The notes under the pieces: model-generated | The model's input: only the letters and a program-made list of their open reading frames with translations | Told to the model about the DNA's origin: nothing | Databases searched by the model: none | Shown: positions 1-64,000 of the stretch, one piece after another | Layout of the letters: every line of letters starts with the position of its first letter | Numbering within the stretch: position 1 is the stretch's first letter | Made by a program: the position numbers and the translations under genes | Source of the DNA: Isoetes taiwanensis | Lineage: Eukaryota; Streptophyta; Lycopodiopsida; Isoetales; Isoetaceae | Assembly (NCBI GenBank): GCA_021234155.1 | Contig: JAJEKV010000027.1 | Location: 2,725,167-2,789,166, forward strand | Length of the DNA: 64,000 nt | Direction of reading: 5' to 3'

Positions 1-2880
1 TCCTTCCTAATTCAAAATCCTCTAGTTTCATGGGACCAAAGATCATGCAATGCCTTTGAAGAGATGTTGCAATGGCTTACAAGAATGATCGTCTCCATTA
101 AAACCATGTTCCAAATCGAACGCTTTTGCAATGCTACCAACATGGAAGTTTGGACCATCACCCCATAATTTAATGTAAAATGACTGCGGAGGCACCGGCA
201 CAGCCGCCATGAGTTATGAATCTAAAGCTGGGAAAAGACCTTGCAATGAACTTTGTATATAGCTCCTAAACTAGGGCAAACAGTTTTTGCTAATCCATCT
301 TGTCATGAATGGCGATAGAAAATTCTCTTCGTTTCCATTGTAGACAAGCATCTCCACATCAAGATATGTTGATCGACATGACATTTTGCTCCATCGATGT
401 GAATTCTCATTTCCTTCCAAACCATTGATCTTTTCCAACCTCAAGCTTCGACTTTTTGAGCTTATCTAACAAATCCACGATATATTGCACTTTCGAGAAG
501 TTGTTATATTGCATTCTTTTGGATGATCCAAAATGCATTCGTGAGCTTGCCGGGGTCGATTAGAAATCTTGTCCCACCCATTTCCTCTAGAAGATTGTTG
601 ATCATTTGTAAAATCACTTTTTGTGTGAAATATGCATAACATTGAAGTACTCACGCATCCCTCTTCATCAACCGTGACTTTTTAGTATGCATACTCAAGA
701 TGATAGTTAACAAACTTCTCGAACAAACTCGAAATGCAAGCTACCTCGCGAAGTTGTCCTCTCGCTTTTCCCCGTTATCATGCCAACCCATTTGAGCCCC
801 CTTTTTCCGAGTTGCCCGGCTTTAATATGCCAGAGGTGGGGTTGAAATACCTAGTATGGTTGTATCCTTTGCCTTCAAGCCAGATATCCATTTCCACTAA
901 TAGGAAATCCTCGTTCTAATATCGGTGATGTATTTAAATGCATGTTCTATGATATTGTAAATATAAAGTTTTTCTAGCGCCATGAGTTTTTCTCCTTGTA
1001 GATTGATCGGGCTTCCACAAGTTCTTTCACTATGAATCTACCAAGCAAATTTTGGGGGCAGCCACAATCCCCCACGACTGGCTTGCATGGTCTCTTCATC
1101 TGCGGTTGTTAGTATCTTTCCCGGTCGACCTTTTGCTTCCTTCTTCAAGAAGTTGTAGGCCCTTCTTTCTGCAGTATGGATACATCTAAAGAGGTATGGA
1201 GGAATGTCATTTTCATCCACCACCACATTATTTTGTCCAACAGCTCAATTCTTTGAAGCATCCCTTTTCCTATTATCTCAATGGAGTCCAGCGAGCAACA
1301 AAGTGGCAACTCTAAACCAACTGTATATTATTGTAAACATAGCGGTGTTTGTCCTTGACTCAACACTAAAGTTATGAATTTTTGTATTGAGGAAATGGAG
1401 ACTCCCACAAAGTCATCACCAATAGCATCCATTATAGCGATTGCATAGGATCCCATAGTGTAAGCACACCTTCACCAACAAGTTCCTATTACCGGATGAT
1501 GCAAAATCACTTTCTCATCCTTCTATGTTAATCAAAACTACTATTCTTCTTTCCTCATTAGCTCAAGTTGGGTTTTTAATATTTTTGATTTTTTGCTTGG
1601 TGGTTATTCATTCTTATTTGTATTAATCTCTTCCACATCCATGTAATCAGCATCATTCTTCTCTGCTTTCGGGGTTCTTGATCCGCGAGTTCCCCGATAG
1701 TAGCTTCATGAAATCTGAAAAATTAGAAGACAAGGTTGAGGAAAACATAATATTGTATGCAATAACAATAAATGAAATATTTATACAATGTCTGCCTATC
1801 TTGCGTATCACAGCCTTGGTCTTGGCGTGACACATATGGGCCATAATTTTTGTAAAATGCATAAGAAAGTTATATTAATTTACCAAATCTAGCAGATATC
1901 GTGTATTTGGGCATGACTCATAAAAGTATCACATTTGGACAAATCACGGATATCCCATTTTCAGACTTACATTTCCAATTTAAGTATTTCTTTGAATCGA
2001 TTACAAATATCATTTAGCCATTCCAATCTCTGCTTGATTTTTTTTAGGTCAATGGGTTATAAAACCGTTTTTGGTGTATGTCATGCTACCAAATGCGTGG
2101 TCATGTGCTGCCGGGGAGGCTTGGCCTTGAGCCTCACCAATGCGGGACGGGGCACTCCATAGAATATCACCGGACCTTAACCTGTTTGGGGATTTCCAGC
2201 GGGTTGGTGAAGAAGTTCGACCATCTTTTTCCCTGTCTCTCGAGGAGAGATGGATGTGGAAGTCAAAGTCTGACACAAGTGGGGCTTGTGACGAAGGGAG
2301 TTTAATCGCCAGGTTAGCAGTAGTCCTCCATACACAGTGCATCTATTGGCATTAAATTTGTTTTGAGCCATTCTTAATCCTAAAACACGGACAAAAGACT
2401 TGTTAGAGAGTCGAGGACCGATCATTCAAGAATCTTTGGAGGCCAAAATGGTACTCACGATGATGACAAACTTTGGATCGGATAGACTAGATTATATTGT
2501 CGCGAGGGCGGTAATTATTGATCCTGCTGCGCCAGTCTTACGAGAATAGTTTTTATAAAGCTTCAGTTGTATATATTTTTTTGGAATAAAACTTTTTTAC
2601 TTTCACAATTTTTTCTTTTTGAAAGATGAATATCAAGTTGTGGTTAGATTATTTCTAGTTTTTTCTTTCTTTCGCTGGTAGCCGAAGTTTCTTCTCATCT
2701 TGCGTGAGAGATTAATATGTTCTATAAAATTCATTTCATAGTTAGATTTACTATACATATTACATTTAGTTAATTAACCCAAAAAACTACCACAAAGTCA
2801 CTTCAAATCAAGTTCTTGTCTGGATGTAGGTGACTTTTTATTCAACAAGGAAAAACTATGGCAATTACAAAAGAAGAGGA
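1..2880. other. No recognised gene
   Basis: Only ORFs under 100 codons occur on either strand and none matches a family I recognise. A GC-richer patch at about 2080-2300 is open in several frames at once, which is typical of repeat-derived sequence and not of a gene. I see no LTR boundary, no tRNA and no tandem repeat here. It may hold the missing left part of the CACTA or pogo-like elements that lie just to the right, but no terminus is visible. Confidence 0.4.
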
Positions 2881-2888
2881 CAATTCTT

Positions 2889-3622
2889 TCACCAACCAGG
2901 CTCATCATGAGCAGGTGGCACGGTCACTCTCTTAACTTCATAAACACCATGCTCTGGAACCCATACAAGGTGGATGGCAACCTTATATATATCAGGATAA
3001 CTTCTAGCAGAGGCCATTGCAATCCCTGCAACCAAGGATCGAGTTCCAAGCCCCTCTGCTGGCATCTATAAATTTCAGAATAGTTCATGGAGCAAATGAT
3101 GGAATCCACATATGCAGGAGCATTGGCAAGGTAGATCGACAATTGCAATTAGAATGGGATGTGATCGGATTGCGGGACATGACTAATGCGGCGGCAATCG
3201 AGGAACTCATATTTATAGCACGAGAACAAAATACTTGACATTATTGACACATACAGTATGCATGTGAGTAGCACATGAAAAGGTGACACATGAAATATGC
3301 TACAGTAGCTACAATAAAGAGCAACAGTGCTGTAGTAAAATTTTCAGTACATACCTCTCGGAGTAGTGTTGTTGGCCAAGCCAAGAAACTCCCTACTGAT
3401 TCTCCAAGCGTTTCTGCTCCTGCATGTGGTCTTTGTAATGGATGAGTGGCAGCAAAGCAGTCTGTCAATTTAATTCTAGTATAATCAGGTCCCAAGGGCA
3501 CTCCATGGCATGTTGTAGTTGGTGCCATGTTATCAACAATGCCCTTGCCAATGACATCTTTCCTATTTTCTGCTAACAAGAAGCATGCTTCTCCAATGGA
3601 AAATTTCTTCGACTTGCAAAGA
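2889..3622 (-). pseudogene. CACTA (En/Spm) TNP1/DUF8039-like protein fragment, two exons
   Basis: The minus strand encodes a stretch with the plant TNP1/DUF8039 pattern: a 'CHGVPLGPDYTR' block followed about 40 residues later by 'VGSFLAWPTTLL'. Family members carry the same pair, roughly H-x-x-PLGP then GS-x-x-AWP, and belong to CACTA transposons or host genes derived from them. The reading frame meets a donor (GAG|GTATGTAC, plus position 3353) and an acceptor (TTTATAG|ATG, plus position 3065). Joining them keeps phase 0 and adds 58 codons to a stop at 2889. The upstream end is open to about 3620 and no start is certain. It lies inside the CACTA relic whose terminus is at 4127, in the same orientation. 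The family call is by eye. The exon join is inferred from splice consensus and phase only. Confidence 0.5.
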
Positions 3623-3889
3623 TTTGTTAATTAAGTTGCACAAGTCATGGCGCCTCAATCCACTCACTTGATAGAAGAACTACCAGAGATTCGGCAGCCT
3701 GATCCAGTGCTTCAGCAAGCTTCCTTCTTGGTGATATCCCAAATTCGCATTAAAACACTGTAATGAAAACGCAGTTCTTGTGTTTCTGTAGGCGCATTAG
3801 AGAATCACAAATTCTATGATCCAATGCGAGGCCAAGAACACAAATTAAATGACGGGCATTTTTAAAATAATCGGTTAGTACAGGCCAAT

Positions 3890-4127
3890 GACCGTCATAA
3901 GGACATATTTTGTACATATTTGGGACGTCCATGACGTCGCCAATACATTGCACATGCGACGTGACGTCACACATGCGATGTGACATCGCGCTGCGACGAA
4001 TCCACGGCGACGTCATTTGCGACGAGTGGGAAACATTATTAAAGCGTGTGCATGCGACGTTTGATGTCCTCGTTATGTCGCTAAGATGTCGCACAAGACG
4101 TTGCAAACTGCCTATTCTATAGTAGTG
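3890..4127 (-). mobile_element. CACTA (En/Spm) transposon terminus with subterminal GACGTC/GCGAC repeats
   Basis: Read on the minus strand, the sequence starts at 4127 with 'CACTACTATAGAATAGG', the hallmark CACTA terminus, and runs into about 200 bp of short subterminal motifs in both orientations (GACGTC, GTCGCA, GCGACG, TGTGACGTCACG). Such arrays are the transposase-binding regions of En/Spm elements. Immediately before the terminus, in the same reading direction, is the transposase codon run ending IWNGD, so the insertion interrupted that gene; the adjoining GAC could be one copy of the 3-bp target duplication. The opposite terminus was not found on the left, so the element is truncated or its other end has decayed. 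Confidence 0.75.
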
Positions 4128-4600
4128 GTCTCCATTCCAAATTCTTGAGGGGGGGAAGCTAAACTCATCATACACTTCTTTCAGCCCTGTGTAGAAGCCA
4201 TCCAACTTGGCTTGATTCATTGCCCGGGCACGTGAAACCTCCAATGTTTTGGCACTCCTATAAGGGAGATCTCAGGATGTCTTTGCTTGAAAAGCTTCCA
4301 CCATTTGCTCCCTGGCACACCATCAAAGGCCGAATTACCCTCCCTTTCCATCTCAGCTGCACGCTCCTTCATCGCATCCAGCGTCATATCCATTCCCTGC
4401 TCTGCAATGCCTATTGCCCAATCAACCAATTCCTTTTCTTGGGCTGGGTTCAGGATCTGGAAATGCCTTGCATTCTTCTTGGAAATCGCCATCTGACCCC
4501 CCCGATGGGCGACTGGGTATGCCCGACCGCCTAGATGCCTCTCTAATTGAAATTCCATTTTCACTTACCTCGTGGGCAAGTCGCGGTCGGCATCTCTTCC
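4128..4600 (-). pseudogene. pogo/CENP-B-like (Tc1-mariner superfamily) transposase, N-terminal part, broken
   Basis: In order on the minus strand: a psq-type helix-turn-helix trace ('GISIREASRRSGIP', about 4550-4510), then a CENP-B/Tc5-type HTH ('ILNPAQEKELVDWAIGI' to 'KWWKLFKQRHPEIS', about 4460-4265), then 'SRARAMNQAKLDGFY' and 'FPPSRIWNGD' (to 4128), which is where plant pogo-like transposases begin the DDE domain (usually IWNxDE). The three parts sit in different frames. One shift lies at an A-run near 4250. The DDE catalytic domain is absent because the CACTA terminus starts directly after IWNGD. Family members bind their terminal inverted repeats with the two HTH domains; this copy cannot encode an active enzyme. 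Confidence 0.75.
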
Positions 4601-5330
4601 TCCGCCCATTGCTCGCTTTGTTGGTCTCCTTGGCATTGCAAGTCGCGATCCGCTTGCTGCCCCTTTCTTCTTGGCTTTGGATGCATAAACCCGTTTGCTA
4701 GCGGTCTTGGTTGATGCGCCATCGCCGGAGCTATGGCATCGATCCGTGGTTGGGCCCTAGTCGACACCATCACGATTGTTGCAGCAAAAGCGGGGCCGGG
4801 ACAAGCTTGATTCTTGGCGGATTGAGGAATGTTTGATGGAATTACTCGAGGCACCTGGGTAATCTTGAAAATCCATCTCGTTCGAGGCGATTATGGCTGG
4901 AATTAGCCCGCCAATTCCAGCCCCCAGCATTGAATAATGCCTCGAGATGGCCACGATGGAGGGTTCAGGTAAGACCAACGAGCGATACTTGCCACACGTT
5001 GGGAGGGGGAATGGGACAACGAGGAAAGGGATCTTTGGTACCACAGGGTATGGTACTTCCGCGAAAGCGGGAAATCCCACCCTAGAGAAACTAAACGGCA
5101 AGAAAGGTAGGGTGCAAACACAGGGAGGGAGAGAGGGAGAGCAATGGTCTAAGTATTTGGAAATGTGCCATCAAGAGGTGGTTTCGGTGGACCGAAAACC
5201 TCACGAGCGGTGGAGGCGAGGCAAAGCGGCAGCAGCGAGCCAATTTCGCCTAGAAACCATCTATTGGTGGCATGTTGCAAAACGTAAGCCATGGTACCCT
5301 ATGATTTCTAGACACGTGTCACATCCTCCA
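4601..5330. other. GC-rich upstream flank of the pogo-like element
   Basis: Open in several frames on the minus strand (two ORFs of 97 and 114 codons overlapping out of frame) but with no recognisable domain. A donor-like CCCACGAG|GTAAGTG lies at about 4570, so this could be 5' untranslated or intronic sequence of the transposase gene. I cannot support a protein. Confidence 0.3.
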
Positions 5331-5379
5331 TGTCAGCACCTCTGTTTAGAGTTTTGCGAATTCTGGCGGAGATCTTAGC

Positions 5380-5700
5380 CTTCAACGATGGCCCTGGTGG
5401 AGAAGAAACAGAAACAAGGAGAAGAAACAGAAACAAGGATCTTGGCCTTCAAATGGCCATGGAGAAGAAAAGGAAACAAGGAGAAGAAACAGAAACAAGG
5501 ATTTTGGTCTTCGATTGATGGCCCCTCGCGGAGAAGAAACAAAAACAAGGAGAAGAAGCATAATTGTCAGCATCCCTGTTTAGAGTTTTACGGACTCTGG
5601 CAGAGACCTTGACCTTCAGCAAATGGCCCTGGCAAAGAAGAAACAGAAACAAGGATCTTGGTCTTCAGCAATGGCCCTAGCCATCTTTAGAAACAGAAGC
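5380..5700 (+). repeat. Purine-rich minisatellite (GAAGAAACAGAAACAAGGA)n
   Basis: The core 'gaagaaacagaaacaagga' recurs about eight times, at irregular spacing, between linkers of the type 'tcttggccttca' and 'atggccctgg'. The copies are imperfect and interleaved with linkers, which suggests a two-level repeat (a short purine core within a longer unit). A segment 'cagcacctctgtttagagttttgcg' type also recurs at about 5335 and 5572. Because the strand is purine-biased, ORFs run through on both strands; these are not evidence of coding. Confidence 0.75.
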
Positions 5701-7250
5701 AAGGAATATTTTCGCCTCTGGCTATAATATTGCGCCAGAAATGGCGATCAGGAGCTCGTTTTGAAGCTTAGGCTAAGCAACTGTGCGAGAAGGATTCCGG
5801 CAGACAGGAGGTGGGCAACGCCATAGCCATAGCCAGGAAAGGAAAAATCTCGATGCTTCGGGAGGCTGCATAGCCGTAAGAAATCTAATGCTTCAAGAAA
5901 CTTCCGTTATAATAGGTCTTGGCGGCACCGCTTAGAATAAATAAACCAAAAATTACCCAGAAATAAAAATACAGGAAAAAAAACAGAAATCATAGGGTAC
6001 CCGTGGCTTACGAGAAAATGGAGAAAGGAGGGAAGGAGAGCGACAATCTAACATGGAGATGCTTGACGAGTGGCTGATGAGGGAAAGGGAGGAAAGACAT
6101 GGTATAAATAGGCGGAGGAGAATGTTCTAAAAATGCAGGAGTATTCTAAAACATTCTCGTCCAGCCTCTAGAAATTGTTTTTTCTTTCACTTCTAGAGTT
6201 GTTCCAGAGGCTATATGAGAAAATATAAAGGACAACAAGAAGCTGTTTTGAGACTCGCGGCATCTCCCATTACCAAAATTCGAAGTTACATGAACACATA
6301 ATATTCAAGCATATCAAGAAACCTCGGAACTAGAGAATCACCGATACGTAATCTAAATTTTGCTTAACCTGCAATTATATTTCATATAGAATCATCACAA
6401 TTGGTTTAGAGAGTCCCCTTATACAAAGCAAACTTTGAGAAAGAAATCCAAATGGCATCTATACCCTAAACTAAAATGGTGGCTAATGATATCAAATTGT
6501 TAAAATGCTCAAGAGACAACTAAGATCAATTTGATCAATCTATTACTTGCTAGTAATGCATGAAATATATGCGCAAACAAAGCCACTAACATCATAGGAA
6601 GATTTGCTAGGAAATTATTTAATTAATGAATGAGGATTATCCAATGTCCAATGGTTTGACTTAAATTTTACTGTTTTGTAAAGCAATATTTGGGGCGTTG
6701 TTGACATCTACATTAATTAACTAGGGGCATTGTTGACATCTACATTAATTAACTAGCTATGAAGAGTAGTATGCATTAGCTAAACACAAAACTTGTAGAT
6801 TCCTATCCAAAGCAATCAAACCTGCTTTAAACTAGTTCCAGTTTTTGAAGTCCCCACTTCTTCTTCCCCCCTTACCCCATAGATCTTATCACTCATATGA
6901 AAGAACCATTATTCCGCTTTCAATATTTCTATTGAAATTTCTCTTCGCATGAATGCAAGATGGGAAAATTGAACATCCTATTGTAAAGTCGGAAGATGCT
7001 TTGTTTCTTTTGATACTCACTTTGTCCGGTTTAATGCATTAGCATAGATATTGAGATAAGCCGCAGATTTCTTGCTCTTCGATTCTTCATTCTGACAAAA
7101 AGCAGATTCACACAAAACCTAGAAGCTAAAATATAAAATCGAGCCGGTTGCTATTGATTCCAAGACCCAAAACCCTGAACCAAACTCCTGGCCCCGATAT
7201 CCGTTGGACTCCATGGTTTTAAACCAAATAAAATAGATTTGCCATTATTT
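5700..7250. other. No recognised gene; one short tandem duplication
   Basis: AT-rich with no ORF above 60 codons. The only structure seen is a direct tandem duplication of about 33 bp (gttgacatctacattaatta core) at 6692-6756. The right end runs into the decayed end of a PPR reading frame. Confidence 0.4.
6692..6756 (+). repeat. 33-bp tandem duplication
   Basis: Two adjacent copies of 'ggggcNttgttgacatctacattaattaactag' type sequence differ at a single internal base, indicating a recent local duplication. Confidence 0.85.
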
Positions 7251-7259
7251 CAACGCAAA

Positions 7260-8290
7260 ATCGAGCTGTCCCACTCATGCCATGAACACCGTAAACCGGG
7301 AATTCAGCCGTACTTGCAAAACCCATCTCAGATAAGGCAAGCAAAATGCCCGGAATAAGGGTTTCCTAAATCCCAACATCATTTAGCGGTTCGCCCAACA
7401 ACACCGGGCATATGTGATGCATTAAGTAGGGTCATCCACAAACAGCATCCGGGTTGTACATGAGTAGCTTGACTAAATCTTACGCTTCATCAAATGTCAA
7501 GCATGCATAAGAAGATCCACCATACCAAAGAATGTGATATATATCCAAAGATTATGTCATCACATCCTCTCGAATTATAAAACCAAAGGGCTTCATCCAC
7601 CATGCCCGCGATATCTAAATGCGATAAGAATGATTCTATATATTATATCATCCACCATGATTCCAGGAATTTTGCTTGCTTTTGAAACATTCTACAACCA
7701 TCCTTACATTCCGGGCTCCGAGCATATCCCCGAAACCATTGCACACCATGATGCCACATCTTTAGCCAATAGCATGTCAAAGACTTTACGTCGTGCATCG
7801 CCTAAGCTCCCACATTTTGCATACATATGACTAATGGTACTTCCCACTACAATGTCAGGTTTACAACCCATTCTCCATGATCTTTTGTGAATGCATCTTC
7901 CCTCGCTATGGCTCCGTATCATTACAAGATTTCAAAACGAAAAATGTGACTTTATCGCTTTTATTTGATCAATTTGCATTTTGTCAAAGCATTGTAATGC
8001 AAGACAATCTTCAAAGTGCTGCACATACGCCACAATCATTACACTCCATACTCATACCAGAAAAGGAGCAAAACTGTGATGCAAATACAATCCTTTAACA
8101 CCAACAAGAAAACGTTACTTTGGTCTACCTCTTTGAAGTCACATTGATTACTAACATTACCAATGGATCATAGAATTCTTGTACATATGCCGACATTGAT
8201 AAGAAACTAGGCACCTCTTCTATCCTCGTTTTCATAAGCTTCTTGGAACTTGCCTTGACATAATTTAGGATACCAAAACACCTATAAGTC
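7260..8290 (-). pseudogene. PLS-class PPR protein relic with E-domain remnant
   Basis: Read on the minus strand, a short region 'AYVQEFYD..LVMLVINVTSKR' (about 8200-8125) is followed by 'KPDIVVGSTISHMYAKCGSL' (about 7870-7800) and 'VFDMLLAKDVASWCAMVSG', which are canonical plant PPR repeats of the PLS type. Farther along, 'MVDLL', 'PDAV' and 'GNPYSGHF' in shifting frames match the order seen in the E domain that ends these proteins. At least four frame changes and several stops break it. PPR proteins are RNA-binding factors of mitochondria and plastids. No intact start, targeting peptide or DYW motif is visible. The right-hand neighbour is another PPR-like fragment, possibly part of the same gene. 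Confidence 0.7.
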
Positions 8291-8639
8291 GGGTATAATC
8301 TTGTCGGGGATAATATTGCTAAAAATGCTTCAGAACTTTTTGAAGATATTTGCAACATCATTCTAAGTTGTATGAGTGGAATATGCCAAAAGTCCAATTA
8401 GATTTGCTTATAATGAACAGTTGAACCTTAGGCAACCAAGTTTTCCAAGAACAAACCTCGAACCGCCCTTTCAAAGTATGATTGAGGGCTTCCACATTTT
8501 GCATATTTTGAGGAATTTCTTGCCTTCAAAACTTTATTAGTATCAAGACTCTTCCAAATTTTAGTACTAGCCCTTTCAAAGAATAAAGAATAAGTCACGG
8601 TTGTTGGCTCTACATTGCGCTCCTCCGCATTTTATTATA

Positions 8640-8910
8640 AAGAGCCATGGCTTCTCTAAATTTTATCTTTCTTTATACAAGCATCAATGAGCCGCGAGAT
8701 ATGCAAGCATTGGGGTAACAAATGCAGAATGCCCAATGCTTTTGTCATCTCTCCTGCATGGGCAAGACATTCAATAAGCACAGTGTATGTGTGGACATTG
8801 GGAAAGTAACCGCTTCCAATCATATCCGTGTATACTTCCATTGCCTTTTCATGCAAATGAGAGACTTTATAGTAGAAAACTATTAGACAAGCAAAAGTTC
8901 TGCTGTTAGG
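8640..8910 (-). pseudogene. P-class PPR protein fragment
   Basis: The minus-strand frame reads 'RTFACLIVFYYKVSHLHEKA', 'MEVYTDMIGSGYFPNVHTYT' and 'VLIECLAHAGEMTKALGIL' followed by a partial 'RLIDACIKKDKI', which is two to three 35-residue PPR repeats of the P class. The frame is cut at its 5' side by the beginning of the tandem array at about 8905, so the array boundary lies inside the former gene. Downstream there is a stop and then an 'EAMALYNKM' helix remnant in the next frame. Confidence 0.7.
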
Positions 8911-11900
8911 TTGTCGCCATTTTCTCGTCGTGTCCCTACGTCGAGAAGGGGAAAATTTGGGGGTTGGCAATCCATGCGATAGGTGTTCATTTTTTCTTTT
9001 GAGAGACGTTTCATGGGACATGTCCTATCATTTGAATGGTGGGATTAGCAGATGAAGCTGTTTTGGTGCCCCGATACTTAAACCGTATTAAATTTGTAGG
9101 GTTTCGGTTTTGGAAGCCTTTCCTGCTTCTGAAGTGGTCAAGAGCTTGCATGCATAGTCCCTAAAGTAAATTGGATGTTTTTTACTCATGCACAAAGTCA
9201 AAAGCACATTCTGAGCTTGCTAGAGTGGTCGAATTAGAGGAACACCCCATTTCTTGGTCAGATTGCCCCTACATTGGGGGGAATTTGGGGTTTATACATC
9301 CGCAACGGTAGGTGTTCATTTTTATTTTAAGAGATGTTCATGGGATATGAGCTACCATTTGAATGGTGGGATTAGCAGATGAAGCTGTTTTGGTGCCTCG
9401 ATACTTAAACCCTACTAAATTTATAGGGTTTAGGTTTTAGAAGCCTTCCTCCGCCGTGCGAAGTGGTTGAGAGCTTGCATGCATAGTCTCTAAAGTAAAT
9501 TGGATGCTTTTTTAACTCATGCACAAAGTTAAAAAGCACATTCTCGAAAGCTTGCTAGAGTGGTCGAACCGAGGAACACCCCATTTCTTGGTCGTGCCCC
9601 CACGTGGGAAAGGGGAAAATTTGGGGGTTCGAACATCCGTGCATTGGATTTCCAACTTATATTTTCGGAGATGTTTCTTGGGGCATGGACTCTTATTTGA
9701 ACGATGGGATTAGCAAACGACGTGATTTTGGTGCCTTGATACGTAAACCCTACTAAATCTGTAGGGTTTAGGTCTTGACAGCCTTCCCTACCTCGAAAGT
9801 AGTCAAGAGATTACGTGCACAGTTTCCTCAATGGTCCGACAAGAGGCCCCAAAGAGTGAGAACAAAGAACCCCTTCCTAGGCACCGGTTTAAACATGCGC
9901 TCTTGCGATGGCCTGTAACAAGCTAGACATTGTGCAACCGGTCATGCTAGAAGGCAGGACATGACAGTTTGGCTCTGTCCTTGCATCTAGACGGCCAGAG
10001 TCACCCTTGAACATATGTTTAAGGAGTAGACAATCAATCAAATGCCTGGCTTGCCTAGTACATCGTATGCTTAGATTAACGCACTAGGCAAGGAGTGCAT
10101 TGAATGAGAGGTCCACTAGTTGCTCATATCGAGTAGAGATTAGCTCTATTGGTCATGGAAGTTGGTCCCCAGAGTAACTTCGATGCTTTGAACTCATGTG
10201 TCAATTCAAAATTAGATTCCGAGCTTGATAGAGTGGCTGAATTGGAGGACCATGCCATTTTCCTGTCGTGCCCCTGTGTCGAGAAAGGGAAAATTTGGGG
10301 TTTGGCACATCCGTGCGATAGGTGTTCATTTTTTCTTTTGAGAGACGTTTCATGAGACATGACCTATCATTTGAATGTTGGGATTAGCAGATGAAGCTGT
10401 TTTGTTGCCCCGATACTCTACTAAATTTGTAGGGTTTAGGTTTTGGAAGCCTTCCCTGCCTCTGAAGTGGTCAAGAGCTTGCATGCATAGTCTCTAAAGT
10501 AAATTGGATGTTTTTGACTCATGCACAAAGTCAAAAGCACATTTTGAGCTTGTTAGAGTGGTCAAACTGGAGGAACACCCAATTTCTTGGTCGTGCCCCT
10601 ACGTGGAAAAGGGGGAAATTTGGGGGTTGGCACATCCGTGCGGTAGGTGTTCATTTTTTCTTTTGAGAGATTTTTCATGGGACATGAGCTATCATTTGAG
10701 CGGTGGGAATAGCAGATGAAGTTGTTTTGGTGCCCCGATACTTAAACCCTATTAAATTTGTAGGGTTTAGGTTTTGGAAGCCTTCCCTGCGTCTAAAGTG
10801 ATCGAGAGCTTGCATGCATAGTCTCTAAAGTAAATCAGATGTTTTTGATCATGCACAAAGTTAAAAGCAAATTCTGAGCTTGCTAGAGTGGTCGAACTGG
10901 AGGGACACCCCATTTCTTGGTTGTGCCCCTACGTGGGAAAGGGGGAAATTTGGGGGTTGACACATCCGTGCATTAGATTTCCAACTTTTATTTTCGGAGA
11001 TGTTTCTTGGGACGTGAATTCTTATTTGAACGATGGGATTAGCAAACGATGCAATTTTGGTGCCTTGATACGTAGACCCTACTAAATCTGTAGGGTTTAG
11101 GTCTTGACAGCCTTCCCTACCTCGAAAGTAGTCGAGAGCTTACGTGCACAGTTTCCTCAAGGGTCCGAAAAGAGGCCCAAGTGTGAGAACAAAGAACCCT
11201 TTCCTAGGCACTAGTTCCAAACTTGCGCCCTTGCGATGGCTCGTAACAAGCTAGACATTATACAATTGGGCATGCTAGAAGGCAAGACATGACAGTTTGG
11301 CTCCTCCTTGCATCTAGATGGCCAGAGTCACCCTTGAACACATGTTTGAGGAGTAGACAATCGATCAAATGCCTCGCTTGCCTAGTACATCCTATGCTTA
11401 GATTAGCGCACTAGGCAAGGAGTCCATAGAATGAGAGGTTTACTCATATGAAGTAGAGATTAGCTCTATTGGTCATGGAAGTTGGTCCCTAGAGTAACTT
11501 CGATGCTTTGAACTCATGTGCGAAGTCAAAATTATATTTCAAGCTCGATAGAGTGGCTGAATTGGAGGACCACGTCGTGCCCCTACGTTGAGAAGGGGAA
11601 AATTTGGGGATTGGCACATCCGTGCAATAGGTGTTCATTTTTTCTTTTGAGAGATGTTTCATGGGATATGACCTACCATTTGAACGGTGGAATTAGCAGA
11701 TGAAGCTATTTTGGTGCTCCGATACTTAAACCCTACTAACATTGTAGGGTTTAGGTTTTGGAAGCCTTCCCTGCCTCTGAAGTGGTCGAGAGCTTGCATG
11801 CATAGTCCCTGAAGTAAATTGGATGGATGATTTTGACTCATGCACAAAGTTAAAAGCACATTCTGAGCTTGCTAGAGTGGTCGAACTGGAGGAACACCCC

Positions 11901-12236
11901 ATTTCTTGGTCGTGCCCCCTATGTGGAAAAGGGGGAAATTTGGGGTTCGAACATCCGTGCATTGGATTTCCAACTTTTATTTTTGGAGATGTTTCTTGGG
12001 GCATGACTCTTATTTGAGCAAACGACGCGATTTTGGTGCCTTGATACGTAAACCCTACTAAATCTGTAGGTTTTAGGTCTTGACAGCCTTCCCTACCTCA
12101 AAAGTAGTCAAGAGCTTACGTGCACAGTTTCCTCAGGGATCCGAAAAGAGGCCCCAAGAGTGAGAACAAAGAACCCCTTCCTAGGCACTGGTTCAAACTT
12201 GTGCCCTTGCGATGGCTTGTAATAAGCTAGACATTA
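8905..12236 (+). repeat. Higher-order tandem satellite array, ~330-bp subunits in ~1.3-kb units
   Basis: Two related subunit types alternate. Type A contains 'ggtgttcattttttctttt' and type B contains 'ttccaacttttattttcgg'. Anchors fall near 8986 (A), 9316 (A), 9645 (B), 10325 (A), 10648 (A), 10975 (B), 11633 (A) and 11960 (B). Each B is followed by a roughly 340-bp spacer ('ctagacattgtgcaac' type) before the next A, giving A-A-B-spacer, A-A-B-spacer, A-B-partial spacer. The units are about 1339 and 1308 bp long. ORFs of 60-90 codons inside are the same shadow repeated in every unit and are not genes. The array starts within a PPR relic and ends at a CACTA-type fragment. The spacer of the last unit is truncated. 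Confidence 0.9.
9405..9430 (+). repeat. Telomere-like inverted pair in an array subunit (representative)
   Basis: The sequence 'taaaccctactaaattt' followed by 'atagggttta' places AAACCCTA and TAGGGTTTA (plant telomere-type motifs) as inverted arms around a 7-bp loop. Equivalent sites occur once per subunit near 9082, 9743, 10412, 10742, 11072, 11726 and 12047. Several have perfect 8- to 10-bp arms and others carry point changes. Confidence 0.8.
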
Positions 12237-12551
12237 AGTTTGTCACGCGTGACAAAATGTTGTTACGCGTGACAAAAGCTATTAAGGTTTTGTCACGCAT
12301 GACAAATGTTTGTCACCCGTGACAAGATTTTGTCACGTGTTACAAAAGCTATTAAGGTTTATCATGCATGACAAATATTTGTCACGTGTGTCAAATTTTA
12401 GTCTTTTGTCACAGTTTTTGAGTTTGAATTTTTATCACGAGTTGAAAAAAAAAGATTTGCCTTTGTCACGAGTGGCAAAATTAAAATATGTGACAAACTT
12501 TATTGGCGTGACAAATTTGACCGTGACAAAAGACCCTTGTGCCTGGTAGTG
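12236..12551 (-). mobile_element. CACTA-type terminus built of TTTGTCACGCGTGACAAA palindromes
   Basis: The minus strand begins at 12551 with 'CACTACCAGGCACAAGGG' and continues into about ten copies of a TTTGTCACG motif arranged head to head as near-perfect 18-bp palindromes (for example 'tttgtcacgcgtgacaaa' at 12239-12256). Terminal CACTA plus dense subterminal inverted motifs is diagnostic of En/Spm elements. The left end stops abruptly against the satellite array with no opposite CACTA, so this is a one-ended or deleted copy. It is unrelated in subterminal motif to the CACTA terminus at 4127. Confidence 0.65.
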
Positions 12552-12874
12552 TTTATAGATAATGAATGAGAGGTAAGATAAAACAACATTATATAAATTC
12601 ATTGTTTGCCTTGTTAGAAGGGTGAAATGTTCCAATGCCAAATTGAGACAACAAGAGAGAATATTACTTAGAGAATGTATGAGAGGCATGTAAAACAACC
12701 TCTAAAACAACCTTTTCAATTCCTTTTGTGTCTTGTTAGAATGGAGAAATACTACAGTGCGAATTGAGACAACAACATAGAATATGACTAAATGGAATCA
12801 ATTTTTAACATGTAATAAGAAGACGCAAGGTGCTAGGAGACATCAAATAAGAATTGAATTGAATTGAATGGTTT
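12552..12874 (+). repeat. ~120-bp degenerate tandem duplication, no gene
   Basis: Two diverged copies share 'atgagaggNaNgtaaaacaac', 'ccttgttagaaNggNgaaat' and 'aattgagacaacaa' in the same order (about 12565-12660 and 12675-12790). A short (gaatt)n tract lies at 12850-12868. No coding potential is visible. Confidence 0.6.
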
Positions 12875-13531
12875 TTATCCACAGAGGCCACTACGAGAGA
12901 AAGAAGATATAAGGTGGTAGAAGACTAAAGAACATGGAGAAGCACCACTATGGCTGGGATAAAGAGGGGAAGAAGAAGATGGAGAGATACCACTATGGCT
13001 CTGATCAAAGGGAGAAGAGGCAGAAGCAGATCCTTGAGAAATGCCAGAAGAAGGGATGAAAGGTGTGGCAGTAGAAGAAGAAGAAGCAGGCACTTCAACA
13101 ATGGAAGGAGGGGAGAATTGAAGCAGTGGAGGGGCAGATTGAACAACAGAAGGAGGGAGAATTGAAGAGCAGGAGGTTCTGGAGGAGCAGGCTTGATGGC
13201 TATGGCAGGCACAGAGTTGGACTCCACAGCAGGAGCCAGAGGAGGGGTCCCTGCAGAAATGGAAAAACTGAGCCAGTGGAAAACTCTGAGGAATCTGAAA
13301 CCAGGGAAATGCTGGATTTGCTGGCTGTGATGCCTGATCCACTGCTTTGGATATGGCCAGCTGATCTCCTGATGGTTTCAGCGCCGCCTGCGCGATTTGG
13401 AACAGAATTGGCAGTGCTGGTGCTAGAGGAGAAGATGCCAGCATGGTTAGGAAATTTATGGCATTGTCTGTGAGTGCAAGAGACTGAGATGGTTGGATTA
13501 TAGGCTTGAGGTCAGTTTTGGTGTGGATTTT
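12875..13531 (-). other. In-frame continuation of the Ole e 1 gene after its stop
   Basis: Directly after the TGA the same minus-strand frame stays open to 12875. The first 60 or so codons are rich in P, L, A and F ('FPWFQIPQSFPLAQFF'), as expected of the C-terminal tail of long Ole e 1/extensin-like proteins. From about 13250 onward the translation becomes low-complexity S/P/L because the DNA is an imperfect purine-rich repeat ('accactatggct' recurs at about 12943 and 12989). A second minus frame (13227-12925, L/P-rich) overlaps it. This may be an extension separated by a nonsense or sequencing error, or a 3' UTR. Confidence 0.45.
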
Positions 13532-14138
13532 TCAGAGTTTTTTGCTGCATGATGCCAATTGAGAGGTTGGCTGGTAGATTAGAGGCCCTGCTGTGTATAT
13601 GTGCTGCCTGTTCTTGCTGGATTTGAGTGACAGGGATTCGTCCATTGCCCTGTATGCCTTGCTGCAGGAAATTTGGGGCTCGCTAATCACCCTTGCACTG
13701 CAGCTCTTGCTCTTTTGCTTCGATCCCACTAATTTTGCTGGCAGAGCAGCCATGAATGTGCCGTTCTGATCCGTTGTCTTCACCACATTGTATTCCACCG
13801 ATCCCTTGCTATTCTTGCACTCTATTGCCACATTTACTCCTGCATCAAAAAACCCAACACGCAAATCCTATTCAAAATCACGCCTCTGCAAAGCAGCATC
13901 CCCAAAACCTAATTTTAACCTAACAGAGCTTATTTTACGTTTCAGAAATACCTGGAAGAAAAGCGCTGTTCTTGCTCAGGCCTCCCTCCAGGCACTGGTC
14001 GCAGATAACATGGCCAAACACTGTGACGGAAAGAGGCTCTTCGGCGAGGCGTTTGATGGCTTTTCGATGGTGGGCAGATCTGGCAGCTGCTGGAAACACG
14101 AAAAATGCAAGGCACAGCAGCAGGATCCTCGAAGCCAT
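13532..14138 (-). CDS. Pollen Ole e 1 / extensin-like secreted protein
   Basis: Two exons: 14138-13952 and 13839-13532, joined across a 112-bp intron (donor CCAG|GTATTT, acceptor GATGCAG|GA) with phase preserved, giving 164 codons. Residues 1-21 form a typical signal peptide ('MASRILLLCLAFFVFPAAARS'). The family signature follows: 'VTVFGHVICDQCLEG', then 'VNVAIECKN', then 'CSARVISEPQISCSKAYRA', supplying the conserved cysteines. Members are secreted cell-wall or pollen-tube proteins with an Ole e 1 fold; the exact role is unknown. The stop is followed in the same frame by another 218 sense codons, which at first resemble the proline/phenylalanine-rich tail seen in longer members. A weak TATA-like TTTAAA lies about 40 bp upstream of the ATG. 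Stands alone. Confidence 0.85.
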
Positions 14139-14179
14139 GTTTGAAGTGGGTTGTATTTTCTCTCACACGGAATTTAAAG

Positions 14180-17100
14180 ATGAACTGGGATGCTAATTTT
14201 GGAAAACCGGTGCTCTGTCTGGTTAGAGTTGGTGGCTTGCCTTGACTCTCATTTCTTCTCATTCTTTGCTTATGCTGGGTTTTCTTTGACCTACGGTATG
14301 AATCTTGCAAGAATGACCATGTCAGGTTTTGTAAAGGGCAGCGATGTAAAATTTGGATTTGGGTAGTTATAATTAGATGAAGGGATGGTTGTGCAATAAG
14401 TCAAGCCTACCTTGCATTCCATTCTTTCGTATCCATAGCTGGGAGCAGACGCTTTTGTTGCAAATGTTGTTTTTGCAAACGTGTTGGCACATGAACCAAC
14501 AAGATGCTAACGCATCAATGGGTTGCCCGTTGAAAGACCCAATGATGCATCCACAACTAGGCATCATTATAATCATCTATGCCCATTAAGAAATGTTGGG
14601 TTCACATAACGCAACACAGGTTAAGCATTAGAATAATGTTACAGATATACAATACAATAAAAATTACTCATGTCTTACAGTTGCAGCACGCTTCTCACTA
14701 AAAACTTTGCATACAGCCTAAGGATGTTGGGGTGCCTTAAATGGCTCCGTATTTCAATTTCTCTTTGAATTATTAGTTTCAAGGCCATTTCGTTGACCCT
14801 AATTTCAAAAAATTAGAATTTCAATCACGAGAATCCACTTAATCGAGGCCGTGGAGCTCTAAACCGGTAGAGCAATCACTTATTGGGGCTCCATTATTCT
14901 TTGTAACAAGCACCTATTGAACAAGCAAGTAGAATGTACCTTATTATCCGAGGCTTCAACCATCTTAAGCAGACTTATCAAGCATCACATATGACCAAAA
15001 AAACCCATAAAGGAAACTCAAGATTTACATTTCGCTTTTAAGGCGAAGAAATGCATCTCGTTCTAGAAAAATGGATACGTTTGCCCCGCCCCTGTATCCA
15101 AGCGATAGTGTTAATACACAATTCTAGAAACTGGAACAAACGCTTATTGCCAACAATCCAGTGGCTCTTGTATATTATGTACCTCCTCTCCAGTTCCCAG
15201 AGGAAAAGAAATCTACAATGGTAGAGCTGGCACATGAAGCAGCACAACTCTGATCATTTCCTCCATACAACTAGGTTGTGTTGGCACTGTTGCTTCAGTC
15301 ACAAAAGAACCACATTTGTCCGGGAACCAGATAGCATTGAATATGATAAACATGGCAAACAGACAAGTTCTTGCCTTCCTTCGGTTGAGTACCTTCTCCA
15401 AAAACTAATGCCCACAGTATCCAAAAACTAATGCCCGCAGTATCCGAAAACTAATGCCCACAGTATGAATGGCATCAGTTCAATTGTAACCATATTTGAG
15501 TACCATGTTGGGCTTTCATAATTTGCAGATTTGCATGCCATGCTTCGTATTCATACTTGCGGATTAAGAAAATGGCGATGATCACTACGTTGTCATGTCG
15601 ACAATGCAACTTCATGATCTCCCTCTGAGAACTTACCCGATGGTGTTGTCCTTCTCAAGCAAGGTATATAAAGCACATTGCTCTCCTGGTGAAATTGAGC
15701 TCCTTTTTTTTCGTTTGGGAGGCCAATACCGTATGAGATCTTCCAATAATGTTTTGGCAGTAATGGACCCCTAAAACCATATTAAATAGCTTAATGAGTA
15801 CACTTTTCGCCCTAAGAAATCGTGCGGAAATAATTTGAAAGTTTCTCACCAAACATGAGAATCACAATTTATTGTTCCTATTATCTCCCATTACAAATAC
15901 ATTCCCATTGGGCACATATTGCACATAATCCAAAGACAAAATTTAAATTGGGCCTCTAATCATTAAGGAGTAGAAGATTAGAACCATTTGTCGTATCCAT
16001 ATCATAAGTTGGAGGCTCGGCCAATAAACTTCTCATCCTTTGGAGTTCCATTGATCAAAGTTTAACATTGTGCACCTACATATGTTGATGCATAGAGCGA
16101 GAATCAAGGCCTCAAATAATAATCAACATTGACTAAAATGATCGTGAAGCCCTCTTTACGTAGGACATTGGAAGCGTCAACACAACATTACGGAGGTTTG
16201 GGACACTACACGCATGGATTTTGGAGCTTTGAAAATAACAATTTCGTTAACATTTGGGCTTCTAAAAAAGTAGGAAATCTGCAAACAAATTAGCACAAAG
16301 CGGTATGAGCACTAGATCGTCCTAAGACTCAACATAAAGCGACCAAACAACAATCAAAGTAGTGAGACAAACCGAGGGGCAACATGCGGTGTGAATTTAA
16401 TAATTTCATATAGCGATGAAACTCGGACAACTTCTTGCAATCCCAATTGTTCTCTTATGGGTTAAACCATATTATGGGTTCGCATATATATAGCATCTAT
16501 GAGAATGTGTTAAGCGGCCTTGTGTAGTGATACAAAGCCATGGAGATGACAACCAGATTTTGAATATAGGTAGAACATAGCCATAGTTTAAAAAGGAAGA
16601 GCAAAATAAATATGATCCCACTTAATATCATATGGGAAAGTTTCTATGTGCATATATGCGAAACCAAAGTATGCGGATAGACCAACAAAGCTGTCACATT
16701 ATTTGTGCTCCCGCAACAACATGCACTAACATCGTAACACTGTGCAAACAATTTTAAAGTAGACACATAGAGTGCATCTCGGAAATAAGGTATGGTGCTT
16801 AGACATAATGGCGGATGATGATGAAGACCTGTTGATTTCTTGTAACAAAGAGCAAACCTCGAATATGGCAATCTCTCTCACACAGTCCTTTGAAGTCGAA
16901 TGCAATCTGCAAAAATAAAGCCTTGCATATGCTTATTGCACAATCAGGTGATTTGACCCAAAGCCATTTGGAGCTTATATTGCCTCGAAAAAAGTGCAAA
17001 GGCGAATTAAAAAACGGATTACTTTTCATACCGGTATGGCGATGGCGAACAAAGGCATCGGATCGAGCCGAAGAATGAAATATATTCTTCTTGCTTGCCA

Positions 17101-17900
17101 TAGCCAAAATGTGAAAGGAAGAGCGAGTGTTTAAACGCATAAATCATGCGAGTCTAGGATGGAAATAAAGAAAGAAAGAGGTAATATCTCGAAAAGAAGA
17201 TGAAGCTTTATTTTCAATTGGTTTAGCGTCTTGATGAGAATAGCGCCCTTCTCCTTCCGAATCCAATCCAGGAGAATAGCGACTACTTGAGATCCAACAA
17301 GAAATCCTATGACCATAGAAATCCGTCCCCGATACGAGCATCGCCAGACGACGGGCTTGGACCCCGAGAATCTGCCGACCACATCCCCACCCTCCGCCAA
17401 GCTCATGTAAAATCCACGCCGTCTAAGTGTATCGAGGGGTCCCTCAAATCCCAAAAGTCCCACGGCCGTCGATAGCGAATATGCTACAACATTCTTCAAT
17501 CACGGCCCTCTATCCGTATTGCCCCATACTCCCCAAGGGTTGCCCTACGGGCAACCCAAAAAATACCAAAAACCAAAAGAAAGGAAAAAAAACCAACACA
17601 TTTCAAGAACAAATTAGGTTTTACAAGAAACTTATCGCGGCGGCCAAGGCGCATAAGCATTCTCTTCTTCAACACCACCGCTAGGTTCACTTGGCGGACG
17701 GGGAAGAATTAATGGTTCACTTGGCTATGCCCACTCTTCTATAAGTTAAGCCATGAATTGTTGCTGAGAAATAAAGCAATAAATTATCCCAAATAGCCAC
17801 AAACATACTAAAGAAAACACCACCATTGCCAAATGAATTTCCAAAGAAATGGCTTCATATCAAGGAATGGCACATAAAGTATGCTACGAATGAAAAGCCC
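14180..17900. other. No recognised gene
   Basis: ORFs of 60-122 codons occur on both strands but none shows a domain I recognise. The largest is minus 17499-17131 (122 codons; a hydrophobic stretch 'MVIGFLVGSQVVAILLDWI'), overlapped by antisense ORFs and without family resemblance. Minus 15401-15213 encodes a hydrophobic 'LFAMFIIFNAIWF' segment, also unassigned. A clear minisatellite sits at 15398-15466. Confidence 0.35.
15398..15466 (+). repeat. 23-bp minisatellite, three copies
   Basis: Three head-to-tail copies of 'ccaaaaactaatgcccacag' plus 'tat' (23 bp) at 15398, 15421 and 15444, differing by single bases. Confidence 0.9.
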
Positions 17901-17982
17901 ACAATGATGTGTGAATTTGTTCACTCTATAGTTACATGGCCTGATTTGGTTCTCCAAGAGATGAGGTTATTTGTCATGAGCA

Positions 17983-18092
17983 CCACCTCTTTTTGCGACC
18001 AGTAAGCTTGGCCTTTCATAGAGGACCTTATTGCATACCACCTCTTTTTGCAGCCATTAAACTTGGCCTTTCATAGAGGACCTTATCACGTA
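17983..18092 (+). repeat. 55-bp tandem duplication
   Basis: Two adjacent copies starting 'ccacctctttttgc' at 17983 and 18038, both running through 'cttggcctttcatagagg' and 'accttat'. Confidence 0.85.
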
Positions 18093-18099
18093 CAATGTT

Positions 18100-21000
18100 C
18101 TCAGGAAGAAATTATCAATAAGTCTACATGAAGATGCAAATGAAAACTGAAACTTTTGAACAAAATACCGTGTACTTATTTTAGGAACATCACTAGAAAG
18201 CAACACGTTGACAGTTCATCGAGTATGAAACTTTCAACGACATGAAGATGAACTAAAAATGCATAAAGAGAAAACAAAGCAAAAATCCTGTTTCCCAATA
18301 GGTTTTGCATGGCAGCAGTGCATGATGCTTTTTCAACTACTTGAGAAACAATATCTCAAAGTGCTTATGAAGAATGTTATGCTTTTTTCTAACAAAGGCT
18401 ATTCTATTCTACAAAGTTTCAATTAAAAAATAACTGGATTGCATTGTTGCAAGGTGCACCTAGTTTCTATGTGCTGCCAATTGCAGGCCTTTAATGGCCA
18501 TTTTAATAGAATAAAGATAAATCAATGCTGTAATGTTAATCTTAGGAAAGGAATATTCATGGCAAATTTAGAACGTTAAATAGGTGGTAGGTTGGTAGAA
18601 AACTTATTCAGCCTGCACTTTGTTGCCTCAAAATCATGATGAACATATGCAACCTTGAACTAGCTGCTCTCTGCCTGCAAACCATGACTTAAAGGGATCC
18701 CATTCTATGCATAACCAAACTCTCTCTCAAATCGATGGCTAGAAAATCAATATATAGTCCGTGTTTAAATCCTCTGGCAAGGACAAACTAGAATGATTGA
18801 TGTCACTGCATCCATTGTGAGCAAAACATTCGGGTTCTGAGGACAACATAGGAATACCAAAGCGCCAATAAAATGTTAAAGTTGATACTGCAAGCGAGAA
18901 GATTGGTGCTTGATTGGTGCTTACAACTCCATCACCTCCATTCGCATACTCAATGCATACAACAAATTGTTGCAACTCCCTCGAATTGTTGCAAGCTGCC
19001 TACATATCGGTTTGCAAATGCATAAGAAAAAAAAGTATTTTAAATGTGCTTCACAAAATCTAGCTCTCACAAGGTGGACATTTCTTCATTTATAAAGCGA
19101 TCCAAGGGTCTTCCAGTAACCACCTCGGGGGCCACCACCATGCATCTTTCGGGCTCTTCTTGTGCCAACAATAACTCCAATAAGCCCGAACAACTGCAGA
19201 TTCAACCCATTATCAATTCCCGGTCTCTTGAAGCGACCAAGCATTATTTTTGCAAAGGTATGTTTTCCATCCTTATCGGTTGTGCAAAAGGCGGTTGAAA
19301 AGCCTCTATCCAAGCTGTGTTCAATGACAAAAAAATGCATGCATCTATGGCAGCTTCTGAGAAGGTCATTAGTCGCATACCAATAATATCCCAAGTAGGA
19401 TCAAGTATTGTTGAAGGAAGCATAGACAACAAAATCTCAAGACAACTTGAAAGGGAAATCTAACAAAATCAACTTCTCTATGGCAAAAGCTAACCTATAA
19501 AATTGGCGGATGCTACCAAGTTATAGATTTCTCTTTCATAATAATCTGCTCATCCGTATTAATTCGGCATGTAAACCTTTGCATCAAGGCTTCAGTATAA
19601 AGAGCAGCATACTCTGTTAGGAATATTCGTGGCTTCTTTTCTTTTATGGGCAAAAGATGAATTCATACAAATGAACAGCACACCTAATATTTTGTTGTTT
19701 GCCAATTGGTCACCAAATTGCACCTTCCACCTTCCCTTTGTTGACACATGTTAAAAGGCGAAAGTCAACATTCAGGATGTGAGCCTTACCGGTTAGTTTT
19801 AACATTGTGAACCGCGATGCGGCCATGAAGAAGACCATTGAGAGGCGGCTATCGAGGAAGTCTTTGAGACATGAAAAGAGTAGCAAATAATTGGTACATC
19901 CTCCGGAATGTTATACCAAATGATACAGGAGTTCATGAGGGAACTAGCTTATATGGGCATTCAGCAGCCTCTCATGCCTTGAGAGAGAGTTCTTCTAGGG
20001 TCCACGATCTGCTCCTCGGTGGACATTTACATTTGCGCTTACGGAAAATTAAGATCACGAAAACACTCCCATATCTCAATCTAAAGAAGATTTAGATCCT
20101 TGATAATGTGGTTAAAAAGCTCATCAATTATCATATGAGCATGATGAGCTTCATCGTGCACCCGGCATTCCGGCATGTCCGTTGAAAAGATCTGTCATGA
20201 GGAATTTGTCGAGAAAAGGAAAATCGAAATCGAATCACGATTATTAATCTCAAACATAGGGTCTGACAAGTTCTTTGATTCGGGATATTGGATACAAAAG
20301 CACACGAAGGCGACTACGATACCATCTAAAGCCCGTCCTTGGATTCGAAGAAAAGTGGAACCTTTGCTGGAGGGACAACATGTAGTAACGAGGATGCTAC
20401 CAGCAATTTCTGGGGTTCTCATAATGCTATGGTACACGAATCTTTGGCTTCATTGTCCCTTTATGACTTTGAGAATAATAAATGCGCCATGAAACATCTA
20501 TTGAAGTACCGATGACATGGGCTGCAACTACTCTTGCATTTGAGGAAGAGGTTAGAACTAGGGGGGCGACATGGCTACACCAGATGGGCGGAGATGAGAT
20601 TATCCCCGCAATAAAAAGATGTATGCACACCAGTGCCAACCGCGGGTCGGCATGGACAACTTAGAGCCGATGGGGAAAGCTTGATAGAACTCATGAGTTA
20701 ATAAATGACACTTGCGGGATATTGGATGAAACTAACGGGATCGATGCTTTGGAGGCCCTTGCAAGTTTGCAAACTATTCTACAAAAATAAAAAATGGCAA
20801 AGTAGCTCTTTCATTAATCTTTGAAGTTACTCTTGTCATACCGGTAATGTCTCGGATGATTTCATCGGTCAAGCTCTCTTCATCCGGCCGGGGCATAAGG
20901 CCACACATCACGCATCGGACAGCAAAAGGAGAAACCAAAGTAAGCGAAGGTCAAGAATGCAAGAAACATCTAAATGCAACTTGCCCCGTTGCCAAGAAAG

Positions 21001-21700
21001 CTGCAATAAATTGATTATCTTTGGAGCCAAGAAAGCTGCAATAAATTGATTATCTTTGGAACCTGCTCTAAATAAACATGCCGCCAAAAAATGTTGAAAC
21101 CCTCTAAAGCCCCTGTTTCTTGAGGCCTTCAACTCTGGCGAGCAATAGCTATTGCCACCAAGAATGACATAGAAAAAAAAGCCGATTTTACTGACTTAGA
21201 CCCATTTTATTTTGCCTTGTTGTTATGGCACAAAAATGATGAACTTTTACCCCTAATCTGCCTACGCCTCTGAGCTACACAAAACCCAAAAGGGCCAAAT
21301 GCATTACAAATGAAGAATAAGACCGAAGAAGCTATGGCGGGCGGGGGCGGAAGAGAAAAAGCCCGATTGCCCCATTGCGGCGGGCCGGAAGCAATGGCGG
21401 ATTGCTTGCGAGGAGGAGGAAGAAAGGTCGTCACTCTCCCCCATCCCTTTTTTTTTTTTTCAAAGATCGTGTCTCTCCCAAATTTTTCTCAGATATCGTG
21501 TAAGCCCCAAATTATTTCTTTGGGGAAAAAATATTACAATCAAACAAAATTTGGACTGCCTTATGTATGTTGAGATAGGCATCTCTCCGACATCGAATTC
21601 AAGTGGGTAGGTGGCCCACGAATTCGGAATGCCCCAATTTAAAATTCTTTCCTTGAATCCTTTCTTGCTCCATGTCCTAAGCCCTTAAGTAAGTCTCCTC
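18100..21700. other. No recognised gene
   Basis: Scattered ORFs up to 105 codons. Plus 20175-20492 and 20482-20664 are adjacent open stretches that could be exons of an unknown gene, but no motif is recognisable. Minus 19394-19086 (102 codons, 'GLNLQLFGLIGVIVGTRRAR') is also unassigned. A 35-bp tandem duplication lies at 20992-21061. A poly(T) run at 21448-21461 suggests an antisense retroposon tail, but no matching flanking duplication was found. Confidence 0.35.
20992..21061 (+). repeat. 35-bp tandem duplication
   Basis: 'ccaagaaagctgcaataaat' plus 'tgattatctttgga' occurs twice head to tail (20992 and 21027), identical apart from the last base. Confidence 0.9.
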
Positions 21701-21729
21701 TTTGTTCTTTTTCCCCTATATCGCGGATA

Positions 21730-22830
21730 GCAAAGGTACATTAGGTGAGTCGCGAGATATGCCCGGCAAACAAAAGGCGAACGCTCGGTCGAGCCTTAGA
21801 GCCTTTGCGGTTGCCAAATACTAAGTGGGAAGTCATAAGCATGGACTTCATTACGGGGCTCCCAAAAGAGCAAAGAGAGCAAGGGCGCCCTAATGGTGGT
21901 GGTGGATAAATTGTTAGAAGATGGCACACTTTGTGCAGTCGCGGGACCTTGAACATAGCATTTGGATAATCTTAGTCCTATTTACTAAAAATTTTTTAGA
22001 CTCCCACGGCATCTTGAGGGATATAATCTCGGATAGGGATTCTAAATTTATGAGTGCATTTTGGTAGGACCTATTTACCACCATCGGGGCGAAGCTTTCT
22101 ATGAGCCTGACATATCATCCACAAGCGGATGGTGGAATAGCGGAGGCGAACCAAGCGGGGATTATCGAAGACATGCTAAGGAACTTCGTGTGGAACAAAG
22201 CGTCTAAGTGGGAAGATTGCATCCACTTAGTAGAGTTTAGTCTACAAACGGCACTAGCGTGAGTCATGTGGATGTCTCCTTTCATGATTAATTATGGGTA
22301 TGATGTCTTACCCCATACTTGGCACAATCCAAGTGTCAAAAGTAGAAGTCTCCCGCCAGATGTTATGGGATATGCAAAGAATTGGTGGAGGAGGTAGAGG
22401 TTACCTTCTAGCGCGGCGAAGTAGGCCGAAAAGCGTGGCCGATAAGCATAGAACAATAAGGAAATTTCAGGTGGGAGACAATGTATGGTTGAAGATCAAG
22501 GTGAAGCAGGCCAAGCTCCGCGATCGAAAATTGCAAGCTTGCTCCAAGATGGGCTGGACCCTTCCAGATAACCAAAAGAGTAGGTACCCAATCCTACAAG
22601 TTGGACTGCCAGCACATCTCAAAATCCATAAGGTCTTCCATGTAAGTCTCCTAAAGAGGCACACTCTAATCCAGGGAAGTATTAGAGACAACCGAAGGTT
22701 ACTTGGAAATGATGGACGATCGGCTTGAAATCGTCCCCCGAGGTTCTTCTTGGACATGGGCTTATAAGAAGACAAGAAGATCCAAATTTCTCCAATACCT
22801 TGTGAAATGGACGACTTACCCGTAGACAAT
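21730..22830 (+). pseudogene. Ty3-gypsy chromovirus pol relic: integrase core, integrase C-terminus, chromodomain
   Basis: Fragments in shifting plus-strand frames follow the order of gypsy pol: 'WEVISMDFITGLPK' (first catalytic D, about 21830), 'ISDRDSKFMSAFW' (second D, about 22030), 'YHPQADGGIAEANQ' (catalytic E region, about 22110), then 'FQVGDNVWLKIK' and 'HLKIHKVFHVSLLKRH' (integrase C-terminal module, about 22470-22660), and finally 'VPREVLLGHGL' to 'LKWTTYP' (chromodomain trace, about 22730-22820). Chromodomain-bearing integrases direct insertion to chromatin. Several frameshifts and stops make it inactive. Protease, reverse transcriptase and RNase H are missing on the left, so the element is 5'-truncated. 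The LTR downstream belongs to it. Confidence 0.85.
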
Positions 22831-23638
22831 CGACGGAGAAGCGGTACCCCCCAATTCATGGAGCAATACAAGGATCGGCTCACAACAAGTAGTCGGCCAA
22901 TGACTCGATAGGTGAGTGGAAGGTAGATTAAAAGTCTACTTCGTCTCACTGGAAGTAGATGACCTTGAGAGATAAGAGGTCATTCGGGCATGCATTAATA
23001 GGAAAACACCTCTAGTCAATGCCTATCACGGAAGGACGCCATCCTTCACGCCCAAACACGGAAGGACGCCACCCTTCACGCCAAAGGCAACTAAAGGTGT
23101 AGGCAACGAGTGTCATTCTAGGCATGATAGGGCGTCTCCACGGCCACGATGGAAGAAGCATCCTCGCCCCACGCCGGAGATTAGTCTTGCATCCATGTAA
23201 ATTGTAATTAATGGGTGGTTCCCCAACAACCAACTTTATAATAATTTAATGAATACGGACGTAGTGTTGAACCCGTGGGCCAATAGGAGAGTCTAGCGTT
23301 GGAAGGTCGCGACTGCTGAAGACTTGCAACACATAATTTTGTCATGATGTGTTGTAAGGAAATGATGTGGAACCTTAATTAGAAAATTTTGGAACTATGT
23401 TTATAATAATGGTGTAGGCCATAAAATTTTGTGAATAATAGACGATAAGGCAAGAGGATGAAATAACCTCTTATCATAGTATAATATTAAACAAGGACGT
23501 GTTATGAACAATTAAAATATTACCTCGGAGTAATCATATTGTAAAGTTATATGTATCAAATGTAATTGCAGGATATGGCGTGTTTCCAAGGTGGGAGACG
23601 CCGTGATGCCGAGGACAACATCAATCCGGTGGGGAGAT
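22831..23638 (+). mobile_element. Untranslated 3' region of the gypsy element up to the polypurine tract
   Basis: Lies between the chromodomain trace and the LTR. It contains a two-copy 29-bp tandem repeat ('cacggaaggacgccaYcctt') at about 23028-23084 and ends in a purine run 'ggtggggagat' (23628-23637), which fits the polypurine tract used to prime plus-strand synthesis. Confidence 0.6.
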
Positions 23639-25200
23639 TGTGACGTTCCAATATAATATATGCCCCAAATACGTATATTATACTGCCACGTCACACGTAC
23701 TTGTCATCATTACAAGTATTAGCGAGACGTGAAGGGTTACACCTAGGGGGCAAGGGTTGCACCTAGGGGGCAACCTCGTAAGTTGTGCATGTTTAATAAG
23801 CATATGCAACTATAAACCCCATGCCAAATGGCAAAACCCCATTTGGCCAATGTTAACCTAACCCTATGGGTTTCTATATAAGGGCTTTCCCCTTAAATCC
23901 TAAACCCTTCTTCCTTTTCACAATTAGGGTTTTCAAGAGCCATTCCGGCCAAGCCAAGACCCTAGTTCGCATTGCCAGGCTCTGGAAAAGCCAGCCTTTG
24001 CAATAACAGTTCTCCCAAAGAGCAGTAGCATCGCCAGGATTAGAGGCATGGACGATTCCAAGGATCCGGAGCAAGTCAGCGCCAAAAATCATTCATTCTC
24101 AGCAAAGCCACTTTTTGGTTTGGCAATGAGCTGGTTTAGCATGTTAGTTCAGCCTTAGAGACCTTATAAATCCGAGATCATAAGCTCTAACAAAAAGAAC
24201 CTAACTTTGGATGTTTAGATAGATAGATTAGATGTTATTCTACAATTCAGTTATTTGATGATGATGGTGTTCATTCTATGCTCTCCCGTGTATTGGGAAG
24301 GGGGGTAGGACCCTAAAAGCCTTTGTAGCAGATGTTCCTAGATAGCCTCATTAATACCCAATTAATGCGGCCCGTGCACAAGAGCCCGCCTGGTTGTGAG
24401 TGGAGGGGCTAGGCCAATGAAAAAAGGGGGATTTGTCCCATCACTGATTGATCCCTCTGGTGTGTAAAGCCTACCAGGGATCTTAGTGGGCTAGGCTTAA
24501 TGGTTTGCCACTGAGTGTGGGCAAGGCATGAGCTCGACACCTCTGGGGTGATGCGTCGCCTTCCATGGGGTTCAAGTCGAATAAGGGGCAGTGGCCCTCT
24601 AGCCACCTGTGATGGGCATGCATGCCTCCTCGGGGGAGGTGACTCTCCTCCCCGCCTCATCGGGACCGGGAGATGCAACCCCGCCAGTAGCCCTCTTGGC
24701 TATGTACTCGGCAGGCTACGGTCCGGTCCTAATACTTTTCAACCTACTCTGCAAAGTGTGCATGGGAGGGGCGGATGGAGTGGACTACTCAACAGCCATG
24801 TTCTTATGCCAGCCCCATTCATTGCCATGACTCGGTCTGCATTGACTTCTGGAGACCCAAGCCGTCAGTCAACCCCCTATGAGTCTGAGCCCGGAGTAGG
24901 ATCTCCCCATGTTGATGCTATTGATGTTGTTGAACATGTGATGTTATAATGTGTTCACCCTTCGAGGTGAGCTTATTGATGTATTGATGTTATGTGCTCA
25001 TGTTTATTCACACTTCAAGCGTTTAGGGCGGTCCCGGGCGAAGACGGGCAAATGACCCATCCACTCTTCCCTCACCGCCCGGTTCATGGGATTGGTGTCG
25101 TGGATGGCCCCTGCTAGTTTGGCTACGGGGATGAACTCGCCGGATACGATGGGGAGCATCGTAGACCGGAGTAGGGACGCCACATCGCATGATTACATTG
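23639..25200 (+). mobile_element. 3' LTR of the Ty3-gypsy element (right boundary uncertain)
   Basis: Begins 'tgtgacgttccaatataata' immediately after the polypurine tract. It contains a core promoter ('tttctatataaggg', 23871-23884) and an R/U5-like region, and it shares blocks with the solo LTR at 45472-47026 read on its minus strand: the TGTGACGTTCC start, the 'atgcggccNgtgca' block, 'agtgggctaggctta' and 'gagatgcaacccc'. I could not find a clean CA end or a target duplication. The extent to about 25.2 kb is judged from the expected LTR length of about 1.5 kb. The 144-codon ORF at 24515-24949 lies inside and is not a gene. Confidence 0.65.
23871..23884 (+). promoter_or_regulatory. LTR TATA box
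   Basis: 'tttctatataaggg' sits about 235 bp into the LTR, upstream of a pyrimidine-rich stretch, as expected for the U3/R boundary of a plant gypsy LTR. Confidence 0.6.
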
Positions 25201-27480
25201 AAGTATACCGGTTAACGCCGGGTCCACAGGGTTATGGATCTCTCATGCTTTTTATGGCAGCAAAATTACACTAAAGGCGTGGGACGCATTTGACTGCTTA
25301 TAAGTCTACCCCCGGAGATCTGCCAGGCCTTTTCAACAGGGATTAAGGAAAGGAATTAGGATATTGTATCAGCCCAATCAAGCCTGGATAACTCTTCGTA
25401 AATATCAATACTTCATGTGCTTCTCCCACTCAAAGGGAGTCGGAACTACTAGTCGATTCTCAAGCAAATACGTATTGGTATGCTTTGTGCCGGATGGCTA
25501 CCGCCGTAAAGAAGACTTCGGCCAGCTTGTTTGATAATCGGGAGATGGTCAAGGCCGCTCGCATTGATCGATGTCGCGGCCGCCAGAATCATGGACGCCC
25601 TGTAACTCGCGGATGTGCACCCCCCTCTTATCGTTTCCTTAATATAACAGTCGATGTCTTCGCTATATATAGTGCTAACGTCCCTTTTTTTCAAATAAAG
25701 GCCCATTGTCATTATAAATAGAACCTTGGCCTTTTTCCCATAATAATCGATGCCCCCTTCTTTTTTATCTCCACGTATTGCAACCACCCTTTGGTATCTC
25801 GATGCACTCCTTTACCTTTTCTTGCCTTTTCAAATATAAGAGTAAAGGTTCCTATATATCTCCCTTTTTCAATGGTTATCTCTTGCCTTTGATATGTTAC
25901 TTGACAAACTTGGGACTAACACATTAACATATAATGTTTGCCATATCTTTGCCATGCCCCATAACCCCGCCACGGCCTGACCGCCCCGTTGCTATACTCA
26001 GATCAATCAATCCCTTCTCAAAAAGAGATTGTCTGCGATCGTCCGAGTACATTCCAATTTGGTCCATCCCTTCTCAAGGTAGTTGTTCCACAATCAACAT
26101 GCACCTGGGAGTTCTTAGACCCTGCGAACTCAGGAAACATTTATATATGTTATTGTACTTCCACAGTACCTTATATCTTGGAACCTCCACGTCCCTATTC
26201 TTTTAATCCCTGCAAAAACAATTGTATCTCCGCGATACATTATTATCTTTCGTACCTCCGCGGTATTACTTGATTGTATCTCCGCGATACAGATGCAATT
26301 TTTGTCAGGCGTATTGTGTTGCAACCACAATTACCACCACAGGCAATCGGCCTCTCAGATCACCACGATCTGACTCCGAATCGCAGGCAAGATGCTTTTG
26401 CGGTTCTCCATACTCAGGCTTAAAGGTTGGAATTTATACAGGCTCAGATCACCAAGATGAACCTCTAGAGATGGCAAGAGGTTATGACGGGTAGTTTGGC
26501 TATTATGACAAAGGCAAAGCTCAATATTATACAACAGTAGTTTACTTGTCTCCAAGACAAGCTCTTTCACGACAACCCAACATTCGCCTTTAATTATTCC
26601 ATAATCCCCAAAGGACCATAGGAATTTCCCCAATCATCCGAACTGTTCTCAACAAGTCGGTCCCATATGCTTCGAGCATTCTCCATGAAAGCGCCGAGTT
26701 TTTCCATTGATATATCTTTATATTTGTTTTAATAGGTATGTGTTGCAATTTATCTCGCTTTCATAAGCCTATCCGGGATCGCAGGTCACCATGACTAGAA
26801 ACACGTGGATGCTATTTTTTAAGATAGAATTAGAAGAATAGTTCCAAAGGCAGAACAACAATCTCCAAAACCATGGGTTAAGGGTTGGAATCCCTCCTCC
26901 CTTGTCGAAGCTGACACTTGTCCTTCTTCTCATTCACCTTCTATGTTATGACGAAGTATGTGTGCATGCATGTCTCGTAGTCTTTGGTATTTGTTTTCGT
27001 ATATGCACATTCAAGCATTTTATGCACGCACAACATGGACGATGTTTGCAATAATAGTGGTCCCTATAGATTCATGTTTAGTTTGATGGTTCATGTTTTT
27101 CTTGCACCTGAGGCCTAAGGGTTGGGGTTGCCGCATTGCACGCCATATTTTGGATTTTGGTTCTCGAATGAAAATTGCCGAGAAAACCGAAATAGTACAT
27201 GCGCATGCAAACAAATCTTGATTCGTGACTTAAAGGAGCGTGCATACTTGGTCTACAATTATCTCGCCACAAAGACAAGTCTTTAAAAAATTACACCACA
27301 AGCAAAACTTCGCTTCTCGAGCAATACATCTTGTATTTTGATCTCAATATACCTTTTTGTATTGTAACGTTGTTAAAATTTACAAACTTTAAATAAAATG
27401 AAGTTTAGTAAGAGAGAACCCTAAGCGCTTTGGGATGAATCGGAGGATCCTCGGTAAGCCAAATAAATCGAAGATGAGTT
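25201..27480. other. No recognised gene; small hairpin repeats
   Basis: Plus-strand ORFs at 25934-26206, 25989-26273 and 26222-26494 overlap in different frames and show no known domain. At about 26220-26292 the motif 'gtatctccgcgatac' (GTATC/GATAC arms around TCCGC) occurs twice with a related 'gtacctccgcggtat' between them. Minus 25787-25449 (112 codons) is unassigned. Confidence 0.35.
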
Positions 27481-27496
27481 TCATCGTGCATTGCAA

Positions 27497-27590
27497 TGAA
27501 ATTTTTGTTCGATCGTCAGATATCCGAGGAGAATCCAAAGATTGTAATGAATATTTTTGTTAGATCGCTCTTATCCGAAGAGAATCCAGT
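27497..27590 (+). repeat. ~50-bp imperfect tandem duplication upstream of U2
   Basis: 'atttttgttNgatcg' and 'atccgaNgagaatccaN' recur once in the same order, about 50 bp apart. This lies just upstream of the U2 promoter. Confidence 0.7.
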
Positions 27591-27605
27591 TTTTGCAAGT
27601 GAAAT

Positions 27606-27655
27606 ATCCCACGTGGCATTGCCGAAAGTAGGATGTTGTTTGGCGATATATAAAG
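27606..27655 (+). promoter_or_regulatory. Plant snRNA promoter: USE plus TATA
   Basis: An upstream sequence element, 'atcccacgtgg' at 27606-27616 (plant consensus RTCCCACATCG), is followed after about 30 bp by a TATA box 'atatataaag' at 27646-27655, which lies about 22-31 bp before the RNA start. In plants the longer USE-TATA spacing (about 33 bp, against about 24 bp) goes with RNA polymerase II snRNA genes such as U2; about 30 bp fits better with Pol II. The USE differs from the consensus in its 3' half. Confidence 0.7.
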
Positions 27656-27676
27656 AGCAAAGATTCGGGAGAACTC

Positions 27677-27872
27677 ATACCTTTCTCATTGCCTTTTGGC
27701 TAAGATCAAGTGTAGTATCTGTTCTTTACGGTTTAATAGGATACGGGTCCATAGGGCCCCAATGCTATTAATCTAATTTGTTGTGGGTTGTGGCCTGTTG
27801 TGCGGCTCGCCAAGGCCCATGTATGTCGCCGCCTACACCTTTACACTTTGTAGAGGCCCGGCATAGCCCTAA
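27677..27872 (+). ncRNA. U2 spliceosomal snRNA (possibly a diverged copy)
   Basis: The RNA start 'atacctttctc' leads into 'gccttttggctaagatcaag' and 'tgtagtatctgttctt', the nearly invariant 5' third of U2. It contains the branch-point recognition sequence GTAGTA, which pairs with intron branch sites. The following stem IIa/IIb region is recognisable ('ggtttaat', 'ccatagggcccc') but altered, and the Sm-binding site is weak ('aatttgttgtgg' instead of a T-run). The 3' half has diverged further; the end is set from the usual plant length of about 196 nt. The intact promoter argues for a real locus. The altered stem IIa and Sm site argue for a pseudogene or for sequence errors, since the changes fall at CAG/CTG positions. 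Confidence 0.8.
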
Positions 27873-27899
27873 ACTTTCTCCGCAAGGAGAGGGTTCCAA

Positions 27900-30870
27900 A
27901 TAATTATAAAGAGTAGACTACCAAAATAATAGCTATTTATTGCTTTTAAGAGGTAATGCCGATAATTGTATTTTAAAGAGCTGTGTTCTGATGAGATGTT
28001 GGAAGTGAGTACTATGTGGTTTTGGTGGTTTGAATTCAAGGTTGATTTACACTTTGTGAGGTCGATTTGAATAGACTAGCATGCCGACTAACTATTTGTA
28101 TAATAAAGATCAATATTATGCTTGTTAAAAGTGAGAAAAAAGGAGGAGATGACCACTTGGGAAGAGTAACTTTACATATATACACATTGACCCTGATTTC
28201 TTGTGGTCTGAATAAGCAAAGCAAAGGCTTCCTTGTTAAGCATTATCAATTGCATGCTATAATGTTCTAAGACAAAATTGGATTCGTGGGTGTGTGGCTA
28301 TACCATTCGGAGTCTTGGTCTATTACAGACTATTCTGGTGGCTGATCTCATCATGTGTATTTGTCAACACGTTCAAGGCACAAGCATGTCTTCATTTTCA
28401 AGTGGTTTCTTCTAAGAAGAGTATGCTCCTCCATCTTCTACTGCCAACCGAGATAAAGGCCAGGGAACCGGTCATAGTTCATAACAAAGAGTGGACTATT
28501 TGCAAATAACAAAAGTGAATTCGGCATGTGATTGAAAATGTAATTGCCTAATGCTACAATAATTGCTACAACACCGGGCGTTGCATGTGGCAATGCTAGA
28601 TATCCTATAATATGGATAGAGCAAGCAAAACTCAAATATGCTCCCCGGGTGCATGCATTACATTATTACAGCTTTACAACTTGTTTGGTATAATATAGAT
28701 TTGAAGCATAAAGCGGGAACCATATAGATTTGAAGCATATAGATTTGCAAATGAGTGGAAGTGCTTGGATGATGCAATGGAGCTACAAGGTGTGTGAAGC
28801 ATAGCCTGTGGTAAGGGTAGAGACGAGAAGTGTAGAGACCCGGATGAGATATGTTTAAATGCAAGACAGGCTGATTGTTGAATCGAATTCTACGAGGTAC
28901 ATTCTCACAAATACTTTGACATTGTTGCGCCAATGTCAACAATCACATCCCGCTTATTTGAGCCCTGCTTCAACATCTCAACCGTTACCATTGGAAATTC
29001 CAACAAATGTTGGAAAGGCGCCTCAATACCGGAGTTTCAATATTGGTCTACTGTTTCTAATCGCTTGCTCCATATAAACGAACTCTTCTTCACTTGAAGT
29101 AAAATGACCGCCCTAGTTGCCAAAAAAGCGTAATGTGGTCAGGCTGGCCATGCCTATGGTGATTAGGGTCCCGAGTGTGCCATCTCAATTACTAATTGAC
29201 ATTCCCAAAGAGCGGGTAGAAATGAGAAAGTGTTTGTGTGGCAATTGGGTTCAATAATGTAGAATGCAAGGTTTGAACTCTAAAACTCGATTTTGCTAAT
29301 GAAGATACCCAAAATAGTGCACCTGGTTATACTTTCATGGAATAGTGGGAAGATGAAGACTTGCTAATATAATTTCTGTCACAAGTATTCTCACTTCTCT
29401 ATGCTCATCCATGTACCAATAATTATTGCACTCTTGGTAACATAGTAGTTTTTGCATTGTAGAATCTGCTTGCTTTTGCAGTCAGGAACTCCTTTGCTCA
29501 TACTAAATAATTAGTGTGCTCTTGCTAAAAATCATTTTTTGTGCAGAGCGTGTCTAGAATGTATATTTCACCAACAGAAATTCAAAATCATCGTGGGGTA
29601 TCTGCCCTACCTACATGTGAAAAATACAGAAGTTCTCAATGATTCTTGACAAAAGTGTCACTATAGTGCCATAATGTCAAGCATAATCCATATTATCCGT
29701 GTTGGATGAACAGGAAGACTCATTGCGTCTGCAAAGTATTTACTTATAACGCGTTTCAAACTTGGGTGGGTTGCAACATAGCATTGTTGTTGCAAAGACC
29801 TTAGAAGCAGTTTGAACATTGTGTTAGTTTTAAGTGGTTCAAAGAAACATTTACCTAGAAAAGACTTGCTTGAAAAAATAACGAGCCAAATTGGTCCGGA
29901 TTGCTACAGGATGGACGGCATTAACTCTGTGATATTGACACCTCTTTCCCGAACTTGCCATGCCTCGCATTGTTATTGTGACAATAAAGCAAGTCTACTA
30001 ACAGTTTCGCAGAAAACGTAAGACCGCTCTAGCAAAGATCAAATGGTCGGGTTTGGATTAACATGGAATCAGATTATCTCAAAACATCACCTAATAAAAG
30101 GTCAAGTTGAGATCAATCAGTGACGCCACATGATGAACCTGGCAAGTACTTGCCAAAAATCAGCCTAACTTCTGCCACAAGTTTTGTAATGGCTGCACAA
30201 AGATGCTGCTCTGCTGTGCAATTTAGTAATTGTTAAGAGCTGCTAGCTAGGTTACACTATCCAGTTTTAAATTTCGCTCCCGTCCAATATGACACATTTG
30301 ATATTTGAGATAGCTTACATAAGAATGTTAAGAGGAAGATTTTGGGACTTGAAGTCTGCAACAAACTTGCAAACCGATTCAAGAGAACTAAGATCAAGCT
30401 CCCTACTGTTGCATCTAGTAGTTCTTCAAGAATAGAATCTCGCACTTCCTCGGCCACTTTAACATTTCTTGCACACCGTCCAATCCCGTATGTAGCCCCC
30501 AGGGATTTATTTCATATTTTACATATAAAGATCAAAGCAATACAAGCTTGCTTTTTGAGAGTAGAAGGATGTGATCCTTTTTGCGTGGAATAGATGGAAG
30601 TAGGATCAAGAATTAGGCCCATCTACATGATAAGATGATCAATGACCGAAAGGTTTTTGGGTGTTTGAACTAGCAAGTATGTATAACATGCAAAGAGGTG
30701 ACAAAATAGCTAAGCATGTACAATACCATCTAATGACATAGTTGGGCGCTTTATCAAAGAATATCATACTTACATTCTTTGTGGTTGGAAAAGCCCCAGC
30801 CATGGCATACATATATAAAAGAGAATTCTTCTCAACATGGAAAGTTCCACTTGGAGTTAGAAGGATTTAA
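27900..30870. other. No recognised gene
   Basis: Only ORFs below 95 codons on both strands, none with a recognisable motif. AT-rich intergenic DNA. No tandem repeat or element terminus was noticed. Confidence 0.35.
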
Positions 30871-30879
30871 TTGTAGCAC

Positions 30880-31702
30880 TTAGCTTCCTGTGCAACCCGA
30901 AGAGGAGGCATCTTTTGCATCTCCCTTGTCCACTTGTTTTCTTATAATCTCCAACTTCCGCTTCTTCCTGCACTTGGATCTTGCTATTCGAACTTGGATC
31001 TTGGGCATGTTGAGCACCGGATTGTGTGTTGTCTCTTTCTCGTCATGCTCTTTCTTGTACTCCTCTTCCAATTTCCTTTTGACGGATAATATCTTTTCGC
31101 CTTCTTTTATTGTAGCAACTTCTTTTTTGCAAACGCAAGTCCTCCACTTTCTCCTGCATAATCCTTCAAACCCTTGAATTGTTCTTTTTTCATTTTGCAA
31201 CTTTTGGTTTCTGCAAACCCAAATTCTCCAATTTCTTTCCATTTTGTTTTATTATTGCAACTTCTTGTTTCTGCAATCGCAAGTTCTCCACTTTGTTTGT
31301 ACAATCCTTCAAAGCCTTGAATTGTTCTTTCATTTTTGCAACTTCCGATTTCTGCAAACCCAAATTCTCCACTTTTTTTCCTTCTTCTTTCATTTTTGCA
31401 AATCCTAGTTTCTGCAAATGAAAGTTCTTCACACAATCGTTCAAACCCATGGATTGTTCGTGTTGTTGTTGCTGTTGGATTATCTCCAAATCAAGGCATG
31501 GCTCCACAGTTGTTGAAGTAGATGCTATCAATTGTGCAATCAAAGACTCTTTATTCTTTCTCAGATCTTCAATGTCTGCTAGTGCGATTACATAGTGAAG
31601 TAGAGTGCATGCATCCACTCCAGTGCTGTCCAAAAAACTCTTCCAATCTTTTAGACTACGTCCCTTTGCCATCGCCATCTCTTCTCTGTCTTTCCAATGC
31701 AA
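30880..31702 (-). pseudogene. Repeat-rich coiled-coil protein, possibly MED26/TFIIS N-domain-like; frameshifted mainly at A-runs
   Basis: The minus-strand frame opens at 31702 (or the internal ATG at 31678). An N-terminal block 'SLKDWKSFLDSTGVDAC' to 'RKNKESLIAQLI' loosely follows the spacing of the TFIIS N-terminal (LW) domain of plant MED26-like proteins. Residues from about 90 on are a repeated coiled coil: 'VENLGLQKSEVAKMKEQF', 'VENLRLQKQEVAIIK', 'LENLGLQKPKVAK' and 'VEDLRLQK', followed by 'KRKLEEEYKKEHDEKE' and a basic, nuclear-signal-like 'CRKKRKLEIIRK' near the C-terminus. The frame changes at least three times in the minus-strand reading, twice at A-runs (about 31190 and 31130) and once at a doubled G (about 31150). 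All three are single-base indels, so the gene may be intact in the plant. The MED26 link is tentative; the coiled coil is clear. Confidence 0.45.
31100..31440 (-). repeat. Internal coding repeat of the coiled-coil gene
   Basis: A DNA repeat with alternating units of roughly 60 and 84 bp, each containing 'tgcaaNcNcaaNttctcca' on the plus strand, encodes the VENLxLQKxEVAxxK peptides. Units differ at several positions, so it is not a simple microsatellite. Confidence 0.75.
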
Positions 31703-31739
31703 AATGCAACAACGCTTAGGCCTAGTAGTATTTACCTGA

Positions 31740-33050
31740 GCAAGTTCCCTGGAGATCTAACGGTAACGGTGGTGTCCTTTTAGAGATCTAACGGTAGATA
31801 TTTTTTGCACAAAAGTCAGCCTTTTGCATTTCGGACCTTTTTTGGGACCTTTTGCATTTCGGATATTTTTTTGCACAAAATCAGCCTTCTGCATTTCGGA
31901 TCAGATCCAAAGGGGTGGATAGCGGATCACATCGCAAACTAGGATTCGACCAACTCTGACCACCGGTACAATGCCAACAATCATTATCACAATCAATAGA
32001 GATATCGGCCAAACCAGATCTGGGAATTCGATGCAAACGAGATCCAAATGTTGACCTGCTCCAGTTCTTATTTCCAGCCATATTACCTCTGAGCCTCTAG
32101 CAGAATTATTGTGATATGGAATTGATTGATTTATGGAAACCTTCAATTCTTTCTGTGAATTTTCAATTGCCTGCCTCAACCAATTCTTAACCTAGTTTAT
32201 CTCTCACATTTGTGTTTTTGCTACGAGGTTCTCAGAATGGCTAAATTGGTTGTTCCCTTTAAACCCTTCTTTTCTTCCAAAAATTCAGTTTTCTGATTCT
32301 TCCCAAAAATTCAGTCTTTCTCTCTCGATTCTCTTTGCTAATGATAGCCCGGCTAACCTTGCATTGTATACCAAAGCAATATACTCCTTTCTAAGCAAGT
32401 TTTAGGAAGATTTAAACTGCCACTCTTCGAGCTCCACAAAGATGCAATGAGGAAAAATGTGCCTGTGGCTTTAACGCATCGGGTTTCAATTACATTCTCA
32501 ATCACGACTATATGAGGAGAAAAGCTTCTAAAGTGCCAAAATTTTGAGGCCTTTATCCGCAGTTGGCGGTAGAAGATGGAGGATCATAGATTCTTCTTAG
32601 AGGAAACCACGTGAAGATATCACGCCACTAGGCAGCATCCAACAAAGACATGCTTATGGTTTGAACGTGTTGACAAACTAATACGACCACATGATAATAT
32701 CAGCCACTAGAGTACTCTTGTAATAGACCAACACTGAGAATGGTATAGCTACACGGCCCCACCAATCCAACACCGTTTTAAAACATTATAGCATTCAATT
32801 AGTAGAACATGAAAACCACCGTATTGCTTTATTCGATTGAATCAATGTGTAAATGTTCCTAAAAGTTACTTTCAAAGGTGGTCATCAACAAAGAGGTCAG
32901 CAATCTCTACCAACTTTATAGTTAGTTAGTCACAGGCTTTTTATTCAAAAAAAAAAAATCGACCTAAGAAAAAAAAACAACTGATTTAACCAAATACCGC
33001 CATAATACAAAGCCAGTTTAATTAATCAAACTCAATAAATAGACTGACTG
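31740..33050. other. No recognised gene
   Basis: Upstream flank of the coiled-coil gene. Near 31790-31890 a short direct repeat ('ttttttgcacaaaa' then 'cagccttNtgcatttcgga') occurs twice. Minus 32179-31901 (92 codons) contains a hydrophobic stretch but no known motif. Confidence 0.35.
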
Positions 33051-33099
33051 TGGTCTAAACTTCATAATTATTTGGAACCCTCTCCTTGCTTGGAGATTG

Positions 33100-33420
33100 C
33101 TACGCTTGTAGTTGCAAAAGAGAGGATTATGTTCGTTGTCTCTATTGGGCAACAACATTTGTATCAAATCCAAAATGGACAATGACTGCATGAATGAACT
33201 TACCATCTCCTAAAGCTTGAGAACAGATAGACACAGACAAAATCCTAGAAAAGGTAAAGGCATCTAGCTGCATTCCCTCAAAGTTGCATCCGCTAAAAAT
33301 TTGAAGAAGGTTCTTAACCTTTCCATGTTGGTTGCATGCTCCACTTACCATATTCCAGGAGGAAGTGCTTGAATAAACAATTCTATCAAATATAGATTGT
33401 GCAAGACAACTCGTGTATTA
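33100..33420 (-). pseudogene. PLS-class PPR protein fragment
   Basis: The minus strand reads 'SSWNMVSGACNQHGKVKNLL', then 'FEGMQLDAFTFSRILSVSIC', then 'ALGDGKFIHAVIVHFGFDTN'. These follow the PLS-type order SWN-x-M-x-x-G, EGM-x-x-D-x-F-T-F, AL-x-x-GK-x-x-HA. The frame stops after about 80 codons and continues as noise. It is a two-repeat fragment with no start and no C-terminal E/DYW domain, probably a relic. Confidence 0.65.
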
Positions 33421-33567
33421 TGCTTAAATGATGCCAGTAATTAAGGATTGCCAATATACCTGAGATTAAGAAGTTGCCCCAAAGAAATGGCACATGAGCA
33501 CATGGGACACAAGATTCAACACATTGCAAATGCACAAACGATCAATCTCAACAACCGGTAGGCCAGC

Positions 33568-34122
33568 TCAGATAAAAGCATTTGAACATTCATATGCCTC
33601 ATAGAAAACACCTTCAAAAGGCAATTGAACATCCATATGATCACTTTGCACTTGCAATTCCTTAAGATATGAGCTTAATTCTTTCTTATTATTCTGCAAC
33701 ATGATATTCAATGCGGCGAGAGGTACGAAAGTGCCCATCGATGTCATATCACGCTTGATCCAATCAATCATGTAGAGGGTGCCCCAGCCATCAGATCGTA
33801 AGAACTCCAAGGAGCGTAAGAGGCATGTAGAGGCCCAAAGAAAAGTAGATGGAATACGTGCGTAGGTAAGGCTAGGAGTAGCTATGGTGGCTTCTAGTTG
33901 ATAAGTACGCAGAGGGACAGATTTGAAAAGAGGGGGGAAGTGTTGCATGTTCACGCTCATACTAATAGTAGAGTCAAAAGCAAGAGGATTAAGATGAGAA
34001 ATATTTGATAAATTGAGGAGCAGCAACGAAGAGTTCATATCATATACAGAAGAAGAGGTTGAGGCACCACCTACCACTTTGGAGGCATCCATGGTTGAAG
34101 AAAGTGTTCCAGAAGCTGGCAA
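33568..34122 (-). CDS. Hypothetical protein, 184 codons
   Basis: One of the longest uninterrupted ORFs in the window. It opens with a Ser/Thr-rich stretch ('MPASGTLSSTMDASKVVGGA'), contains 'LLLLNLSNISHLNPLAFDS', and has a mixed charged C-terminal half ('LQNNKKELSSYLKELQ'). I recognise no family, no signal peptide and no membrane helix. An antisense frame is not open over the whole span, which mildly favours coding. The left neighbour is a PPR relic on the same strand but the two do not join in frame. It could be a single exon of an unknown gene or a chance ORF. Confidence 0.3.
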   Translation of the reverse strand: MPASGTLSSTMDASKVVGGASTSSSVYDMNSSLLLLNLSNISHLNPLAFDSTISMSVNMQHFPPLFKSVPLRTYQLEATIATPSLTYARIPSTFLWASTCLLRSLEFLRSDGWGTLYMIDWIKRDMTSMGTFVPLAALNIMLQNNKKELSSYLKELQVQSDHMDVQLPFEGVFYEAYECSNAFI

Positions 34123-34149
34123 CTAAGGTTTGCCATGGTGGCCGAAATC

Positions 34150-37100
34150 TGAAAATTATCAAGCCATGCTAGTCTCAATTAAATTATATGAACTATACAC
34201 CCATGGAAAGTTCACATCTCCAACTTTCTAACACACTAAAAAACACCCAAGCTTGACACTCGAGACAGAAATTATGAGTGAAAATGCAATAGGACCCTAC
34301 ATGGCGCCCATCAAAATTATGAACTCAAAAAGTTGGTACCTCTCAATTTAGAGTATTAATTTTCTAGATTGTTTGAATTTGCATGCATAGCAAGGCATAC
34401 GATGTAACGAATGATGGCAAATGACATTTTGGAATATATCGCATAGTTTCTCTTTGATGGCAATTCAAAGTCTGCATTTGAAGCCTATTGCAAGATTCCT
34501 CATAATTGACACCTTCATATAGTTTACATAAAGCGAGTCATGTATGTATTGTTGAAGCATAAGTAATCTTACAAACTTCTAGCTAAATTTCTTCCAACCT
34601 ACACATAATTGACCAACCTATTTCTAGAACTCGTAAGAAGTCGTAGATTTGAGGATACCGAAAAGAATTAAGGCTTTGGGGATAACACGTTTTAGCAACA
34701 TTTTCACGAAACCTACAATACTTTTCATATGCGTGTTCGAGTCCCCTAGCATGTCTTATTGCATTGCTTGCATTTTTGTGCTTCATATTCCACTGGTTGG
34801 TAATATTGACTTGGCATATATTTGTTATGGTCAAGTAGATATTTGCTACAAATGATGTTTGATGCTACAATTTTGTTATGCAATGCACGCTCAATAAAAT
34901 TTGGCAATATGTTGATATCTCTTACGTTGATTAACGGATCCAATGATGAGAATTGTAAATAGCTAAGGAAGCCAAGAAAATAATGTAATCCATTTCTATT
35001 TTGTGACTTACTACCATTGCCCTCGCATTTTCTATTTTATACACTCAAGATACTATCCGAAAGCATTGTCGAACATTGTTTTTGGTTGCCCCTAGGGGCA
35101 AAACCCTGCTATGTGGGTTTCTAGCATATTCTAAGCATATGCCGTAATATACCTAAGATATACCGTGATCGCTAAAAACCTTCGCTCCCTGTAAATGCAC
35201 CAATACTTCTTCTGTGGGTCGCGACGCTTGAACCCGGATAACCGGGTAAGACAAACAGAGCATAGGGTTATGGCCCGGTCGCGATTTGTAATTCTTCCGC
35301 TTTGCGCGGGGAGCGATAAACCCGACTTGCCAATCCTCTCCGCCAAGAGGTTTGTATGCTTCATTATTTTCGGCTATTGGAGTAACACTTCGATTTCGCA
35401 GAGAAACGTAGATCGGCATAACTCTACATCCGTCTCGCTTAATGAGTTTATTGATTCTCGCCTCTATGGGCAACATGATCCTTCAAATGCTAGAACAGTT
35501 TGTTAATATAAATCAAATGTTTTTCATGTAGTTGTAGGACTGTCAATATATATGATAATTATGCTTCTTTAGCAATGGTTTATTTGCTAAACAAAGGTTC
35601 ATTTCCTAGCTATTCTTTTCAACCCTTTTCACCGCTTGCGCTGGTTCATCGTAACAAAGAGAAAGCCTTTGTATGCAGCGTTGTAGAAAATCAAAGAAGG
35701 TAAAAAAATGATATGACGTAAACAATGCACCTTCTCCTTCGTCGGGATGTGTAAATGCCGGGTTTAGCTTTGTTAAAGTGTTCATTGAAAAGACAACCGA
35801 ACAACCTTGGGTATGCACACAAGGACAAGTTAGCTTTGCAGTAATGTTTCAAAAGCATGCACTAAGATGGCTTAATGCCAAATGTGCAATAATTTAGCAG
35901 ACCATTAGACCATTAGCGAGATGGAAGATTGAGATAGTTTAAGCGGTTGATGCATCAATCAGAAGTTGGGCTTTGCCATTTCAAAGGTAAGCATTTCATA
36001 TGTTTGTAGTTTGATCTGCTCTAGATTATACCGATTGCATCTCGAGATGTGGTGTTGTTTATTTTAGATGAGAAGCCATTTGATGGAGTCTTGGCTATAA
36101 TATGAGAGCTTTTGATTGTTGTAAATGCGGGGATATGAGGATTGATAGCAACAAAGCCGATTGTCTTTTAAACTAATATTGGTTGTGATAAATCCGAGGA
36201 TATAGCAGAGAATATGTCTTCTCAAATCATGCAATGTACCATATTGTGACTTTTTGTTGACGATAGACAATGTTTAACTTGGTGTGTTGACTAGTCCCGG
36301 ATCGTCCATTTGATATGGTGTCATTGTAGTTTGGGCACGTAAGGATTAGATATTTGTATTTTCAGAACATGGTGGCTCCTTGCGAGAAGTTATGCTTAGA
36401 ATCCCATGCTTTGTGCAATGTCTAGTTTTGAGGCTTTTGAAGCCATATTTATTGTAGTTTTGTTTAGGTGCAGCATTGGCAACCGGAAGTGTTGAAGTTT
36501 ATAGCACGAGGAGGAACCATTGAAGCTTTTCAATTATTGCATGCACGTAAAGGCCTGGATATGTTTGGGTCGTGTTTGTGGTATTCGACGATTTCTAAAA
36601 TAGTTTTGGTAAGTGAAGTTACCGCCAAAATGCTTCTATTTTGTATTTTTCTTTTTTGCATATGCAGTTTTCCAAAGATTTTTGTGGTAGTGTATGTATG
36701 ACACAAGTTTGGTTATAGAGATGGAACTTCATGATGCTCACCGGCAAGACTTAGATTCGTATACCAATTGCAAATAAGCTCCATGCACATGCACATGCTT
36801 TTGAAAATCGACTTGCCATTTACTTCAAGCCGTTTGGAGCTATCGGTTTATCAACCGGAAATGATAAAGTTTGCAGAGGTAAATAAAGCCCAGGTGTTTA
36901 AAAATTTCAAAAGCAATGCTAAGTTCAAATATTGTCTTTTACTTGCCATTATTTCGGCCGTGGAAATGCCGCAGGTGTTCGAAGATGCGTCAAATGGGGA
37001 TGAGTGATGCCTCCTCATAAATGATCTTTTATGTGATGAAGAAGTAAGGCAAGGGCTTAAACCATATTCAAACCGGCCAAGATTTCCACAATTGTACCAC

Positions 37101-37570
37101 AAATCCGAGAGCTTTGGGTGGTTGTAATATTGTTCTAGAACTTTAAGAGTGAGGTCAACATTTGTGAGAATAAAAAGGCTCAACATCAAAACTAGGCTTT
37201 CTGGTTTTGAAGAAGAAGGAACATATTATTTCATTCTACTTTTAAGGTGTTAAATTTGGTAAAACATGTCAGACCATCCTTAGAAAGCAAACATTTTGTT
37301 CAAGTTACATTCTCTCTCATGTTTAAGGTCTTAATGGTAATGGTCTTCTTGTGTGATGGAGAGTAAGACATTATTTATCATAAGATCCATAATAATGTGA
37401 TCTAAAGGAGGAAAAGATTGCCACATTTAAGCTTGGATAAGACGACGTTATTTGTATGAACATGATCCAGTGTTGTAACTATTATGGCGTCGTGAACCTC
37501 AGCTTAATACGATCTCCCTCTTCTTTGCTTGGTCTGGTCACAGGTTGAAGTTAGAATTTTGTTGTTCTGA
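34150..37570. other. No recognised gene
   Basis: Minus 35476-35153 (107 codons, basic, 'LIKRDGCRVMPIYVSLRNR') lies in a locally GC-richer patch with antisense ORFs and no recognisable domain. Plus 36468-36701 and 36768-37007 look like short exons of something unknown ('QPEVLKFI' and 'QPEMIKFA' recur, hinting at a duplicated motif), without further support. Confidence 0.3.
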
Positions 37571-37578
37571 ATTCTCTT

Positions 37579-38060
37579 GCAGCTTGTTTGAATAAAAATG
37601 ATGTAGTGGAAAACCTTTTTGCAAAGATTATGGAAGGGAATTTTTGTGATGTTTTCACATCCGGGACTACGCTTCTAAGGCCCGAGCTTGTGACTAAACT
37701 ACTTGGCTATATTTTTGATGCAAGAGTTGCATTAGGATTTTGCAAATGGGCAGAGAAACAAAGGGGTCATACGCATAATGTAGATGTATATAATCGTCTT
37801 CTTGTTATATTGATATCAGGATCTTTGTATAAGGATGTACATAATATTTACAAGAAAATGTTGGTGTCTGGTTGTTCTCCAAATTGCTATATTGTAGAAT
37901 TTTGGTAAGATGCCTTTGTAAAGAAGGTAAAGTGAATGAGGCGATCACTTCCTCTCCTCAGAAGTTTCTTTACAACATTTTGATTGATGGACTTTGTAAA
38001 TTTGGGAACGTTGAAGAAGTTGAAAAGTTGCTCTTAAAATGGCTGAGCCACAAAGTTGTT
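37579..38060 (+). pseudogene. P-class PPR protein fragment
   Basis: After an acceptor-like 'ttctcttgcag' (37582) the plus strand reads a typical pre-repeat segment 'LRPELVTKLLG' and 'ARVALGFCKWAEKQRG', then a PPR repeat 'VYNRLLVILISGSLYKDVHN' to 'MLVSGCSPNCY'. A frameshift at about 37900 leads into 'RILVRCLCKEGKVNEAI' and 'LYNILIDGLCKFGNVEEVEK' in another frame, with part of a repeat missing between them. From about 38060 the sequence is unrelated. This is a truncated relic or a badly called exon of an organellar RNA-binding PPR protein. Confidence 0.65.
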
Positions 38061-41000
38061 AGCTTTAGGAGCTCGTGGTTCCCGTTCCAAGTTGAGTTCC
38101 AAATGAGTTTCGCAATACTCCTCCATGCCGAAAGCACCAAAGATTTCTTCGCATCAAATTCCATAAAGTCATGGTATCAAGTATTCTATTCTCTAGAAGT
38201 AGCAATTTGAATTGATCACAAAACATGACTTCAAACTATGATTTAAGCCATTTCACCCTCCTCGCTATGGAGGGCAACCTCTATCTAAAGACCTTGTTTT
38301 AGAATGCTTTTTGTAGGCTATGTATGCTACACTATTATTCTGAAGAACACATTAAACGAGACATTATCATATATCACATCGATTCTCGCCTCTATATCAT
38401 TACATATGTTTCTACTTTGTTGATCAAATCATACATAATTTCTAAGCTTTAGTAATTAATGTTTAGGCCCTTAAAGTTTACCTATGTTTGCTTTTTGTTA
38501 GGGGCCAAAAAGGCATTACCATTGACATTAATTAATACAAAACCATTATATCCAACACCTTTAAATTAAAATCTCCCTCAACCCCTTTTAGTTTGGGTGC
38601 ATATTCTCAATGGAATGACGAGGGCAAATGAGAGCCCTAAATTTGTATAATACATGTACAAAATCAACACCATTTAGTACATTGCCTCAAACCTTATAGT
38701 ATTTTACGGTAACCTTGTTGTACATATACCAAAACTTCTACAAGCATACCCTAAAACAAGAATCGCTTATCTACGGTCTAGATCGAGGAATAAAGGGCAA
38801 ATATGCCCATCTAATAGCTCTCGATGCTTAAAGTCACCCCTCATGAGAATACAAGCCTCCGCACCCAAGTGCTCAAAAGATAACTAGCAAAAGAAAAAGA
38901 ACATATTTCCAGCATGATGACCCACATCGAATAACTTTGAGGATGGCCTCCGTCTAGCACACTCTGAAAGGCAATAGGATAGGCCACGATTTGTTGATCT
39001 TTGTACCAGTCTGCACACCTTATTTGCTAGGATTGACACCATAGCTTGAAACCGGCAACATTTCAAGCAAGAGACTAGGGTAACCCTATCCCTACTCCTC
39101 ATCATAAAAATGAAGAGGGCGATTTCTTATGTTGCCTTTTACTCTTCCCCTCAAAATCTTGAAGTCTCTGCAAGTGCTCTTACCTCCTCTCTTGGTGCCT
39201 TCAAATTTGTTGCCATTATCTTTTCCTCTTCTCTGAAAGCTTTTAACCCTGTTGCCATTATTTTCAGATCAATTTTATTTATCGAACATATTGAAGCAAG
39301 TTCAAGCTATCACTAGGTTTCCTATGGTATCAACAGAAGAATCCTCTTCTGCCAATGTCTCATGAGGTTTTTTTGTCTTTATTTTATTTGACATGACTCT
39401 TACAGATGGAGAATAATCTGAATCAGGCAGCGATCTTTTCCAATATGAATCATGCAACAACTTTTTCAAGTGCTAACTTGATTGGAGCAGGATCTCAGGC
39501 AGCATCGACCTTTTTCAAATCTTAATCTGATTGAGGGGACTTTGTTAAAATGATTTGAACCTATTACTGTTGGAGCAGATTCTGATGTATTGAATCCACT
39601 TTTTTTTTTTTTTTTGGTGTAGTGGCCTGCTAGGGTCTAGGGTTGAGCATCCAATATTCACCTAAATAATGTTTGTTGTGGAATTATTATAATGAAGTAG
39701 ATAATATAGATATCTACTTCATTATAATTGACTGATCTTTCTTGTGAAAATCTAGAGATGCATGCATGAGAGGAGAAAAGACTTCTTCTGATCAAACAGA
39801 GTTATGGGCAAGCTAATCGAGCAAAGTTGTTGGAATGGCAACTAACGGCCCAGAAAGTAACGCTGAAGTTGTAAGTGATAAATCTAGTGTGAATGGTGAC
39901 GCTGCGTAAAAATGAAATTTCGAGAGAGAAATGAAATGCATGAAATATCACTAGGGAAGGGACAAAAATTATAGCAAATTTCTTAGAGGTAATTGATAGC
40001 CATAAATTGATATTTATCATCCACGGAGAAATCATGGGAGATTTGTGTCGTCAGTGAAAACGATAAAGATGGAGTCATGATACCATAAAAGTAGTTATCT
40101 CTGCTCCGAGTGTTTAGATGTCTCTAAAAGTTGTAAGATGGCTCTAAAAGTTTCCTTGAGTTTCTTTTGTCTCCTTTCTGCAATCTCTTACATGATCATA
40201 AAATACTAATTCCATCGTCTCATTGAATTTGTTTTTCTTCAATATGTTGAGTTTCTTGGCAAAATCAAATGATTCTTGTTCAGTCAATTTGACTTCTTCA
40301 TCTCTTGAACTTTCAAACCTTCGAGTTGGACGGGGAATAATTTATTTAAATCAAATGATGTTTCTTAGGGGACTTCAGTTCTCGCAATAATCTATCTACA
40401 ATCATTGTGGATTATATGAAGACTCAATATTTCTAGTTTCTAAATAATACACATACTTGTGAGTTGGATGCATGTACCTCATGTATAGGCATTGTTCCAA
40501 ATATTTCAAGCAACTACTAGTGTTGCTTCTTTCCTCTCATGCAATGCGTTGGACTGGAACGCCATATACTCAATTGCCAAAAGATGGTTCAAATGATGAT
40601 ATGCCATTTTGAATACAGAATGGCCATGGGTCTACGACGCTTTAAAGCTTGTTGAAAATAAAAACATGCAGGGTCATCTCGGGCATGTGTACAAGTGAAA
40701 TGATGCAGACTTAGATCATTTGAAGCAGTACTTGGATGTGAGCTTCCTCAATAAGCTTTAGGATGATACTACCTTGGAGATGGTTAAGACATTACATTAC
40801 AACACATAGATGAATCCTATGCTAATTCGTGGCCCAAACTATACATGTTAGCATGTCTACCCATGAAGAGGTGTAGAACAATTGCATCTATCCATAGAGT
40901 TGCACAAATGTGTCCAACATCAAAATAGAATATGTTGGTTGATCACACCTAAACAGCCACTATATGTGCTTTTGCAAATGCCTAGAGTGGTACCAACATC

Positions 41001-41477
41001 TTATATTCTTGACTAACGAGGCCATTTATGCCCACCTCCAACACATTCATATCATACTCTAAACATTCCCTGATCAGTGAACTTATTATTATCAAAATTT
41101 TTTACTCAAAAATCCTTCAAAGGTAAGAGTTTTTTAATCTTATCTGTACTCTTCTTGTATTGAGCCTCAACACATCATCTAGTCTCCATAGACAATAAAA
41201 AAACGATTTAATTCTAACTTTAATTCAAGCTTGTCTATGGAGATGCATCCTGAATGAAGACAACGGGTGCTTCAAAATAATAAATCACTTTCACAAGCAT
41301 TGAGCTGAATAACCTTTTGTAGAGACGAGTCTGACAATGATTTGGAGTATAATTGGGCAGCGAGGCTCCCCAGTCTGGTGATGGAAGTGTGATGAAGAGG
41401 AGGGCATTATATTTTGTAGTAGCACATGATTGAAGGAGACTGATAATTTGCATTTGGCCGTAATCTTAAACTCTACA
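38061..41477. other. No recognised gene; one perfect hairpin, one poly(T) tract
   Basis: ORFs reach 112 codons without motifs. A T-run of about 17-19 bases at 39599-39615 could be the tail of an antisense retroposon. A perfect 18-bp inverted repeat lies at 39686-39728. Otherwise this is AT-rich intergenic DNA leading into the copia element. Confidence 0.35.
39686..39728. repeat. Perfect 18-bp inverted repeat with 7-bp loop
   Basis: 'attataatgaagtagata' is followed by the loop 'atataga' and then by its exact reverse complement. No adjacent T-run makes it a terminator, and no duplication of flanks marks it as a MITE. It could be the folded end of a small element. Confidence 0.8.
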
Positions 41478-41769
41478 TGTTGGGGACATACCTTTTTGGA
41501 CATGGATCTAAACTATTTGGTGTAAAAAGTAATATCTAGAAGCTTCTCACATGTTGTTGTGGAAATAGGTAGGTGATTATTTAGAACTATGGGTATGGCA
41601 CTAGTGTGGGATTTGAACACACAACTCCAGTCAAAGAACAAACAATATAACTGTTGCAATACAACCGGTATGCCATCTTGATGGCCGCATTGAAGCTAGG
41701 AGAGCTTACCTTTTGTTCGATAATGTAACCTTTTCTATCATTCTCTTGAATAGAAGCTCGTTGTTTTCA
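41478..41769 (+). mobile_element. 5' LTR of Ty1-copia element (diverged)
   Basis: Starts 'tgttggggacatacc' and ends 'gaagctcgttgttttca', matching the ends of the 3' LTR at 47540-47789. The right-hand 100 bp is clearly homologous ('gaagctaggagagcttacct' in both). It is about 40 bp longer than the 3' LTR because of extra sequence around 41600-41665. The divergence of the two LTRs implies an old insertion or a composite element. Confidence 0.75.
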
Positions 41770-41785
41770 TAGTATTAGAGCGGGG
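41770..41785 (+). promoter_or_regulatory. Copia primer-binding site (initiator Met tRNA)
   Basis: 'tagtattagagcgggg' directly after the LTR end resembles the standard plant copia site TGGTATCAGAGC, complementary to initiator tRNA-Met, with two to three substitutions. Confidence 0.7.
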
Positions 41786-41799
41786 ACGATCCAATTCCA

Positions 41800-44700
41800 T
41801 GGCCCGATCTGGCTAAGAACAATAAGCCAAGTTTCAATCATGAGGATTGAGCCATTGAACCACAATAATGGTCATTATTGGTATATCAAGATACAAACTA
41901 AGCTCTGTGAGAAGGGATTATGGGACATAGTCTCAAGAGATGAGCCCATTCCAACATTACGTGCAAAGGCACGAGTGCAACTCTAACTGCAGCACAAGTT
42001 GTGAAGGAGAAAACTGCATCACAAGATCCTGCAGTGGTGGAAGCAGAGAGACAATCCCTTAACCAAATGGTTACAGAAAGATTAGGAAGCTAAGAGCAAA
42101 ATTTTAAAATATGTTGATGATACTCTCATGTCAGTAATTGCAAAAGTTGCTACAGCAAAAGAGGCATGGGAACAACTCAAGAAATCCTACAGAAGAAGCC
42201 ATTTCTCAATTCAAGCAAATCTTTACAGCAAGTGATTCCATGGAGGAGTACATAAGAATCATAAGGCAAGTTGCCAAGCAACTACAAGCTATGATGAAAG
42301 ATCTAGATGAAGATCTAGTGTTTGGGGCTTTGTTGCTTAGACTGCCATCAAGCTACAATAATGTAAAGAACATTAATTGAATCTGCAGAGAAAGTGGAAC
42401 TAGAATGGGCATGCCATCAACTTCTCTTTGGAATAATGGAATTAAGGAGGCACCAAGAATATTGGAGCCAAAGAGAAAAAGGTTTTGTTAGCAAACCCAG
42501 AAGAATCTCTAAAGTGTTTTAATTATGATAAAGTTGGACACATAGGGAAGAACTACTCCGAGCTTGACAAAAGGAAAAAAAAGCAGAATTTCAAAGAAAA
42601 GGAGCAAACCAAATACAAGAACAAGGATTCTTTTAAATGAAAGAAAGATGACTCAAAAGCATACAAAGCAAGCAAAAAAAGTTAAAAGGACGATGACGAC
42701 AACGACTCTATTGTACTTTGCTATTAGTGCTTTTGTCTCAACGTAACAGGTCTCCAAAGAGATGTATGATTATACATATTCTCATCATATCTACTTAAGT
42801 TCATACAAATAATTATGGCATGTTTTTTATAGAACAAAGATGCCATAGTCTCATGTCTTATAGCTTCTGACATAATCAAACGTGTCTGATATCTAGACTC
42901 AAGTGCAAGTGATTACATGACCAGGCAAAAGATGTTCATGGATTATCATTTGAATGATAACAGGTAGGAAAGTAAGGATTAAGAAAGAATAGAATAGAAT
43001 AGAATAGAATAGAATAGAATAGAATAGAATAGAATAGAATAGAATAGAATAGAATAGAATAGAATAGTTGGAACTAGTTAGAATAGTTAGGAAAGGGGAA
43101 CTCAATATTGTAGATATTGGAAATATTTCTCTTAAAATTCCACAAGGTATGATCAAATTAAAACACGTTATACATGTCCCAGACCTTGAGGCAAACGTAC
43201 TTTCCATATCTAAGATGGACGATGCACGACATAAGATACATTTTGGTGGGGGAAAATATATTGTCAGGGACAAAAACAAAGATATCATTGCTAAAAGGGA
43301 ACGTGCTCGCAATATTTACAAGCTAAATTGGTCATCCCATCCAACACAACCTTCACTGCTGTAGAGCTGCAGAAATCCAAAACATGGCATGAAAAGATGG
43401 GGCATGTAAACTATCCCATCCTCAAAAAAATTTATTCATATGATATGGTCAAGGTATTGCCCAAGGTACCCAAACGTCATGTTATTTGTGAGGGATGTGC
43501 GCTGGATATGCTTAAACTGAAAGCCTACATGAAAGAAAAAAAATAAAAGAGCATCAAAGCACCTCGAATTGCTTCATATAGATCTGCAGGGACCAGCCAA
43601 CACCAAATCTCTTGAAGGATCCAAACATTTTCTGGTGATACTTGATAACTACAGTAGAAAGAATTGGACATTCTTTCTCAAGCACAAATCTGACGTATTG
43701 GAGATGTTCATCATATGGAGAGCAGAAATAAAAAATTGTATTGAGCTTGTAATAAAGATCATTTGAACTGACCAAGGCAAGAAATTCCTCAACACTTGTT
43801 TCAGTAACTTCTTGCAGGATGCTAGCATTCACCACCAAGATCAGTTGCCTATGGGCACCAACAAAACAGGGTTGTGGAATGCAAGAACAGAATACTACTT
43901 GAATGCGCTCGGATATTAATTTATATGCAAAATATTGATCCCATTTTTTGGGCAGAACCTATTCATATAACATGTTATATTCTGAACATGGTACCAACCA
44001 AGGCAAATTCAGGTATTGTCCCTAACAATTATGATCAGGACACAAACCCAATGTCCAAGACTTAAAGATGTTTTACTGTAAGGTGTATGCACACCTCATC
44101 CAGCAAGAAAGACCTCGAGGAAAATTGTCCTCACGTGCTATTGAATGCATATTCGCTGAGTATGATGAGCATATGAATGGTTATAGACTTTATGTAACTC
44201 CGACAAAGGAAATCATTGTCAGATCGAGTGTTGAATTTGATGAATGCACTTTCATGCTTAAGAAAAGGGGAAAATCCATTGATCTGGAGTGGTATGAATC
44301 AGATCAAGTTACCACACCTCATCCACATGTCATCACAAATGAGGAGCTGACCTGCAAACTAGGTAAACCTGTTGAGACAGATGAAGACACTTGCCATTGG
44401 GCCCAGAGAAGATAGATCTTGATGAGGATGAGATGCTTTTTGCAGTACCCCTAAGGAGATCCAAGGGGACCAGTGAACTGACTGAGAGAACATGAGCATA
44501 TCTCGACCCCAAATCTGGTAAGACTACATCCTACCTTGCCTTTCATAGCAATATTATAGCAGATGAACCTTCTTATTTCCGAGCAACAACGATAGCACTT
44601 ACCATAAGAAATGGCATCACGCCACGCAGGATGAATATCAATCCTTAGTGGATAATGAAACATGGAAGTTGTGCTCTCTTCCTTCTAAGAGAAAGGCTAA

Positions 44701-45471
44701 TGTGCATTGTGAATGGTTGTATAAGCAAGGGAAAATTGGCAGATTCAAACCATGTCTCGTAGCCAAAGGCTATTCTCAGGTACATGGCATAGACTTCCAT
44801 GAGACATTTGCACCAGGGGCACAACTCACTTCCATCAGACTAGTCATTGCTTTGGGAGTTGCTAATGGTCAATCTACAAAGACATAGATGTCAGAATGGC
44901 ATTCCTTAATGGAACATTGAAAGAAGAAGTTTATATGAAGCAAGCACCTGGGTTCATTAAAAAGAGTCAAGAACATATGGTACATAGGCTAGGCTGCAAA
45001 AGCCTATTTATGGGTTTCAACAGTCATCTCGCCAATGGTATCATACCATCTATCAGTTCGATACTCACATGGACTTCACTCGATGCCAAGGAGATTGGAA
45101 TATTTATTGATAATTTCAAGGCTCCTAGGTGATCATCATCGTGCTTTATGTTGATGACCTCATCTTGACTAGCAATTGCAAATTGCTAATACATAACACT
45201 AAAGATGCCTTAAACAATCAGTTCCATATGACGGACTTGGGACCTCTACAAATATTTCCTTTGCATATAGGTTTGCAGAGATGAAGCTAGTGGCAGCATC
45301 ACTCTCCACTAAACGAAGGCCATTCAAGCCCTCTTGGACAGTCGCAACATAGAAGAATGTAAATCTATCTCTACACCAGTCACTACCCAATATTTGAATT
45401 CACTCAAAGGCATTGATACAATGTTTCAAGAGATTGGATACAGTGCCAGATATATCTCAGGTTGACATAAT
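41800..45471 (+). pseudogene. Ty1-copia gag-pol relic, part 1 (gag to reverse transcriptase)
   Basis: In order: gag N-terminal (DUF4219-like 'WYIKIQTKLCEKGLWDIV', about 41880); UBN2-like gag ('TAKEAWEQLKKS', 'LRLPSSYNNVKNI', 42150-42370); a zinc knuckle with two Cys changed to Tyr ('CFNYDKVGHIGKNYSE', about 42520); GAG-pre-integrase ('TWHEKMGHVNY', about 43385); integrase with 'LLHIDLQGP', 'TDQGKKF' just after an in-frame TGA, and 'VVECKNRILLECAR' (43560-43920); reverse transcriptase with 'FKPCLVAKGYSQVHGIDF' and the catalytic YVDD at 45147-45158. Several stops and frame changes occur, and a pentanucleotide microsatellite splits the gag-integrase interval. It continues beyond the solo LTR at 47027. 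Confidence 0.9.
42986..43065 (+). repeat. (AGAAT)16 microsatellite inside copia
   Basis: Sixteen uninterrupted copies of AGAAT. It lies between the zinc-knuckle region and the GAG-pre-integrase region of the copia relic, where the protease would be expected, so it expanded after the element died. Confidence 0.97.
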
Positions 45472-47026
45472 TGTGACGCTCCTTATACTATATACGACAG
45501 CTCGTCGTATACATCGAAGGACCCTCCCCATCTACCGGCTGCCCGTCGTATGGGCCCTCTGTCTAACCCCTGTCTGGGATAACTAAACAGACGAGTTGAG
45601 GACGCGGAGGTGTCATTCCGTCCCATCCTCTAGGTCCCTATATCAGTGGAGGCAACATACAACATAAGCACTAATAACAATACAACACTACCTCGAAGGA
45701 TAGTCAATATCCATACCATCATAACATGTACAATACACCATCAACATCAAAACATCAAAGGGCCTCATACCCAGGGCTCAAGACTCAATGGGGAGTCGAC
45801 TGACAGCTGAGGCTCCAGATAGATTAGACCGAGTTATGGTAATGACTTGGGCTGGCAATACACAATGGCTAGGGTCGACCACTCCATTCGTCCCTTCTAT
45901 ACATTGCAGATAGGCTAAATTAGGCTATGTCGTGACTGTAACCTGCGGGAGACGTAATCCCATGGTACCACCCAACGAGACTACTCCAGGTTGCATTTCC
46001 GTAGTCCGATGAGGTAGGAGGGGTTGCATCTCTTCCTCTCAGAGTGTGGTGGCTCCATGGGCAGCTAGAGGATCGTGGCGACACACGTCCATACCCGACT
46101 GAACTCATCAAAACAAGAGCCAGACCGACACCTGTAGCCCTTGAGAATCAGGGCGACACCTTTGACCCAGGAAGTGTCAGACTCATACTCGACCCACATG
46201 AAGTGACCGACTATAAGCCTAGCCCACTACAGGTCCCCAGCAATTGCGTTCAATAAGGACCTCCCTCCACTTTGCCACTGACTCCATTATGTGGTGCTCA
46301 GTCACTCCGTAGCCTCCTTAGTCAGGTGGGCTCTATGCACAGGCCGCATAATAATGGTAACTAATGGGTATAAACTAGGAGCATCATCTACTAATATTTA
46401 CTAGGTCTCTACCCCCCTTCACAAGAGGTGCACTACTCGATCAACCAATCTCATATCAACATAATCTTGATAATAAATGAGAATAACAACATACATCTAA
46501 CTTATAGTTAGGATTCATTGATTAGGATTCATATTTAGAACAATAGGTTCTAGAATGGCTCTACTAGAATACAACATGCAACTCAACTGGAATCTACAAA
46601 ATACCTGCTCCTAATGCGCTACCACTAGCTCCCTGGTTCTCCATCTCTAGCAGGTGTTCGAGAAGATGATCCTCCTCTGCTGCTACAACTCAGGCTGTCG
46701 AAGACGGTCTTCAAATCAGAGCTATGATCGCGAACGACTGGGAGTTTGGTAGAGCCAAAACTGGCTAGAGTTTAGGGTTTAGCCTTTTATATATTAGGGT
46801 GTACATGAATGCCACTTGGCTCTCATAGGTGCGTCTATATGGCAGTTTGCCTATAAGATGAGGCCATGTGGAAATGGCTTCTTACCTTAGGTTGGCTAAG
46901 TTATGTAAGTTACTTAGTCAACCCCCCACATTGGTCGCATATATTAAGTTTACTAATGTAAAGTTGTATGGTGATGTGGCCATAAAATATACGTATTTAC
47001 ACCATATATTTTAGGGGAACGTCACA
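45472..47026 (-). mobile_element. Solo LTR of a gypsy-like element, inserted in copia
   Basis: On the minus strand it begins 'TGTGACGTTCCCC' at 47026 and ends 'GGAGCGTCACA' at 45472, about 1555 bp. It is flanked by ataat (45467-45471) and ataac (47027-47031), a near-perfect 5-bp target duplication. Removing the LTR and one duplicate restores the copia frame across the site (...VDI|TLSRYLEH...). It has a TATA box on the minus strand and shares several blocks with the LTR at 23639. No internal domain remains, so it arose by LTR-LTR recombination. ORFs within it are not genes. Confidence 0.85.
46785..46797 (-). promoter_or_regulatory. TATA box of the solo LTR
   Basis: Minus-strand 'TAATATATAAAAGG' lies about 230 bp into the LTR, the same relative position as in the LTR at 23639. 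Confidence 0.6.
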
Positions 47027-47539
47027 ATAACCTTAAGTCGATAACTTGAACATCCCCAACCTCAACATTGGCAAGGCCTCAAAATGTCATTGAGATACCT
47101 TGAAGATACCAAAGGCGTAGGATCACTTTTCACACATATAGCTCTCTCACTCGGAGGGCTATCTTTGATGTTGCCATGCAGACACCAAGGACAAGAAATC
47201 AACACGGGTGGCTTCGCTTTCTACTAGAAGAGGGAGCGGTCTAGCAGGAAGCAAAATGCCACTGCTGCCTCAACTGTGAATCCGAGTACATAGCCCTTGC
47301 TTCTGCTGTTAAAGAGGCCATTTGGCTCAAATGATTTTCGAAGGAGCTTAACGCAGTGCAAGAGTAGTCCATCACAACAAAGATACATTGTCACTTGCTA
47401 AGAATCCCACAAATTGATCAAGGCTAAACACATCGAAGTTCAATATCACTTTACTCGTGGAAAAGATTGCGTAAGGAAAACTTGATGTGCAATACCTCGG
47501 AACGAATAAGCAATTTTGTTATTTTGATTTGAGGGGGAG
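47027..47539 (+). pseudogene. Ty1-copia gag-pol relic, part 2 (RNase H end)
   Basis: Continues the reverse transcriptase frame after the solo LTR: 'LEHPQPQHWQGLKMSLRYL', then RNase H with 'CESEYIALASAVKEAIWLK', the usual C-terminal copia sequence. A polypurine tract 'gagggggag' at 47531-47539 directly precedes the 3' LTR. Three further copies occur in the tandem units, at 49332-49849, 51610-52129 and 53922-54437. In units 2 to 4 the RNase H reading ('SSLTLEGYADVAMQVT', unit 2) is closer to intact than here. Confidence 0.85.
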
Positions 47540-47789
47540 TGTTGGGACACATTGTAAAGGTTTAACAAACATACATACCAAAACAATAGTTTGAAGTTGT
47601 TGACCTAATTAGTGTTACCAACTTAAAAATCCGGCATCTAATTTTAGCATGCTCCTAAAATCGAGGGACAACCGATATGCCATCTCAAGGGTCAAGATTG
47701 CCTCTTCCTTGAAGCTAGGAGAGCTTACCTTTTGTTTGATAGTGTAACCTTTTCTATTATTCTCTTTGAATAGAAGCTGGTTGTTTTCA
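47540..47789 (+). mobile_element. Ty1-copia 3' LTR (unit 1)
   Basis: 250 bp, starting 'tgttgggacacattgtaaag' after the polypurine tract and ending 'gctggttgttttca'. Matches the 5' LTR at 41478-41769 at its ends. No target duplication between the outer flanks was found. Confidence 0.85.
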
Positions 47790-48429
47790 ATAACAACAAG
47801 AAAAAGAAACCAAATCCAATTGCTTTATCACTCATTTGCAACCTCAAAATATGCAAGCTTTACAAAGAAACGTGACCCTTACCCAAATTTTCGTTCCAAA
47901 TGTGCAAAGTTCCATTGCAAATTTTGTTCTAATCTAATCAAGCAACGACAAAAAATAAAAATGAAAGGAATGCAAAAAAGCAAGTTACTCTTTACTATAA
48001 ATATTTTTGCCCTAGTCCCATATGCAAAACAAAACCATACCTCTTCTTGCAATGGCAAACATGCTCCCCATTACAATGTACAATGCCACCGGAAAAAAAA
48101 AGAAAAAAAGAAAAAAAAAAGTGCCTCTGTTTGGCATGGAAAAAATACAACGTGTCCATTAACTGAGCCCCTATCATCGACCATTGTCCCTAATCAAATG
48201 TCTCCGATTTAAAAACGTCTCTTTAAAACCTTCTAGATGGTATCTTTAAGACGATAATTTTTGGCATTAACGGGAAAAAAGTTGTAACACATTTCATCCT
48301 TGGCACCATTGATTTGGTTTAGACCCTTTTATGTGCATTTAGCCTCCAATAATCTTACGTCATGAACTTCTCACACACATATCCCATAGCACAAGCAAGA
48401 CTGTGGTAGGTGCATGGATAAATTGCATT

Positions 48430-50726
48430 CTCATCAAAACAAGAGTCAGGCCGACACCTGTAGCCCTTGAGAATCAGGGCGACACCTTTGACCCAGGAAG
48501 TGTCAGATCCATACTCGGCCCACATGAAATGACCGACTATATAAGCCTAGCCCACTATGGGTTCCCAGCAATTGCGTTCAACAAGGACCTCCCTCCACTT
48601 TGCCACTGACTCCATTATGTGGCGCTCAGTCACTCCATAGCCTCCTTAGTCAGGTGGGCTCTATGCACAGGCCGCATAATAATGGTAACTAATGGGTATA
48701 AACTAGGAGCATCATCTACTAAAGTTTACTAGGCCTCTACCCCCCTTCACAAGAGGTGCACTACTCGATCAACCAACCTCATATCAACATAATCTTGATA
48801 TACATCTAATTTATAGTTAGGATTCATTGATTCATATTTAGAACAATAGATTGTAGAATGGCTCTACTAGAATACAACATGCAACTCAACTAGAATCTAC
48901 GAAATACCTGCTCCTAATGCGCTACCACTAGCTCCCTGGTTCTCCATCTCTAGCAGGTGGTTCGAGAAGATGATCCTCCTCTGCTGCTACAACTCAGGCT
49001 GTCGAAGACGATCTTCGAATCAGAGCTATGATCGCGAACGACTGGGTTTGAGCTTGGTAGAGCCAAAACTGGCTAGAGTTTAGGGTTTAGCCTTTTATAT
49101 GTTAGGGTGTACATGAATGCCACTTGGCTCTCATAGGTGCGTCTATATGGCAGTTCGCCTATAAGATGAGGCCATGTGGAAATGGCTTCTTACCTTAGGT
49201 TGGCTAAGTTATGTAAGTTACTTAGTCAACCCCCCACATTGGTCGCATATAAGTTTACTAATGTAAAGTTGTATGGTGACGCGGCCATAAAATATACGTA
49301 TTTACACCGTATATTTTAGGGGAACGTCACAATAACCTTAAGTCGATACCTTGAACATTACCAACCTCAACATTGGCAAGGCCTCAAAATGTCATTGAGA
49401 TACCTTCAAGATACCAAAGGCGTAGGCATCACTTTTCACCCAGATAGCTCTCTCACTCTCGAAGGCTATGCTGATGTTGCCATGCAGGTGACACCAAGGA
49501 CAAGAAATCAACACAGTGGCTTCTGTTTTCTACTAGAAGAGGGAGCGGTCTAGCAGGAAGCAAAATGCCACTGCTGCCTCAACTGTGAATCCGAGTACAT
49601 AGCCCTTGCTTCTGCTGTTAAAGAGGCCATTTGGCTCAAATGATTTTCGAAGGAGCTTAACGCAGTGCAAGAGTAGGACATCACAACAAAGATACATTGT
49701 CACTTGCTAAGAATCCCACAAATTGATCAAGGCTAAACACATCGAAGTTCAATATCACTTTACTCGTGAAAAGATTGCAGAAGGAAAACTTGATGTGCAA
49801 TACCTCGAGCAATGCATAAGCAATTTTGTTATTTTGATTTGAGGGGGAGTGTTGGGACACATTGTAAAGGTTTAACAAACATACATACCAAAACAATAGT
49901 TTGAAGTTGTTGACCTAATTAGTGTTACCAACTTAAAATCCCAAGATCTAATTTTAGCATGCTCCTAAAATCGAGGACAACCGATATGCCATCTCGGTGG
50001 GTCGATTGCCTCTTCCTTGAAGCTAGGAGAGCTTACCTTTTGTTTGATAGTGTAACCTTTTCTATTATTCTCTTGAATAGAAGCTGGTTGTTTTCAATAA
50101 CAACAAGAAAAAGAAACCAAATCCAATTGCTTTATCACTCATTTGCAACCTCAAAATATGCAAGCTTTACAAAGAAACGTGACCCTTACCCAAATTTTCG
50201 TTCCAAATGTGCAAAGTTCCATTGCAAATTTTGTTCTAATCTACCGCTGCAACGACAAAATAAAAATGAAAGGAATGCAAAAAGCAAGTTACTCTTTTTT
50301 TACTATAACATTTTTTGCCCTAGTCCCATATGCAAAAACAAACCATACCTCTTCTTGCAATGGCAAACATGCTCCCCATAACCATGTACAATGCCACCTA
50401 AAAAAAAAAAAAAAAAAAAAAAAAGTGCCTCTGTTTGGCATGGAAAAAATACAATGTGTCCATTAACGAGCCCTATCATCGACCATTGTCCCTAATCAAA
50501 TGTCTCCGATTTAAAAACGTCTTTTAAAACCTTCTAGATGGTATCTTTAAGACGATAATTTTTGGCATTAATCTGAAAAAGTTGTAACACATTTCATCCT
50601 TGCACCATTGATTTGGTTTAGACCCTTTTATGTGCATTTAGCCTCCAATAATCTTACGTCATGAACTTCTCACACACATATCCCATAGCACAAGCAAGAC
50701 TGGTAGGTGCATGGATAAATTGCATT
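48430..50726 (+). repeat. 2.3-kb tandem unit 2
   Basis: 2297 bp. Contains the partial solo LTR (to 49331), the RNase H end, the copia LTR (49850-50096) and a flank. The A-tract at about 50400-50424 is a nearly pure poly(A), whereas in units 1, 3 and 4 it is interrupted by G. Confidence 0.95.
49850..50096 (+). mobile_element. Ty1-copia LTR copy (unit 2)
   Basis: 247 bp, same termini as the unit 1 copy. Duplicated as part of the tandem unit and not by transposition. Confidence 0.9.
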
Positions 50727-53016
50727 CTCATCAAAACAAGAGTCGCCGACACCGTAGCCCTTGAGAATCGGGCGACACCTTGACCCAGAAGTGTCGATCC
50801 ATACTCGCCCACATGAAATGACCCCATTATATAAGCCTAGCCCACTATGGGTTCCCAAAGAATTGCGTTCAACAAGGACCTCCCTCCACTTTTGCACCCG
50901 ACTCCATTATGTGGTGCTCGATCACCCATAGCCTCCTTAGTCGTGTGGGCTCTATGCACAAAGTCGCATAATAATGGTAACTAATGGGTATAAACTAGGA
51001 GCATCATCTACTAAAGTTTACTAGGCCTCTACCCCTTCACAAGAGGTGCACTACTCGATCAACCAACCTCATATCAACATAATCTTGATATACATCTAAT
51101 TTATAGTTAGGATTCATTGATTCATATTTAGAACAATAGATTGTAGAATGGCTCTACTAGAATACAACATGCAACTCAACTAGAATCTACGAAATACCGC
51201 CCCTAATGCGCCACCACTAGCTCCCTGGTTCTCCATCTCTAGCAGTGGGTTCGAGAAGATGATCCTCCTCTGCCGCTACAACTCAGTCGCCGAAGACGAT
51301 CTTCAATCGAGCTATGATCGCTGGAACCACCCGGTTTGAGCTTGGTAGAGCCAAAACCGCTAGAGTTTAGGGTTTAGCCTTTATATGTTAGGTGTACATG
51401 AATGCCACTTGGCTCTCATAGGTGCGCCTATATGGCGTTCATTTATAAGATGAGGCCATGGAAATGGTTTTACCTTAGGGTTGGCTAAGTTATGTAAGTT
51501 ACTTAGTCAACCCCCACATTGGTAGCATATAAGTTTACTAATGTAAAGTTGTATGGTGATCGCAGCCAAAAAATATCGTTTACACCGTATATTTTAGGGG
51601 AACGTCGCAATAACCTTAAGTCGATACCTTGAACATTCCCAACCTCAACATTGGCGAGGCCTCAAAATGTCATTGAGATACCTTCAAGATACCAAAAGGC
51701 GTAGGGCATCACTTTTCACCCGTGATAGCTCTCTCACTCTCGAAGGCTATCTTTGATGTTGCCATCACGGTGACACCAAGGACAAGAAATCAACACAGTG
51801 GCTTCTGTTTTCTACTAGAAGAGGGAGCGGTCTAGCAGGAAGCAAAATGCCACTGCTGCCTCAACTGTGAATCCGAGTACATAGCCCTTGCTTCTGCTGT
51901 TAAAGAGGCCATTTGGCTCAAATGATTTTCGAAGGAGCTTAACGCAGTGCAAGAGTAGGACATCACAACAAAGATACATTGTCACTTGCTAAGAATCCCA
52001 CAAATTGATCAAGGCTAAACACATCGAAGTTCAATATCACTTTACTCGTGAAAAGATTGCAGAAGGAAAACTTGATGTGCAATACCTCAGAACAGACAAG
52101 CAATTTTGTTATTTTGATTTGAGGGGGAGTGTTGGGACACATTGTAAAGGTTTAACAAACATACATACCAAAACAATAGTTTGAAGTTGTTGACCTAATT
52201 AGTGTTACCAACTTAAAAATCCGGCATCTAATTTTAGCATGCTCCTAAAATCAGAGGACAACTGATATGCCATCTCGGTGGCCGCATTGCCTCTTCCTTG
52301 AAGCTAGGAGAGCTTACCTTTTGTTTGATAGTGTAACCTTTTCTATTATTCTCTTGAATAGAAGCTGGTTGTTTTCAATAACAACAAGAAAAAAGAAACC
52401 AAATCCAATTGCTTTATCACTCATTTGCAACCTCAAAATATGCAAGCTTTACAAAGAAACGTGACCCTTACCCAAATTTTCGTTCCAAATGTGCAAAGTT
52501 CCATTGCAAATTTTGTTCTAATCTACCGCTGCAACGACAAAATAAAAATGAAAGGAATGCAAAAAAGCAAGTTACTCTTTACTATAACATTTTTGCCCTA
52601 GTCCCATATGCAAAAACAAAACCATACCTCTTCTTGCAATGGCAAACATGCTCCCCATAACCATGTACAATGCCACCGGAAAAAAAAAGAAAAAAAGAAA
52701 AAAAAAAGTGCCTCTGTTTGGCATGGAAAAAATACAACGTGTCCATTAACTGAGCCCCTATCATCGACCATTGTCCCTAATCAAATGTCTCCGATTTAAA
52801 AACGTCTCTTTAAAACCTTCTAGATGGTATCTTTAAGACGATAATTTTTGGCATTAACGGGAAAAAAGTTGTAACACATTTCATCCTTGGCACCATTGAT
52901 TTGGTTTAGACCCTTTTATGTGCATTTAGCCTCCAATAATCTTACGTCATGAACTTCTCACACACATATCCCATAGCACAAGCAAGACTGTGGTAGGTGC
53001 ATGGATAAATTGCATT
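50727..53016 (+). repeat. 2.3-kb tandem unit 3, with many CAG/CTG-site differences
   Basis: 2290 bp. The left 900 bp differs from units 1, 2 and 4 by many small deletions or rearrangements, most of them at CAG or CTG. The right part (about 51780 onward) is nearly identical to unit 4. The copia LTR copy is at 52130-52377. Confidence 0.95.
52130..52377 (+). mobile_element. Ty1-copia LTR copy (unit 3)
   Basis: 248 bp, same termini as the unit 1 copy; essentially the same as the unit 4 copy. Confidence 0.9.
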
Positions 53017-55320
53017 CTCATCAAAACAAGAGTCAGGCCGACACCTGTAGCCCTTGAGAATCAGGGCGACACCTTTGACCCAGGAAGTGTCAGATCCATA
53101 CTCGGCCCACATGAAATGACCGACTATATAAGCCTAGCCCACTATGGGTTCCTCCCAAAGAATTAAGCTCAACAAGGACCTCCCTCCACTTTGCCATCGA
53201 CTCCATTATGTGGCCGGGCCCCTCCATAGCCTCCCCTTAGTCGTGGGGCTCTATGCACAGCCGCATAATAATGGTAACTAATGGGTATAAACTAGGAGCA
53301 TCATCTACTAAAGTTTACTAGGCCTCTACCCCCCTTCACAAGAGGTGCACTTCTCGATCAACCAACCTCATATCAACATAATCTTGATATACATCTAATT
53401 TATAGTTAGGATTCATTGATTCATATTTAGAACAATAGATTGTAGAATGGCTCTACTAGAATACAACATGCAACTCAACTAGAATCTACGAAATACCGCC
53501 CCTCCTAATGCTACCACTAGCTCCCCCGGGTTCTCCATCTCTAGCGTGTGGTCTCGAAGATGATCCTCCTCTGCTGCTACAACTCAGGCTGTCGAAGACG
53601 ATCTTCGAATCAGAGCTATGATCGCGAACGACTGGGTTTGAGCTTGGTAGAGCCAAAACTGGCTAGAGTTTAGGGTTTAGCCTTTTATATGTTAGGGTGT
53701 ACATGAATGCCACTTGGCTCTCATAGGTGCGTCTATATGGCAGTTCGCCTATAAGATGAGGCCATGTGGAAATGGCTTCTTACCTTAGGTTGGCTAAGTT
53801 ATGTAAGTTACTTAGTCAACCCCCCACATTGGTCGCATATAAGTTTACTAATGTAAAGTTGTATGGTGACGCGGCCATAAAATATACGTATTTACACCGT
53901 ATATTTTAGGGGAACGTCGCAATAACCTTAAGTCGATACCTTGAACATTCCCAACCTCAACATTGGCAAGGCCTCAAAATGTCATTGAGATACCTTCAAG
54001 ATACCAAAGGCGTAGGCATCACTTTTCACCCAGATAGCTCTCTCACTCTCGAAGGCTATGCTGATGTTGCCATGCAGGTGACACCAAGGACAAGAAATCA
54101 ACACAGTGGCTTCTGTTTTCTACTAGAAGCGGGAGCGGTCTAGCAGGAAGCAAAATGCCACTGCTGCCTCAACTGTGAATCCGAGTACATAGCCCTTGCT
54201 TCTGCTGTTAAAGAGGCCATTTGGCTCAAATGATTTTCGAAGGAGCTTAACGCAGTGCAAGAGTAGGACATCACAACAAAGATACATTGTCACTTGCTAA
54301 GAATCCCACAAATTGATCAAGGCTAAACACATCGAAGTTCAATATCACTTTACTCGTGAAAAGATTGCAGAAGGAAAACTTGATGTGCAATACCTCAGAA
54401 CAGACAAGCAATTTTGTTATTTTGATTTGAGGGGGAGTGTTGGGACACATTGTAAAGGTTTAACAAACATACATACCAAAACAATAGTTTGAAGTTGTTG
54501 ACCTAATTAGTGTTACCAACTTAAAAATCCGGCATCTAATTTTAGCATGCTCCTAAAATCAGAGGACAACTGATATGCCATCTCGGTGGCCGCATTGCCT
54601 CTTCCTTGAAGCTAGGAGAGCTTACCTTTTGTTTGATAGTGTAACCTTTTCTATTATTCTCTTGAATAGAAGCTGGTTGTTTTCAATAACAACAAGAAAA
54701 AAGAAACCAAATCCAATTGCTTTATCACTCATTTGCAACCTCAAAATATGCAAGCTTTACAAAGAAACGTGACCCTTACCCAAATTTTCGTTCCAAATGT
54801 GCAAAGTTCCATTGCAAATTTTGTTCTAATCTACCGCTGCAACGACAAAATAAAAATGAAAGGAATGCAAAAAAGCAAGTTACTCTTTACTATAACATTT
54901 TTGCCCTAGTCCCATATGCAAAAACAAAACCATACCTCTTCTTGCAATGGCAAACATGCTCCCCATAACCATGTACAATGCCACCGGAAAAAAAAAAAAA
55001 AGAAAAAAAAAAGTGCCTCTGTTTGGCATGGAAAAAATACAATGTGTCCACAACTGAGCCCCTATCATCGACCATTGTCCCTAATCAAATGTCTCCGATT
55101 TAAAAACGTCTCTTTAAAACCTTCTAGATGGTATCTTTAAGACGATAATTTTTGGCATTAACGGGAAAAAAGTTGTAACACATTTCATCCTTGGCACCAT
55201 TGATTTGGTTTAGACCCTTTTATGTGCATTTAGCCTCCAATAATCTTACGTCATGGACTTCTCACACACATATCCCATAGCACAAGCAAGACTGTGGTAG
55301 GTGCATGGATAAATTGCATT
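53017..55320 (+). repeat. 2.3-kb tandem unit 4
   Basis: 2304 bp, the last unit. It ends at 'aaattgcatt' (55320), beyond which the sequence is unique. Short clusters of CAG-site differences appear at about 53150-53260 and 53497-53560, while the rest matches units 2 and 3. The copia LTR copy is at 54438-54685. Confidence 0.95.
54438..54685 (+). mobile_element. Ty1-copia LTR copy (unit 4)
   Basis: 248 bp, same termini as the unit 1 copy. Confidence 0.9.
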
Positions 55321-55410
55321 AACAAAAGACATGAATGTATATAGCAATGCAGTTGATAGTAAAAGCATTTTCAAATAAGTACTGCACACTATTCAAAAGT
55401 GCTTGAGAAG

Positions 55411-56190
55411 ACACACTGCCCCCTTCAGGCAAGTGGTCTCTGCAGCTTCCAGGTTCTCGATGGCGCTCGGTTTGGACGTGGACATCATGACACACCGCCC
55501 CCCTTTCCGGGCAAGTGGTCTCGCAGCCTTCCGGGTTCTCGATGGCGGTTTTGGGCGGGACATGGAGCTCACTTCCCAAGGTTTAGGGTGCTTCGGGCGT
55601 GGTGCACCGGGCCAGAGGGGGTGAATGCCATTGTGAGTCGGGTTTAGGTTTGGGTGTGAGCCCTCTCTCGCCCTTGTTGTGGCCTTCATCGCGGAGACGT
55701 GGGAGCATTGTCGCGGGTTATGCCCTCACTTGCGCCGCCCCGGGATTGGGTTAGGGGCTCGCTTTGGTGAGATTGACTAGCCGCCAGCTCTTTGCTTCAT
55801 GTGTATCCTCGATGCTTGGCGCTCTTGCGTGACAAACCTGCATCTGTGGTGTGGGCTTGGTTGGTGTGGTTGATTTGAAGCGGTTTGTGGATCTTTCGGG
55901 GATCCAGACTTTTACCTCTTTGATTCCACGACTTCGGTACAAAGCTTATTTCAAAGCTTTCGGTGTTCCCGGGATTAGTAGAGCTGAGTTTGCCATTTGG
56001 CGTGGACTTCTTAGTGTTGTAGATGGTGATGGCCTGGGTTTGTACGGCCAGTGAGTTGCAGTTTTTCGTGAGTTTGTTGTAGAGTGTCGAGGTATCATTG
56101 CTCTTTGGGGGCGCTCTCCTTCCTCCTCACTTGCTTTGTAACATTACCATTCTTTTAATATATTGATGACACAGTTCTTCAACAAAAAAA
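55411..56190 (+). mobile_element. Poly(A) retroposon (5'-truncated LINE or retrocopy) with 16-bp TSD
   Basis: The insert ends 'acagttcttcaac' plus a run of A and is flanked by exact copies of 'aaaagtgcttgagaag' (55395-55410 and 56191-56206). A poly(A) tail with a 16-bp target duplication is diagnostic of LINE-machinery insertion. The 3' end ('ttttaatatattgatg' before the tail) is like that of plant L1-type LINEs. The 5' portion is GC-rich and has a two-copy tandem of about 78 bp ('gcaagtggtctc ... ggttctcgatggcg' at 55430 and 55509). No reverse transcriptase motif is visible, so LINE tail versus retrocopied transcript is undecided. Confidence 0.85.
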
Positions 56191-56634
56191 AAAAGTGCTT
56201 GAGAAGAGTGCCCATTATAGACAAATTTATACTAGTGTATTTTAACTCTTTAGAGAAGGCCTAGAAGGCCTGCGGGATTTTGGAATAAAAGGGCCAAATC
56301 TGGTTAAATCTTTTATAAGTTTACCTATTAATAAAAACACCAAGATATTTTCCCATTCCTAAGAAATGGTTTGTTGTACACTTCTTCCATACAAAAACTT
56401 CAGATAAAACGGTCCAATGGCAGGGTTGAATGAGTATAACTTAGAGCGAATCATGGCCAACAATAATATTGCATGCAGAATGCTCTACTAGGTTTGATGG
56501 CATCATTTCGAGATTGCATGTACGTGTTCTAGTTTTCTTTTATTCCTTTTCACCATACTAAGCATCTTTATATTAGTAGTTTATCACCGATAAACTATTC
56601 ATAAACTACCAATAAATCAATGAAGTTTTATCTG

Positions 56635-56965
56635 TTGCATATCTGAATCTGCTGATTCTGTCTGCCTATCATAGCATTCTTAACAGATGTTATCATTGGA
56701 AGACTCAATTATTGGATTGCCATCAATCAGAAGGCAAAAAAGTCTGTTACGTAATTTACCCAAATCTGTGTTTAAATCCACTTTTGTGAAACAGCCATGT
56801 GAATGGATGCCTCGCCCTTGAGTTGCATGGCAGAAAACTTTGTGACTTTGTTAAGATACTCAAACAATGCATCTGGACTCAGTCAATTTGAAAAATACTC
56901 TCCTCAAAACTGTGTGTTATTGCTATCGTATTTGCATTCATAAAGAAGTGAAAAAACTATATGTA
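56635..56965 (-). pseudogene. Decayed partial copy of the ZZ zinc-finger gene
   Basis: Read on the minus strand, 'CYDRQTESADS' corresponds to 'CYDRETKSADW' of the gene at 58511-59251. Other segments ('catggcagaaa', 'tactcaaacaatg', 'gtgttattgctatcg' on the plus strand) match it at 59020-59155 in the same order. The first zinc-binding pair is lost and stops occur. It is a truncated paralogous copy about 2 kb downstream of the gene in the same orientation. Confidence 0.75.
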
Positions 56966-56969
56966 AAAT

Positions 56970-58145
56970 ACAGAATGACAATGAATATGTGAGCAAAACA
57001 AAACTGGCAAAGTATAAAACCAAGTTGGGATGGCCGAATAATTAGGGAATGGGATGCTTATCCTTGCCTATCTTCCTGGCTTCAACATTAAAGATTATTT
57101 TTCGTGGCATTGGCTGCAGAGATTATTGATGGTACAGACCGTTTATTCGCTTACATTTATTGTATCAGCAACACGTAGCTTTTCTTTTTCTTGATTGACT
57201 TAACAATCTGTTCCTGGATTGTTGGGAGTGGTGCAAGCACATTTTCAGTAGAATGCCTTTCTGTTTTCATGCACCTTCACCCACGTTTACTGAAATGGGA
57301 TATATTTCGCTGTGACCTGTCACAAATATAGGTAGCAGGAAATAAATATGAGGATTCCTTATTTGATAGAGGGGAAAGGTTCCCCCACATTTCAGCAGCT
57401 GATGAACTTTCAGGACCAGAATCAAACTATATTCAGCACGCTGAATTATGTGCTTTACCGAGAATACAGTGTGTCTATTAGTATAACAAGCTCTCGTCGT
57501 AAAAACCAGGAGACTCCTTTGGCCAACTACAAAGGATGGTAAACAGGCTGTGAGAAATCTCAAGCTCAATATGGTCAAAAATTTGTTAAAGTAAGATGTC
57601 CACATGATCCTATTATAAACAATACATTTGATTATGCAGTTATCCATTTGGCATGCATATTGCTTAGCTCATTCATTTTTTGAAAATAAGTAGAGCAATT
57701 AAGGTTGGGATGTGCAAGGCAAATATTGGTAAGGTGTGCTCTCCAATCTATGAACACAAAAATAAGCGAGTGAAATGCAGCTGCAATGATATAAATTACC
57801 TGCATCTGTATAGCCACAGCCATCCGTGATTACTAACTTAAAATTGTCTAGACACACGCTAAAACTGTGCAACAAGCCTGCTGCATTAACTTTAAGTTGC
57901 CTGATTGAAAAATACATACCTATGCTAGTTAGACATGAATATATATCGAAATTTAATTTGCAAGGTGCGCTAAGTGTTATTAATACTTTTCCATTTGCTA
58001 AATGGCATGCACCTATTCAAAGTCCAACCACGCCTTTCACTGACAAGGATTGAGAATGTTACACTAATGGAATGCACTCTAATAGTGAAAGTTAAAAGCA
58101 ACTATGAATAACGTCAATAAAGAAAATGAAGACTTACAGTGAAAA
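56970..58145. other. Intron or intergenic sequence downstream of the ZZ exons
   Basis: ORFs on both strands at 57267-57647 (minus, 126 codons, no motif) and 57348-57542 (plus). Further exons of the ZZ gene may lie here on the minus strand but none could be placed with confidence. Confidence 0.3.
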
Positions 58146-58150
58146 CTTAC

Positions 58151-59260
58151 CTAGCAAACACCCTTCCTGCGGATGAGTTTTCCAACCGGTCTCTTCCCAC
58201 CTATCTGCATAATGAAAATACGGCAGGTTACTTTTCTTTTACTAAAATCACTTCAATACGTTGGCAGACTGCCACGCTCCAGAGATTCCGAAGATCCTAA
58301 CCAAAAGGGCACTGTTGAACACCCCAGAATAAATGAGAATATGACATGTAACCCCGTCAGCAGTATCAAAGCAAAGAACCCCAACTAGGCTTAAGAGGAC
58401 CTTTGAGTTTATGGATCAAAATGGCTGTGTCTTGATTTACCTTTTTACCCTACTGTTCTTGTTGGAATCATCACCAATAAAAGCTTTACGACTCACACAA
58501 TGCATTGCTGTTATGGGTTTGAGCTAACATACCGATATAGAAATGCACGGGTCAAGACAGCTGTCACAGCAACTCTAATCAAAATCTCTGCATATAGGCT
58601 CCATCGATCGGTGGTATCAAGTAGAGAACCTTCAGTGGGTGCCCTTTCTTTATCTTCTGTAATTGGATTGGAATGGCTTGCAGAGATCTGACTTATTAAG
58701 CAAGAGGTGCTTCCTGAGGCAGGCTGATACTGAGATGATTTTGTATGTGGGTATTCTAGACCTCGAGACTGGCAAGATATTGTTTGTGGTAAGTTTGGGG
58801 ATCTAAGTGGTACAAGTACCCAATCTGCTGATTTTGTTTCCCTATCATAGCATTCTTGACAGATATTATGATTGAAAGAAACAGAAGACTGATATCTCAG
58901 GCCAATGATTGGAACTTCATCACAGTGTAGACAAGAAAAGCCATTGTGCACACCAAAATATTCTTGGATCCATTCTTGTGGATCAGATATGTGATCAAAT
59001 TCCTCTCCCCTGTCTTCCATGGCAGAAATCTTTTGATCATCAGGAACAATCATTCCACCAAAATAGTCAAACAATGGATTTGAATGAACTTGAAATACAT
59101 TATGTTCCAAACTGCCAACACCATGTGCTATTGCTGTCCTACTATCATTCATAGCTGTGACATTCCTGTCATCAACGCCTTTTCTCCGCTCCACAAAATC
59201 ATGTTCATATAATGGGCTATCATAAATTTCAAATAGGTTCTGATCTTTCATACTTGTGTT
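58151..59260 (-). CDS. ZZ-type zinc-finger protein (partial gene model, at least two exons)
   Basis: The main exon runs from about 59260 to 58533 on the minus strand. It can start at ATG 59251 or continue from an upstream exon, since an acceptor CCATAG|AACACAAGT lies just before and is in frame. The centre holds a ZZ domain: 'GFSCLHCDEVPIIGLRYQSS' then 'NICQECYDRETKSADW', supplying two CxxC pairs that bind zinc; ZZ domains recognise peptide ends or N-degrons, as in NBR1. A hydrophobic stretch 'LIRVAVTAVLTRAFLY' ends the exon. A donor (ATCG|GTATGT) and a 54-bp exon at 58204-58151 (acceptor TTATGCAG, donor GTAAGT) join in phase. Later exons were not found. Function unknown; regulatory signals not seen. 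Confidence 0.6.
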
Positions 59261-59269
59261 CTATGGACA

Positions 59270-62080
59270 AGAGTAAGAAGTGCAAATACAATATCAAAGA
59301 TGGGAAGCCCATCCACATCAAAGATGCATGGCTGAACAAAAGAAATCTCAGAGAATAGAAATTGATTCTTGAGAAATGGAAAGTGACATGGACACGATCA
59401 TTGAAACAATGATTAAATTGGGTATGAAGAAAAATCACAAAGAGGATTGGCATGGCAGATCAAATGGATCACAAAAAGAAGAATGGAAAAGTAGGTTCCT
59501 GAGATGTGGAAAGAATGTGAAGGACGTTAAAATGGAAAGGCGTTCTACTTTCCACTACCAAAGGAGCCCGGATCATTCACGTCTGCCAAAAGAAACTGCT
59601 CTGGCTGATATAAAACATCTGATCACCAAACAAATGTCTGGGTGTCAAATGAAATTGAAATTACCAGTAATAATGTCTACGTGTCTGGCTATGCAGGACA
59701 GGACTGTTGCCTAAAGAATGGCAGCATGCATGAGCCATGAAATTATCTTGTTTCGACGGATGCAGACTAGGCGGGGAACCCTAAAGTGACAATTTTACTT
59801 CACGAAGGCATTTATCTGCATACCTGACTCCGGTGCTCTCCATTCTTTAAAATTACGAGGCCATTAGCCACCTTCGCATGACCGCACTCCGGTGCTCTCC
59901 ATTCTTTAGAATTGCGAAAAGCCATTAGCACCTTGACATATGGAGGCACATTATGCTGACGTATACAGGTGATCCATCAAATGACATGTCATAAGGTTGA
60001 CAATGAAATCACACTTATGGCCGACCATGATCCTATCCTATATTATAAAACCGTGGCGTCGGTCTGTGCGCCCGATCGACGACCGAGATTGCGCCAATGT
60101 CCCTGCCCCCGCCGGACGGCCCAGATTTGTTCGTTTGTCCCTCCTTCGCTATGGAGGATCCAGATTTGGCCACGTGGCAAAGAGAAAGGAGGCGTCGTTT
60201 CATGATTTTAACGTGGCATAGTTTGGGGTTTGCGAATTTAACTCGAGCTCATGCTTCCGTTCCTCTATTTTGTTACAGAGAGGAGACAGAGCAACAGAGA
60301 AACCACGTCTTTTAGGCCCCCTTACAAGGGTCCGGCCAACGGATCCACCTTCACTCCTCGGATTAGTCGTTAGATATAGCGAAATGTTGGCTTCAGATCC
60401 AAATTTTCTGTTGTCTTCGGCTCCCCTATCCTCCTTTTCTATTAGCTTTTTAGGGTTTCTCACCAAACAATCCTCCCCACGACATCAGAAGGCCGTGTTA
60501 ATTTTTCCCCTAGCTCTTACTCAGCTATGGCAGGCTTTCTTTAGTTCGTCAATTTTTCCTCTCGCTCTTACTCAGCTATGGCACAGCTTTCTAAATGGGA
60601 TTGGGCTCCAGCCGAAAAAATGCTGAAAAAATGCTGGAGCACTAAAGGAGCTTTCTGCCGAATATTTATTTTGACGCCCAAAGGATCAAAACTGTTGATA
60701 GATTGGATCGATTGTTTTTTTTTGAAAGGGGGACCGTAAGTGGGAGTCTCATCTTGATTTGTAAATCTTGAATAAATCGTGGATAAGAACATAAATTCTG
60801 TGAATCGTGGCCAGTACTGCCTTTCATGGCACCGGCTTTATGCTAATACAACGGATGTGCATAGATACGATGGCAGAAAAACAGGGGCAATTAAGCAGAT
60901 GATGCTAGCAGAGCTACAGAATTAATGCTCTGATATGGTGGTTGCAGAGCACATCCTGAAGCAAATCCTACATCCTGGTGTGCATCTGTGGCCTTCAAAA
61001 GGTGGATGGCCATGCTTATGAGGCAATCACAATTTTCATATGGCAGCTTGGGAGCTTGGGAGATCTGAGCTTTCACCTTCAATTTATATGCAGGTTCTAC
61101 AATACCTAGGGAGATCTTCCACCAGAGAAATGATAGTACATTTAGAACAAAGAAATGATCATTTAGATTTCTATGATCAGGTACCAAACCTGGAGGATTC
61201 GAGATTAAACCACTGTCAATGACTTAAATCCCGCTTGCTTTGAGAAGGGTGCTCCAGTTAGAAGCTTCCGGCATGTCTGGAAAGGCTACTGCACCAAGAA
61301 ACATCTTTTGGATGCAATTTTTCGCTTGAAAATCCTACTGTTGCAAATAATGGAACATGTTTCTTCCTGAGCGGAGGTATGTTTTGAGCTGAAATGCCTA
61401 ATTTTATGGTCCTCCTACGGTTAGTATGATCGTGTTATCAAACCCGAGGATTCAGATTAAACCATCATCAATGACTTAAAAGCGGATGATATTTTCATGA
61501 TGTGTTTGTGGTAAGGAAACAAGAGTCATTTTCTTCATTGTTTTTCTGTCATATTAAGCTCTACATCTTTGAGATCCTAATTGATTATGTAGAATGGCTT
61601 TCTTTTTCTCTTGCCTATTTTCTGAACAATATTCCTTCTTCTATGTGGCTCACGTTTTATTAAATGACACATATTTGTTTAGGCCATGAGATGCAGCTAT
61701 ATATCCAACACGAATGCATAGCTATGTTTGAATTGTTCTGCATTGATGCATTGAAGTGTTTCTTTTATATGCCACTGTAAATAACTTGAGATGTTTGTTC
61801 AGGAATCTTTCAAAATCCAGCACCATACATCGAATATGGAAAGGATTCTCTTAACGAGTGGAAGCACATACATTGTAGAACCATGCATATTGCGGGAGTA
61901 TGGGCATAATTTCCACACGCAGGAATCTTTTTGCAAAGGATCAGGATGCATAAATGATCTGGAGTATTGGTTGAATGGCTCACGTGGGGCATAACTCCAT
62001 TTGCTTTTTTCCCTTGCAGGTAATGATGAGCAAATTTATGGGTGCTTTTGAATGTAGTTTTATGAAGCTTCAGATATATT
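59270..62080. other. No recognised gene; tandem duplications
   Basis: Plus 59376-59714 (112 codons, Lys-rich) and plus 60270-60626 (118 codons) are unassigned. Tandem duplications occur at 59832-59935 (about 62 bp, 'actccggtgctctccattct' twice) and 60505-60590 (about 54 bp, 'gctcttactcagctatggca' twice). At about 60035 'cctatattataaaaccgtgg' resembles some plant Helitron starts, but no 3' hairpin-CTRR end was found. Confidence 0.35.
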
Positions 62081-62088
62081 GAGAAGTA

Positions 62089-62622
62089 TTGAACAATGCT
62101 ATCTCTACTATGGATACAGGAATAGATGAAGCACTTATGCGTCCTATGTCTTCTCCTATGTCTTCTGCTTATGGTTGTCAGGATCCTACAGATATTGATG
62201 TCTTTTCTGAGGCTCAAATTGTCATCGAAACACTTCAATGCAAGGATTGTTCCATGTCTCTTGAATGGTTTCACGAGAACAGACAGTGGCTGAAGGAATT
62301 CAAGATGCAGAAGTAAATTATTGGTTTAAGCCTGTCTTTCTGTTTTTCTTTAATCATAAATCATAGAGAGCAGAGTGCACTTGAATTTAAATTGCGGATC
62401 CAAGAATTCATAGAGCTGGTACGAAAGGAGAAGATGGTTGATGCTATTTTGTATGCTCGTCCATCACGGGGCAGAACACACATGAAGGATTTACAACATG
62501 TCGTAGCCACACTAATATCCTATTTAGGATCCCATTGTAATCAAGAAGATAGAACTTGCTCGAAAAAGTGTAAGGCTATCTTGGATTGTAATAGCTCTAC
62601 AATTACAAACTTAAAGAAGTAA
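62089..62622 (+). pseudogene. MAEA/GID9-like CTLH protein, partial
   Basis: Exon 1 (to 62312) encodes 'DIDVFSEAQIVIETLQCKDC' and 'SLEWFHENRQWLKEF'. Exon 2 (62367-62622) encodes 'LEFKLRIQEFIELVRKEKMV' and 'THMKDLQHVVATL'. Together they match the CTLH-to-CRA stretch of MAEA/GID9, a RING-like subunit of the GID/CTLH ubiquitin ligase. The 54-bp intron (AA|GTAAAT ... AATCATAG|AGAGCAG) joins in phase, giving KMQKEQSALEFK. Family proteins are about 390-410 residues; here the N-terminal coiled coil, a recognisable LisH and the C-terminal RING-like domain are absent. In place of the LisH end is a Met/Pro/Ser-rich 'LMRPMSSPMSSAY'. Probably a truncated copy. Confidence 0.75.
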
Positions 62623-63080
62623 AAAAGTCCTGCTCCAAGAAGAGTGAAGTCTTATATTGTAATAGCTCTACAATTACAAATTTCAAGATGTAAAAAAGCT
62701 TCGTTTAAAAGGTGGTATTTGATTATGGGATTTGAATATACGCAAGGTTTTACCTTTATGATATACTTCTTCAATCTTCTCTACATATAGGGTCACCATG
62801 TCATAGAGAAATATTTGGCTTCATAAGCAACTATCGCATGCATGATGTGGCTTCATAAGCAACTATTGCATAATGCATGCATGATAAGATAAGATGAATT
62901 TTTACGTCCACTGGAACCCAACGGGATAAGAACATGCATAACTTGAAGATGTGGAAAAGATTCATTAATAGGCCTCGCAATGTAACATATAATGCAAATT
63001 CACTATGTTTTCAACCTAAGCTTACATGAAAACAAATCATGTATAGTCCACTGTTGAAATATTGTGGCATCATTGACACA
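62600..63080 (+). repeat. Short duplications downstream of the CTLH fragment
   Basis: 'ttgtaatagctctacaatta' occurs at about 62585 and 62658, the first copy overlapping the end of the reading frame. 'ttcataagcaactatNgcat' occurs at about 62819 and 62850. These are local tandem duplications; no gene. Confidence 0.75.
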
Positions 63081-63085
63081 AAATA

Positions 63086-63457
63086 ATGCCTCCGCCACTG
63101 CTACCTCCACAGCCCATGCGTCCAGGCTTCTCATATGGGTTAAATAATTCACAAGTAGAGGTATCGGCTTCCCCATCAACGGCCATAGCTCCGGTGCCAT
63201 TGTCACTCCTGCTTTCACCTGCAAATCCAAACCCTATTTCGCAGCAAAGGATTTCTTCTGTGCCCGCCTTTCCATTTTCGAATTTGGGTGGGGATAATAT
63301 GTGTACTAATGGGCTGGAATCGCCTGCCAGTGTAAATATGACGCAGTCAGCACAATTTGTTGCTATCGGAGAAGTATCAGGCAGTGTTTTAAGCTCCAGA
63401 CCAGAATCGTCGTTGCCTCTTTCGCCTTTAGTACTGGATTTGGGTTCTCAAGCATAA
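63086..63457 (+). CDS. Hypothetical Pro/Ser-rich protein
   Basis: 123 codons from ATG to stop, rich in P and S: 'MPPPLLPPQPMRPGFSYG', 'FPFSNLGGDNMCTNGLES', ending 'SPLVLDLGSQA'. The composition resembles a disordered region of a plant nuclear or regulatory protein. I recognise no domain. It may be an exon; no convincing splice signals were assigned. Its 3' flank carries a tandem duplication. Confidence 0.35.
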   Translation: MPPPLLPPQPMRPGFSYGLNNSQVEVSASPSTAIAPVPLSLLLSPANPNPISQQRISSVPAFPFSNLGGDNMCTNGLESPASVNMTQSAQFVAIGEVSGSVLSSRPESSLPLSPLVLDLGSQA

Positions 63458-63466
63458 TGCAGGCTT

Positions 63467-63625
63467 ATGTTTCAGCAGCTTTGGCAAATGCACAGGATTT
63501 TTCTTTTCCAGATCTTAGGTCCTGATTTTCTTCCTGGCTACTAGAAATGTTTCAGCAGCTTTGGCAGATGCACAAGTTTTTGCTTTTCCAGGTCCTGATT
63601 TTCTTCCTGGTTACTAGAACATCCC
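63467..63625 (+). repeat. ~80-bp tandem duplication
   Basis: 'tgtttcagcagctttggcaN' then 'atgcaca', then 'tttccaggtcctgattttctt' type sequence with 'cctggNtactagaa', occurs twice in order (about 63469 and 63549). Confidence 0.85.
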
Positions 63626-64000
63626 TTTTTTCTCTTTGTATATACACATACTTTGCAGTCTAGAGCTAGCCGAGCGATCCGAGACATCAAAGCAAAAACC
63701 AATTTTGTCTATGCATCCCAGGGCGAGGCAGTTCTCAACAGTAATCCCTGCTTTTTTGAATTTCCTTCTTCTGAATTTCATATACAATCACATAGAAAGC
63801 CCACCAACGGTGGGCAATTTTCTAGTCCTAAATTCTAATCCACCAATCAAATGTCTGTTTTTTGGATTCTTGGGCACTCCCTTTATCACACTTGGGGTGC
63901 CCAGGATGCAATATTTTCTGCTTCAAAAGCTGCGCAGATTAGAACAAATTAGCACTGGATTCACGCGGATTGGAGCTGGTTTTGCAAAAAGAACTCATAA
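63626..64000. other. No recognised gene
   Basis: One 61-codon plus-strand ORF (63653-63838) without motifs; the window ends in AT-rich sequence. Confidence 0.35.

Follow-up and report, generated by a model that had tools for sequence, protein, structure and literature searches.

How far the differences between near-identical tandem copies reflect real divergence, and how far they were introduced in sequencing and assembly, is the question raised by the locus described here. The window (the whole 64 kb stretch of DNA analysed, G+C 41%) is part of contig C1031, one of 1110 contigs in an assembly totalling 1.66 Gb; the retroelement pieces and the genome size suggest that it comes from a plant. 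Alignment of the units defines four head-to-tail tandem copies of approximately 2.3 kb each, spanning 46104-55320. Units 2, 3 and 4 hardly differ except in discrete patches. Differences between the copies were originally predicted to concentrate at CAG and CTG trinucleotides and to result from long-read error at methylated CHG sites.

Table 1. Features of the window, with the state of CAG/CTG sites in each (o/e, observed over expected)
Feature	Coordinates	Strand	Observation
Tandem unit 1	46104..48429	+	Left part (to ~47115) apparently clean and really diverged; right part bears putative errors
Tandem unit 2	48430..50726	+	Left half taken as reference state; putative errors from ~49807 rightward
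Tandem unit 3	50727..53016	+	Putative errors in left part; right part without private differences
Tandem unit 4	53017..55320	+	34/38 private columns within alignment columns 101-600
Unit 1, putative error-bearing part	47116..48429		10/21 CAG/CTG of the C146 copy altered
Unit 2, putative error patch	49807..50726		6/9 unit 3 CAG/CTG altered; continues past the unit boundary into the unit 3 patch
Main putative error patch (unit 3 left)	50727..51800		20/25 CAG/CTG altered, 13 gaining CG
Unit 4, putative error patches	53146..53570		8/8 unit 2 CAG/CTG altered
Two short repeats	55410..55563		4/5 CAG/CTG of the first become CCG, CGG or CG in the second (read from alignment)
Test stretch outside the tandem	33459..35083		27/37 C146 CAG/CTG altered; CG 23 to 34
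Control stretch	43087..45728		2/67 CAG/CTG altered relative to C146, both plain transitions; o/e 0.61-0.99
Block between depleted domains	12501..15500		CAG/CTG o/e 0.76-1.30; CG o/e 0.22-0.59
Mostly normal CAG/CTG domain	56001..64000		CAG/CTG o/e 0.64-1.40

Differences between the tandem units

The predicted concentration is borne out by a count per context. With unit 2 as the reference, the 20/25 CAG/CTG sites altered at 50727-51800 compare with 183/1087 for all trinucleotides, and only 1/1088 circular shifts gave a value as high. Events touching CAG/CTG number 21 of the 49 in this main patch; random placement of 49 events put 6.4 +/- 2.4 of them there, and 21 was reached in 0/20000 trials. 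Counts that need no alignment point the same way, with CAG+CTG falling from 25 in unit 2 to 8 in the unit 3 patch and CG rising from 28 to 38. All of the changed CAG/CTG strings quoted in the original prediction are present in the sequence, and where it had estimated about 13 differences between units 2 and 3 in the first 260 bp, about 10 of them at CAG or CTG, we count 16 events, 10 at or beside these trinucleotides.

When sites are counted by strand, 40/50 CAG/CTG are altered in the main patch compared with 54/373 CHH. Beyond 2 bp from any CAG/CTG, CHH sites are altered in 31/312 cases and CAA in 2/42, while CG sites are altered at 24/56, against 16/52 in the in-array control (the left part of unit 1). 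The 28 events elsewhere than CAG/CTG comprise 8 touching CG, 11 of other kinds and 9 changes of homopolymer length; homopolymer-length errors (9/49 events) are what the known class of nanopore errors at 5mC motifs predicts.

The differences are patchy. Every one of the 82 alignment columns private to unit 3 lies in the first 1200 columns, and 31 of the 32 private to unit 2 lie beyond column 1400. The patches of the two units form a single stretch of approximately 49.8-51.8 kb that runs across the unit boundary. Its pattern ends abruptly near 51.79 kb, and units 3 and 4 keep all 13 of the unit 2 CAG/CTG sites from 49514 to 50431. The limits of the patches were chosen by eye, after the differences had been seen. 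Recurrence in unit 4 and between the two retroposon repeats had also been claimed, and both are found (8/8 sites at 53146-53570, and 4/5 at 55410/55489). The right part of unit 1 behaves similarly, with 5/9 CAG/CTG altered in comparison with unit 4 and, at 47116-47495, 6/13 in comparison with unit 2.

Altered sites yield a narrow set of products. Typically CAG becomes CG or CAAAG, and CTG becomes CG, CCG or CTTTG; the CG products keep the C and the G and lose the middle base. By labels assigned automatically from the 11-base neighbourhood (as also for 33459-35083 and 5S below), CG is gained at 13/20 altered sites in the unit 3 patch and at 5/8 in the unit 4 patch, and changes of deamination type number 0/20 and 0/8, respectively. 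From the C146 copy to the right part of unit 1 there are 10 altered sites, 5 with CG and 2 of deamination type. The unit 2 positions 48606, 48627, 48651 and 48954 are altered in both units 3 and 4, often to different strings, and units 1 and 2 also show differing strings at the same altered site.

The left part of unit 1 gives a very different result. Compared with unit 2 it carries 33 events, of which 19 are single transitions; 0/21 CAG/CTG sites are altered, and the CG (16/52) and CCG (3/6) sites that vary do so as deamination predicts. Judging from the sequence, this part is the local picture of real divergence. Ordinary paralogue divergence, rich in transitions and without CAG/CTG bias, fits the left part of unit 1 but fails for the error patches.

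Copies outside the tandem

Two close copies of the unit lie outside the window, one (L003) at C1031:2719444, some 5.7 kb ahead of the window, and the other (L006) at C146:221374. Over 914 compared bases L006 matches unit 1 at 99.9% identity. Among the 21 CAG/CTG that unit 2 carries in the compared stretch, none is altered in L006, 8 are altered in L003 and 17 in unit 3. It follows that the CAG/CTG state is more likely the older one and unit 3 the odd copy. L003 itself goes from 21 to 16 CAG/CTG, and CG does not rise in it (24 to 19).

A single unit in similar flanks is present on contig C146 and at C1031:2715000-2724999 (L011 1-2894; L013 1351-8967). As both places carry only one unit, the fourfold tandem is special to 46104-55320, where it may be either real or an assembly expansion.

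Contig C146 matches the window in pieces from 33.5 to 48.4 kb. At 33459-35083 the local CAG/CTG o/e is 0.32-0.51, and CAG+CTG drops from 37 in C146 to 16 in the window; 0/1621 shifts matched the 27/37 altered sites, and in the reversed comparison 6/16 of the window's CAG/CTG are altered in C146. The 27 altered sites divide into 11 that gain CG, 6 of deamination type and 10 others, and transitions account for 35 of the 78 events in the stretch. Elsewhere the comparisons do not all point the same way, and CAG/CTG changes run in either direction at 38372-39555 and 42151-42987. The piece at 39548-41128, which includes a block of low CAG/CTG (the 40 kb block), is 99.5% identical to C146 with 2/23 CAG/CTG altered, and its low CAG/CTG could be either an error shared by both contigs or a natural property. 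Relative to L013, the top differences are at CGC and CCG both at 43036-46103 (CAG/CTG 20/80) and at 55321-57516 (CAG/CTG 23/62).

CAG/CTG depletion across the window

Measured against a first-order expectation, no trinucleotide in the window is depleted as strongly as CAG/CTG, which stands at 0.62 of expectation; the next lowest is at 0.84. Of the 64 one-kb blocks, 26 fall below 0.5. In these low blocks, which were chosen on CAG/CTG, the pooled value is 0.37 and the next lowest trinucleotide reaches 0.83. CG o/e is 0.67 in the low blocks and 0.50 in the 14 high blocks (CAG/CTG at least 0.8); taken over the 64 blocks together, the CAG/CTG and CG values show a negative correlation (rho -0.39, p 0.0015). 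An excess of CAAAG/CTTTG was sought in the low blocks and was not found (1.02, 0.97, 1.05).

The CAG/CTG domains change sharply near 12.5, 15.5 and 56 kb. The sharpest contrast with depleted neighbours is seen at 12501-14000, where CAG/CTG o/e is 1.14-1.30 and CG o/e 0.22-0.24 (sub-windows starting at 12501 and 13001).

A further array at 8927-12236 has a period of approximately 330 bp and copies ~71-86% alike, with a weak and uneven CAG/CTG effect. No clear CAG/CTG effect was seen in this 8.9-12.2 kb array or in the repeats at 5.4, 31.1 and 63.5 kb, which are too old or too short.

5S rDNA and U2 snRNA

The 5S rDNA of this assembly offers an unrelated sequence for comparison. With 47 matches listed, eight regions on contigs C13, C907, C1103 and C1041 were examined, and 90 copies were used, each spanning no fewer than 85 bases of the yardstick sequence, which 10 of them match exactly. 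Alterations at the four CAG/CTG sites affect 206/360 cells (57%) compared with 25% for all trinucleotides. Only AGA is higher (62%), and its one site shares bases with a CTG; CGC and CCG reach 45-48%, and ATG, ATC and AAC 2-4%. At one site the same CTG to CG change, identical in form, occurs in 46/90 copies, a figure to be read knowing that 5S variants may be real. CAG to CAAAG also recurs, as in units 3 and 4, although there is no excess of CAAAG window-wide. Altered copies have a mean of 1.34 CAG/CTG vs 3.85, and CG without overall gain (8.97 vs 8.92). The variants could be real families within the array, but the similarity of the products in unrelated sequence would favour a systematic error.

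A match to U2 snRNA at 27677-27871 (Rfam RF00004, 85.5 bits), whose 5' end fits well, was tried as an independent yardstick; two of the three CAG/CTG that the family consensus has in its 5' half are altered, in what is maybe a pseudogene. The stem-loop that follows the 5' end has lost pairs at conserved CAG/CTG positions.

Origin of the differences

The context bias, the products, the patchiness, the intact sites in the outside copies and the depletion across the window are all direct observations. Together they suggest, with a probability that we put at roughly 0.85, that the differences are mostly sequencing artefacts of a nanopore type, arising from basecalling error at symmetric methylated CHG sites and retained in poorly polished patches. 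The cause named in the original prediction gains support from the products, the homopolymer changes, the differing strings at one site in sister copies, the outside copies, the loss of CAG/CTG with higher CG and the 5S copies, all of which agree better with miscalled methylated CHG than with deamination or ordinary divergence; from these we infer that the DNA was methylated, that the platform was of nanopore type, that training was biased and that polishing failed. Several observations weigh against this reading: most events of the main patch (28/49) lie away from CAG/CTG, and CG sites are altered too; changes of deamination type occur at 33459-35083 (6/27), where transitions are frequent (35/78), and in the right part of unit 1 (2/10); 39548-41128 is almost unchanged from C146 in spite of its low block; neither L003 nor the altered 5S copies gain CG, and the 5S variants could be real families; the 8.9-12.2 kb array responds weakly; the low blocks lack a CAAAG/CTTTG excess; and the comparisons with L013 differ most at CGC and CCG.

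CHG methylation is expected in plant repeats, and CAG and CTG carry 5mC in plants. Native plant DNA methylated at these sites would have been read by a nanopore-type basecaller whose training presumably held 5mC mostly in CG context, that is, before G. Such a basecaller might render the signal of methylated CAG/CTG as CG or CCG and less often as CAAAG. A CHG site of this kind is symmetric, with CAG on one strand and CTG on the other, and would bear 5mC on both, so both strands would err at the same place and agree on the palindromic CG, and the consensus would keep the error. Polishing may then have mended some stretches and failed in others, failure being expected in near-identical repeats; this unevenness would leave error patches in near-identical copies that ignore unit boundaries.

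Of the alternatives, a long-read error that is not driven by methylation is improbable. Indel noise in patches of low coverage, or a weakness of the basecalling model at CAG/CTG itself, would agree with the homopolymer-length changes and other indels and with the discreteness of the patches, and methylation is after all deduced. However, the difference between 40/50 CAG/CTG and 54/373 CHH, combined with kb-scale domains that switch sharply, demands a cause specific to both context and place.

Real divergence of the tandem copies, with methylated CHG acting as hotspots through deamination of 5mC, seems very unlikely. It has in its favour the CHG methylation expected of plant repeats, a slight rise of TAG/CTA in the low blocks (1.17 vs 1.08), the 6/27 changes of deamination type at 33459-35083 and the 39/360 5S cells labelled in this way, although at least 30 of the latter are the longer CCCAAGAT/CCCAAGAC form. 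But deamination predicts CAG to TAG or CAA and CTG to TTG or CTA, products that account for 0/20 altered sites in the patch of unit 3 and 0/8 in that of unit 4. It should also reduce CG, yet CG is raised in the main patch and the low blocks, and where transitions do dominate, in the left part of unit 1, 0/21 CAG/CTG are altered.

Small biological deletions at methylated CHG, for example through error-prone base excision of 5mC by DNA glycosylases, are scarcely credible: the strong CAG/CTG context and many small indels would suit a deletion process, but excision should remove the C or its partner G instead of the middle base that the CG products drop, leaves the homopolymer-length changes and the border-crossing patch unexplained, and is opposed by the identical change in 46/90 5S copies. 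Deamination and glycosylase excision were both rejected on the products, the CG forms among them keeping the C and the G and losing the middle base, as neither process predicts.

Relation to known errors and consequences

A basecalling artefact at methylated CHG would belong to a known kind. The closest likeness is to Oxford Nanopore errors at the Dcm motif (CCAGG/CCTGG; Wick et al. 2019, PMC6591954), where 5mC likewise sits inside CAG/CTG, the error survives into the consensus and homopolymer errors occur alongside. According to that report, ~70% of consensus errors in Klebsiella under the then-current default models fell within Dcm CCWGG motifs, where a human-trained model also erred. That system is bacterial and concerns CCWGG only, whereas here CAG/CTG is affected generally, in plant-like DNA, and the main product is CG. 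Methylation-induced ambiguous bases in bacterial nanopore assemblies (PMC11610573) resemble the present case as systematic assembly errors that the authors ascribe to native DNA modification. They differ in being purine/pyrimidine ambiguities at RA/TY-type motifs, with no fitting known methylation motif, compared with CAG/CTG to CG here.

Low default nanopore accuracy on native plant DNA has also been described, with plant methylation outside the training set named as a likely cause (PMC9749173, PMC7501810), and species-specific models raise accuracy in plants (PMC9749173). CHG does not appear in the main text of PMC9749173 and has one mention, concerning methylation detection, in PMC7501810; the available text of either gives no context-specific product. 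In the literature searched we recognised no description of CAG/CTG read as CG in plants, which does not imply that none is in print. What we describe would seem to be an artefact of known kind in a plant-like CHG setting, now with a clear product signature.

If the differences are artefacts, at least the 26 low blocks can no longer be relied on for frameshifts, stops, pseudogene calls or the divergence of repeats, and the problem probably reaches other methylated regions of the assembly as well, among them the 5S rDNA. Loss of CAG/CTG with gain of CG would then give plant assemblies an inexpensive indicator of quality that needs no alignment. The original prediction had warned that many frameshifts and stops of the window may be artefactual; this possibility is supported for stretches low in CAG/CTG, where they are unfit as evidence of decay, and does not extend to the blocks with normal CAG/CTG (14/64), which are not questioned on this ground.

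There is an even chance, in our estimate, that CAG/CTG loss with CG gain constitutes a record of methylation written into the assembly, with kb-scale domains at o/e ~0.2-0.5 marking CHG-methylated chromatin. If this is true, nanopore assemblies of plants could yield rough CHG methylomes with no need of the raw signal; such assemblies would also carry a predictable bias in the ages of repeats, in pseudogene calls and in estimates of copy divergence.

Coding pieces

Pfam scans for frameshifts in coding elements matched 3/20 pieces (taken from 45 open stretches of at least 110 aa), and a further scan matched 2/5 pieces, one of them already matched before; this is too little for use. Pieces resembling a gypsy-type element lie at 21745-22860, with chromo and Tf2-1 SH3 matches that are both under the curated cut-off and the rest assigned by eye. 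At 44035-44415, in sequence with CAG/CTG o/e of 0.61-0.71, there is a retroviral polymerase SH3-like domain (PF25597, E 4.3e-20) that is copia-like by eye. An open stretch on the minus strand at 58511-59260, within the normal CAG/CTG domain, contains a ZZ zinc finger (PF00569, E 9e-08) and is perhaps part of a gene.
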